From Spinacia oleracea (taxonomy: Eukaryota > Streptophyta > Magnoliopsida > Caryophyllales > Amaranthaceae), in the NCBI RefSeq assembly GCF_020520425.1, contig NC_079488.1, forward strand, positions 35,641,247-35,705,246: a stretch of DNA of 64,000 bases, written 5' to 3'. The position numbers and the translations under genes are program-made. Below are positions 1-64,000 of the stretch, piece after piece. The stretch's first letter is position 1, and every line of letters starts with the position of its first letter. Under the pieces are notes generated by a model that did not search any database, was not told the origin of the DNA, and saw nothing but the letters and a program-made list of their open reading frames with translations.

Positions 1-112
1 TAGATGATGAGATTGATAAGTTACTAAAAATAACAAGTGTATCTGTTAAATAAATACGGCCGGAAAAGACAAGTGTATCCCTTAAATAAATCACAAATTC
101 TTATTTACAAGG

Positions 113-396
113 GTTGTACAATAAATATTGTACACCAGAGTAAAAGTTAACTCAAAATGTTTAAAAGTTAAGCTTATATATGTAAAATTTATCTATTTTT
201 AAATGATAAATTTTTTTATTTTAATAAAACTTATTTCTTCAAAACCACTAATAATGTATAAAATTAATCATTTAACTCTTTAAAATGTTTATCTATCAAC
301 GTTTTTTTACTAATATAAAAGTTAATCAAAATTAGGTTAAAGTTACAAAAAATGGGTAAAAGTTTTTTTGGTGTACAATAAATTTATTATACACCT
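113..396. repeat. Small MITE-like element with palindromic ends
   Basis: Both ends carry an almost palindromic motif. The left copy (about 115-134) reads TGTACAATAAATATTGTACA. The right copy (370-395) begins GGTGTACAATAAATTT and folds back on itself. The right end, read on the other strand, resembles the left end, including the flanking run ending in CACCA. The AT-rich interior has no ORF. I see no clear target-site duplication, so the superfamily is open. Confidence 0.5.
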
Positions 397-778
397 AGTG
401 CGCACAAGACCTTTTGTAAATCAATACAAGGGTACAAAAAGAAAAGTCCAAAGCATGAGGTATTATAAAGATTTTTCCCGTTTTAGAAAAGATTATACTC
501 CGTAATACGTACAAATTGATTGAACGGAATATTAAAATGTGTATCTTGCATGCAAGATCAGAACGAAGCATAAGAACAGAGGTGTTGTGAATATTTAATT
601 AACAAATGTAATTTAATCATGCATGCCATGTCGGCATGTCGCATAGACGCATACGGCTGTAGTTTGCATTATTGATCAAACGGCGGCGAGCTGTAACTAC
701 TCCACATTTTATAATAATGTTAATGTATTATGTATATATCATTTTATACTAATGTTAATGTATATATCCTTCATCATA
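397..778. other. AT-rich intergenic DNA, nothing recognised
   Basis: No ORF with coding character, no RNA gene and no repeat that I can name. It separates two small transposons. Confidence 0.5.
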
Positions 779-1043
779 TACTCTCTCTGTCCTTTGGATA
801 CTCGCACCGTTTTAATTTTTTGTACTATTCACATAATTTATTCTGACTCTATTTTATTTTTAGTATATGAAAACAAATGTTAGTATATAATATATTGTTG
901 GTTTCATCTTAATATATATTTTCAAAATATTAATATTTTTATAAGTTTTTATAATATGTAGTTAAAGATATTGGTGGTCAAAGTTGTGTATTGACAAGCG
1001 TGTCCAGTCAAAACGGTGCAAGTATTAAGACACGGATGAAGTA
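779..1043. mobile_element. Stowaway-like MITE (Tc1/mariner type)
   Basis: A 265-bp AT-rich element. The left end TACTCTCTCTGTCC followed by TACTCGCACCG mirrors the right end, which on the opposite strand reads TACTTCATCCGTG followed by TACTTGCACCG. The dinucleotide TA flanks both sides (777-778 and 1044-1045), as expected of Stowaway elements. The interior has no ORF, so it is non-autonomous. The class call rests on the TIR style and the TA target. Confidence 0.75.
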
Positions 1044-1070
1044 TATCAAAACTATATCTTGTATTCGGAG

Positions 1071-2374
1071 GAGTTAAGTATAAAGGTGGGGACTAACCTT
1101 TCAAACTTTTCACCGTTTGGGACCTATAACTTTTTTTTTCACCGTTCAGGATCTACTATTCACTTTCCGGCCAAAATTAACTAAAGTAAATAAAAGATTA
1201 ATTCCCTTAGTTAAAAGATTAGTCCCCTTGGTTAAGATACATGTGGCAACAACTTATCGGTCCTATGTGGCAATTCCTGCTGCATTTCTTTTCCTTAAAA
1301 ATATTTTTGCTGCCAAAATCCGTCTCTTTTCCTTTAACCACCATTCTTAATCAACTAAAATAACTAATTAAAACCCACCCAAAACCCTCCCAATAATGAG
1401 AAACCTGATCTCATTTCCGCCATTATTGACGAATGCAGGGTGTTCAAGGAATGGTCGTGGGTTTGGCCGGAATTGTGTTTTATTGGGTTTTATCTTAAAA
1501 TTTGGGAATTTGTTAGATTTTGTTGTGAGTATTTTAATACGGTGAGAGTTGATGAACTTTTGTCAATATAGAATTGGAGGGAGGGAGAGTTGTTGTTCAA
1601 TTGTCTAAATTGATGGATGATGGGATAAAGGGATTGTATGATTATGTGAGGAATCTCCCATAGCAGCTATTTGTTATTCGCTCTCACAAATTTCTCGTTC
1701 CTCTTCTTTGTTTTGATCTCCTCTCCAATCTCATTTCCACCATTAATGACGAACCCAAAGTCTTCTTTTCTCTCTCTTTAATTGCTCAATTAGATCTATG
1801 TTTCTGCAATTATGTTGGGAGTTTCTGTATTTTCAATTTTAATTACATGATTATTTTTATTTTTTTAGGGGTAATTACATGATTAATTGTTAGGTGTTAA
1901 AATTATTGATGAATATTCTTTTTGAAATTTCCAAAGATCCCCATCTCCTCCCTATTTGATTTTCTATCTCCTCAAGGCAATTTTTTTTTTTTGACATATC
2001 CTCAAGGAATGTTGTGGATGTTGTTGTTGCGTATTTTTTATTTTTGTTTGATAATCAAAGTAACTCCTTTTTTTTGGTAGCACAAAGTAATTCATTGAAT
2101 GATTGTCTTGGCTTGTTGCGTTTGTTTCTTCGTGTGTCCTACTTCATATTTGATATATGTTGTATTTTAGTTGAATTTTGGGTAAATTTTCGTTTATTTA
2201 ATGTTATAAACTTGATTAATTGTATTTAAATATTTTGTGTTTTATTTTTATATTGTTGATATGGTTAACGGTGAGTTAGTCTTGGGTTAACTTACTGGAA
2301 AGTTAGTTTGAGGTCTTAAAGGGCCTAAAGGGTGAAAAACGTGAAAGTTGAGTCCCCATTCTTTAGCTTAACTC
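1071..2374. mobile_element. Non-autonomous Mutator-like element (MULE)
   Basis: The left end GAGTTAAGTATAAAGG leads into GGGGACTAACCTTTC and CTTTTCACCG. The right end read on the other strand gives GAGTTAAGCTAAAG, then GGGGACTCAACTTTC and TTTTTCACC. This makes imperfect TIRs of roughly 100 bp. The 9 bases next to each end are TATTCGGAG (1062-1070) and TATTCTGAG (2375-2383), a 9-bp duplication with one mismatch, typical of MULEs. No transposase is present. The two small ORFs inside (1117-1350 and 2014-2229) have low-complexity hydrophobic translations and I do not call them genes. Confidence 0.72.
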
Positions 2375-2569
2375 TATTCTGAGATAATTCACTCACATAT
2401 AAATGAAACTAGTGGAAGGTTGCTTTTCTAGAATGATAGATTGACAAAACGCACATTGGGTGCAACCATTCCCTGTGTGGAAGGTTGCTTTTCATAACTG
2501 TGAAATAGTTCGACTTCATTTACTACTCTCTGTATTGTGTAATTCAAACGCTTTGGAAAACAGTTAAAC

Positions 2570-3783
2570 TAAGACAAATTTGTGAGAAACCACCTTTTAA
2601 AAGAGCAATTTTGTGAAAAACCACCTTTTAAAAAGAAAATTGTAAGAAGAAACCTAAATCATAATTTTTTTTTTATCAAAGACCACATTTGGCCGGAATC
2701 CGGTCGTTGACTGCATCTTCCGGCATTGACTTAACATGTGAGTATCACGTGATATCTATTTTTCCTGTTTTCCACTCTCTTCTTCCCTCCCTCCTCCATT
2801 CTTACTCCTCTACAACTCATTTAGTGTTTTCTAATTCATCCCCAACAATATACTATTTTAACTAACTTCATCCTTAAAACAATTGCTCCGTACATTAAAT
2901 CCCGCCTAATACAAACCCATATTTTATTGGGAAAAAAGAAGCTAATCAATGGCTTTTACTGCGCTTTTTGAGTCCAATCAATAACAACTCCAATTATTCA
3001 CAAGCTTAGTGTCTTTAGAATTCATGGCCGTGACAGAGGAGGCCAAAAAATCTTCACCATGCTCTGCATTTTTTCCTTTTGGTGCAATCTATTGTAACTT
3101 GAAATTTCTTAATTCTGTTTAATTTTGAATTTGTTTGATTTGTTTGTTAATTTCTTAATTAAACATGTAATGCTTAATTTTAAGCAATTAAAAGTCCTAG
3201 ATACTTTTGATTTTTTTTAAAAAAATGAAAACTGGGGAGCAAGTTTTAAAAGAATATTGAAAATTGACTAGTAAGATTGGTGTTGGTCTTTTGTTGAAGC
3301 AATCTTATGTTATGGGTACCCTATGGACATGGTGAGTTTAAATGTGTAATATAAGAATAATAATACAAGGTTATGATTGTATCGGCAGTATTGAAATACA
3401 AGAGGAAAACAAATGGGTAGTTTCACTTTTGGAAAAATCAGTTATGTAGAGATGAGTCAATTTCATATTGTCAGCCAATCAACCATGGACATGGTAGATT
3501 AGATGAGGAATTAATGAAGATGAGAAGATGACTTGCAAAAGAGAGTGAAAATGGAGGGATAAAGGGCCGAAACAGGAAAGGAAGGGGAGAGTAAAGTGGG
3601 TCACGTGCTTTCCATGTCAAGTCAATGCCGGAAAACGTAGTCAATTATCGGATTCTGACCAAATGTGGTGTTTGACATAATAATAATAATTATGATCTAG
3701 GTTTCTTCTTACATTTTTTTATTTAAAAGGTGGTTTTTCACAAATTATACTTTTATAAGGTGGTTTCTAACAAATTTGTCTTA
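2570..3783. mobile_element. Foldback-type DNA transposon with ~200-bp TIRs
   Basis: About 190-200 bp at each end are inverted copies. The left end TAAGACAAATTTGTGAG runs through AAACCACCTTTTAAA and AAGAAACCTAAATCAT to CCGGCATTGACTTAACATG. The opposite strand of the right end gives TAAGACAAATTTGTTAG, AAACCACCTTATAAA, AAGAAACCTAGATCAT and CCGGCATTGACTTGACATG. The roughly 800-bp middle has no ORF. The long TIRs suggest a MULE, but I could not find a 9-bp target duplication. A 3-bp AAC flanks both ends and may be chance. Confidence 0.75.
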
Positions 3784-4185
3784 AACAAATGACTTTTAGA
3801 AAACTCACTTCCCTGACCTCTCCCTTTTGACTCTAATGATTTCTTTTCAATGCTAAAACAGTGTATCACTTGGCAGATGCATCATTTTGGGTCATGATCG
3901 AAAGTTCGAAACTTGAAGCAATATGTATGAATCGACTTGGACAGAGGGTGAACTACGGAATATATTTCTCTTATGTAACTATTGTATCCAAATATTATTA
4001 TTTACATTTCTTACATAGATTTTTTATTGATGCAATTGTTGTGATTAGTTAAATATGAACTTAGATTGCAAAATTGACCTATAATATGACCTTAATGCAT
4101 GTCTTTAAATATGAACTTTGTAAATATTTTCTTGCCTAATATTTGTTGCGATTAGTTGTAATAATAAAATTTTAATTTTTTTTTT
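3784..4185. other. Intergenic DNA, nothing recognised
   Basis: AT-rich. A 63-codon ORF at 3861-4052 shows no recognisable domain. The segment probably belongs to the Helitron-like element whose 3' end lies just downstream. Confidence 0.4.
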
Positions 4186-4195
4186 ATATAATTTT

Positions 4196-4222
4196 GCGCG
4201 CATCGCGTGCATATAAGACTAG
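4196..4222 (+). mobile_element. Helitron-like 3' terminus
   Basis: A short GC hairpin (GCGCGC, loop ATC, GCGTGC) stands in very AT-rich sequence. Eight bases after it comes CTAG, followed by T at 4223. A GC hairpin about 10 nt before a CTRR end, with insertion before T, is the hallmark of Helitron 3' ends. I could not place the matching 5' TC terminus, so the body of the element is undefined. It may include the TIR element at 2570-3783. Confidence 0.55.
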
Positions 4223-4772
4223 TCTAAAAATCAAAGAACTCGTTGTACTCAAACAACGTAATTTTATTGAAATTAACAAAACCTAAATAAATAATGGTAA
4301 GAGTAGGAGCTAGCCTCTTTATACCTTTTTTTATAACAAATTTATCTCAATTATGGATGAATCAAATGAACAATTAATGCGTCGTGGAATACGTATCACT
4401 GTCCTAAAAGATAATTCTGCACCGTGAAAGGAGAACAGAGGCGGTCGCCATCCGGATTAGTACATCTCCGAATTTGTATGCCTCATAAACCTGAATGGAG
4501 TCAGAATAATTGCCTTAAACACCAACGGAAAGATTTGATTAAGTAATCAATCTTAGGAAAGACAACAAACACAAATTAAACAAGCAGAAATATTAACTTA
4601 AGCACTATTAAAGCTAATTAATCCAACAATTACATAATCAGAAGATTATTGTAACAATGACTTAATCAAAACAGGTTGGTCGACGCTCGCGCGCGTGTGT
4701 TCACCAAAACATTTCCTCCACTTTCTCGAACGAATTATACACCAACACGACAACACCCAACTATATATAAAA

Positions 4773-4776
<4 letters not shown>
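4223..4776. other. Intergenic DNA, nothing recognised
   Basis: No coding stretch or structured repeat recognised. Confidence 0.4.

Positions 4777-4837
<61 letters not shown>
4777..4837. repeat. (AT)n microsatellite
   Basis: An uninterrupted alternating AT run of about 60 bp. Its length is likely to vary between individuals, and the assembled length may be inexact. Confidence 0.95.
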
Positions 4838-4838
<1 letters not shown>

Positions 4839-6047
4839 TCAAATGAGAAGGGAGCTTAAAATGAGAAGAATGAGAAGCGATCTCGTGCGTTCGTTGAGAT
4901 CAGATCTAACAGCTCTAAGGCTCTACCTTCCGCATTATAGTAATGGAAAACCTGTAAATATCGAAAAAACAAAAAGAAAATATTTCTATTATACTGCTCC
5001 ATTTTCTCTCTCCTAATGCTTCCTTCTCAGAGTCTCAGGGGCAAGAACTCCGTGTTCTCTCTCCTCCATTGTCGCTCTCCTTCGCGATTCTCTCTCCTCA
5101 CCGCCACCATGTTCTCACCTGATGCAACCACTGCGCTGTCATCTTCTCTGCGATACCATCATCTATGCGTTGTCTCCTCTGTTGTAATGGGTGAGTGATT
5201 CTTTGTTGATTTATGTAAATTGTAGGGTTATATTTTCAGTTTTATTGCAATTTTGTTGAGATTTAATGTTCATTTCATGATTTATTGTTGTTCGTTTTTT
5301 TTTTGAGGGAATATTGTTGTTCGTTTAGTTGTTCTTTCTATCTCTAATTGTTTCTTCAAATTGTAGATAATAAGTTAACTTAGGTCGAATTGTATTGATT
5401 TTTCTGTCGAATTTTGGTGCACTTAAATAGGTTTTATGATTGAGTGAACTTAGGTCGAATTGTAATGAATTTTCCGTCGAATTTTGGTGCAATTGAGTAG
5501 GTTTTGTGATTGATTTTGGTCGAATTGATTTTTGTTTTGTGCAAATGAGCAAATTTAAGTGTTTATTATTTCGATTGAATTTTGCTCATTTCTCAATCAA
5601 CTACTATGATTGGGTGATTATCTTAAAAGTATTTTGTGCTTCAATATTTGTAGTTCCTGTCAAATTTTGCTGCAATTGAGTAGGTTGTTGATAGTTCTTT
5701 CCTTTGATTTGTGTTGATAATTACAATGTTGTTTAGCCATTAATGTCACCAAGTGTAGAAAGAATAGCAGGCCATAGTTTGGGGCGTGTAGTCGGTCAAG
5801 ATATCCAACTCTATGTATAGGAGAGAGTCTTAGGATTGCTAGAGCTGCTAGGTGTCCTGTCTGTTGGTGTGGATATGATGGTTCTGGCCTTGCAAACATC
5901 CACATGTAAGAGTATTCATATGCATTTCGCTGCCTTGATGACCGGTTTAGCCACAGTTAGTTTAGGTAGTGCATATTGAGATCACAAGTCCCTAACTGAC
6001 AACCACTTAATTAAGCCAGCCTCAGTTTAGTATCTTGGATCTAGTGT
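4838..6047 (+). other. Possible decayed 5' exon and intron of a host gene
   Basis: A pyrimidine-rich stretch (CTCTCTCTCC-type runs, about 5000-5110) looks like the 5' leader of a plant gene. It contains an ORF from 5016 that runs into a good splice donor (GGGTGAGTG at about 5189). The encoded 60 residues are rich in Ser, Leu and His and match no domain I know. The T-rich sequence that follows looks intronic and contains a direct repeat of about 71 bp (near 5382-5450 and 5453-5515), built around GTCGAATTTTGGTGCA. I cannot say which gene it came from. Confidence 0.3.
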
Positions 6048-6266
6048 ATTGCTGCTGGAAGTAGGAGTATTCTTGTTTATTTGCTGTCATGGATCTACGT
6101 TTTTGCTGCTATTACGATATTTGTTGTCACTACATATGCCCGAAACAAATATTCTGCAAAAGATCATATCTACTACCGTCTCATCCAGTTCCTCGTTATT
6201 GTCTTGATAGTTCTCGTGATAGTGGTGTTGCCAAAGTTCACTAATCTGGAAATTGTTGACTTGATT
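6048..6266 (+). pseudogene. CALS: Callose synthase C-terminal fragment
   Basis: A roughly 70-residue frame reads SILVYLLSWIYVF, then TTYARNKYSAKDHIYYRL, then IQFLVIVLIVLVIVVL and KFTNLEIVDLI. This is the pattern of the C-terminal membrane region of plant callose (1,3-beta-glucan) synthases, near the PMR4/GSL5 (CALS12) type as I recall that family. There a transmembrane helix is followed by a cytosolic loop with HIYYR and another helix. Full proteins are about 1,750-1,950 residues, so this is a small scrap. After EIVDLI the frame leaves the family and stops at 6287. No other callose synthase part is recognisable nearby. It was probably carried here by a transposon or left by decay. The family call is by memory of its sequence style. 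Confidence 0.65.
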
Positions 6267-6990
6267 TCTGCAAAATCCGTACCCTAGTTTAGAGCTATAC
6301 TCCATAATTCATTTGCTTTTACAATTTAGGGAGTTAGGTTTCAATATTTTCAAGTAAAATATTGTTAAATGAAATTAACAATATTTCTTAGTTGGTGCAT
6401 GGAATATCCATGTCAGATTAGATGGTTGTGACTTGCTGGTTGGAAATAACCTTGTGGCCTTATAAGGCGACGTTTTAGCTATAGAGTCATTTGTGTTTTT
6501 GAGCTTGTAAATCCGTATGGTTGTGCAAGTGAAGAGATGCAGACTCCTTATGGCTAGATCTGGGGAGGTCAACCTTTTTAAGGTACCTGACAGATAAAAT
6601 GTAGTTTTTGAAATCAAAGATCTGGTAAGTTTTTGTTGTGATTATTAAAATGGGATGAAAATTAAATTATTCCTCTTCCCGTTCTATTAGAACATAGCAT
6701 TTTTTACAAAATGAAGCTAGCTGCTGCATCCGACACTTGGTATGTGACTATGTGTCAGCTAGATTTATTACGGTTTTAAAACCAGGTTCGCATACTGTCT
6801 TGGAGTAGGCAAGATACATAAGGTTTTTGTTAGGCGGTGGTAGAATCATAACCAATGTAACAATTAACAAGACAACTTGAAGTCTGATTAAGGCATTGAC
6901 CACTAGTTGTAATAAAATGAGTGCTAATTTTTATTAAACAGATATGATAATTTTGCATATTTAGTTTTCTGCTCATCTGATCAAATGAGT
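6267..6990. other. Intergenic DNA, nothing recognised
   Basis: Short ORFs on both strands overlap each other and show no domain. I see no repeats or RNA genes. Confidence 0.4.
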
Positions 6991-6992
6991 AA

Positions 6993-7139
6993 AAAATTAA
7001 GGAGGTTGTTCCAGAGCCTGAGAAAGAGACCACAGTGCTTGTAGGTAAGGAGGAGAATGGTGCAGAAACTGAGAAGCAGGATACAAATGTGAGTGAGGTG
7101 ATAGACTTTCGTTGAAGATGCAGAGAAGCAAGTCCCACA
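6993..7139 (+). pseudogene. Acidic reading-frame fragment cut by copia A
   Basis: The frame from 6993 gives a Glu/Lys-rich peptide (EVVPEPEKETTVLVGKEE, then NGAETEKQDTNVSEVIDF). It meets a TGA that a single frameshift avoids, continuing as VEDAEKQVPH up to the very base where the LTR of copia A begins. It resembles a disordered exon of a host gene interrupted by the retrotransposon. I do not recognise the protein, and its composition alone could arise by chance. Confidence 0.3.
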
Positions 7140-8156
7140 TGTTAGGTTATGATACATATGAACAACATAAATCATACGGAAAAACCTTAATGCCAGGATA
7201 CATATTAATTGCACATAATCATATAATTAGTCTAGGATGCATACACTTTGTAGCGTGCCCTCCCTAGCTCCGCCCGAACCGAACAAGAACAAGTCTTTAG
7301 GACTCCAAGTGTCGTCCCTCCGTAGAAATTCCACAGCACGTCCGGATCCGCCTTAAGATTGACCAACTAGAATCGCCCTTAAGGTACTACTTATTTTCGG
7401 CTAAACAGGGCAAGTGTTATGGCTGATTTTTCTGCTTAAAAATCCTAGCTTTCAATACTTGAAAACTTGTGTATAAATTTGTGAACCTAGGCACATATTT
7501 ATAGAGTCATGGAAAAGGATTTAGAATCCTATTAGAATACCAATTAGTTTAATTAGAATCCCTTTAGAACTCTATTAAATAAATTCTATCTACTAGGATT
7601 AGGATTTAATCATAGAACGAATTCCAATAGCTTTAGGATTCGTATCGCACTCAACCGCACACGAGCACGAGCACGAGCACCGCACAGCCCGCGCAAGCCT
7701 CGCGGCCCACGCGAGCTGCACAGCTCGCAGCCCACGAGCATTACTCGCAACCCATGTTGCGCGCGCGCCATGCTGGGCCTGGCCTTGTGCTGGGCCTGGC
7801 GTGGCCTTGCTGTGTTGTGTTGATGCGCATGGCTTGCTGGACGCAGGCATGGCTTCGTGCTGGGCCTTCGTCTAGCAAGTCTCGTCCGATGCTAATTCGT
7901 ACGACGCGCTTCCGATTAAATTCCCGATTCTGGAATTCATTTCCGATACAAACAATATTTAATATTTCCGATTCCGGAATTAATTTCCGTTTCGAACAAA
8001 TATTTAATATTTCCGTTTCCGATAATATTTCCGATTCTGACAATATTTCCGTTTTCGGCAATATTTCCTATTCCGACAATATTTCCATTTCCGATAATAT
8101 TTTCCGATACGTACCATGTTTTCGTTTCCGGCAACATCTACGACTTGGATAATATT

Positions 8157-9535
8157 TGTTAGGTTATGATTCATATGACAGTTCATAAATCATGCGGAAA
8201 AACCATAAAGCCAGGAAACATATTATTTACACATAATCATTTAGCATAGTTTAGATGCATACTCTTTGTTGCGTGCCTTCCCTAGCTGCGCCCGAACCGA
8301 ACAAGAACAAGTCTTTAGGACTCCAAGTGTCGTCCCTCCGTAGATAGTCCACAGCACGTCCGGATCCGCCTTAAGATTGACCAACTAGAATCGCCCTTAA
8401 GGTTCTAATATTTTCGGTTAGGTAGGCAAGAATATTGGCTGATTTTTCTGCTTAAAAATCTTAGTTTTGAATACTTAAAACTTGTGTATAAATAATGACC
8501 CCTAGGCCTTTATTTATAGAGTTATGGAAAAGGAATCGTAATCCTAGTAGGATACGAATTAATTGAAATTAGAATCCTACATGAATTCTATTTAATTAAT
8601 TTATCCAATTTAGGAATAGGAATTTAATCATACACTAACTCTTGTAGATTTAGGAATCACGCATGAGCACAAACTCACACACACACGGCAGCCACAAGGG
8701 CTGCCCATGCGCGTGCGAGCAGCAGCCCACGCAGCGCGGCCCACGCATCCGTGGCCTTGGCGCGCGCTGGGCCTGCCTTGCGGTAGGCCTGGGCGCTGCC
8801 TTGGCTGGGCTTGTGGCGCGCGTGCTTGCTGGGCGATGGCCCGGCTTCGTGCTGGGCCTTCGTCCGGCAGGCCTCGTCCGATGCTAATTCGTACGATACG
8901 CTTCCGATTAAATTCCCGGTTCCGGAATTCATTTCCGATACGAACAATATTTAATATTTCCGATTCCGGAATCAATTTCCGTTTCGAACAAATATTTAAT
9001 ATTTCCGTTTCCGGAATTATTTTCCGATTCCGATAATATTTCCGATTCTGACAATATTTCCGTTTCCGGCAATATTTCCGATTCTGGTAATATTTCCATT
9101 TCCGATAATATTTTCCGATACGTACCATGTTTCCGTTTCCGGCAACATCTACGACTTGGATAATATTCATTTTTCCGATACGATCCATATTTCCGTTTCC
9201 GGCAATATCATCGTTTCCGGAGTATTCATTTCTTGCCTGTGACGATCTTAGCTCCCACTGAAACCAAGATCCGTCGGTTCCGAATATTCATAGATGGAGT
9301 ATTTAATGCCATTAAATACTTGATCCGTTTACGTACTATTTGTGTGACCCTACGGGTTCAGTCAAGAGTAAGCTGTGGATTAATATCATTAATTCCACTT
9401 GAACTGAAGCGGCCTCTAGCTAGGCATTCAGCTCACTTGATCTCACTGAATTATTAACTTGTTAATTAATACTGAACCGCATTTATTAGACTTAACATAG
9501 AATGCATACTTGGACCAAGGGCATTTTTTCCTTCA
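8157..9535 (-). repeat. 3' LTR of copia B
   Basis: Starts TGTTAGG and ends CCTTCA. It contains a GC-rich block (about 8680-8880) and a quasi-tandem array of 18-bp TTTCCG units (about 8900-9230). The ORFs of 186, 109 and 90 codons that cross this region repeat exactly in the other LTR and reflect simple-repeat composition, not genes. Confidence 0.95.
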
Positions 9536-9562
9536 GTCTCCCACTTGTCCTTAGGGACAAGT
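9518..9562 (-). other. Polypurine tract of copia B next to its 3' LTR
   Basis: On the minus strand the bases just before the LTR read CTAAGGACAAGTGGGAGAC and then TGAAGG. AAGTGGGAG directly before the LTR start is the plus-strand primer typical of copia elements. The same motif lies beside the lower LTR of copia A (18931-18945). Confidence 0.7.
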
Positions 9563-11761
9563 GTGCATTTCCTAATTCCTTTGTCGCTCGATGCTTGCTC
9601 TTGAACATAAGGTAAGAGTTGTCATCCTTATTATGTCCAGAGGTGTTCCTCGGTTTCAGAGTTCAACTGATCAAATAAACAGATAATCATAGCCTATGAT
9701 TCATCCGAGCACGGCCATGCATTTCACAGTTTCTAGCTCTCCGAGTGGCCTTGTACAACTTTTAAGCATCTCATCCCGATTTATGGGAGGACAATCCCAA
9801 TCTTGCGATCTTGAGATTAGACTTCGTTTGATAGGTGATTACCTGAGCGTTGCCTTTATAGCCTCCTTTTACGGTGCGACGGTTGGTCAACGTCAAAGCA
9901 ACCAGTTCTCAAACAAGTAATCTCAAATCACTCAGGTATTGAGGATTTAGTGTCTAATAATTTAATGAAATTTACTCATGACAGATTTTCATCTCTTACA
10001 GTAAAGTTTCATAGGTCTTGTCCGATACTAGTCTTCCCAAAGTAAGTATCTATGCAAATGATTATGACATTGCCATGTCCACATAGTTCAAGAAACAGAA
10101 CTACTAGTCATCTTGCATTCTAATCGTCTAACGTTTTCTATGCGTCCAATTTTATAGAAAACTCCGATTAGGGACCATTTTCAACCTTTGACATTCAAGT
10201 TCACTTGATAGACATTTCTTAGTCACAGGACTGGTCCTGACAGTCTATCTTGAATATATCGTCAAATTTGAAGGGACTCATCATTTAATACTAAACCAAG
10301 ATTAAATGGAATATGAAAATACATTTCATATATGATAAATGTTCAACCCCAATGTTTTATAACCATGGGCCTCAAACCCATCTTCTAAAACAATTCATGG
10401 AATTCAAAGCTATGCTTGATTTCCAGTGCTACAACGTGAGTGTTGCTTCTCACTTGTTGTATAGGTTTAGTTATCATGCTTTGCTAATCTTAATATCCTT
10501 TTCATCGAATGTTCTTCGAGATATGATGATAAGATCTTTTCGAGTTTGTTTATTATGTGATCTAGTCTTTCTTACTTCGATGGTGGTATTACTCATTTTG
10601 CAATGAAGAACCATCAAGTTAGCAGACGTTTTTCTTGCTTCAAGAGTGGTTCCACGCATTTTTCAATGAAGAACCATCAAGCCAGCAGATAGGTGATCTA
10701 CCCAAGTTCAGTGAAGAACTTTAAACAACCCTGTTTTATTGCTTCTTAGGCAATAATTACTTTTACTTCAACTGTATAGGTTGCTAGTGATGCTTTGTTT
10801 GGATTTACCTATCCAAGCAGTTCATAGATATGTGGAAGACTCTCCAACTATATCTTAGAACATAGAAATTAATATTTTAATTTCCCACGCAACAACTCAT
10901 GGTCTCCAATCCATGTTGCCATTTCAAAACACGATGCTCTATAGCTCGTCCTTATCAATGGTTAACTCCAAAGGGTCTTGCTTGATCCTTTGCCAGTGTT
11001 TATGCGTGTAGCATCAATATTTAGCGTATCTTTATTTCCTTGAATCAAGAACTATTCCTATGTACCTTTTCAAGTACCATAAGTATTCTTGGTCTCAATC
11101 TAGTTGATCTTCACTTAGATCAATAGAGATTGGTATATGTTCGTCATGCCTAAAGTCATACGATACGTTTTTGGCGATCCTCATATTATATCATACATGA
11201 TAAATTCTTTTGCAGAATAATTCCCAATTGAATTCTATTCATGTAACTTTAGCTCATTCAATTTTAGTAGATACTGAATCCAGCTAAATTCTTTGACATA
11301 TAATATAGGTTAAGAATCTCATTTAGACTCTTTGATGTTTAACTTAGTAAATGCTTATACATAGTTCAAACATTCTTTACTTAGATTTATTCACATGGGT
11401 CGAATATCTCCAATGGAGACTTTCGTGTTTGATTTAGTAAATGCCATTACTTAATCTAAAACAATATTATAAGATCTTTGTAAATAGATCTTAATACCCA
11501 ATATGTACTAAGTTTCGCCATGGTCCATCATTGATGAATAATTTCAAATCTAAGTCATTAGCATTTGAATGTTATTTCACAATAGAGAGATATGTGTGTG
11601 ATACACATAGGACCAAATAAGTTTTTATGTACTCCCACTAAACTTCTTATACATCTATAAGAATCATGTACATTTTATGAAACTAAAATACTTATTAGCT
11701 TCACTAAAATATAATTCCAATTCCCAATTGCTTGCTTAAATCTGTACTTAGATTTTATAAA
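9536..11761 (-). other. Copia B interior: 3' non-coding part and decayed RNase H region
   Basis: The first ~800 bp closely match the corresponding part of copia A (18931-19760), so they belong to the family's 3' region. The rest is where RT and RNase H would lie in a complete relative, but I see no frame of that kind. A direct repeat of about 58 bp, containing GAAGAACCATCAAG, occurs near 10600 and 10665. Confidence 0.6.
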
Positions 11762-12082
11762 CTAGCTTTTCTTTTCAAGCATTTTATTTGGATCCACAAA
11801 TCCTATGACATAGCATGTACATAGTTCTTTCCAACATTTGACTGAGGAAGATGTTTTGTCATCCAATTGCCATATGTACCAATATGCAATCATTGCTTGA
11901 ATTATAGACTTAAGCATTACGATTTTGCATGAGGTTTCAACACAATCCACATCGTGAAGTTGCTTGTAACCTTTAGCAACTAATCTAGCTTTGTGTGTGA
12001 ACACAATTTCATGTTTGATGGTTTTTATCCTTAAAACAAACTTGCAACCAATAGGCGTGAACCTATTCTTGCAAATCAACAA
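11762..12082 (-). pseudogene. Reverse transcriptase remnant of copia B
   Basis: A minus-strand frame of 106 codons keeps the start of the copia reverse transcriptase: a KLVLRIKT-like stretch, then HKARLVAKGYKQ, a DVDCVETSCKIVMLKS segment matching the usual VDYDETFSPVAMLKS, and AYWYIWQLDDKT matching the usual YWDYEIWQMDVKT. Key acidic and downstream motifs (YVDD) are missing and the frame then stops. It is the only recognisable piece of pol left in this element. Confidence 0.75.
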
Positions 12083-14440
12083 AATTTCAATTTTGTCATC
12101 AAAACATTGAGTATGTTTTATGGCCTCTAACCATTTAAAACATTTGAGTCTATATATGGCCTCTAACCATTTTAGGGAATCTAGGTTTCGTCATAGCTTT
12201 CTTACAAGTCACAAACTCATTAATCTACATGATAATAGTTTGACTGCAAGTTGTAGGTTTCTTCACTATTTAATAGAAGAATCTCATAGTTTCATTGACC
12301 TGATCTCTATGTTTCTTCACTATCTAATAGAAGAATCTCATAGTTTCAGTGACTTGGATTCTATGCCTACTTGGGTATAGAACATCAAACAATAGAATAT
12401 CAATAGCCACTTGAAAGTCCTTTGAATATTCTGTTCTCCTTGAAGCACTTGTAAAGTTTTCTAAGAGATGTCTATTCTTTAAAGCCACTTCTAAAGTCCT
12501 TAAAGAATAAGTTCGGATTTTCTGAAGCACTTCGAAAAGCCTCCGGAATGTCCGTTTATGTTTGTTGTTCGCCTCGAAGACTTTCGAGGTCTATTTTCTC
12601 CCACTTGTCATTTTGGAAACGAATCTTCAAAAGGACATTATTTCGAGCAAACAAACATTATGTTCTCAAAAATTCGTGGTAGAAACAATACCCTTGTGTC
12701 TTATTTGAATAAATCACAATGATACATATATCTATACTTGGGCCTTAGTTTGTTGAATAACAAACACTAAGCTCCTACTGAGTTTAGGAACTCTTTAGAT
12801 ATATTATGAAAAGATATTCTGAAATTACTTTTCAATAGCTTTGACGAATTTGGTTTAGTTTGGTGGTAGTTGAGCATTTTGTTTTAGAAATTATAGGAAA
12901 AGTCTTTATGATTCATCATTGATCGAATCAAGTACTAATTGACTTCGATCATTCCAACGTAGATATGCCATATCTTATGGAGCTAGATTGTGAAATTACA
13001 ACACACAACCATTGATGATCATATTTGGTCTCAAGTAATCATCAACATGATCTAACCTAGATCTTTATGATTTCTTGCCGAGTGGATTTTATACTTCTGA
13101 ATCTTTGAACTAGCCAAACAGATTCAACTTATATCACATTTGAGTAAATAAACCTATATTCACTCAAATCCATAAAAACCTTTCTTTAGCTTTGAACTCT
13201 ATCGTCTAGGCGTTCTAACAATAGTTCATATTCTTTGTTACTTTCAACAAGTAAGACTAGCTTGTCTTAAGTTGATCTAGAAATCAACCAACTTTCAAAA
13301 GTCCATCAAAATAGAGCTTATGAATGTTAACTTGTTGATATGGTCTAAGCAACAATGCCAAAGATTTAATGGAACTCAAATCAAGGGTTTGATTTGAACC
13401 TAGTAAAGTTCTTTAAAGAGTTGTTTGTTTTAATCAAGCATATTGACTCAACCAGTAATTGACCATTTCATTCAAATAAACAAACAAACAAGCATTGTTT
13501 TTGTTCTTCTGAATGTGAGTCTTTCTGTGTTTGAAGCAGAAATTTAGGTATGCTGATTATGGAACAAAATAGCCATTAAGTTCCAGCCTTTGAAAGGACT
13601 TAAAACAAACTAGATGACCCTACAACTAATGTAGCATTGCCATGCTTCATTTCCCACTTGTAGGTCATTAGTGTATCCTAGCTTCCATTATTTGAGTTAT
13701 TACCGAAGTAAGAACCTCAAGCGGTATATGATACCAAGGAAGTTTGATTGCTAGGTCACTTCTCTTTAAACATAAATTTATAGGTAGAAACGGAATCTTA
13801 AATTCCTTTCATTTGTTCCTCGTTTTTCCTATTTCTTGTACCCTTTCTTATAGTCTTAAGAATTGAATTCTTTAGTGTTGACTTTTATACTTTGTTAGAC
13901 ATGTCCAATGTCACCAACAAGGTTCTTTACCATTTTAATTTATGTTGAATATTCTGTTTCAACTAGATGATCTTACCAGAAGCTTCTAAAGTTCTCTAAG
14001 CATCGATCTATTCGAATGTCTAGGAACTAGACTCATTCGAGAATTAAATGGAAAAAGATATTAGGTTGTTAACCATTGGTAAAGCTGAGCGTATTAAACT
14101 CAATGCTTTATGATCTCAAAACTACAGTGTATTTTGAATTCACAAGCACCAATTGGTTTGCCATTCGTTTTTGATATTCGAAAACAACCATAAAAGTCGC
14201 TATAAGAAACGTACATTTTAAATTGCTCACTTTCTCTCTTTTCCGTGAATCGTTCTTGGATTCACTACCAATCGAGGAAATTTACTGTTACCTTTCTAAA
14301 AGGATTTATTGCAGTGCAAGATATTTAATTATAAACAATAATTAAAACATACATTGAAGCATGCAAAGTCTAAACATTTATCATGAATAATAACTTGAAA
14401 TTAAAGCAACCATGCAATTCAAACAAGTTATTAGCATTTT
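12083..14440 (-). pseudogene. Decayed integrase-gag region of copia B
   Basis: No useful frame is left, but islands match copia A at the nucleotide level in the same order. The stretch near 12560-12700 with CTTTCGAGGTC and CCCACTTGTCATTTTGGAAA matches 25370-25480. The stretch near 13615-13670 with CTAATGTAGCATTGCCATG matches the gag end at 26515-26560. Short tandem duplications are visible: about 38 bp near 12117-12175, and about 52 bp near 12257-12363 with GAAGAATCTCATAGTTTCA. Confidence 0.65.
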
Positions 14441-17160
14441 ATTCGAATTATGTGTTCCGGCAGGTGTGAATAAAAATGATTCCAAGACCCTAAAATCATT
14501 GAAGAACTAAGCACAGTTTGTCGACTTAATCCTAAAACATTTTAGGTAAGCAAAAGCCTTTTGCTAATAGTCTAGAAACTACTCTTGGTTGATAGGTACG
14601 TCTAAGAACTTATTAGGTAAACCTATCGATTTTGCCACGACATAAAAGGACTCCTTACTTATATCGTTGAGTTTCACCAAAACTAACGTGTACTCACAAT
14701 TATTTGTGTACCTTGCCCCTTTAGGACCAATAAGTAACACCTCGCTGAGCGAAAACTATTACTAGATTGATGTAAAGGATATCCAAGCAAGTGTATATTT
14801 TGGCATGGCACCTTTTAACTCAATTTTTAAGTTTGGAACTTAAGCTCTTACTATGTTGGTTAGATTTTAAGTGAACTAAAATCCTTAATCATGCAACATA
14901 ATCAAGCTTTGATCTCATGCATTTTAAGACATATTTAAAGCAATAAATAACTTAAAACATGCATAAGATAAATGTGATCTAGTATGGCCCGACTTCATCT
15001 TGAAGCTTTGACTTCAAAGTCCGTCTTGAAAATCTCCGTGGGAGGCACCATTTTCTTCAAATAGGATAAGTTATAACTAATTACAACTATTTGATGGTAC
15101 GCAGACCATATTTGAATTGAAAAATAACTTTGGTACTTTAGACCAATTACATTCAAATTAATGGTACGCAGACCATATTTTCTATCCTATTTGGGCCATA
15201 CTAGTCACTTCATAACCTGCAAAACAGTACATATACAATATATACCATTCACCCATTCATTATCATGAATGGCCCACATAGCTGGTTAGTAAAACACATT
15301 ATGCATCACGTAAACATTTGCAGCAATTAATCAAGGGCACCAATAATCTACCAATTATTCAGTCCTTATTAATTCTAATCAAGTTGTTTTAACCTTAAGG
15401 ATTTGTAGACCTAATCAAGAGTTTATGACTAAAAAGCGCTCCCACTTAAACCAATAAATTCATATGCTTTACCAATTTTAAACATAAAAATGTATTTCTA
15501 GTCCAACCGGAAACATACAAATTTAATTAAAATTTAAAGCTCATATCAATTTATAATTGAATCCAAAAATTTAATTTAATTTCAGTCGTATTTAAATTAA
15601 TTCATGATTTTAATTTTAGTAAAATAATTAGAATAAATAACATTTATTATAATTATAATATTCAAAATTAAAATCCAAGAAAATAATTCAAATTATTAAT
15701 TTTAAAATTAATTAAAATTACGTGAACTGAAATTTTTCAAATTAAACATTCAAAACGATCTAATCGTAACGCAAACACCCTACGCGTTGCACGCCCATGG
15801 GCCGTACGCACACAGCCATTGCTGGCCATGTGCGCGCAGCCCATGCGCTCGTCGCATAGCTGCTGCTTCCCTATCGCAAGCCTCCGCACGCATTGGTGCT
15901 CGCTGCGCGCGCCAGCGCTCATCGCACGCGAGCTATCGCTCGCAGTGCGCGCGCGCGACATCGCTCGCTGGGCGCGCGACATCGCTCGCTGGGCGCGCGA
16001 CATCGCTCGCTGGGCGCGCGACATCGCTCGCTGTGCGCGCGAGCCATCGCTCGCTGGGGCGCGACATCGCTCCCTGGGCGGGCGACATCGCGCGCTGTGC
16101 GCGCGAGTAATGCTGGGCGCAGCGCTCGTGGCACGCGAGCCTGCGCTCGCTGCGCGCGAGGCTGCGCGCTCTTGTGCGAGGCAGCGCGCGTTGTGGCGCA
16201 GCTCGCTTGCTGCCCACACGCGACTGCCTTGGCTCGCCCTTCGCCCATGCCCATTCGTTCATTGCTCGTGGCACACGACACAAGGCAGGGCTGCTGCCTT
16301 GTGCTCGTGCACTACGCCCTTGCTCATTGCATTCGTGCCGCACGGGCGACGAGCTCCCTTGCTCGTCGTCGCATGCCCGCATTATACAACACCCCTTAAG
16401 GGTAACACGAAGCGTCCATTGCTTCGTGCGTGCAAGTTTTATGAACGAATCGCATAAAATTTTAAAATTTATATTTAAAATTAATGACAAATTAATAAAT
16501 AATATTAATTTCATAATTTTAGGGCGAAAAAATCGAAAATTTATTATCCAATTGATTTCCGATTGTTATGGATTCAAGTCTAGGTCATAAAAATTTAAAA
16601 TTTATCATAAATTTACAATTTTTATGGTGGTTTTTAATCATAGGTTTCTAATTAAATTACAATTAATTATGAAAATCAAATTAATTCTAAATTATTCTAA
16701 TTTTCAACAAATTAATCATAATTACAAATTAGATTGCATAATTAACAAGACTAGGCATTCAAACTTGTTAAACATATGCAGTAGGTCAATAAAAAATTCA
16801 AGATTTATCAACAAGAATCGCAAATATTTAATTTAACATCTTAAATTTACGAAATTTTGCATTCGAAAAACTAAAACCTTCGAAAAGTCATAGTTAGGCT
16901 TCGAATTTGAGAATTCTGGGTTCGGCAGAAAAATACTATTTTTGTCAAAATTTTAGAATGCCTTTTACATGCGGAATTGACACAAAAATCACTCAATTCG
17001 GATGAGTAACGAAGAAACTGCCGAAAAACTGCGTACGTATAATTAAATAAACGCAATTTGCAATTAATTAACAATTACGAAAATTAATCACCCCTTTTAA
17101 TTCTTGCAAATTTGTAATATTTAACCATGTTCATGCAATTTAGATTATGAAAATAATAAG
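14441..17160 (-). other. Untranslated leader of copia B
   Basis: This stretch matches 27660-30230 of copia A from GTGTTCCGGCAGGTGTGAAT onward, so it is the family's long 5' leader between the primer site and gag. It includes a sharply GC-rich island (about 15780-16400) in otherwise very AT-rich DNA. The overlapping ORFs of up to 212 codons on both strands over that island come from its simple repeats. Confidence 0.7.
15935..16107. repeat. 21-bp GC-rich tandem repeat in the copia B leader
   Basis: About eight head-to-tail copies of a 21-bp unit of the form GACATCGCTCGCTGGGCGCG. The first copies differ by one or two bases and the later ones more. Because 21 is a multiple of 3, all six frames stay open and create spurious Arg/Ala/Ser-rich ORFs. 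The matching place in copia A (about 29170-29250) has a different, shorter repeat (GCGAGGCAGTGCGCGC). Confidence 0.9.
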
Positions 17161-17176
17161 GGGCTCGTGATACCAC
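17161..17176 (-). other. Primer binding site of copia B
   Basis: Directly inside the 5' LTR the minus strand reads GTGGTATCACGAGCCC. TGGTATCA followed by GAGC is the complement of the initiator methionine tRNA 3' end used by most plant copia elements, here with two extra bases (CG) in the usual pattern. It fixes the orientation of the element. Confidence 0.8.
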
Positions 17177-18555
17177 TGTTAGGTTATGATTCATATGACA
17201 GTTCATAAATCATGCGGAAAAACCATAAAGCCAGGAAACATATTATTTACACATAATCATTTAGCATAGTTTAGATGCATACTCTTTGTTGCGTGCCTTC
17301 CCTAGCTGCGCCCGAACCGAACAAGAACAAGTCTTTAGGACTCCAAGTGTCGTCCCTCCGTAGATAGTCCACAGCACGTCCGGATCCGCCTTAAGATTGA
17401 CCAACTAGAATCGCCCTTAAGGTTCTAATATTTTCGGTTAGGTAGGCAAGAATATTGGCTGATTTTTCTGCTTAAAAATCTTAGTTTTGAATACTTAAAA
17501 CTTGTGTATAAATAATGACCCCTAGGCCTTTATTTATAGAGTTATGGAAAAGGAATCGTAATCCTAGTAGGATACGAATTAATTGAAATTAGAATCCTAC
17601 ATGAATTCTATTTAATTAATTTATCCAATTTAGGAATAGGAATTTAATCATACACTAACTCTTGTAGATTTAGGAATCACGCATGAGCACAAACTCACAC
17701 ACACACGGCAGCCACAAGGGCTGCCCATGCGCGTGCGAGCAGCAGCCCACGCAGCGCGGCCCACGCATCCGTGGCCTTGGCGCGCGCTGGGCCTGCCTTG
17801 CGGTAGGCCTGGGCGCTGCCTTGGCTGGGCTTGTGGCGCGCGTGCTTGCTGGGCGATGGCCCGGCTTCGTGCTGGGCCTTCGTCCGGCAGGCCTCGTCCG
17901 ATGCTAATTCGTACGATACGCTTCCGATTAAATTCCCGGTTCCGGAATTCATTTCCGATACGAACAATATTTAATATTTCCGATTCCGGAATCAATTTCC
18001 GTTTCGAACAAATATTTAATATTTCCGTTTCCGGAATTATTTTCCGATTCCGATAATATTTCCGATTCTGACAATATTTCCGTTTCCGGCAATATTTCCG
18101 ATTCTGGTAATATTTCCATTTCCGATAATATTTTCCGATACGTACCATGTTTCCGTTTCCGGCAACATCTACGACTTGGATAATATTCATTTTTCCGATA
18201 CGATCCATATTTCCGTTTCCGGCAATATCATCGTTTCCGGAGTATTCATTTCTTGCCTGTGACGATCTTAGCTCCCACTGAAACCAAGATCCGTCGGTTC
18301 CGAATATTCATAGATGGAGTATTTAATGCCATTAAATACTTGATCCGTTTACGTACTATTTGTGTGACCCTACGGGTTCAGTCAAGAGTAAGCTGTGGAT
18401 TAATATCATTAATTCCACTTGAACTGAAGCGGCCTCTAGCTAGGCATTCAGCTCACTTGATCTCACTGAATTATTAACTTGTTAATTAATACTGAACCGC
18501 ATTTATTAGACTTAACATAGAATGCATACTTGGACCAAGGGCATTTTTTCCTTCA
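17177..18555 (-). repeat. 5' LTR of copia B
   Basis: The same 1,379 bp as the other LTR at a constant offset of 9,020. I found no difference on reading them side by side. A promoter should lie here, but I cannot place a TATA box with confidence. Confidence 0.95.
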
Positions 18556-18930
18556 ATATTTATATTTCCGATACGATCCATATTTCAGTTTCCGTCAATA
18601 TCATCGCTTCCGGAGTATTCATTTACTTGCCTTTGACGATCTTAGCTCCCACTGAAACCAAGATCCGTCGATTCCGAATATCCATAGATGGAGTATTTAG
18701 TGCCATTAAATACTTGATCCGTTTACGTACTATTTGTGTGACCCTACGGGTTCAGTCAAGAGTAAGCTGTGGATTAATATAATTAATTCCACTTGAACTG
18801 AAGCGGCCTCTAGCTAGGCATTCAGTTCACTTGATCTCACTGAATTTATTAACTTGTTAATTAATACTGAACCGCATTTATTAGACTTAACATTAAATGC
18901 ATACTTGGACCAAGGGCATTATTTCCTTCA

Positions 18931-19760
18931 GTCTCCCACTTGTCCTCAGGGACAAGTGTACATTTCCTAATTCCTTTGTCGCTCGATGCTTGCTCTTGAA
19001 CATAAGGTAAGAGTTGTCATCCTTATTATGTCCAGAGGTGTTTCTCGGTTTCAGAGTTAAACTGATCAAATAAAAAGATAATCATAGCCTATGATTCATC
19101 TGAGCACGGCCATGCGTTTTACAGTTCCTAGCTCTCCGAGTGGCCTTGTACAACTTTCAGCATCTCATCCCGATTTATGGGAGGACAATCCCAATCTTGC
19201 GATCTTGAGATTAGACTTCGTTTGATAGGTGATTACCTGAGCGTTGCCTTTATAGCCTCCTTTTACGGTTCGACGGTTGGCAACGTCAAAGTAAGAAGTT
19301 CTCAAACAAGTAATCTCAAATCACTCAGGTATTGAGGATTAGTGTCTAATAATTTTAATGAAATTTACTTATGACAGATTTTCATATCTTACAGTAAAGT
19401 TTCATAGGTCTGTCCGATACTAGTTTTCTCAAAGTAAGTATCTATGCAAATGATTACGACATTGCCATGTCCACATAGTTCAAGAAACAGAACTACTAGT
19501 CATCTTGCATTCTAGTCGTCTAACGTTTTCTATGCGACCATTTTTATAGAAAACTCCGACCAGGGACTATTTTCAACTTTTGACATTCAAGTTCACTTGA
19601 TAATAATTTCTTAGTCACAGGACTGGTCCTGAAAGTCTATCTTGAATATTTCGTCAAATTGAAGGGACTCATCATTTAATAAACCACAAATTAAATGGAA
19701 AAATGAATTCTATTCATTTATTGTGAATGATTAACCAATAATGTTTTACAAAGTATTAAA
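18931..19760 (-). other. Copia A interior beside its 3' LTR (non-coding)
   Basis: Begins with a polypurine tract (minus strand AAGTGGGAGAC) and is nearly the same as the start of the copia B interior. No frame is open. It ends where CACTA-3 is inserted. Confidence 0.7.
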
Positions 19761-21554
19761 CACTACTACAAAAATAAACAAAGAGACCCTTCCAAAAGGG
19801 CCTAAGAGACCCTCTAAGAGGGGGTCTCTATCTCACAGGTCTCTTTGATAAAGAGACCCCCTCATATGAGGGGGTCTCTTTGTAAAAAAAAAAAAGACCT
19901 CTTAAGTAAGAAAGAGGGTCTCTTATGTAAGGCATGGAAAAATTAATTCAGAAAGGGAAAAGATCCCATACCTAAGATATGAGGTCTCTTTGTTTGTTTC
20001 ACAGAGACCCACTAGGTAAGATAACAGGTCTCTTTGTTCGTTTTATGGAGACCCACTAGGTAAGATAACAGGTCTCTTTGCAATATTTTTATTTAAAAAA
20101 AAAAAAAAACAATACCCTGCATCTCTGTCTGCGCACTAACCACTATTATTACGCTCCAATAATGAACTACACACAAAAATGACAAAATATTTTTATTAAC
20201 AAACAATTAAATAAATAAATATTTCATCAAAATCTTCTACAACTTGTGTCACAATAAAAACCTTCTACAAAAACAAATAATTCATGACAGAACATATCTT
20301 TAGCCATTAGCCACTCTATAATGGAGAATTGAAATATGAGCACTTGGTTCAACTTTCACTACAATCAACGATTCAAGTTAGTCATCAAACTCAATTAAGG
20401 GTTCCTTGGGTACATTCAGCTTAAGTTTATGTGTGTTGGCATCCTTCCTCCTCAAGCAACTTCATATAATTGTCAAATCTGCATTCCATATTCATCAAGT
20501 TTTCCTCTAATGCTTCACAAACTTTAATGGAATCATCTCAATGTTCATATAGCCAATAAGCCTGCCACACTTTGCAAAACCGGCAAACTTGTGGCACCTA
20601 CCTGTAAAATCAACCATTATAAAAATAAAATAAAAAAACTAAGTTCAAAACTATGTTGCAAAGAATTCATAGAAATGCAAAAACCCAATTTTCACACAAT
20701 CAGGAAATGTGATGACTAACAAACTAAAGCAAAAATAAATCAATATTTTGCTAAGAGATCTCATATTGATTTGTTTATTATCAACAAGGTACTAATGTTA
20801 ATTAATTTGGTTAATTACAAAAATTATAGAGGATCATTTCCTGACTCAAGACATAGGAAACGTGATCTTCATGACAGTTTCAGTTCATCAAAGGTTCAAA
20901 ACCCCACCATCAGCACAAAACAGGATTGCATCTAAACATACATTGAAAGAGACTAAAATCTCGAAATATTTCCTCTGCCATTGATCTACTGTAAGGGCAT
21001 ATTTTTCATTAGTGTAAAGTTTTAAGATCTTCTTCACCTGATTCATATCCATAAGTACAGATTCAGATGCTCATGTAACACCAACTAAAAGAAAGCTTTC
21101 ACTCAGCTCTATAAATCAAGTATTGGAAATTTAGAGAAATCCTGAAAGTATAGAATAGAACTATAAGCCTGTTTATAAACTTTATCTTTGAAACATAAAA
21201 AATTCGATTGAATAACGCATTTAGCCAAAGTGGAAAAGTAGCAACTTCTTTATCATACTCGTTATATACTATGTAGCAGTCAACTGTTAATCCAGATTCT
21301 AAAAAGAACATTGCAAAATGCATACATAAATACAAACAGAAAACAAAATCTTAGACTTACTGTATTTTTGTTTTTGCTTGCTTGTGTTAGCCTTTTTCTT
21401 CTTATTATTCTTCCTTTTCACCCAACATACATTCAAACAATTTTTAACCTGAAGCAACGACACAAATGCAATTGCAAGTATATGTGGTTCAGAAATAATC
21501 TGTCTCTTGTACTTGCTTACTAAATTCATGTCTGAGAAGAACATCGGATTGTAC

Positions 21555-21637
21555 CTGGAAAACTTGCACCGCAGCGCTCCCAATACCATTACTTATTTGG
21601 TCAGCATCTTCTTTCTTTTCACTTGATTGCTCTGAGA
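21555..21637 (-). pseudogene. Possible captured exon, gene unknown
   Basis: A minus-strand frame reads SEQSSEKKEDADQ, then ISNGIGSAAVQVFQ, and runs into GTACAATCC, a possible splice donor. The composition looks coding and it lies downstream of the SEC16 exons in the same direction. It does not resemble the part of SEC16 that I remember, so it may be a diverged SEC16 exon or another gene. Confidence 0.3.
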
Positions 21638-21882
21638 CTCATCAGCAGCCCGATCACTTGTTCATGAAACGAGGAAACACAAAATAAGACTTGGAGGAGC
21701 CAAAATAAAAACAAATGCCTATTCTGAAAGAGTTTTGGAACTAAAACACCAAAATAGAGGTCGAGATAGCTATTTAATTGAAAACTCAAACAAATCAAGA
21801 GGTAAGTAGATCAAAATCACCTACGGCAGATTATTCGTGAGTCACAACAGTCTTGGGAAACACATTTAACCAGTACTATCAA

Positions 21883-22394
21883 CAATGCGATGAACTGTAC
21901 TATCAAAAAAGTTGAGCAATGCGATGAACTGTACTATCAAAAAAGTTGAGCAATTTAACCACTATCTTTCCTGGAGCCAAGTTAGCTGCATATCCACTCT
22001 GAAAACATACAAAAATGTTTAAAAACATTATACAGCACGCTGGACTTCTTAACTAGAGAAACATGAGGGAAAACCTGTTGGTGTGTCCTAATCCTCTCTT
22101 CGAGAGATGATAATAACTGTTTCAATGTATCTTCTTCCGGTGATCGTCCAATTTTGAGAGATTTGTAAACAGCTTGACAGTATCTGAATTATGCCATCAT
22201 GTTAAAGCAAAGCAAAAAGATAAAAAAAAATTCAATTAAAAAAAAAAAAGAGGCTCCAGTACATACTTCAATGAATCCGAAATCCTTCCAACCTCGGCCA
22301 ACATGTGCGCATATACAAGTTTGTATGACTGGAGTTGAAGCAGAGAAAACTGAGAGTTCCCAAGAAACTTTGCATATTCAAAAAGCTATGTTCT
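21883..22394 (-). pseudogene. SEC16: Three captured exons of a SEC16 (MAIGO5-type) gene
   Basis: Exon 1 (22394-22267) encodes LFEYAKFLGNSQFSLLQ and YKLVYAHMLAEVGRI, ending in DSL and two bases of a Lys codon. Exon 2 (22183-22075) completes that codon and encodes YCQAVYKSLKIGRSPEED and LLSSLEERIRTHQQ. Exon 3 (21998 down) encodes SGYAANLAPGKIVVKLLN and FFDSTVHR. Each intron has GT...AG borders and the codon phase is kept across the first junction. This order matches the central C-terminal region of plant SEC16, the scaffold of COPII assembly at ER exit sites. Damage is clear: TAG replaces a probable Glu codon at the start of exon 1, and a 34-bp tandem duplication (21883-21950) breaks exon 3. 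The family call is from recognition of its sequence. Confidence 0.82.
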
Positions 22395-22996
22395 CTGCAG
22401 TAACAACCAAAACAAGACGGTATCTTATTGATCATCTCTACTACTAATTATTTTACTCCAGAGACATAGATTTACGATACAAGCATAGAATACACAACTG
22501 CCTACAATATCAACAGTAGAAGACTACTATAACCAAAATGATTCACATAAATGATTCAAGCTGGGTACAAATCCATCATTTGTAGAACCAATAGCAATAC
22601 GGAATTGGTAGACTTCAAATAAAACAAAAAAACTAACAAAATTAAGCATGACTAATCACATTATAACAATAGTTCTGGCATTCACACAGTACTAATTTCG
22701 CTGAAGAAATAGACAAACTAACCTAATTCACTCGTATTCTGACTAGTTCCTCAATTACCTTTAAAAACATTTAAACCATTCTGCTAATTTCGCTCAAATC
22801 CTCTTCAAGGTCGATCCCTCAAAACCCTAATCTCACAACACATAACCGTACAATTAAAAAAAAAACCCTAAATTCCGTGAAATCCATAACAAACAAGAAA
22901 AAAACGCAACACAATTGCAGCAAAATAACCATGAAGTTCAAACAAAATCGAAAAAAAACATCAGAAAATCAGAGATTCAAGCTAAAATTTACAGAC

Positions 22997-23181
22997 CTGT
23001 AAAATAGCTAGAGCGATGAACTCTTCGAGGTTGAAAATTAGCATATGCCATAATTTCTTCTGGTTTAGATCTGAGAATATTTTGAAGCGTTGAACCTTGG
23101 ATTCTCCAACATCGCGGAGATTTTCTACACTTTGGTCTCTCAGATCGAGAGGTGTGGTATGGAGGAAGAGAGATGGAAAAG
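22997..23181 (-). pseudogene. Possible captured exon or first exon inside CACTA-3
   Basis: A minus-strand frame reads TTPLDLRDQSVENLRDVG, then FKIFSDLNQKKLWHML and EEFIALAILQ, up to a donor-like ACAG|GTCTGT. It lies upstream of the SEC16 exons on the same strand. It lacks an ATG in this frame. I cannot assign it. It could be an exon from a second captured gene or a chance frame. Confidence 0.3.
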
Positions 23182-23596
23182 ACCTTATTTATTGCCATTT
23201 AATTTGTGGGGAGATTTGAAGAAGGAAGAGCAAAAGACCCGGTAAACAAATAAGGGGTCTCTTCCTTTTCTCCTTCTTTTTAAATCCGTGGCTCCGCATG
23301 GAGAGACCCGTTGCTTTAAATAACGGGTCTTTTAGTTCTCCCTTTTTATTGTCGGTGGAGAGAATGTGGGCCCTATGGTAAATTAGAGACCCGTTAAATC
23401 AAATAACGGGTCTCTTGCTATTCTTAATTTAGTTTAGGTTGTCTTATTTCATTCATTAGAGACCCGTTATCTCAAATATTGGGTCTTTTATATTAAAGAG
23501 ACCCATTATCTCAACCAATGGGTCTTTTCTTTAGGGTCTCTTTGCCCATTTTTGTAGTAGTGAAACTCTAAAACTTTAAAACATTAAACAAGGACA

Positions 23597-25353
23597 TCAA
23601 GGCCATTCTCCAATATGCTTGATTCCCATAGCTGCAGTGTGTGAGCTGTGCTTCGCCTGCGACAGAGGTTTAGTCAATGGATCTGAGATGTTGTCATCAG
23701 TTCCAATCTTGCTTATCCCGACTTCTTTTCTTTCAACGAACTCTCGTAGAAGGAGAAATCTACGGAGTACATGCTTGACTCTTTGGTGGTGTCTAGGCTC
23801 CTTTGTCTGTGCAATAGCTCCATTATTATCACAATACAGAGCTATTGGTCCTTTAATGGAGGGGACTACACCAAGTTCACGTATGAACTTTCTTAGCCAT
23901 ATAGCTTCCTTTGCTGCTTCATGTGCAGCAATGTACTCCGCTTCAGTTGTAGAATCCGCAATGGTGCTTGCCTTAGCACTTTTCCAGCTTACTACACCTC
24001 CGTTGAGGCAGAAGACAAACCCAGACTGTGATCTGAAATTATCTTTGTCGGTTTGGAAACTTGCGTCCGTATAGCCTTTAACAATTAATTCATCATCTCC
24101 ACCATAGACTAGGAAATCATCTTTGTGGCTTTTCAGGTACTTCAGAATATTCTTGGCAGCAATCCAATGTGCCTCTCCTGGGTCTGACTGGTATCTGCTC
24201 GTAGCATTGAGTGCATACGCAACATCCGGGCGTGTACATATCATAGCATACATTTTTGAACCAATCAATGATGCGTATGGAATCCCATTCATTCGTCTAC
24301 GCTCATCAAGTGTTTTTGGGCACTGAGTCTTGCTTAGGGTCATTCCACGAGACATGGGTAGGTAGCCTCGCTTGGAGTTTGCCATCTTGAACCTTTCAAG
24401 CACCTTATTGATATAAGTGCTTTGACTAAGTCCAATCATCTTTTTAGATCTATCTCTGTAAATCTTGATGCCCAGTATGTACTATGCTTCTCCTAGATCC
24501 TTCATCGAAAAACATTTCCCAAGCCAAATCTTGACAGAGTTCAACATAGGAATTTCATTTCCGATAAGTAATATGTCGTCGACATATAATACTAGAAAAG
24601 TAATTTTGCTCCCACTGACCTTCTTGTATACACAAGATTCGTCTGCGTTGATGAAACCAAAGTCACTGACTGCTTCATCAAAACGTATATTCCAGCTCCT
24701 TGATGCATGCTTCAATCCGTAGATTGATTTCTTAAGCTTGCATACCTTTTTAGCATTCTTTGGATCCTCAAAACCCTCAGGCTGTGTCATAAACACAGTT
24801 TCTGTTAAAACGCCGTTTAAGAAAGCGGTTTTGACATCCATCTTCCATATTTCGTAATCGTAATATGCAGCGATTGCTAACATTATCCGAATAAACTTTA
24901 GCATTGCAACTGGTAAAAAGGTTTCATCGTAATCCACACCGTGGACTTACCTGTAACCTTTTGCAACCAATCTAGCTTTGGAAACTTCAAATTTCCCATC
25001 CTTGTCCTTTTTCACTTTGAAAACCCATTTGCTTCCTCTGGCTTGGCAGCCATCTGGCAAATCGACCGAATCTCAAACTTGGTTTTCTGACATGGAGTCT
25101 AATTCAGATTGCATGGCTTCTTGCCATTGCTTGGAGCTAGGGCTCGTCATAGCTTGTTTGTAAGTCGCAGGTTCATCACTTTCAAGTAATAGAACGTCAT
25201 AGCTCTCGTTCGTCAAAATACCTAAGTACCTTTCCGGTTGAGATATATATCTCTGCGATCTACGGGAGGTTACATTTCTAGATGGTCCATGATTCTCACC
25301 AGATACTTCTAAACATCTCTGAGTTTCATTCTGAATGTCATCTTGAGCATTCT
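23597..25353 (-). pseudogene. Copia A reverse transcriptase and RNase H
   Basis: Minus-strand frame. The RT part shows SKARLVAKGYR, VHGVDYDETF, EIWKMDVKTAFLNG, IYGLKHASRSWN and the catalytic LYVDDILLIGN. RNase H shows VKGYTDASFQTD, STTEAEYIAAHEAAKE and LYCDNNGAIA, so its acidic residues are kept, and it ends EWP. In-frame stops break it: a TGA in the segment before RT where Trp is expected, a TAA after VAKGYR, and a TAG just after SMKDLGEA. From 24937 to 23597 the frame is otherwise continuous, so decay is moderate. In the living family this makes cDNA from the element RNA in virus-like particles. Confidence 0.92.
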
Positions 25354-25692
25354 CTAGATTTTTTGTTCGACTCGAATTTCTTCGAGGTCTACTTTTCTCC
25401 CACTTGTCATTTTGGAAATGTGATCCTTTTCCAAAAAGATACCATCTCGAGCAACAAACGCCTTGTTCTCATATGTATTGTAGAAGTAATACCCCTTTGT
25501 TTCCTTTGGATAGCCCACAAGGATACATTTGTCAGATTTTGGATGAAGTTTATCTGAAATTAATCGTTTGACGTATACTTTACATCCCCAAATATTAAGA
25601 AAAGACACATTTGGAGGCTTTCCAAACCATAACTCATATGGAGTCTTTTCAACAGCTTTAGACGGAGCTTTATTTATAGTACGTGAGTGCAA
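25354..25692 (-). pseudogene. Copia A integrase C-terminal part (frameshifted)
   Basis: The frame shows NKAPSKAVEKTPYELWFGKP, FLNIWGCKVYVKR, SDKCILVGYPKETKGYYFYN and VARDGIFLEKD. This is the conserved region after the catalytic core in copia integrases. It overlaps the end of the core ORF (25670) in another frame, so a 1-base indel near 25680 separates the two. Confidence 0.88.
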
Positions 25693-26351
25693 CTGTATTT
25701 AGTGCATGTCCCCAAAATTCTATTGGAAGTTTGGCCTGACCCATAATTGATCTAACCATGTCTAGCAAGGTTCTGTTCCTCCGTTCCGACACACCGTTCC
25801 ATTGTGGTGTTCCAAGATGGTCATCAAATTCATAGCTCAGATATTCACCGCCTCTATCAGACCGCAGTGCCTTAATCTTCTTGCCTAATTGATTCTCTAC
25901 TTCACTTTGAAATTCCTTGAATTTGTCAAAGGATTCAGACTTATGCTTCATTAGGTAGATATAACCATATCTACCGAAGTCATCAGTGAAAGTCATAAAG
26001 TAGCTGAACCCACCTCTAGCATTTGTACTCATTGGTCCACATACATCTGTATGGATTAAACCCAATAGTCCAGTTGCACTTTCTCCAACTTTAGAGAAAG
26101 GTTGCTTTGTCATTTTGCCAAGTAAACATGATTCACACTTACCATAATCCTCTAAGGTCAAATGGTTCTAGAATTCCTTCCTTTTGAAGTCTTTCTATGC
26201 GTTTCAAGTTAATATGGCCTAATCGACAATGCCACAGATAGGTGAGATCTGAATCATCCTTTTTGGCCTTTTTGGTATTTATGTTATAAACTTGTTTGTC
26301 GTGATCTAATAAATAAAGTCCATTGACTAATCTAGCAGATCCATAAAACAT
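25670..26351 (-). pseudogene. Copia A GAG-pre-integrase and integrase core
   Basis: The upper part (26351-26139) has the zinc-binding pre-integrase segment LWHCRLGHINLKRIERLQ. After a frameshift near 26150 the core reads CESCLLGKMTKQPF, LIHTDVCGPM, MTFTDDFGRYGY, ALRSDRGGEYL and NGVSERRNRTLLDM. The catalytic D, D and E are therefore present. About 11 residues usually found between FDDHL and GTPQWNG are missing, which would deform the active site. Confidence 0.9.
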
Positions 26352-26387
26352 CTCTTTAAAATAAAACGAACAACTATTGTCTTTTAT

Positions 26388-27548
26388 TTAAAAGGAAAAT
26401 CCCTTAGCATCTAAGCAAGAAACAGAAATGATATTTTTAGTAAGACTTGGAACATGGAAACAGTCTTCCAGTTCCAAAACTAGCCCAGAGGGAAACGACA
26501 AATAATAAGTTCCTACAGCTAATGTAGCAATCCGTGCTCGATTTCCCACTCGTAGGTCGACTTCACCCTTGCTTAACGTTCTACTTTTTTTTAGTCCCTG
26601 TGGATTGGAACATAAGTGTGAGCCACAACCTGTATCTAATATCCAAGAAGTTGAATTAGCAAGTATACAGTCTATAACGAAAATACCTGAAGATGGAACG
26701 ACTGTTCCGTTCTTCTGATCTTCCTTTAGCTTTGGACATTCTCTTTTGTAATGGCCTATTCCATCACAATAAAGACAGCTTGATGTGGACTTGTCCTGCT
26801 TTGATTTAGCATTGCCCTTGGACTTTTCACCTTTCTTGAAGGGTCTCTCTTTAGCCTTGAGTAAATCTTTTGCTTCACAGTCGAGTATTATCTCAGCCTT
26901 TCTAACAAGGTGAACAAATTCTGCAACTGTTTCTTCTCTTGGTTCACTTAGGTATAGTTGCTTGAAGCGACCAAACCCACTGTGCAGTGAATTGAACAAG
27001 ATAGAGACTGCCATCCTTTCGCTTATTGGTGTTCCTAGCAGACTTAGGCGATCAAAATATGAAAGCATAAGCTCCACATGGAACCTCAGTGGGACGCCTA
27101 CCCTCTGTTTAGTGCGAAGGAGCTGAACATGTGTTTCTTGGACCTCCATCCTATAACACCTGTTAGGAGAACTAACCTTTAGACCAGACATTGATTCAAT
27201 TAACTCATGGATGTTTAGGTCCCTGTCCTCCGTGCTTCCACGACAGATATCCCTTAGATTCTTGATGAGCGTAAAAGGTTCGTAAGCTACAAACCTTCTA
27301 GCCCATTCATCAGGGATATTGTTCAGCATGAGACTCATAACCTTTTTGAGATCCGCATCCCAGGCGGCAAATATTTCAGGGGTCATGTCTTTGGCATAGT
27401 AGCTTGGCATGGGATGTAACAGTACATACTCAAGTCCATTGAGTCTGACTATTTCAACTAGCTTAGCTTCCCATTCAAGAAAATTTGTTAGGTTCAGCTT
27501 GACCATAAGCTTAGAACCCATGATGATGTTTTGATTGTTGTTTGCCAT
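26388..27548 (-). pseudogene. Copia A gag and protease start
   Basis: I place the start at the ATG at 27548 (MANNNQNIIMG), not at the upstream in-frame Met at 27596. This leaves about 386 residues. Order: a gag polyprotein domain (FLEWEAKLVEIVRLNG ... AAWDADLKKVMSLMLNNIP), a basic linker, a CCHC zinc knuckle (CLYCDGIGHYKRECP, pattern CX2CX4HX4C) and the aspartic protease motif WILDTGCGSHLC. The frame is open from start to the stop at 26388, but that stop falls before the pre-integrase part, so gag and pol are no longer joined. It is the best preserved part of copia A. Confidence 0.9.
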
Positions 27549-30230
27549 AGTTAAAACTACAATTGAAAAAGAATAAACAAATAAATAACCATTCACAGTT
27601 CTCTTAATAAACTTTAAATTCTAGCATGCATGCATAATTTAATGTTCATTAAGAATTTTATTCAAATTATGTGTTCCGGCAGGTGTGAATAAAATGATTC
27701 CAAGACCCTAAAACCATTGAAGAATTTAAGCACATTATGTATTTAGACTCAATTCTAAAATCTTTTAGGTAAGCAAAAGCCTTTTGCTAATAGTCTAGAA
27801 ACTACTCTTGGTTAATAGATACGTCTAAGGACTTATTTAGGTAAACCTATCAATTTTGCCACGACATAAAAGGACTCCTTACATATATCGTTGAGTTTCA
27901 ACAAAACTAACATGTACTCACAATTATTTGTGTACCTTACCCCTTTAGGATCAATAAGTAACACCTTGATGAGCGTAAAACTATTACTAGCTTGATGTAA
28001 AGGTTATCCAAGTAAGTGTTATTTTGGCATGGCACCTTTTAACTCAATTTTTAAACTTTGGAACTTAAGGCTCTTACTATGTTGGTTAGATTTTAAGTGA
28101 ACTAAAATCCTTAACCATGCAACATAATCAAGCCATAATCTCATGCATATTTAAGACATATTTAAAGCAATAAATAACTTAAAGCATGCATAAGATAAAT
28201 GTGATCTAGTATGGTCCGACTTCATCTTGAAGCTTCAACTTCAAAGTCCATCTTGAAAATGGATTGGAAACTCCGTCTTGAATTTCTCCATGGGAGGCTC
28301 CATTTTCTTCAAATAGGATAAGCTATAATTAAACTAATTACAACTATTTGATGGTACGCAGACCATATTTGAATTGAAAAACAAACTTTGGTGCATTAGA
28401 CCAATTACATTCAAATTAATGGTACGCAGACCATATTTTCTATCCTATTTGGGCCATACTAGTCACTTTCAATAACCTGCAAAACTGTACATATACAATA
28501 TATACCATTCACCCATTCATTATCATGAATGACCCACATAGCTGGTTAGTAAAACATGTTATAATGCATCACATAAATATTTGCAGCAATTAATCAAGGG
28601 CACCAATAATCTACCAATTATTCAGTCCTTATTAATTCTAATCAAGTTGTTTTACCTTAAAGGATTTGTAGACCTAATCAAGAGTTTATGACTAAAGGCT
28701 CCCACTTAAACGAATAACTTTATATGCTTTACTAATTTCAAACATAAAAATGTATTTCTAGTCTAACCGGAAACATACAAGTTTAATTAAAATTTAAAGC
28801 TCATATAAAATTATAATCGAATCCATATATTTAATTTATTTTCAGTTGAATTAAATGAATTTAAATTAATTCAAGGTTTAATTTTAGTAAAATAATTAGT
28901 ATAAATTAAAATTTATAATAATTATAATAATCAAAATTAAATTCCGAGAAAACAATTTAAATTATTAATTTTAAAGTTAATTAAAATTATTTCCGAACTG
29001 AAAATCCAAAACGTGTCAGTCGTCGCAAGACGAGGCACTTGGGCTTGCGCCCAAGCCCCATCAAGCCACGAGGCCGCATCGCCCCTCGACTGACCGTTGC
29101 ACAAGGCACAGCCACACGCAAACGCAGCAAGCCAAACCACGCTTGCGCGCAGCCTACTCGCCCGCATCGCATCGCAGCAGCTCTCCCTCGCGAGGCATCA
29201 CATAGCGAGGCAGTGCGCGCATCACATAGCGAGGCAGTGCGCGCTGTAGCGCAGCTTGCTTGCTGCCCACACGCGACTGCTCGCAGTGCCTTGACCATCG
29301 CCCATCGCTCATCGCCCATCACATAGCACACACGGCCAGCACCATTGCCTCGCGCGCGCACCATGCTATGTTGCTCGTTGCATTCGTACCTCACGGGCGA
29401 CGAGCTCCCTTGCTCGTCCGTCGCGTTCCCGCACTACATAACACCCCTTAAGGGTAACACGTAGCGACCATTGCTTTGTGCGTGCAACATTCATGAGCAA
29501 TTTTCATCAAAAATTAAAATTTTTAATTTAAAATTAACGACAAATTAATAAATCATATTAATTTCATAATTTTAGGGCGAAAAATCGAAAATTTATTAAT
29601 TAATTAATTTCCGATTAACATGGATTCAAATCTAGGTGATAAAAATTTAAAATTTATCATAAATTAACAATTTTTATGGTGGTTTTTAATCATGGATACC
29701 TAATTAAATCGTCAATCAATTATGAAAATCAAATCAAATTCTAAATTATTCGAATTTCAACAAATTAATTACAATTAAAAATTAGGTTGTATAATTAACA
29801 AGCTTAGGCATTCAATTTGTTAAACATATACAGTAGGTCAATCAAAAATTCAAGATTTAACAACAAGAATCGCAAATATTCAATTTAACATCTTAAAATT
29901 ACAAACTTTTGCGTTCGAAAAACTAAAACCTCCGAAAAGTAATAGTTAGGCTTCGAATTTGGGAATTCTGAGTTCGGCCAAAAAAGAATTTTTTTGTCAA
30001 AATTTTAGAATGCCTTTTACATGCGGAATTGACACAAAAATCACTCGATTTGGTTGAGTAACGAAGAAACTGCTGAAAAACTGCGTACATATAATTAAAT
30101 AAACGCAATTTGCAATTAATTAACAATTACGAAAATTAATCACCCCTTTTAATTCTTTGCAAATTTGTAAAATTTAACCATGTTAAGCAATTTATAGATT
30201 ATGCAAATAATAATAGGCTCGTGATACCAT
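27549..30230 (-). other. Untranslated leader of copia A with primer binding site
   Basis: Non-coding. It matches the copia B leader through most of its length. It holds a GC-rich island (about 29010-29450) with an imperfect repeat of GCGAGGCAGTGCGCGC, and direct copies of ATGGTACGCAGACCATATTT (near 28351 and 28419; also near 15092 and 15161 in copia B). At 30214-30230 the minus strand reads ATGGTATCACGAGCC, the initiator-tRNA primer site. Confidence 0.7.
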
Positions 30231-31503
30231 TATTAGGTTATGATACATATGAACAACATAAATCATGCGGAAAAACCTTAATACCAGGATACATATTAAT
30301 TGCACATAATCATATAATTAGTCTAGGATGCATACACTTTGTAGCGTGCCCTCCCTAGCTGCGGGCGAACCGAACAAGAACAAGTCTTTAGGACTCCAAG
30401 CGTCGTCCCTCCGTAGAAAGTCCAGAGCACGTCCGGATCTGCCTTAAGATTGACCAACTAGAATCGCCCTTAAGGTACTACTTATTTTCGGCTAAATAGA
30501 GCAAGTGTTATGGCGGATTTTACTGCTTAAAAATCCTAGCTTTGAATACTTAAAAACTTGTGTACAAATTTGTGAACCTAGGCACATATTTATAGAGTCA
30601 TGGAAAAGGATTTAGAATCCTATTAGAATACCAATTAGTTTAATTAGAATCCCTTTAGAACTCTATTAAATAAATTCTATCTACTAGGATTAGGATTTAA
30701 TCATAGAACGAATTCCAATAGCTTTAGGATTCGTATCGCACTCAACCGCACACGAGCACGAGCACCGCACAGCCCGCGCAAGCCTCGCGGCCCACGCGAG
30801 CTGCACAGCTCGCAGCCCACGAGCATTGCTCGCAGCCCATGTTGCGCGCGCGCCATGCTGGGCCTGGCCTTGTGCTGGGCCTGGCGTGGCCTTGCTGCGT
30901 TGTGTTGATGCGCATGGCTTGCTGGACGCAGGCATGGCTTCGTGCTGGGCCTTCGTCTAGCAAGTCTCGTCCGATGCTAATTCGTACGACGCGCTTCCGA
31001 TTAAATTCCCGATTCTGGAATTCATTTCCGATACGAACAATATTTAATATTTCCGATTCCGGAATTAATTTCCGTTTCGAACAAATATTTAATATTTCCG
31101 TTTCCGGAATTATTTTGTCCGATTCCGACAATATTTCCGATTCTGACAATATTTCCGTTTCCGGCAATATTTCCGATTCCGGCAATATTTCCATTTTCGA
31201 TAATATTTTCCGATACGTACCATGTTTCCGTTTCCGGCAACATCTACGACTTGGATAATATTTATATTTCCGATACGATCCATATTTCCGTTTCCGGCAA
31301 TATCATCATTTCCGGAGTATTCATTTACTTGCCTTTGACGATCTTAGCTCCCGCTGAAACCAAGATCTGCCGATTCCGAATATCCATAGATGGAGTATTT
31401 AATGCCATTAAATACTTCATCCGTTTACGTACTATTTGTGTGACCCTACGAGTTCAGTCAAGAGTAAGCTGTGGATTAATTTCATTAATTCCACTTAAAC
31501 TGA
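30231..31503 (-). repeat. Upper (5') LTR of copia A, truncated by the gypsy element
   Basis: It matches the lower LTR from TATTAGGTTATGATAC (first TG mutated to TA) to TTCCACTTAAACTGA. The roughly 130 bp ending in CCTTCA that should follow are absent, and the gypsy LTR begins instead. It includes a GC-rich centre and the 18-bp TTTCCG array (about 31000-31250). Confidence 0.88.
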
Positions 31504-33200
31504 TGATGAGCGGCATTTATGTCGCTCTAGGCCTAGGATTTTATAGAATATTATTATGCTTTTTGATAGTTTTGTATAGTTTTGTTGCATTTTTATCCCC
31601 GGCCTTATTCCATTTATGAACTTTTCAGGTAAAAATGTTGAAAATGATGGAAAATGCTTGAGAATTGCTCAAATAGAGCTCGTGCGATCGCAAAGAATTT
31701 ATGTGTGTTCGCACGGGTCAGCAGAGTTGCCTCCAAAGTCAAGCAGGCTTGTGTGCTCATTCCCCATGAGTGTGTGTTCGCACGAATTCGGAAAATCGAT
31801 GCAGGAACTATGTGGGAATTCTTGCGATTGCACCGAAGAAGAGCCCGCTCGCACGAAATTGGAAAATCAATGCAGGAACTATTTGGGATTTTGTGCGATC
31901 GCACCAAAGAGGAGCCCGCTCGCACGGAATTTTGGTGGGCTCGCACTGAATTCTCGTGCGAGTACATGAAGATATATGAAAATTTGGCTAAGTCAGGCCC
32001 GTGCGATCGCACGGTGTCTGAGCACGATCGCACGGATCGAAGGAAGAAATTCGTCGCTGAGCTCGCTCGCATGGAATCACAGCTCGTTCGCACTGATGCG
32101 ATCGCAGCTGGGTATGCCCGTTCGCACGACTGCGCGGGATTCCCTTTTCGAGTTTAAATCTCTTACTTTTAGGGGTTAGTATAAATTGAATTTTCTTTAT
32201 TTTCATTAAAAAAAGTTAATTTCAGAATTAGAATTGAGGAGGTTTTAGGAGGTTTGCTCTTCAAGCTAGTGTTCTAGAGAGAGAAACTCATTGATTTCAA
32301 CCTTCAAATCTGTAATTTCTTCTTCTCTTCTCTTTTCCTTGCAATTTAATTCAAGTTCTTAGTATTTTTTTCATGCTAATTTGTCATAATTCTTTGATTG
32401 TTCTTCAACTTCTTGAATTTCTTTTGCTTTGATTTTAATTCTCAATTCTCTAGTTATTGATTTTAGTTTGCAATTGAATTCTTGATTCTCTCCTCTTATT
32501 CCTTCAATTTCATGCTTGCTAGCTTAGTATTAATGGATTTCTTGATTTGTAGAATGATTAGTGAGTAGAATTAGGTTAGGTAAAGGGGAGAATCTAGGGG
32601 CTAAATTAGGGGAAATAGATGATTGAATTGATGAATGATTGATGTGATTAAATTGATTTAGTGCTAGGATTTTCCATGACCAATTGAGTGGTAGTTGCAA
32701 ATGCTAGTTGATTGGATTAGATTGGAATGTATGATTTAGGTTTGACAAGACATTGTGGGCCTAATTCATGAAAGTGAATGATAGTTCCTATTATATGCAA
32801 GCTTATCTAGCTTAGGACTATGCGAAAGCTTTTCTATAGGCTAGGTTGCTTCGCGTGCTCTATCCGAGAGGTGGCGAGCACGTCATTTGATTTCATTACC
32901 CTATGTGCTATTTCTTTGCATCATTCATGATTACTAGATGGTAGTTCATTTCACCCGATTTCCCTAGCCTATCCCCAACTCCCTAACGTTTCCCTTCCTT
33001 GATTCAATCTAGTTTAATTGTTAGTTTTAATTTCTTAGCGATAATTCAAACCAAATTCTTGTTCGAACTAGATTGACATTCAAACTCGATAACCACCGTT
33101 TCTTTGGAACGATCCCTTTGTTACCGCTAGCCGGTTAGTTGAGTGGTTTTATAAATATTGTTTGAATAGGTTGTTTTCTATGAACGACGGAAAATACACT
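31504..33200 (+). repeat. 5' LTR of the gypsy element
   Basis: Starts TGATGAGCGGCATTTATG; the same start occurs at 52915. About 1.7 kb. The stretch 31680-32130 is dense in the palindrome GCGATCGC and in GTTCGCACG / GCTCGCACG relatives. The rest is AT-rich leader-like sequence. ORFs of 106-167 codons on both strands over the palindromic part have no domain. The exact 3' border is uncertain by about 10 bp. Confidence 0.85.
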
Positions 33201-33208
33201 TATTAAAA

Positions 33209-33226
33209 TGGCGCCGTTGCCGGGGA
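33209..33226 (+). other. Primer binding site of the gypsy element
   Basis: TGGCGCCGTTGCCGGGGA just inside the 5' LTR. This is the usual primer-site string of Athila-type plant elements. I do not assign the tRNA. Confidence 0.75.
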
Positions 33227-33343
33227 ACGGTCGTTGTTGTTGAGTTTAAGTTGAGACTAGTTCATCTTTTGAAAATATAAAAATATTTCATTCTTGCTTA
33301 GTTTTCTTTTCCTTGGCATTGCTCACGGTTTTCTTGAGTTTGT

Positions 33344-34441
33344 ATGCTTGATAGGGGACGTATTCGTCAAAGGATCCTCCTTCCTCATGATCTTGAGTTG
33401 GAGAGGACATTAAGGAGAGTTAGGCGTGTTTGCACTCGCTCTTCAAGTTACAACCGGTTCGAACCCTTGAGCAACGTCAGGGGACAAGAAGAAAGTGAAC
33501 ACAATATGGAAGGTAGAGCTCTCCCGGTTAAGAACTTGGGAATACCAGGAGCTTTTGAGGCGACATGTGGTATTCAAGCACCCACAACAAGTGCTAAGAA
33601 CTTCGAAATCAAGCCCGCCTTGATCAATTTGGTGCAAAGCCACCCCTTTTGTGGGAAGAGTAACGAATCACCTCATGAGCATCTCAAGAAATTCGAGTAC
33701 TATTGTGACACCATAAAACATAATGGTGTTACATCGGACTACGTGAGGTTGACATTGTTTCGTTTCTCTCTCCTTGGGAGAGCGAGTGATTGGCTTGACA
33801 AGGAGGTCAAGCCCAACTCACTCCGCACTTGGAACGAGGTGACTAGTGCATTCTTACACAAGTTTTACTCGCATGGGAAGATGGCGGAATATCGCCACAA
33901 GATCCAATCCTTTGAGCAAAGGCGAGATGAGTCATTCTTCGAGGCTTGGGATCGTTTTAAAGAGTACCAAAGGGAATGCCCCCATCACGGGATCCCTAAA
34001 TGGTTGTTGCTTCAAACATTCTACTTGGGGTTGAGCCCGAGTTCAAAGACAAGCCTTGATGCGGGCGCGGGAGGCCCCATCATGAACAAAACCGAGGACC
34101 AAATTGAGGAGATCATTGAGGATGTGGTCTAAAATTATCAAGCATGGCACGTAGGTGCAAGGGACTATGATGGCAAGGGAAAGAATGATGATGGGAAAGG
34201 TTCGGTCTATGCATTGGAGCAAGCTAGGATCATTGAAAAGCTTAGCTCGCGGTAGGAGAAACTTGAAAGCACGCCGAGCCAACCACCATCACCATCTACA
34301 ATTATTCCTCCCTCGGCCACTCTTCTCACCAAGGGGAAGGGCAAGGTAAGTTCCTATGACACAATGCCTCCGGGCACTTCTTTTTGTGACAATCGCCATG
34401 ATTTTGGTCACTTCCCCAATGCATGTCCCTTAATTCAAAAT
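33344..34441 (+). pseudogene. Gypsy gag, N-terminal part (up to CACTA-1)
   Basis: The frame from ATG 33344 reads a gag core (Retrotrans_gag family): KPALINLVQSHPFCGKSNES, PHEHLKKFEYYCDTIKHNGV, LLGRASDWLDKEV, FLHKFYSHGKMAEYRHKI and RECPHHGIPKWLLLQTFYLG. It stops at 34132, where TAA stands for a probable Gln (VV-stop-NYQAWHVGARDYDG). The frame then continues to a second stop (TAG after KLSSR) and into CDNRHDFGHFPNACPLIQN, where a degenerate zinc-knuckle-like segment meets the CACTA-1 insertion. Gag forms the particle that packages element RNA. Two stops and the insertion make it dead. Confidence 0.9.
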
Positions 34442-34800
34442 CACTAGTAGAAAAAACCCTTATTGCAGCGGGCTTTTAGACCCCTGTTGCAGCGTACATC
34501 GTATGCTGCAACTGGGGGGCCTGCAACAAGTCTGAACTTGTTGCAGCGTACAATGTTCGCTTCAAAAAGTGGTTTTTTACAGCGTACATATGTATGTACA
34601 CTGCAACAAGTGTCAAAAAATTGGCAAAAATATTGACTTGTGGCAGCTTACAAAGTCGTGTATGCTGCAAAAGACTCCACTTTTTGCAGGGTACATTTAT
34701 TTGTACGCTGCAACAAGTCTGGAATTTTGCGAAATTTTTTGCCCTTGTTGTAGCGTACAATATATATGTACGCTGCAATAAAGCACTTTTGGCGGGAAAA
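34442..34800. repeat. Left subterminal repeat region of CACTA-1
   Basis: About ten copies of TTGCAGCGTAC / GTACGCTGCAA in both orientations within 350 bp. In CACTA elements such motifs are bound by the element's own DNA-binding protein before excision. The right end has the same motif (48560-48795, with variants such as GTACGCTGCGATAA). Confidence 0.85.
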
Positions 34801-36497
34801 TTCTAATTTTGTTTAGGGATACCTAGAGTGCCTTGCACCAAATATAGAAACCTGTCAAAACAATAATAGAATAACGCAACCTGTATAACAAATATCAAAA
34901 CAATAATTGGAGTTTTGTATATATCCCAAAACCAAAAGTGCACATACCGATACATTTAAATATATTTACATTCCAATTTCAACGTACGCATACATTTTAA
35001 CATAAAATATTGTTCTATAACATCTAAACCAACTCGATCAAGCGCCCTCAGGTCAATAATAAATACTTGGTGGTAAAAAACTTCGCCCATTGCTCACGAA
35101 CCACATCAATTTCCTCACTAGCATAAGGCGCAGTCCTCGGAGTATAGACCTTACAAAAACAAAAATTTGATGGAGCATTAGATCGATTAAATGCAAATGA
35201 AATGTCACATTTTAACATTCAAGCAACTAATGAAAATGTATTAATAGTCTAGAATACGAATCAATTAGTTACTTACCTCATCTAGCCGGCCTTCATAGTC
35301 ATGTTGTAACGTGACTATCTCTAACATGAACTTCATAACGTAATAGCCACACTCAGTTTCGCCGATTTATTGAGCACACTGATTAAGAAACATAATACTT
35401 TATCTTGCAAGGCAAATAGTTAATAAAAACAAAGCAAAAAGCTAATTAAGAAACATGTTATACCTCTATATGAATGGGTTTACACGACTTAAAACTCGTT
35501 TTATTCGGACAATTCCCACCATTGCACTTGTACACTTGGTATGCCCTAGAAAATTAACGAAACACGGGTACTCATGAATATGATTTTGGCTTAGGTTTCT
35601 TAAAGACTAATGTAATTTGTAAGCAAAAGAACTTACAAACTCAAGATTCCCCATGCATAATCTGTTCGACGTGGATCTCTAGCAGAATCGAAAATATATA
35701 CACAACCTCTGCGTAGGTCCATCACGTATAAATTCCAATGATTTCTGTATAATTTATAAATGATATAGTAAATATTTAATAACAATAATAGTTAATATTA
35801 TATATGAAACTTATATAACACACTTACTCTTGATTATATGGGATTAAAAACCAATTAGTTAGGTTAGGATTACCCATCTTCTCCTTTTCAATTTCAGCTT
35901 GGATTTTTTTTTTCAAATACATTGTTGGCGCTCCAGGGTCGGCCTTGATTCTAGTGCTTGACATAATCTCGGGACAAATGAACGAAATCCGAGACATTTC
36001 AAATGATTTGGTATTATCGTGCAATAAACACCTACAAAATAAACAAGATTACACTATTAAGATCGATAAAGAGAAAAAACTTCAAAGAAATAATAGTTAT
36101 ATTCACAACAATAAAACATTTAATTACAATATGTAGACTTGGATCGCTGAAATGTTTAAGCACGCCCCGCGAAGGAACTCTCCTATATCAGACGCAGTTA
36201 TGTATGTTTCTTGATCAAAATCCGAGTGCCAAACTGAGGCCGCCAATGGGATGGTATTATTATCATATATATCATCAGGCGCCGAAGTCATGATAAACTG
36301 CAAGTATTTGCATGACGGGCCAAGACCTTGAATTGCATCGTATGCAAGTCCCGCTTTCTTGCTTTTGGTGGTTGATTCTTGTGTTTTACGATCACAACTA
36401 CCCACCACCTCTAAGTTGGACTTAGGCTTAGAATTCGACTTCTTTGGATGCGAAAATTCCTATAACAATAGTCAATTAGCATTAGTCATGTAATAAG

Positions 36498-37050
36498 AAT
36501 CAAATGAGTCCTTAGGTTCTTTAGTTCAAAGTTGGAAGCGAAAATGTCATTTTAGCTCTATATATGACCTATAACGACCCAACGAACCTTAAATGTGCAC
36601 AAATAGGTTCAAATGAGTTTTAGAAACTTAAAACTATGCATATTAGTCGTGTAATAAGAATCAAATGAGTCCTTAGGTTCTTCAGTTCAAAGTTGGGAGC
36701 GGAAATGTCATTTTAGCTCTATATATGACCTATAACGACCCAACGAGCCTTAAATGTGCATAAATAGGTTGGAATGAGTTTTAGAAACTTAAAAATATGC
36801 ATATTAGTAATGTAATAAGAATCAAATGAGTCCTTAGGTTCTTCAGTTCAAAGTTGGGGGCGGAAATGTCATTTTAGCTCTATATATGACCTATAACGAC
36901 CCAACGAGCCTTAAATGTGCATAAATAGGTTCGAATGAGTTTTAGAAACTTAAAACTATGCATATTAATCATGTAATAAGAATCAAATGAGTCCTTAGGT
37001 TCTTTAGTTCAAAGTTGGGAGCGGATAGGTTCGAATGAGTTTTAGAGGGT
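36498..37050 (-). repeat. 161-bp tandem repeat in an intron of the CACTA-1 Ulp1 gene
   Basis: Repeat starts at AATCAAATGAGTCCTTAGG occur at 36498, 36659, 36820 and 36981, exactly 161 bp apart. There are three full units and a truncated fourth. The block lies between the linker exon (about 37180-37050) and the Ulp1 exon at 36459, so it is intronic. Read on the opposite strand the unit contains AACTTTGAACTAAAGAACC and CGTTATAGGTCATAT, which link it to the blocks at 43198 and 55290. Confidence 0.93.
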
Positions 37051-38174
37051 TTACCTTGGATGCTAAGTCTGTTGTCTTCTTTTGGGCCGCTAATACCGTT
37101 GTCTTTTTCTTGGAGCTACCATCCCTCTCTTTAGAAACGTTATACTTGGACTTATTTTTAGGAGGTGAAGTACAATCCTTTAAAATTCAACAAAAACAAG
37201 AGTAGGTAAGATGTCGAATGTGCTTGCGTGAACATATACATTCTAAACAATAAAACATATATACCTCGCCGTCTTCGAAAATCACTAAGTGTATGGGCCA
37301 TTGAACAAAACTACCCAGAGCACCGCCTAAGTTAGTGAAACCATCCCCCGTAGGTACCGGAAGAATATCATCAACATGTCCGTCGTAAACACAATCAACT
37401 TGGACTTTATAGTAACCAGGCTTCATCGATGTAAAATGTTGGGGCAATGCACCATCTGAGGGTTGTACCATACCATCCACCACGACAATGTTGTTGCCTG
37501 AAACTTTATCCTCAAGGGCAAGACGACATGGATTCCTTTCCTTCATAAACAAAGGTTTCAATGCAACTTTGTAAGTGATACAGATTATTAAGTAAATGTC
37601 AACTAAAAACATAAAAGGATCAAGCAACTATGTTAAAAAAGAGAAAGAGTGACTACATCGTACCTTTAGCTCGCGTGGTTGCGGCACTAAGATGTGACGA
37701 GTGGTTCTTGTAGCACTAACATCAAGGTCAACTCTGGCAGAATCATTTAAGTGGAGGTCATTAAGTATCGGGGTAGAAATGGAGTTTAGTTGTCCTGTTT
37801 TTAACAAGGTGCTTAGTTGCTTTTGGAGGGCCTCTGCCACCCTTTTCTCTAATTCACCTTCAAACTCCTTTTTCACAGAAGCTCTGATTGATTCGTAATT
37901 TTCTGATGAAGCTTCACCATGGTCACGTCTACTATGTCGATTACACGGACCGAAAGCCTTTTTGATACCAACCATGCCACCTGTTCCCTTGACACGCTAA
38001 CGATGATCTTTTTTCCCTATAGATTTAGTGAGGGCATCCTCACCCTGTTCGAAAGAAAGAATTCCTTTTTTCTCTTCTTCGATGCACTCTAACTGCCAAT
38101 TAGGAAAGTAAAATTACTTTATATTCTCTAATCAAAGCAAGTAAATATTAATTAATTATCACTACTTACACCTG

Positions 38175-39643
38175 TGAGGGGGTCGAAAAAGCACGAGGCT
38201 AATGCGTGACCTCGTCCCTCGTGGGTGTGACGATTCTTTTTATTCAATCAAGTGTAATTGGATTTCCTGTGAGTTTACACCTAATTGACTAGTAATATAG
38301 GAGTCGCCATTCAGTTTTTAACGACAATGAGAAAAACTGACTAAACCCGGTTATCGTGACATAAAGGGAGTGCAATTATGTTTGACCACGACGGCCGTAG
38401 GTTCCCTTGTGATCCCTGGTGGTGGGGATCGCTCAACGTACACCCGCAGGGTAGAGATTGAGGGTTCGGGGGACTGTAACTACCGAGAGGAGTACTCGCT
38501 CTTCGATAACTCCAGAGGAAGGATATCCTTACTAGCTCAGCATAAATAATTGAAGGGACATGCGTTAACTATTAAACTAATCTGAGTTGATTTTAACAAT
38601 ATGCAACATATAATACTAGATCGATCGCGATTATCTGATTTAAATAGCATTAAGGGACCTAGCATGATAATCCGATTTCCCAAAAATATTATATTTGTTA
38701 GGCGTGGTAGAACAATCAGATTTAGTTAGTTTAACAGTTCATAAAAAGGGAGAGGAAAGCAATTAAATCATCGAAAAGGGACACATTACGACGCACCCTT
38801 GAGAGGTGCGTCACGGTTCTCAGAAAACTAACCACTTTGACTTTGCTATTTCTCCTTTTTATTTAACGAATCTCAAATTATGGGACAGGATACGTTATGT
38901 TCGATTTATGGATCGATTGTGACAGAACGCGTGAATAATTTCGCAGCGTGAGGCTTAGGCTAGGGGTTGGAGTCAATACTCAGAATATGAATTGTGTGTT
39001 GTGATTTCACGTCGAACGTGGGCTATATTTATAGAAAAGAGTTTGTGGAAAGATAGAATTGCAGAGCTCTAATCCACAAAGAATTAGGAAAAAACACGTA
39101 CCCAGGTAATTCCAGCGCCCAGGCCTGGGCGCCGAAGATTTCGGCGCCCAGAGCCTGGTGTTGAAAATAGGGTCTGGGCTGTTTTCTTAGTCAGATTCGG
39201 ATTCCTGAAATCCGTAGTGTTTGAGACTTAATCGAGTCTTTTAGTGCGTATTAATTTCATGACGGAATGCGTCTGGGCCTGTTACGAACTCTAGGCTCGT
39301 TAGGATTTTAATTAATACGTAACTCTTATTTCCGAATCATATTAGGAATAGGATTCTCGCAGTTTTCTATCTCATTTAGGATTTATGTTGGAGTGCAACA
39401 CCTAATTCTGACAGGTTTCTATCTTTTATGACTTGCCACTTTTAGAAGCTACCCTTTACGGCAGTTACTATTTTTAGTAGGTTTCCATAAATAGCAGGTT
39501 TCTATAAATAGCAGGTTTCGGGTGAAACGAGAAGGGTGATTGAGATTCGTTATTTTATAGGAGATGCGTTGTCAAGTGGAGATTTATGTTTTCATCATCG
39601 AACCTTTCCCTTTCGGGAATGGGGACAAAAGTAGGTGTCTACA
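38175..39643 (-). mobile_element. Lone LTR (1,469 bp) of the element C family
   Basis: Runs from TGAGGGGGTCGAAAAAGC to AGTAGGTGTCTACA. It matches the LTR at 53307-59387 along its whole length, apart from CACTA-2 there. No interior follows on either side, so this is a solo LTR, the usual product of LTR-LTR recombination. It interrupts the Transposase_24 part of the CACTA-1 gene. The flanking 5-mers (ACCTG and ACAGC) do not match, so the target duplication is lost or the recombination involved two insertions. It contains the hairpin GCGCCCAGGCCTGGGCGC near 39116. Confidence 0.88.
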
Positions 39644-40278
39644 ACAGCTTTTGTTGCGATTTCAACAACTTCTGTATCGTTCGGGTCAATTTCCCACTTT
39701 CCCTCTTTATTTTGTACTTGATGGGCCAAAATTCACTCCTTTGATCTGTATTTTCTAACTCTATCAACATTTGAGGTCACTGATGAGTTCACGAGGAGCT
39801 ACTCGAGATAGGTAAAGCTGCATCTGGTGGAAGTCGTCCATGTTTTATCCAATCTAGTCGCTTTCTATTTTAACCCTTTTGGCCGGTGCGATGTGGGTTC
39901 TTGTTGCATGATGCACTTTTCCTCGCCTTTTCACTACGAAGCTGTCAAAGACAACATAAAAAGATGGAAATAAATGTTTTTTCTGATAACTTTTTGTCCT
40001 AGAACCAATGTCAGTTTGCTACATGAAAAACTCTTTAAGGACAAGTTAAAGAAATATTATCATTACCAATGACTCTGGCAGGAAATAATGTTTAACAAAA
40101 GTCTTCCAATCATCCTCTGTGATATGGTTGTAGACATCCCAAGGCATCTTGTTTGTTTGACTTTTTGGCTTATTTTCCTTCATAGTTATCCATCGGCGCA
40201 CCAACTTGCTCTTGAAACAACTAAATCATTTCGCCACACAAGAATGAAACTATTTCTCCCTCGGATGATTAGAATCAT

Positions 40279-41265
40279 GGATTAATTGACCAGAATAATC
40301 CCAACTTTAGGTGGTTTGCTTTTAATAATCCCAACTATAAGTTTTTTTTTAATAATCCGAACTTTTACACCTATTGACTTTTAACGGGCCTAGCAGGTAA
40401 GTTACTTACTGTAGCAGGTAATGTATGGCGTGGCGCTGACATGGCAATAGAGAGTTAGTTTTTTTTTTCTTTAAATGCATTTATTCCCCCTTATTTATTT
40501 TCCTTAATAAATCTCCTTATAACCCTTGTTTCTCATTTTGTCATTTTCTTTGATTCTCCACCCAAAATTTTGAATGTTTTCAAACCTCATATTTTAATGT
40601 GACATTTAATAGCTGAACGAAGTAAACCTCATATGTTAGATCCACCGGGTCATTTTCGGGTTCAAGGGGGTGTATTCCTTTGGTTTTTTTTTTTAAAGGA
40701 TACAGAGTTCAATTTATTTAAATGGGTTACTACCAGTAACTTACTAGTAGTAACAAGGTTGATGACCTTTGATTTCAGTTATTTGAAAGGGATACAACCA
40801 TAGCAGAAATGGTGGTTACGAAATGAAGCACGATGAAGATGATGTAGTATGATTTAAGTTTATTTACCTGCCAAATTAAACAAATAACACAAAGTAAAAA
40901 CAAAAATGTCAAAATGAACCTCCTTTTACAATCAAAAAATTGTCAAATTACAATCTAAGGTTAAACATACGAGCATGGAAGGTGTTTGATTTTTGTTTTT
41001 ATTTTATTTTACAGCAGATGAAAAACAAAAAGGGTTTAACTTTGGGTGAATGGATATTGAATGAATGACGTGTACCAAATTTTTTAGAGAGAAACTAAAA
41101 GCCCAAGTCCAAGTTTGCAAGTGTTTACCATTTTAACAGGTTACCGGTTTTTGGGATTGTTAAAAGTCATTAGGGGTAAAAGTTTGGATTATTAAAAAAA
41201 AAACCATAGTTGGGATTAATATAAGTGAAACGTTCAAAGTTGGGATTTTTCCAGTCAATTATTCC
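40279..41265. mobile_element. Non-autonomous MULE with perfect 9-bp target duplication
   Basis: 987 bp. The left end GGATTAATTGACCAGAAT continues AATCCCAACTTT. The right end on the other strand reads GGAATAATTGACTGGAAA and then AATCCCAACTTT. The TIRs run about 100 bp and include TTTTTTTTAATAATCC. Both flanks are TAGAATCAT (40270-40278 and 41266-41274), a perfect 9-bp duplication, diagnostic of the Mutator superfamily. No transposase ORF. It sits in an intron-like part of the CACTA-1 second gene. Confidence 0.92.
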
Positions 41266-41799
41266 TAGAATCATCAGTAATGTGGAACATAAGCTGTTAA
41301 TAATTTAAAAAAGTTAGATTATAAAAATAGTATTTAAATCAAATTAAATAATTTTAAAAATATACAAATCAAGTTAATATCCAATGCTTACCTTAGTCTC
41401 CTCCCAAAACCCCTTCTTGGTTTGCTCATCTACCTTTGGATATAATGGGACGTTAATATTAATTCTAGTAGCACAACTCCCAACTTGCTTCCCGTATTCA
41501 TGAGACCATTGTCCATCGGGGACATTATATACATTATACTCAAGGAACATAGGCTTAGCGACTTTAACACCTTTTGACGGACCACGGCCTTTAATGGTCT
41601 TTGTAATCGTACTAACATCTTGTGATTCGTCACCCGTTGTGGGAGTCTTGCCACCTTCTGATTCATGCCCAACAACAATTTGGTTTTCATTCATCGTACC
41701 TATGTTGTTCCTGCATCAAGTAAAACATACAGAAGGGTGGTTACAAAATGTGCGCGCAGCAGCCAACAACGAAAAATACAAAAAATGCAGCAGCAGATT

Positions 41800-42960
41800 A
41801 GTGCACGAGAAGGATATCAGATCAGTGCAGATCTGATCTGCGCTGATCTGTGCAGATCAGATCAGACCATTGCCAATTTCACAGATGCCAGCTTGATCTG
41901 TCAATTATTAACAGCTTCTACATGAATACAAGGATGAATGCTACACAAACAACTTCAATAAGCAATTATGTATGGTACAAATGTTGATGAACTTGATTAC
42001 TTGAATAAGTACATGATACGTTTTCATAATACAACAATTTTCCTATATATGGAATGGTTAATGAGATCATCCAAAATAGAGCTGGCAACTTCTGTTAAGA
42101 TATGAAGATGTCATGTTGCTCGTACTTTGTTGCACCCAATGTGAGATGGTTTAAATCATGCTGTTTGCATACAAATGAGACCGGCCAAAATAGAGCTGGA
42201 AACTTTTGACAAGATTGGTAATTTGATGCATGTTACACGTACTTAGGTAATAGTACTCCTGTTAGACACGGATATGTGACCAAAGATCACACTCAACTAA
42301 AATTCCCATGTTTTTGCTCAAATATGAAGGGTGAGGTGATAAAAAATGTACCGAACAGATGGAATCATGTAATCCAAATCAAATACAAGTATCTATGCTA
42401 TCAGATCAGTGCTATCAGGGTGAGGTGATCAGGGTGAGGTGATAAAAAATGTACCGAACAGATACAGATCAGTGCAGATCAAATTAGCACAGATCAGTGC
42501 AGATCAGATCAGCACAGATCTGATCTGCACTGATCTGTGCTGATCTGATCAACACAGATCTGATCTGCACTGATTTGTGCAGATCAGATCAGCACTGATC
42601 TGTGCAGATCAGATCAGCACATATCACAATGCCTCTCTCTCTCTTTCTAAAACAAAAACATAATTTTGATCAGCACATATCCAGTTTATCTCAACAAAGT
42701 ACGGAATATATTCAGTGCAGCATGTGAACTAAACACAAATTTGATGTCCTCCCCAGTCGTCCCCCCCCCCCCCCCCCCAAACCAACTATTGAACTCACTG
42801 CAGCAGCAGCAGATCAGTGCAGCGGCAGCAGATCAGTGCAGCAACAGCAGATCAGTGCAGCGGCAGCAACACAAATCAGTACACAGATCAGTACTGTGAT
42901 CAAATATTCAGTGCAGCAGCAGCACAGATCAGTGGAGCGACAACAACACAGATCAGTTTA
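41800..42960. repeat. GATCAGTGCAGATCAG repeat field and poly-C tract
   Basis: Two blocks of a short motif family: GCAGATCAGATCAGCAC and inverse copies (about 41810-41875 and 42460-42625), and GCAGCAGCAGATCAGTGCAG units (about 42795-42960). Because CAGATCAG/CTGATCTG occur in both directions, the DNA can fold into long hairpins. An 18-base run of C lies at 42761-42778. The field lies between the two CACTA-1 genes, upstream of the Transposase_24 gene, so a regulatory role is possible but not shown. Confidence 0.85.
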
Positions 42961-43197
42961 AAGTTTACCAAATACGTGAAACAACCACTAATCTTTCTTC
43001 CTACATGTCTATTCAATCGAACCTAATTTGCTTCAAGTCAAAAATGCAAAAAACAGAAGACAAGAACATTCTAAATGAGAAGAGCGAATGTTAAACAGAC
43101 ATGACAGGATTTAATTAAAATAAGCAAACTAAGCCTTCAAGTTTAAATATGATACGCCAACAAGTATTATCTTTCAAATGAACTAAAGAGGCATTTT

Positions 43198-43850
43198 GAG
43201 ACTTGTTTGGTAGACTCAATCCAATCAATTTATGCACATTTGAGACTTGTTTGGTCGTTATGGTTCATATTTATGCTAAAATGAGGCATTCTCGCTCCCA
43301 ACTATAAACTAACGAACCTAAGGACTCATTTTAACCTTTTAAATGATTAATATGATTAATTTTAACTTTCCAAGACTCGATCCGATCTATTTATTCACAT
43401 TAGAGACTTGTTTGGTCGTTGTGGTTCATATTTATGCTAAAATGAGGCATTTTCGCTCCAAACTATGAACTAAAGAACCTAAGAACTCATTTTTAGGCTA
43501 ATATGACACTTTCGCTCCCAACTTTGAACTAACAAACATAAACACTCATTTTAATCCTTTTAAATGATTAATATGATTAGTTTTAACTTTCCTAGACTCA
43601 ATCCAATCAATTTATGCCATTTGGGACTTGTTTGGTCGTTATGGTTCATATTTATGCTAAAATGAGACATTTTCGCTCCCAACTTTGAACTAACGAACCT
43701 AAGAACTCATTTCAATCTAATTACACGGTCCATATGATTGGTTTTAACGTTCCTAGACTCAATCCAATCAATTTATGCACATTTGAGACTTGTTTGGTCG
43801 TTATGGTTCATATTTATGCTAATTTAGTCAACTAAGGTCAATTTAGGTCA
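43198..43850 (+). repeat. Second tandem-repeat block of CACTA-1 (161-bp family, opposite orientation)
   Basis: Copies of GAGACTTGTTTGGTCGTTA (or its variants) occur at 43198 (partial), 43242, 43403, 43623 and 43785. Spacings are 161, 220 and 162 bp; the 220-bp step contains an extra 59-bp internal duplication. Each unit goes on with ATGCTAAAATGAGGCATT, CGCTCCCAACT and GAACCTAAGGACTCATTT. This matches the block at 36498-37050 read on the other strand. Confidence 0.93.
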
Positions 43851-44292
43851 ATTTATTCAACTAAGGGCAATTTAAGCCCGCTCGTTTCGATTTAGGTCAT
43901 TCTAGCTCAAGATTAGGAGACATGTTAATTAGCGCAACACTAGGAGAATACGCACAACTCACCAAAAGTAAATATGTGCGCTATTTTCCGATTCTGAGAA
44001 CTTCTGAAAAGACACAAATCACCGAAAGCTTCTGAAAATTTCTGACTCGGAGATCTCAAGTCATCTGCACAGAAAGTTAGAAAACTTCGGCCAGGAACAA
44101 AAGTAAGATGTGGAAGTACAGTAAGAATTAAAGAAAGCTAGAAAAGTATAGTCATGAACACAATGGATGTATAAAATAAGAATTAAAGATGTGGAAGTAC
44201 AAACTACACCTTCCTAAATGCTAGAAAAGATACATTTAATCTGATATTCAGTTAGCTAGAATTACCTATTCCCAGAAGCCAACTCATCTTAT
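43851..44292. other. CACTA-1 spacer between its two genes
   Basis: No frame of note. It holds a short run of GTCAACTAAGGTCAATTTAG-like copies at the start and AT-rich sequence after it. Confidence 0.5.
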
Positions 44293-47200
44293 TCATTTAC
44301 GGTTTATAACCCAAATTCCTTCCCTATGATCTGTACGCATATGATTAGTATTATTTGCATCTTCCTCCTCCGGTAACGGTTGAACAGCCGTTGATAATAG
44401 GGGTGTTTCATCGTACTTGTCATACTCATCTTCATCCACAACATCATCAATACCCAGAATATTTCTTGCCTTGGGCAACTGCACGCCATCTAGGATCAAC
44501 ATTGTCTACCACATAGAAAATTTTCTTAGCTTGTGATGCTAGAATGAATGGCTCGTCACTATCACTTAATCGATCAAAGTTAACCAATGTTAAACCCGGA
44601 AAAATATCATCTTGTTTCACCCCATTATGGTTGTTGGCCCACTTGCACCGGAATACAGGGATCGTAAATTTGTTGTAATCAATCTCCCATATTTCTTCGA
44701 TAACACCATAATATGATTGTGTCGCATCAACCGGTCTTCTATCCTTGGCGCTTCCATAGACCCTAGATGATGCAACATGCTTCACTCCACTATTCTGCAC
44801 CACACTCTTTTCATCTTGTCTTCTAGTGTAGAATGTGAACCCATTGATATCATACCCTTCATAAGACAGAACACATAGTCGAGGACCTCGAGCTAACCAC
44901 TGGACCATTTCAGAAACATCTAGATTTTTTTTCATTTCCTCGGCTACTTCCTTCTTAAACCAATCAACAAATGTGCGATTATGTTCTTGCATCAACGCTC
45001 TTTCCTTCAACTTAGGATTCTTTTGTTGCAATTCTAGCAAATGCTTATCTATGTAAGGATTGACCTCGGTAAGATGCTGCAACACACAAAGATGTGCCTT
45101 ATTCTTCCCTTCAGATGGAGGCGAGGTCACATTTTTACCAATTACCCCATGCCCTTTAAGCCTCCCTGCATGACGAGATTTTGGAAGACCTATTTGCTCA
45201 AACCTTGATAAGAATTCAGCTACATATTGAGATATCTCTTCCTCAAGGACTCCCCAAATGATACTACCCTCCGGCCTTGCCCGATTCTTTGTTTTGTCCT
45301 TTAAATGCCCAAAAAATCTCTCAAAAGGATACATCCATCTTAAGAACACCAGACCACATAGGTGGATTTCTCGAACTAAATGGACAATTAAGTGCACCAT
45401 AATATCAAAGAAAGATGGTGGAAAGTACATTTCAAATCGACACAAAGTTTCAACAATATCATTGTGCAAAGAATCTAATTTCTCCGGATCAATCACTTTA
45501 GCACATATTGAATTGAAAAACACACTAAGTTTTGTTATAACATGTCTCACGTGTTTCGGCAATATCCCACGAAGTGCAATTGGCAAAAACACATTAATCA
45601 TTACATGACAATCATGAGACTTCCTACCAACCAACCTAAGGTCCGAGAGAGATACTAGGCGCTTTACATTCGACGAATATCCCGAGGGAACCTTAATTCA
45701 ATGTAAGCACTCACAAAACTGCTTCTTCTCTTTTCTTGACATTGTGTAACACGCTGGAGGCAGATAAGTCTTAGTACCACCCGCACCAGATTTTTCAACA
45801 GGCCACAAATCTGGTCGAATATTCCTATTTTTCATATCTTTCCGCACATTCTCATTGTCCTTAGTCTTTCCAGGCATGTTTAGCAAAGTCCCAATGATAG
45901 CATCGCACACATTTTTCTCAATGTGCATTACATCGAGACAATGCCTAACCGACAAATCTCTCAAGTAGGGAAGATCCCATAATGGAGATACTTTCTTCCA
46001 CAAAACACCCTTTTTAGACTTGGACTTGTAGCACTTGCCGTATTTGGTTTCAACATTTTTTATTCGTTCATAAACCTGGGATCCTGTCAAAGGCGTATGA
46101 GCTACTCTTTCCTCGGTGAACCCATTGAATTCTTTCTTCTTCTTACGATAAGGGTGATATCGACTGAGGTGCTTCCTGAAATCTGGGTAAACATTTTTCT
46201 TGAAATTATCCAACCATGTGGGCTTCATGTCCTCTTCACATATAGGGCATGCTTGTTCTCCTTTGGTTTTGTATCCAGACAAGTTTCCATATGCCGGAAA
46301 ATCATTTATGGTACAAAAAACCATAGCTCGCAATGTAAAGCTTGAATTGGTGTGTGCATCGAACATTGAAACACCTTCATTCCACAATAATTTCAAATCA
46401 TCTATGAGTGGAGCCAGGTACACATCTATGTCATTTGCAGGTTGCTTAGGCCTCGAGATGAGGAGTGATAACATGATATGCTTCCGCTTCATACACAGCC
46501 ATGGAGGAAGATTATAAATTGCTAGAAGAACCGGCCATGTGCTATGTTGACTGCTTAGAGTTCCATATGGATTCACACCATCTACACATAAAGCAAGCCT
46601 TAGATTTCTAACCTCCTTAACAAATTCAGGATATTTCTTATACACATTTCTCCATTGAACAGAATCTGCAGGATGTCGAAGGTGTCCATCTTTCTTCCTC
46701 ACTTCCGCATGCCACCTAAAGTTTTTTGCTTGTTTCTTCAATGAAAACATAAGCTCAAACCTAGGTATGATTGGAAGATACCATAAAGACTTAGCAGGCG
46801 GGCCCCTCTTAGTTGAATTTGCCCCTTTACGTTTGTAGCGAGATGCGCCGCACGTTGGACACTCATCCAAATGTTCATGCTCTTTTCTGTAAAGCATACA
46901 ATCATTTGGGCAAGCATCTATCTTGTCGACCTCTAAGCCTAAGGGACACATCAATTTCCTGGCATAATAGGTAGAGGTGGGGGTATCATTCCCTTCCGGC
47001 AAAAATTCACCTACCCACTCCAATAAGGTGTCAAAGTGTTCATCTCTCCAACCACCTTTACATTTGAGGTTGTAAAGTATTGACGCACATTCCAACTTGC
47101 TGAATTTTGTACAACCGGGATACAAAGGAGTTTCAGCAGCCTTTGATACTTGTTCGAACATCTGAGGTTGTTCGTCCAAGTGATCTTTCAGCCCATCCAT

Positions 47201-47593
47201 CATCTCATTTATTTCATCATCTTCTTCCTCATCATCATCCGTCTCATTATTCTCATAAATATCTTCATCACTCTCATTACTCTGAACATCAAATTCATGG
47301 ACACTAGAACTTGGACGATCAGGTATTGTTTCACCATGCCAAAACCAAACATGGTAATCTTGCTTAAACCCACGGCGAAATAAATGATCCTCAATTTCAT
47401 CAATGTCACATAACCGCTTGATATTGTTACAATCACGGCAGGGACAATAGATTTTTTTGGCTTTTGTACTCCGTTGGTGTGCTAAAGCACATCTAATGAA
47501 CTCTGCGACCCCACTCAAGTATTCTGCCGTAGTATGGTCACCATACATCCAACGACGACTCATTACTAATAACAACAACAAAAGGTTCCACAC
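44293..47593 (-). pseudogene. CACTA-1 TNP2-type transposase, one stop and one frameshift from open
   Basis: Minus strand. The protein effectively begins MSRRWMYGDHTTAEYL with the transposase-associated domain (CPCRDCNN ... DHLFRRGFKQDYHVWFWHGE). It continues with an acidic stretch, CPNDCMLYRKEHEHLDECP (zinc-type), a long Transposase_21 core ending RHCLDVMHIEKNVCDAII, then DUF4218 (FPPSFFDIMVHLIVHLVREI ... YPFERFFGHLKD) and DUF4216 (FTFYTRRQDEKS ... IPVFRCKWANNHNGVK). A TGA at 45698-45700 replaces a probable Trp (CLH-stop-IKVPSGYSSN) and the same frame continues beyond it for 414 codons. Near 44460 a frameshift separates VAQGKKYSG from the acidic tail DVVDEDEYDKYDETPLL. It cuts and rejoins element ends. 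About 1,100 codons is normal for the family. Confidence 0.93.
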
Positions 47594-48559
47594 ATAAACA
47601 CATATATTAAGAAGTCACAAAATCATTAAGAAGTTCCGCAAATCTTTGATTACATCATTTAAGTTTATCAATGCTTCACTGAAGTGATATTAGAAGTCCA
47701 AAAACAATCCTAATAAGTAAAACGGAATGGATACTTAAGCATAGAATACTAATGTACACGTTTTATTATTACACTTACTGTACTTATCCAAATTTTATTT
47801 ATCGTAAAAATGATATGCACTTACTGTACTATTTATTTCAACTTTCAAAAGAGGAAAAGAGAAACTTTATGAAGATAATTAGATATATCAATACCTTATG
47901 CAATTGTTGAAATTCAAACAAGCACGATGATAGATTATGCTGGCAGTACGATCATCGCCCCTCTCTTCAACCATATGCGTATCTACCCATCTTCACAATT
48001 AACTGCAAATTAAAGAAATAAATGAACCACAACCAAAAAAATCAAAAAAAATAAAAATAAAAATAAAAGTTGAACAAACGAATATCAAAAACGAAAATTG
48101 AAAATCAAAATCAAAAACGAAAATCAAAACGAAAATAAAAAACGAAAATGAAAACGAAAATTGAACCCTAATCTGAAAACGAAAATCATAAACAAAAATA
48201 AAAATTGAACAAACCCTAATTACTTGTTGTGGCAAGGAGAGTAACGCCGAGCAACCACCGGAACCAGGACGCGACGGGGGGGCGCTGAACCCCCGGCTGA
48301 CCAAGATTATCGACCTTTCAGGGACTGAGTAGGCGCGCGAGAACAGAACGGGATGGGGGAGATGAGGCGAGAACACAGACACACCGGCGAAGACAGCGAC
48401 GCAGGGGTGAGCAACGCCTGAGTTCGACAGCGACGCAGGGCTGAGTTCGACGGCTGAGTTCGACGGCTAAGTTCGAAGGCCAGATGCTTGGATATTTGTT
48501 TAAGGGAAAAAGCTTGGAGAGAAGGAGTACGTTGAGCGCGGTTTCAAAATTTTGTTTAA
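47594..48559 (-). promoter_or_regulatory. Upstream region of the CACTA-1 transposase
   Basis: About 1 kb between the transposase start and the right subterminal repeats. It is AT-rich near the gene, with an AAAACGAAAAT-type simple stretch (48020-48215) and a more GC-rich part with short TTCGACGGCTGAG repeats (about 48415-48475). It must hold the promoter, but I cannot point to a TATA box with confidence. Confidence 0.45.
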
Positions 48560-48812
48560 GGGAAAAAGCTATTGACGTTATTGCAGCAAAATATTTTGAA
48601 ACGCGGACTTGTTGTAGGGGGCAATAGCATGTACGCTGCGATAACGTCTGGATGTTGTTGCGGGCTTTTATTTTGTACGCTGCAACATACACTTTCGCTG
48701 CGAACAATTAAAATGTACGCTGCGATAACCCTTTAAAGGGGGCTGAAACAGGGTTTATTTCTACTAGTACGCTGCAACAAGGGGGCTACAACAGGGTTTA
48801 TTTCTACTAGTG
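48560..48812. repeat. Right subterminal repeat region of CACTA-1
   Basis: Variants of GTACGCTGCAA and GTACGCTGCGATAA repeat, ending in TTTATTTCTACTAGTG. The last 50 bp contain a direct duplication of GGGTTTATTTCTACTAGT. Confidence 0.85.
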
Positions 48813-50863
48813 AATGTGTCTTTTGTGGATTATGGCCCTTCGTATGAAGGAGATTTTGAGTTGGAATATGCCATTGCTCTTAATGAGAGGCCTAGAAATG
48901 ATAACCCCAATGGTCAAAATTTTGCTAGGCAAGCACCTAGAGGGCCCCCTATTTATGGATCCCACCAAGGCCATGGCCAAGGAAGTGGGTATGATAACCA
49001 AGGCCGAGGTGGCTATAGAGCGCAAGGCTATCAAGGCCAAGCACCCTATGGTCAATCTCAAGGCTTTGGCAATTAAGGCCAATACAATCAAGGTAGTTAT
49101 AATCCCAACCATCAAGGTGGAGGGGGTTACAACTACACTTATGGGCAATATAGGGGTGCCTCTAGTGGGGATTATCCCTTGAACTTGGGAGGTCCGTATG
49201 GTGTGTCTCAATTTCCACCTCCCGGATTCAATGGACCAAGGACCTTTGGCAATCAATTTCAATCAAACCTTAGTGGTTATGACAATGCACCTCCACCACT
49301 CCCGCCTCTCAAGTCTAACCTTGAGGCTCTCATGGAGTCGTTTGTGGGGGCGCAAGTCAAAAAGAATGTTGAGTTTGAGGACGGATTTAAGCAATCCAAT
49401 ACTCATTTGAGAATGATTGAGACCCAATCAGCTCAACTCGCTAATACCATAAAGGAACAACAAGTGCATACTAGTCTCCCACCCCAAGGTCAACCTCCTA
49501 AGCAAATGTATGCAATCATGACAAGGAGTGGGAAGATTTTAGATGATGTTCCTAGAGCTAATGAGGTTTCTAAGTCCAATGGGAAGGATCAAGAGGGAGT
49601 CGTTGAGTCTAGCGACAATGATGTGGTAGAAGAGGAGCCTCCCATCGATGATGTGGGTGATACTCCTATACCAAAAGAGGCAACTCTTCTACCTCTCCCC
49701 ACTCCTAAACTCCCCTATCCTCAAAGATTTTTAGGCAAAAAATTGGATGATCAGTTTTCTAAGTTTCTTGATGTGATTAGCAAGTTGCATGTCTCATTGT
49801 CTCTCACCGAGGCACTTAAACAAATGCCCCGCCATTCTAGATTCATGAGAGATGTTCTTAATGGCAAGAGAAGTTGTGAACCCAAAGAGACCGTGCAACT
49901 CACGGAGAGTTGTAGCGCTCTAATTCAACACTCCTTTCCCCCAAAACTCAATGATCCCGGGCGTTTTTCAATCCCTTGTAGCATTCAAAAGCACAAATTT
50001 GATAATGCTCTTTGTGATTTGGGGGCAAGTGTGAGCATCTTGCCATATAAGACTTATGAGAAGCTCAATCTAGGTGATCTCTCTCCTACCGCTATGTCAT
50101 TACAACTAGCCGATCGATCGGTTATGTTGCCATTGGGTAGGATTGAGGATGTTCCCCTCGTTGTTGGCAAGCTTACTTTTCTTGTTGACTTCGTAGTCTT
50201 GGACATCGATGAGGATACCCATACCCCCATTATCTTGGGGAGGCCATTTTTGGCCACCGCGGGTTCTCTTATTGATGTGCAAGGGGGACTAATCACCTTG
50301 AAAGCGGGAGATTCAAAAGCTAGCTTCAAGCTTCCCCTTGGTGAAGGGTGTTTTGCGAAGACGAAAACTTGTATGAAACTATTGCTTGTATTGAGAGCTA
50401 TTGCTCACATGCTAACCCTTCTAACAACTTTCGTGTTTCTAAGTGTGATAATGAGCTTTCTAGGTCCTCTCCCGATGACAAGGAAGTCCATGTGATCCCA
50501 AGGGTGTTTGATGATAAGTTTGATGATGTCATAACCATCCCCGAGATATTTGGGATGCATATTGATGGTGATGTTGGGGCTAAAACCTCCAAAGTAATTC
50601 ATGAATCGGCAAACAAAGCCAAGACACCCAAGAAAGCCAAGAAGCCCAAGAAAGCCAAGGAAAAGCTTGGTGGCGGATTGTTTGGTTGGCACCTTATGAA
50701 TGGGGATGTCGGTAAATTTTTTGTGCCCATCGGGGAAAAAAGAAACTTTTTGACTAATGATGACCCCAAGTTAGTTGCATTTGACCCCCCATTAGCTTTG
50801 GGGGGATTCGTCAAGCTAATGACGTTAAACGAGCGCTACCCGGGAGGCAACCCGGTTGTTTAA
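48813..50863 (+). pseudogene. Gypsy gag C-terminal part and aspartic protease (after CACTA-1)
   Basis: The frame resumes as NVSFVDYGPSYEGDFELEYA and a Gly/Gln/Tyr-rich stretch. A TAA at about 49074 (GFGN-stop-GQYNQGSYNPN) interrupts it, and it reopens through 50495. Recognisable are YAIMTRSGKIL, LPYPQRFLGKK and the protease part CSIQKHKFDNALCDLGASVS, ILPYKTYEKL, FVVLDIDEDTHTPIILGRPF and LATAGSLIDVQGG. The catalytic motif is DLGAS, the Athila-type variant of D(S/T)G. A frameshift near 50350 leads into 50348-50863 (SPDDKEVHVIPRVFDDKFDD, a Lys-rich run, LNERYPGGNPVV and stop). Reverse transcriptase does not follow. Confidence 0.9.
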
Positions 50864-52914
50864 CTCTTAGATTTCATTTGCTTTAGTTTCGTAACTATTG
50901 TCCTATTTGTGCATGTTTTTGTGTGTTTCTTTGTTTTGGGCTCATGCTTTCCACCATGTGCCTTGTTGGTCGATTTTTCGGTGAGTTTGGTTCGGTTTTT
51001 ACCGGTTCTTTGCGGGACTTGCTCCCACGATATTTCCGGTAATATCCTTCTAACTCTATTGCATTCTTTAGGACGGGCATACATCATGTGGGGCATTTGG
51101 TTGGATGGGTAGTTGTGCCCCTCCTTGCTTGGTTTTAGGCCTTGAGGACATGGCCTAATTCTAGCTTGGGGGGAGTTTTGTTGTGTGGTTGCCGACTTGT
51201 GATGCTCATTGATATGAAATCATACCATTATGTGCACTTGTTTCTTTGTTTTCAGTTTGATTTAGTTTGATTTTAGTTTCTTTTCTTTTTGTTTGTTTCA
51301 TTTACTTCTTTTTGGTGTGTTTTCTTATTTTTCTTCCTTTTTCTTTGTTTTGATTTCCTTTTCGTCAAGGCAAGTTTTTCTAGGTTTTCTTAGGCAATAT
51401 TCTTGATTGGGGCAAATAAAATTGGAACTTGTAGATTAAAATGCTTTTATTCCTAATTGGTAGATTTTTACACGGTTCTTAATGTCTTGGGTCGAGTCTA
51501 GGATTTGGAGTCAAGGAAGTTGGTTAGAACTATGGGTAGCATGCGTCATGAACTCTTGGCTTGTGGTAAGATGGTGTCGATTTCTCTAGTGATTTGAAAC
51601 CGGAGAGAATGGTATTTGCTCCCTTGTGAGGTTCATGTTCAAATAATCCCAAACACATATTCATATATTGAGTGGCATGGATCCTTAGCATTGACTTTCT
51701 TATCTCCTGAGTTCGACCATTTCCTTCCCGAGACCGCGACCGAACTACTTTAGGGGATGATAGAGGCATTACTTTCGGTGACTATTTTTCTTTTTAGTTT
51801 AGGACTTTATTTTCTATTTTTCTCATATGTTTTTGTTTGCATTTACCCCTTTGCTAGCCATTTGAGCCTTGACCCTTCATTTCTTATGAGCACATTACAA
51901 GCCTAATAGCCTTTGTTTTGTTTTCACCCTTAGAAGTGATAGTGAATCTTAGAGTTATGATGCTTGTTGGTTTTGAATGAATATGCAAAGTTGAGGAATG
52001 ATTGTTATTGGTATGAATGGCAAAGTTTTGGAAGAATGTTGTATATAGTGAATAATTGATGCAAAAGCAAAAAGAGAGTAAAGTTTTGAAAAAGCCAAAA
52101 ATAGAGAAAAACAAGGCATGAAAAGTTTCATTTGAAACACAAAAAAAAAGAGAAAAATCAAATCAAGAAAAAATGCAAAAAAGGTTGTAGTTTAGAGTTG
52201 TTGTTGAATAAGCTTAGGGGTACCCCAAATAAGCGGTACGAGTTTATGTTTGGTTCAAAATGCTTGAGTTTAGTTCTATCATTGCGCTTCACTTTAGCTA
52301 TGAGCACCAAATTGCCAAATTTGTTCCGCACCTTACCCCTAGCCTACGTTACGCCCTAAAAGCCCTCTTGACCCTTTAGAGTTGAGTCATTGTCGGTGGA
52401 GGGAGGATTTGGTCAAGCTTAAGGAACAAGGTTGTCATGCTAAGATGTCGGGTAGCCTAATCTTGATTTTCTGGCGCCTTCGCGGTGTCTCGAGACGCTA
52501 TTCTCAAGGGTGAATAAGATCTAGAGATGTGACGTGGTATGCTCGGTTGTAAGGGGATTGACTAGTGCTTGCCCTTAGTTCGCTTTGCTTGATGCTCGAA
52601 TCTTTCACTCGATTTAGGACATTAGTTAGCGTGTACTCATTTATTTGATTAGTAATATTAGTGTTCTTCTATACTTGTTCCATAATAAAGGCCCCCCATC
52701 TTGGATTTTGTAGTTTAATTTCTTTTCTTCTCTTTTCTTTTCTTCTTCTTTTCTTTCTTTCTTTTCTTGGTTTGTGTTTTTCATTTTAGTCTTGCCTTGA
52801 TTAGATTTGCTAGATTTTGTTTTTGGTAAGTTTTTAGTATTAGATTAGTTTCTCATTCTTCCCTAGTTGAGTTTAGTTTGCTAGAGACTAGCAAACGCTT
52901 AGCTTGGGAGAGTT
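50864..52914 (+). other. Non-coding 3' part of the gypsy element with purine tract
   Basis: About 2 kb where pol would stand in a full element. I see no RT, RNase H or integrase motif on either strand. It includes TAGCTTGGGGGGAGTTTT (51162), a string often seen near gypsy purine tracts. TAGCTTGGGAGAGTT directly before the 3' LTR (52899-52914) is the more likely working purine tract. Confidence 0.7.
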
Positions 52915-53306
52915 TGATGAGCGGCATTTATGTCGCTCTAGGCCTAGGATTTTATAGAATATTATTATGCTTTTTGATAGTTTTGTATAGTTTTGTTGCA
53001 TTTTTATCCCAGAATTGTTCGAATAGAGCCCGTGCGATCGCACAGAATTTCTGTGTGTTCGCACGGGTCAGCAGAGTTGCCTCCAAAGTCAAGCAGGCTC
53101 GTGTGCTCGTGCCCCAGGAGTGTCTGAGCACGATCGCACGGATCGAAGGAAGAAATTCGTCGCTGAGCTCGCTCGCATGGAATCACAGCTCGTTCGCACT
53201 GATGCGATCGCAGCTGGGTATGCCCGTTCGCACGGCTGCGCGGGATTCCCTTTTCGAGTTTAAATCTCTCATTTTTAGGGGTTAGTATAAATTGAATTTT
53301 CTTTTT
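52915..53306 (+). repeat. 3' LTR of the gypsy element, shortened and interrupted
   Basis: Starts TGATGAGCGGCATTTATG like the 5' LTR. Compared with it, about 65 bp are missing after TTTTTATCCC and about 260 bp in the GCGATCGC-rich part. It then matches to GTATAAATTGAATTTTCTT, where element C begins. The remainder should lie outside the window. Confidence 0.85.
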
Positions 53307-55289
53307 TGAGGGGTTCGAAAAAGCACGAGGCTAATGCGTGACCTTGTTCCTCGTGGGTGTGACGTTTCTTTTTGTAAAATCAAGTGTAATTGGATTTCCT
53401 GTGAGTTTACACCCAATTGACTAGTAATATAGGAGTCGCCATTCAGTTTTTAACGACAATGAGAAAAACTGACAAAACCCGGTTATCGTGACATAAAGGG
53501 AGTGCAATTATGTTTGACCACGACGGCCGTAGGTTCCCTTGTGATCCCTGGTGTGGGGATCTCTCAACATACACCCGCAAGGTAGAGATTAAGGGTTCGG
53601 GGGACTGTAACTACCGAGAGGAGTACTCGCTCTTCGATAACTCCAGAGGCAGGATATCCATACTAGCTCAGCATAAATAATTGAAGGAACATGCGTTAAC
53701 TATTAAACTAATCTGAGTTGATTTTAACAATATGCAACATATAGTACTAGATCGAACGCGATTATCTGATTTAGATTGTTTTAAGAGACCTAGCATGATA
53801 ATCCAATTTCCCAACATATTATCTTTATTAGGCGTGATAGAACAATCAGTTTTAATTAGTTTAACAGTTCATAAAAGGGCGAGGAAAGCAATTAAATCAT
53901 GGAAAAGGGACACATTACGACGCACCCTTGAGAGGTGCGTCACAGTTCTCAGAAAACTAACCATTTTGACTTTGCTATTTCTCCTTTTATTTAACGAATC
54001 TCAAGTTATGGGACAGGATACATTCTGTTCGATTTATGGATCGATTGCGACAGAACGCGTGATCAGTTTTGCAGCGTGAGGCTTAGGCTTAGGGGTTTAG
54101 AGTCAATACTCAGAATAATAATTGTGTGTTGTGTTCTTTTCACGTCGAACTTAGGGCCCTATTTATAGAAAAGAGTTCGTGGAAAGATAGAATTGTAGAA
54201 CTCTAATCCACGAAGAATTAGGAAAGAACACGTCCCAAGTATTTTCAGCGCCCAGGCCTGGGCGCCGAAGATTTCGGCGCCCAGAGCCAGGCGTTGAAAA
54301 TAGGATCTGGGCTGTTTTCTTAGTCAGATTCGGATTCCTGGAATCCGGAGTGTTTGAGATTTAATCGAGTCTTTTAGTGCGTATTAACCTTGTGCCGGAA
54401 TGCGTCTGGGCCCGTTACGAACTCTAGGCTCGTTAGGATTTTAATTAATACGTGACTCTTATTTTCGAATCATATTAGGTATAGAATCACTAGAGGAAAA
54501 AAGATCAAGTGCGGGCTCATTTTAAGGGGTTAAGTGCGGGCTTTTACATGTGCAGCACATGGCTTGCCCGCACTTGATGTTTCTCAAGTGCTGCCAAAAT
54601 ATTGGCAGCACTTGATACTTGAAGTGCTGCCAATTTAAAAAATGAGCCCGCACTTGACGAAATTGGTGCTGCTAATTTTTCAATATGACCCCGCACTTGA
54701 CAAAGTTTGTGCTGCCAATTTTGGAAATGAGCCCGCACTTGAGAAATTTGGTGCTGCCAATTTTGAAAATTAGTCGCACTTGATATAAAAATGGGCAGCA
54801 CAAGCATAAAAAAAAGCCGCACTTGATATATAAATGAGCCGCACTTGATCTAGAAATTTGTTATGTAACTGATATCCCTGCTACATATATACAATTAGAC
54901 CACGCCCACTAATTAACCTCCATACATCACATAAAAAAAGTATTCAATTATATAGATAAATAAATTAAATAGTATATAATCATAAATATAAAAATTGATT
55001 ACATTACGATCGTACGGAAAATTAGCATCCATAATCTAAGATTCACTACAAGAAAATATCAAAGACAATAAATGGTAATGAAGTTTGCCAACTTTTCTCG
55101 AACTTCATTTATCTACTCAATACTAAAAGGCTACTCCCTCGGATTGTTGAATACCTAAAGAAGATCGACCATCAAGAAAAAAATATATGTTAGTTATATT
55201 ATAAATATTGTATGCTATAATAAAGTAAGACATAATTTGCTCACAACAATGAAATAATGAACCTTATAATAATAAAAATGGCTTCTTTC

Positions 55290-56200
55290 TCTCATAACTT
55301 TCAACCAATGAACCTAAACAAGTATTTTAAAATCTTTGGATGTTTAATGTACTTAGTTTTATGTTTCGAACACTCATTCTCACCTACTTTGGTCATGTTA
55401 CGCACATTTAAGGCTCGTTTTTTACTAAAATGACCTATTTCAGTCACAACTTTAAATTAATGAACCTAAATAAGTATCAAAAACCCTTTACATTTTTGTT
55501 AGACTTATATTAATGTTTCTAAGCCTCAATATCACCTATTTTGGGAAAGTTATGCACGTTTAAGACTAGTTTGTTTATTACAGGTCGTATTTTGACTAAA
55601 TTGGCTTATATCGCTCCTAATTTTGAACTAATGAATCTAAATAAGCATTTTAAACCCTTTTACATGTTTATTAGACTTAGTTTAATGTTTCTCAAACTCA
55701 TTCTTAACTACTTTGGTCAAGTTATACACATTTAAGGCACGTTTGATCATTATAGGTCACATTTTGACTAAAATGGTTTATTTCGGTCCTCACTTACAAC
55801 TAATGAACTTAAATAAGTATTTTAAACCTTTTACATGTCAAATATATTTCGTTTTAAGTTTAAATACTCATTCTCACCTACTTTGATCAAGTTATGCAGA
55901 TTTAAGGCTCGTTTGATCATTATAGGCCACATTTTGACTAAAATGCCTGATTTTGGTCCCAAAATTAGACTAATGAACTTAAATATGTATTTAAAACGAT
56001 TTACATGTTTAATACACTTAGTTTTATGTTTCAAAGACTCATTATCACCTACTTTGGTCAAGTTTTGCACATTTAAGGCTCGTTTGTTCATTATTGTTAA
56101 TAGTTTGACTAAAATGGCTTATTTCGCTACTACCTTTCAACTAATGAACTTAAATAAGTATTTTAAACCCTTTATATGTTAATTAAACTTATTTTAATAT
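55290..56200 (+). repeat. Tandem repeat of ~150-172 bp in CACTA-2
   Basis: About six degenerate copies. The phrase TAATGAACTTAAATAAGTAT (or variants) recurs near 55311, 55450, 55629, 55802, 55972 and 56140. The phrase TATGCACGTTTAAG or its variants recurs at about 151, 172, 170 and 171 bp steps. The unit shares its order of phrases (CACATTTAAGGCTCGTTT, GTTATAGG-like, CTAAAATGGC, CGCTCCTAATTTTGAACTAA) with the CACTA-1 blocks. Confidence 0.88.
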
Positions 56201-57245
56201 TTCAAAGACTCATTTTCAAATCAACTTGAAGGTCAAAGCAAGCACAAACAATCAAATTGAATGAGCAAAAGTCCATTTAGGCATAAAGTCACATTTATAT
56301 GTCACTGGAACATGGAATTTCCATTACCCCTATAGTGCTCAATTCCAAATTATTAATAGTACATCATAACATGGTTACTTAAGAGCCACAAACTAAGCAA
56401 TGTAAAACGACAACCTTAATTTACATGATTCACTGTAATAAACCCTTAAACCACCAATGCAACTCGATGCCTATTTGACACATAAATAATAAGCAAATCT
56501 CAACAGATGTTTGCATGTACAATCCTGAAAAAAATATACATCAACAACAAGAGATTAACACACTCCCAGAGCAAAGTAACCTGAATAATAGAACCTCCAA
56601 TATAAAGTGCTTCAAACCTTCTTATTTCATTTTAAAAAAAGCAAACATCCAACACCAATCATAACAAATGAGATCCTAAAACCCATAGAATAGTAGAACC
56701 GGCCTCCTAAGTCCTAACACCATTCTAATCAGCCTAATCCCCCACACCCAAAATTAAATGATGACAAAAAGAAAGAGACAAGTAATAACGCAGTAGCAAA
56801 TATGATAGAAATAAATGAGAGTACCAATTTCGATCTCATTACCACACACCTAACATCACATTGACAACCTACGTTCCTTAGTTATTCTAAACACTAATAA
56901 GAGTCCACAACACTTAGCAACCTAACTTCCTTTGGTTATTCTTACTGCCAAAATCGGTAAAAATAAAGTGAAAATGAGAAATATTAGTTACTAAGTATAG
57001 CAGAATGTGAATATTTAGAACAGGAAGGTGTAAATCTTCCCCACGAGAAAGAGCAACAAGCAAAACAATAGATCAAACAAGACATGGAATAGCAATATCC
57101 AAAAAATAAGTGTTTACGATGGATGGGTTAAATAATTTCTTCAAGTAACAATGTTGTCTTGAAAATTAAGCACAATATACAACTAAACGGCATGGACAGA
57201 TTGATATCTGACATATAAACAAGAATCAAAAGTCAAAAAAAATAC
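56201..57245. other. CACTA-2 interior, nothing recognised
   Basis: AT-rich. It may be introns or flanks of the captured genes. No frame resembles a known domain. Confidence 0.4.
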
Positions 57246-57355
57246 CATATATCACATGCATCACAAGCTTTAGAAGTATCAAGAGGCAATCCTTCTTCAT
57301 AGGTCACTGAACCGCTCCGCATTTTGCAGCCATCTCCGTCCAACCAGGTAGTTGT
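57246..57355 (-). pseudogene. Possible captured exon, gene unknown
   Basis: A 110-bp minus-strand segment between TGTAG and GTATTTTT splice-like borders. One frame is open throughout: TTWLDGDGCKMRSGS, VTYEEGLPLDTSKACDA, CDIW. It does not match the CCS1 sequence I remember and I cannot name it. It could come from a second host gene. Confidence 0.4.
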
Positions 57356-57922
57356 CTACACACAGAGAGAAAAGGAATCAGATAGGCCACATAATAGGAA
57401 TTACATTGGGATCAAAAACCAGCTAACCACTTGAAACAAAATGTACTTCACACACTCGATAAAAGAAATGATCTTCAAACACATGAGTATATGACTCAGA
57501 CACTAACTGTATCAAAATTACTAATTTCTTTGGTTGAGGAAATTGGCAGTACACATAGTGGGCATACATAAGAAAGTTTGAGAAGATCATTTATGAAATA
57601 CTAGGTGGCTATCACAGAGTGACACTCCAAATATAGAATAAACAAAGAGGATTTATAATTTCATATAGTGGACCATGTATCAAGATTCAAGATACCTAAA
57701 CTTTAATAAAATCAGTGTAAGCTCCAATATTATAACCATTATTCACTAGTACATAATAAACAGTAACCAACAACAAGTCCAGTTTTATCTCCAACACCAA
57801 CCAAGCAAATAATGACATGGCAACCTTCAAAACCTCAAACCAATCGTCACCAATCGCCTCACACATGTAACTTTAGTATGCCTAAGATGCTATGAAGCAA
57901 CTGAAATTCATTTAAATTTGAC

Positions 57923-58142
57923 CTTCGTGCGACCTTAACCAAGGGAATCTATGTAGTGTAAGTAGAGGCCATTAGAGATGCTTCCAAGACTCCCAAAGTT
58001 CCCAGGAAAATAGGCGATGAGAACATGTGGTCGAACCCGAGAGTTAGAACCCACTTCCAAGTTAAAAATCCAAATGCAGGATGATCTTCTGGGTATTGTT
58101 GAGAATAAAAATCGGAAGACTCGCCTTGATCAATTAAAGTAC
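57923..58142 (-). pseudogene. CCS1: Captured exon of CCS1 (plastid cytochrome c synthesis, ResB-like)
   Basis: A 220-bp exon with acceptor TTGCAG and probable donor GTCAAA. It encodes TLIDQGESSDFYSQQYPED, HPAFGFLTWKWVLTLGFDHM, FSSPIFLGTLGVLEAS, LMASTYTT, then a TAG stop (57949-57951) where Gln stands in the gene, then IPLVKVAR. This is the second-membrane-helix region of plant CCS1, the System II protein that, with CcsA, attaches haem to cytochromes f and c6 in the thylakoid lumen. Both exon borders fall in split codons. Only this exon is clear; the gene itself has many more. The nonsense codon shows that the copy is not coding. Recognition is from memory of the family. Confidence 0.82.
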
Positions 58143-58924
58143 CTGCAACATTGATTCAAATACATAATAAAAATCTAAGGATATAAAATAACTTTAATAC
58201 TATAAACATTAAAATCTGAAGATATAAAACAAATTAATACTACAAACATTAAACCTAAAAAAATCAGTTAATCGGACATAATTCATCATATTTATTCGGC
58301 AAAAAAAATAGTGAATTGTTCAGTTTAATTATTACCCTACTCTATGTATTAAACAATTAGCATCCTTGATTCGATCTAAAACTTTGAATGAAAGTCTCTT
58401 GCACAAACGATATAAAGAGTTAGGGTTTGTAAGTTCAATCGAAGCAGATCAAATAATCAATAAATTACTCATGATCAACAAAATAAAAGATAGAAATATT
58501 TAAGATTAACCAAAAATCAAATAAATAGAAAGTTAGGGTTTGTAAATTTGGGGTTTTGATTTTATTCAAATTCAACTTAATTGATGAAAGAAAATAGGAA
58601 ATTACCGATCGATAGGGTAGCGAAAAACCCTCAACCACCACCCTCGACCACCGTAGGCGGTTTCGATACAAGGTAGTGACGAGAGAAAGATGGGGCAGGC
58701 GAGAGAGAGCATAGCAACAACAACCGGGGCAGCACAACAACGAACCAACTACGACAAAAGCAGCCGTGCAGCCGACAAGTGAAATGGTGATGGCGGGTTA
58801 CCGACGGAGAAGCAACAAAGGGAAGAGAGAGTCGTCTGAGGTGGAGATTGAATGAGAGTCGTCTGAGGTAGAGAAAGAGGGGGGGAGAGAAAAGAGGGCA
58901 TGTCACCTTATTATGTTTTGTGCA
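58143..58924. other. CACTA-2 interior up to its right subterminal repeats
   Basis: AT-rich to 58600, then a purine-rich stretch (GAGAGAAAGA-type, about 58680-58910) read as Leu/Ser-rich ORFs on the minus strand. These ORFs have no domain and I leave them out. Confidence 0.4.
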
Positions 58925-59387
58925 GCTCGTTTCTGGTACGAGCCCGCACTTGAGTTCAAGTGCTGCCAATTTTCTAAAATGGCCCGCACTTGTGAATTTT
59001 TTTAAAAAAAATTTCTTTTAGTAATTTCAAGTGCTGCCAATTTTCTTAATGACCCGCACTTAAAGGGAAGCACATGTCGATTTTTTTACTAGTGGATTCT
59101 CTCGTAATCTCTATCTCATTTAGGATTTATGTTGGAGTGCAACACCTAATTCTGACAGGTTTCTATCTTTTATGACTTGCCACTTTCAACAACTACCCAT
59201 TACGACAGTTACTATTTTTAGAAGGTTTCCATAAATAGCAGGTTTCTATAAATAGCAGGTTTTGGGTGAAATGAAAAGGGGAATTGAGATTCGTTATTTT
59301 ATAGGATATGCGTTGTCAAGTGGAGATTTTACGCTTTCATCATCGAACCTTCCCTTTCGGGATTGGGGACAAAAGTAGGTGTCTACA

Positions 59388-62300
59388 GTTAGCCCCCACT
59401 GTGACTGAGTCTTGGAGTAAGACGATGGTCAAAGTATTAGACGGAGTGCGTCGCACAAGCCATGGTGACCTGTTTTTGCGAGGGTCTCACGAGCCCCCGA
59501 GTGATAACATTTGACTTAAGGGTCATCACTTGAAGTGTCGACATATCCCTCACGTGTCATTGGGATTTGTCAACGGATAGTATAGAATACTCCCTCACTT
59601 TGTCATTGGAAGTATCTAAAGAGGCGTAGGAACTCCCTCACTTTGTCATTGGGAGTAGCTACAGATGTTTTCGAAATCAAAGCTATAAAGTGTAATTGGG
59701 CCTAGCCAAGCCCAATCACGAGGTAAAAAATGTTTTTAAAGATTCTCATTTTCAGGGTTAGCTAAACGAGAAAACCCCCTTGTTTTTATGGGACGTAAAA
59801 CGAAGGAAAATCCAGCACATCGTTCTTTTTTTTGGAAAAACGGAAAACCAATCTTTTAAATTTTGGAAAAAAGGGAAACTACTCACATCGCTTTTTTGGA
59901 AAAAACGGAAAACCAAAAGATACTCACATCGTTCTTTTTTGAAAAAACGGAAAACCAAAAGCTACTCACATCGTTTTTGGGAAAAACGGAAAACCAAAAG
60001 CTACTCACATCGTTCTTCTTTGGAAAAACGGAAAACCAAAAGCTACTCACATCGTTTTTGGGAAAAACGGAAAACCAAAAAAGTTATCGCTGCAGCGACT
60101 AAGGACCTGCGCGGTTAGTGGCGCAGACCCCGCTGGCTAAAGATGGCGAGCCTGTAAACATATATTTTTTTTTGAAGATTCTTTTTCGAAAACTGAGGAC
60201 CTGCGCGGTTAGTGACGCAGACCCCGCCCGCTGAAGGTGGGCGAGCCTGTTTTTGTTTTTTGAAGAACTTATTTTCTTTCGAGGGATGCTCGGATTTAGT
60301 TGCAACCTGAATGTGGGTTGACAACGTGCTTAGACAGACCATTGTCTTGTGGTCATCATCTTTCATGGTTTTGAGCTAGTCTTTACGGCTCAATTTTGCC
60401 ACTACCTGGTTCCTTGATTAGGGGACCATGTATAAGTATCAACGGCGACCTTTGTCTTGAGGTCGTAAACCGGTTTTATCTATTGAGATATCCAGACACG
60501 GGACTTCGTACAGCGTAGTCTGGCAATATTGTTTTACCTTTGCATAATATATATTTTCTTTCGAGCCCCCAAGCACTCGTGCTTGACGGTCATTTCTTGT
60601 CAAAGAGGTTCCTTGGGGATACGCGTTCTGTAATGTCCTTGATCGTGTTTGGGATTGTGCTCGTAAGTGCGAGCGACCCTTGTAGTGGTGTGCTACTCTT
60701 AACAAAGCCGTGAGGTGCGACTTTGAGAAATCAACAATTCTCGAGTCTAACGGATACGGCAGGGCCCTATAGAAATCAGGGGCCCTTTTTTGGGTTTGAG
60801 ATCATTTACGGCGCCCAGGCCTGGGCGTTGAAACAATTCATGCCCTAGGTTGGGCGTTGAAAATGTTGTTTGGGCTGGTCTTTTGATGACACAGTTGGCC
60901 TCTTGTTCGTTCTTTTATTTTACTTGGAAATTCTACGCATTCTCTTCTCTTTTTTTCCTTTTTTTTTGGAACGTAGAATTTTAGAGATCACAATTAGATG
61001 AGCTGATTTTCAGCGCCCAGGGATGGGCGTTGGAATATCTGGCGCCTGGTCCTGGGCGTTGAAAGTGCGTCCCAGGCAGGACTTTCTCGTGATGATTTCT
61101 CGAGAAGCCGTAGCCGATTGGTGGACTACGGTGTTTGTCGCTTTGGGGCGATTATTTAAAGGAACCGTCGTTCTTAAGGCGTACCGTTGTTGCAATAGTT
61201 GGGCGAGTCTATATGGCCCGAGAAACGTACCTTGAGGCGTAAGACTTTGATCGCTCTTGTTGCTATTTTGAACTATATTTCTCTTTTGAACGTGTTCGTG
61301 AATGTTCGATACTTAGAATGTATGTGCGAACGAGCATTCATAGAATGGCCGTTGCGTGCGGTCCATTAATCAGTTCGCTTGAATCTTTTTATTTTTTGAG
61401 CAATGACTGATACTGAATAATTTGCTTAGAAGCTTGATAGGGTTCAGGCCCGTTCATGAAGTGGGCTCAAGCATCGTGCCCTTTCGATCGTTCAAACATT
61501 TGCTTCGAGATTTTTTTATTTTGCTATGGTCGTTTCGTAGCTTGGAGCCCCCAAGTATGCATGTTGGGATTCTTCCTTTTGGCGTACGATTTTTGTAGGT
61601 TCTTTCGAGAAAGATGCCTTGGGGTTCCGCTCGTGTAGGTGCGAGCTATCCTTCCGTGGTAGGTAATATTTTGCTACCTTTAATCCTTAATGTAGAAGTC
61701 GTGTGGCTTGCATTTTGAATTTGGGCGATAAGTAGTCTTTGCCTCTTTTACACATGCTCTTGGTCGTGCCCGCATTAGTGCAATATGCCTTACTCTTTTT
61801 TAGACTTGTATCGTGGGACGGTTGAACTTATGGTGCGACGTAGGCTTGTGTGGCCTACAGTGTGTCTTAGAACATTGCTCCAGGTGTTGGGATATCATTA
61901 TTATATATTTTTTTGCATTGGAGTATTTCATCACGCCTCGTTCAGGTGTTCTAACAAGTGTAGCACCTTCTGCGTGGGTGTGCACGGGTTATCACTTCGT
62001 TCGATGCGAGGATTCATAGGTGTTTCTTTCTTATTTTTATATCTGGGCAAAACTTGGCTAGCAGAAAGATTCAGCGCCCAGGCTGGGGCGTTAAAGATAT
62101 CAGCGCCCAGCTCTGGGCATTGAAAGTGATTTCTGGGTATATTTTGATAGTTCTTATCCTTGATTTTTCTTTCGCTTTTGCTTTGGAACGAGGTAGACTG
62201 TGTAACGGGCGCTTATAGGGCGAGCGTTAGGTGCAGTAGTTTGATCGGAGTTTTGGTGACTCGCGATTTTCAGTTACCCTTGTTAGTGGGGTGACTTTAT

Positions 62301-64000
62301 GTATTCTAAGTAGTGCTTAGAATTTGGGAGGGGTTGTAGCCATTCTAAGGTTCGTTTTACACGATTAAAGTTTAGGATTGTGCCCCTATGACGTGTGTAT
62401 AGCATTAGCATCGAGAATTTGCGATGAAATCATCATTTCGAGCATTTTTAGAGTGTTTTTCTCAAGCCTCCAACTGTAGCTACGGGATTGGCTTGGTGCT
62501 ATAATGCCTTGCATACGTTTTTATGCATTCATGGTGACATGGATCATGAATAGTTTGAACCAGACTCGTTTAGTGCGAGGTACGTTCGAGTAGTGATCTG
62601 CTACTTCTCTTGTAAATGTCGTATTGTGCGACATTGCCATGGTCAAGGTAGTCACATGTTGAAGTGTGCCTTGACCAAAAGCTAGGTGCCTTTCTTTACC
62701 CATAACCATGTTTGGAAATCTTTCGACTCACTTGCAACATTGAGATAAACGCATACTTAGCTTAAACCAACGACACTTTATTATGTTCGAAAAAATTATT
62801 TGAAAATTATTTGAAATCCGAGTCCTACTGTGTACAATCCGAGGTGTCCTAAGTAGGTTGACTTATATAAGGGTTCGTACAGGATTACATGAGTGAATCA
62901 AAATACTGTTACGATGTTTGGAATGCTGTCTAAGGATTTGCTAGAGGCCAGGGTGTAGGCGTCAAGATATTGCTTGTGCCCGTTTGGCACATGCTTTAGG
63001 CTTTTAGGGCCATCTTTTCCAGAATTGCGGGAATATAAACCGTTTTCAAATTGACTTAGATTTACTTGGTGTATGTCCGTACAAAAGGTCAAGGTATATT
63101 TAGTTCTTTCCCTAGCTCTTTCATTTCAATTTTTAGCCCCTAGTTGCTGTTATGTCTTCCCATTAATGATGCTTTCAGATTTCGATTTTAGATGCCCGTG
63201 TCATATGTCTGAGTAGGGTGAGCCTTGGTTAAGTGCCAAGTCCTATTGACAATGTCTGATTTTTTTTCAAAGGGGATTAGCAAGCATTCGAATTACCATG
63301 AACGGGTGCCCTGAGTTCGAAGGAACGATGGGGGGATGCCATAGAACAATCCTCTTCATTGCAAGCTTACTGTCTTTACTACTTGTTGGCGATTATGACT
63401 GTGTCTAGTGGTGAAAGCAGGTCTTTAAGTGAGTTAGTTTGCTTTTGGGAGGGTCAAGTCGAGTACTTTAGAGGTCATGGACTCTTGCACTAGCCCCCAT
63501 TCAATTGAGGCAAAGCGATCTTTTGAGTCTTGGCTAAGTGCCTAGGAGTGTGAGTGCTCCTTCTGGCAAGGGTACGTGCCCTTATTATTTTTTGATGTGT
63601 GCTCATTAATTTTGGCATCTGGATGACTTGGATTCTTCCTTTGACTTAAATATTTCTTTCGACTTGGATTGCAAGTAATTAGATTTCAATAAGGGACTTC
63701 TATTTTTTATTCTTGTTTTTCTATAGGCTTTAATATTTTTGCAAATTGATTGGACCGAATCATGGATTGCCTACGTATCCGCCTTAAATAGATTTAATTT
63801 GGAATCAGGTCTTGCGTAGTTCTTAGCCAGAAAATGGTTTCTTAGAATGCTGATTTTAAACAAGTACGTTCTAAGGTGGAACCGTAATGTTTGAAATAGG
63901 ATGAGATAAGTGAAGTTCATTATTATTTTAATCTGCTGCTTTGCCGTAAGCCAAAATTTTGTTTTATTTTTTAAGTACATGTATTTGCACAAAAATCTTT
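59388..64000 (-). other. Repeat-rich non-coding interior of element C
   Basis: No frame above about 112 codons and no known domain on either strand. Degenerate repeats dominate. A unit near 60540-61070 recurs near 61535-62130: AGCCCCCAAG, then CCTTGGGG, then GTGCGAGC, a ~300-bp spacer, and GGCCTGGGCGTTGAAA-like hairpins. A weaker third copy is at about 62460-62700. This suggests a tandem array with a ~1-kb period. Also present are a ~56-bp duplication at 59590-59655 (ACTCCCTCACTTTGTCATTG) and a ~90-bp duplication at 60102-60250 (GGACCTGCGCGGTTAGTG). Confidence 0.65.
59817..60083. repeat. ~40-bp tandem repeat in element C
   Basis: About six copies of a unit built from GGAAAAACGGAAAACCAAAA and GCTACTCACATCGTT. 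Copies alternate between a TTTTTGGG and a TCTTCTTTGG form, which suggests an 80-bp higher-order unit in the last four copies. It creates Lys/Thr-rich ORFs on the plus strand that are not genes. Confidence 0.92.

What the first reader, a model, noticed from the sequence alone, without database searches (positions are those of the whole stretch)
36498..56200. One ~161-bp tandem-repeat family shared by two different CACTA transposons, in opposed orientations inside one of them
Blocks at 36498-37050 (minus sense, exact 161-bp period), 43198-43850 (plus sense, 161/162-bp steps) and 55290-56200 (plus sense, 150-172 bp) share the same phrase order: CACATTTAAGG / GGTCGTTAT / CTAAAATGA / CGCTCCCAACTTTGAAC / GAACCTAAGGACTCATTT. 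CACTA-1 and CACTA-2 have unrelated subterminal motifs, so the family was either inherited from a common ancestor and kept, or passed between them. In CACTA-1 one block lies in an intron of the Ulp1 gene and the other between the two genes, facing each other, so the RNA could form long double strands. I know of no described function.
Basis: partly seen in the sequence, partly recalled or inferred. Interest (0 to 1): 0.8.

Follow-up and report, generated by a model that had tools for sequence, protein, structure and literature searches.

The report
Satellite repeats carried inside plant transposons
Two CACTA jumping genes in spinach that share no other recognisable sequence carry the same family of ~161-171-base tandem repeats; in one of them the repeats fill an intron whose length mostly changes by whole repeat units from copy to copy, which gives a view of how mobile elements can carry and enlarge satellite DNA.

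Summary
Blocks A (36481-37025, minus), B (43205-43822, plus) and C (55275-56228, plus) are one repeat family: alignment scores 316, 272, 133 against shuffle maxima 35, 37, 39. CACTA-1 is 34442-48812; CACTA-2 is 54488-59094, with an empty site. Contig lengths point to Spinacia oleracea.

A/B arrays lie in CACTA-1-family sequence in 24 of 24 regions examined and 3 of 3 further places. Array A fills an intron of the second gene; an annotated spinach protein lacks it. In 10 copies the splice sites are kept; 8 of the 9 others differ from the window by 3-26 whole units, one does not. B is inverted; in four copies A and B are 91-95% alike over 0.8-1.1 kb.

C arrays sit at other loci, in at least three flank settings. 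One A-type array over 9 kb abuts CACTA-1.

Most likely this is transposon-borne satellite DNA changing by unequal exchange. No conserved core was found; RNA effects and the route between families are untested. A new variant of a known kind.

The parts
34442..48812 (-). CACTA-1 element, 14.4 kb, TIR CACTAGTAGAAA, TSD AAT, genes on the minus strand
   Evidence: TIR/TSD scan, 17 of 20 terminal bases alike; other copies align to its pieces
36460..37054 (-). phase-0 intron of gene 2 almost wholly made of array A (GT...AG)
   Evidence: P0121 residues 566 and 567 map to 37055 and 36459; GT and AG kept in 10 of 10 copies
36481..37025 (-). array A, about 3.4 units of 161 bp
   Evidence: TRF, nhmmer
43205..43822 (+). 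array B, inverted relative to A, between TnpD and gene 2; one partial extra unit (220-bp step)
44296..47614 (-). TnpD: Transposase_21, Transpos_assoc, DUF4218, DUF4216; a stop codon separates two long ORFs at 45697/45698
   Evidence: ORFs, Pfam, tblastn with relatives
35633..41715 (-). gene 2, split into exons: DUF8039-type protein with a weak Peptidase_C48 (Ulp1) match
   Evidence: P0121-P0124
54488..59094 (.). CACTA-2, 4.6 kb, non-autonomous, subterminal motif GCACTTGA/GTGCTGCC, TSD AAT/GAT, inserted in an LTR
   Evidence: empty site by comparison with the LTR copy at 38175-39643; motifs; no hit of 120 tnp2 relatives
55275..56228 (+). array C, about 6 units of 150-172 bp

Best explanation
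The ~161-171-bp unit is satellite DNA that lives inside CACTA transposons. In the CACTA-1 family one array sits in an intron of the second gene and a second, inverted array lies between the genes. Shown: same flanks and splice sites, with intron length changing mostly by whole units; A-type units also in the inverted B position of some copies. Inferred: arrays grow and shrink by unequal exchange or slippage (perhaps during gap repair after excision), are tolerated because splicing removes A, and spread with transposition; units passed from A to B at least once. Some arrays reach satellite size. A diverged subfamily (C) is carried by other elements, CACTA-2 among them; whether by descent or by array-mediated recombination is open.
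For: Homology above shuffles. 20 of 20 fetched A regions and 4 of 4 fetched B regions carry CACTA-1 pieces; so do 3 further B places read from short loci (C4:80329714, C1:81511687, C6:76934772). Intron lengths: 8 of 9 other copies differ from the window by 3, 5, 6, 6, 10, 15, 16 or 26 units with a common offset of 10-11 bp; GT and AG kept in 10 of 10. Annotated protein P0121 lacks the array. B-position arrays hold at least one A-type unit in 7 loci: L011, L012, L014, L015, L019, L024, L028. An array of 59 units with no gap of 300 bp, 9.5 kb, is joined to CACTA-1 sequence, and listed A-type hits go on to C1:42045646. C arrays lie near CACTA-2 5' ends at 4 non-window places and beside the window's downstream flank at 10.
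Against: Loci were picked because they hold arrays, so the share of CACTA-1 copies without an array is unknown. One of the 9 copies (L021) is off by a fraction of a unit (9.83). A-type units at the B position are in general no closer to the A array of their own copy than to those of other copies, so the transfer looks like an older shared event. In L022 and L027 the CACTA-1 match is weaker (mostly 82-87% where the ends match; 77-81% as joined stretches). The setting of about 20 of 35 non-window C entries was not determined. The one flank read beside a C array (L044) matches nothing in the window.
Confidence: 0.78

Rival explanations
1. The arrays act in cis: A and inverted B transcribed in one RNA fold into long double strands that feed small-RNA silencing or tune expression of the element.
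For: Facing orientation at 8 of 9 A entries with a listed B entry within 15 kb. In L014 the inverted identity is 94.8% over 1136 nt. RNAduplex energy of A with antisense B in the window is -445 kcal/mol, in L014 (first 1200 nt of A) -1736 (no shuffle control).
Against: Window, L010 and L021 arms are only 77-79% alike, poor for long perfect duplexes. No small-RNA or transcript data. Invariant columns of the three consensus units are not clustered (95 of 159; longest run 8, permutation mean 8.6).
Confidence: 0.12
2. Vertical inheritance: the array was already in the common ancestor of CACTA-1 and the CACTA-2 lineage and all else between them has diverged.
For: A second spinach DUF8039 family (P0123, 52% identical to the query protein) exists; at one locus C units lie about 7.5 kb 3' of its exons in the gene's sense, as A does in CACTA-1.
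Against: By coordinates one such neighbour among 35 C entries and 64 gene candidates is expected about 0.05 times by chance (my own estimate), so it is weak. In 7 listed P0123-family copies only 379-416 bp separate the exon ending at residue 441 from the one starting at 505 or 511, so there is no array of several units. Non-coding repeats outlasting all other sequence would be odd; CACTA-2 has no gene to compare.
Confidence: 0.3
3. An independent genomic satellite was captured separately by each CACTA family, as proposed for quinoa.
For: Published precedent with a 171-bp satellite in quinoa CACTA elements (PMC8978399, sections 10 and 15 read).
Against: All A/B places examined, and one side of the long array L043, are CACTA-1 linked. 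The quinoa unit is not recognisably related to ours.
Confidence: 0.25

Closest known systems
Jozin-type CACTA elements of Chenopodium quinoa with a 171-bp satDNA array (Belyayev et al. 2022, PMC8978399)
   Same: tandem array of nucleosome-length units inside complete CACTA elements of the same plant family, dispersed over chromosomes
   Different: unit unrelated in sequence at the sensitivity used; array near the 3' end, and no intron placing or inverted second array described in the two sections read
Tetris foldback transposon and TIR-220 satellite of Drosophila virilis (PMC4079207, abstract read)
   Same: internal tandem repeats of a DNA transposon, in inverted orientation, that also form longer satellite-like arrays
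   Different: there the repeats are part of the terminal inverted repeats; here they lie in an intron and between genes, and the CACTA termini are separate
CficCl-61-40 satellite from Jozin tnp2 (PMC7320549, abstract read)
   Same: satellite linked to CACTA elements in a chenopod
   Different: about 40-bp monomer derived from the transposase gene; ours lies in an intron and between genes

Membership tests
CACTA (En/Spm, CMC) transposon: CACTA-1 | CACTA...TAGTG termini with 3-bp TSD | tested here: met
   34442-48812, TSD AAT, 17 of 20 terminal bases alike
CACTA transposon: CACTA-1 | tnp2 transposase | tested here: met
   PF02992 E 1.2e-84, PF13963, PF13960, PF13952
CACTA transposon: CACTA-2 | CACTA termini, 3-bp TSD, empty site | tested here: met
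   54488-59094; 11 of 16 terminal bases alike; TSD AAT/GAT, one mismatch, with the empty site reading GAT
CACTA transposon: CACTA-2 | own transposase | tested here: not met
   no hit of 120 tnp2 relatives by tblastn at E 1e-3; taken as non-autonomous
Satellite DNA | long tandem arrays | tested here: met
   59 units in L043; the other arrays are shorter, about 2 to 34 units, some cut by the locus end
Quinoa CACTA-borne 171-bp satellite | monomer sequence | tested here: not met
   best score 26, against the reverse strand of C, reached by 12 of 200 shuffles; no nhmmer hit
Spinach satellite SolSat01-171-s (MN918730, PMC7840529) | monomer sequence | not testable with these tools
   sequence not in the passages seen
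RNA-silencing hairpin locus | transcript and small RNAs over both arms | not testable with these tools
   no RNA data

The most novel reading that the evidence does not exclude
The arrays are recombination hubs: because different CACTA families share the unit, repair of excision gaps can switch template inside the arrays, producing chimeric and deleted elements that keep an array, moving the unit between families, and now and then releasing an array that grows into a free satellite. Observed fits: array joined to W47116 in L017, A fused to B in L024, array joined to W39783 in L043, and C arrays with at least three flank settings. Caveat: loci were chosen for holding arrays, so derivatives that lost them were not sampled.
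Probability: 0.25. Interest if true: 0.7.

Novelty: new variant of a known kind. Interest (0 to 1): 0.5.

Why it matters
How satellite DNA starts is an open question. Here copies of one transposon family carry the same array at the same intron position, from about 3.5 to 30 units, with flanks that stay alike, so growth and exchange of a satellite can be followed in one genome. It also shows an intron passing through an eight-fold length change with its splice sites kept.

Tried and rejected
Relation to the quinoa 171-bp satellite: not supported at this sensitivity. Conserved core in the unit: not found. Internal sub-repeat of the unit: half-against-half score 13, low, no shuffle control. Unit in other collections: none in plasmids, none in viral contigs with one pattern. 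Unit words printed in papers: 6 words of 13-14 letters, no paper held them. Transposase remnant in CACTA-2: none. DUF8039 remnant beside C in CACTA-2 or L044: none. P0123 family as the home of C arrays: only one weak neighbour. Searches with L044:320-1000 and window:36000-36440 did not complete, and window:58700-59094 was not repeated.

Full report
Setting. The window is G000:C2:35641247-35705246 of an 894-Mb assembly in 242 contigs.

Check of the observation. TRF finds the three arrays. Alignment against 200 dinucleotide shuffles per pair is far above chance in the stated orientations; in the opposite ones two of three scores equal the best shuffle and one the mean. An HMM built from 8 full units finds no other significant place in the 64 kb.

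The elements. CACTA-1 (34442-48812, TSD AAT) lies inside a Gypsy-type element (my reading of the ORFs). It codes for a tnp2 transposase and a second gene. CACTA-2 (54488-59094) is inserted in an LTR; the empty site is seen in another copy of that LTR, itself an insertion in CACTA-1 that is missing there in 10 of 10 other copies covering the place. CACTA-2 has other subterminal motifs and no transposase remnant. Outside the arrays the two elements share no sequence found by blastn.

Genome context of A and B. The A unit gave 161 matches and the B unit 307, with 40 of 1263 and 40 of 1483 candidates scored and about 150 rows shown, so counts are lower bounds. I grouped the rows shown into 30 A and 39 B entries. 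I fetched 20 regions of 10 kb covering 21 of the 29 non-window A entries: all 20 carry CACTA-1 pieces beside the array, weakest in L022 and L027. Four regions of 8 kb from the 38 non-window B entries do too; L039 and L041 are derivatives with CACTA-1 ends. Of the 18 short loci (3.2 kb) brought by the searches, 15 show CACTA-1 pieces, two of these being the window itself; L002, L003 and L006 are all array and lie within L009 and L013, which have CACTA-1 flanks; three places were new. Loci were chosen for holding an array, so this says where arrays are, not how many elements lack one.

The intron. Residues 566 and 567 of spinach protein P0121 (91% identical to my joined query over 73% of it) map to 37055 and 36459, which makes 36460-37054 a phase-0 GT-AG intron. 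Nine other copies hold both flanks. GT and AG are kept in all ten; intron length runs from about 0.6 to 4.8 kb; eight of nine differ from the window copy by 3, 5, 6, 6, 10, 15, 16 or 26 units plus 10-11 bp, and L021 by 9.83. Another spinach record, P0122, ends by reading into the array, so the annotation is not uniform.

The inverted pair. Of the 9 A entries with a listed B entry within 15 kb, 8, window included, face each other; the ninth (C5:48610143) is a mixed array at the B position, L011. In L011, L012, L014, L015, L019, L024 and L028 the array next to 43823 holds one or more A-type units. Inverted identity of the two arrays is 94.8% over 1136 nt in L014, 94.3% over 830 in L024, 91.3% over 1145 in L012, 91.0% over 860 in L015 and 87.1% over 651 in L028, against 77-79% in the window, L010 and L021. 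A-type units at the B position are in general no closer to their own element's A array than to others, so one older shared event is likelier than repeated conversion. L020 holds A-type units in the inverted sense.

Satellite-sized growth. L043 is one array of 59 units over 9.5 kb, running to the end of the fetched piece, flanked on the other side by CACTA-1 sequence; listed A-type hits continue to C1:42045646. C-type hits are also spread over about 9 kb at C2:43902067-43911108.

Array C. The C unit gave 240 matches (40 of 1487 candidates scored), which I grouped from the rows shown into 36 entries, window included; apart from the window none lies within 30 kb of a listed A or B entry. CACTA-2 5' ends (40 scored of 476 candidates) lie within 5 kb of a C entry, same strand, at 4 of 39 non-window places. 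The stretch just 3' of C in the window has 13 hits, all 13 candidates scored; 10 of 12 non-window hits lie beside a C entry, matching 168 to 473 bp. The two sets do not overlap outside the window, but the 5'-end list was cut at 40. The flank of a further C array, L044, matches nothing in the window. So C arrays occur in at least three flank settings.

A second gene family. Protein P0123 is 52% identical to the query. Of its listed places one (C6:78015773-78016969) lies about 7.5 kb from C units in the same sense. Against an old shared intron array, 7 listed copies have only 379-416 bp between the exons that flank that intron.

Mechanism. Shown: homology, place, unit-step length change in most copies, kept splice sites, inverted pairing, mixed unit types, one long array. 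Inferred: unequal exchange or slippage as the cause, spread by transposition, tolerance through splicing. The invariant columns of the three consensus units are not clustered, which gives no support to a conserved binding core. Double-strand RNA remains possible but untested.

Literature. PMC8978399 (abstract, sections 10 and 15, and searched passages) reports a 171-bp satellite array in quinoa CACTA elements, read there as capture. PMC7320549 and PMC4079207 were seen as abstracts and outlines. Spinach repeat papers PMC7840529 and PMC6337768 were seen as passages; these passages link no satellite to CACTA. PMC2613891 was seen as passages, and PMC4158355 gave no passage for the words asked. I found no report of a CACTA element with a variable satellite intron or an inverted satellite pair in the listings of searches; most papers of subscription journals are not in that library.

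Noticed in passing
window 40279-41265: About 1 kb insertion in CACTA-1 with 107-bp terminal inverted repeats (82%) and a 9-bp overlap at the empty site in L009 and others, as for a Mutator-like element (the family label is recalled).
   Followed up: partly
window 38173-39643: LTR-like insertion (TG...CA, flanks ACACC/ACAGC) in CACTA-1, absent there in 10 of 10 other copies covering the place; a second copy hosts CACTA-2.
   Followed up: yes
window 8157-9535 and 17177-18555: 1379-bp direct repeat at 100% identity, 9 kb apart, like the two LTRs of a very young element.
   Followed up: no
window 33888-33993: Rfam snoR71 match (42.6 bits, cut-off 40) inside the Gypsy-type element, minus strand.
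   Followed up: no
window 19761-23562: A third CACTA-like element, termini CACTACTACAAAAAT, TSD AAA, without a significant match to the unit.
   Followed up: no
window 55826-56182: Array C has an open frame of 118 codons through its 171-bp units (57 codons each), probably chance.
   Followed up: no
P0002, P0005, P0006: Close tnp2 relatives (65-79%) are filed under the frog Phyllobates terribilis, which looks like plant contamination of that assembly.
   Followed up: no
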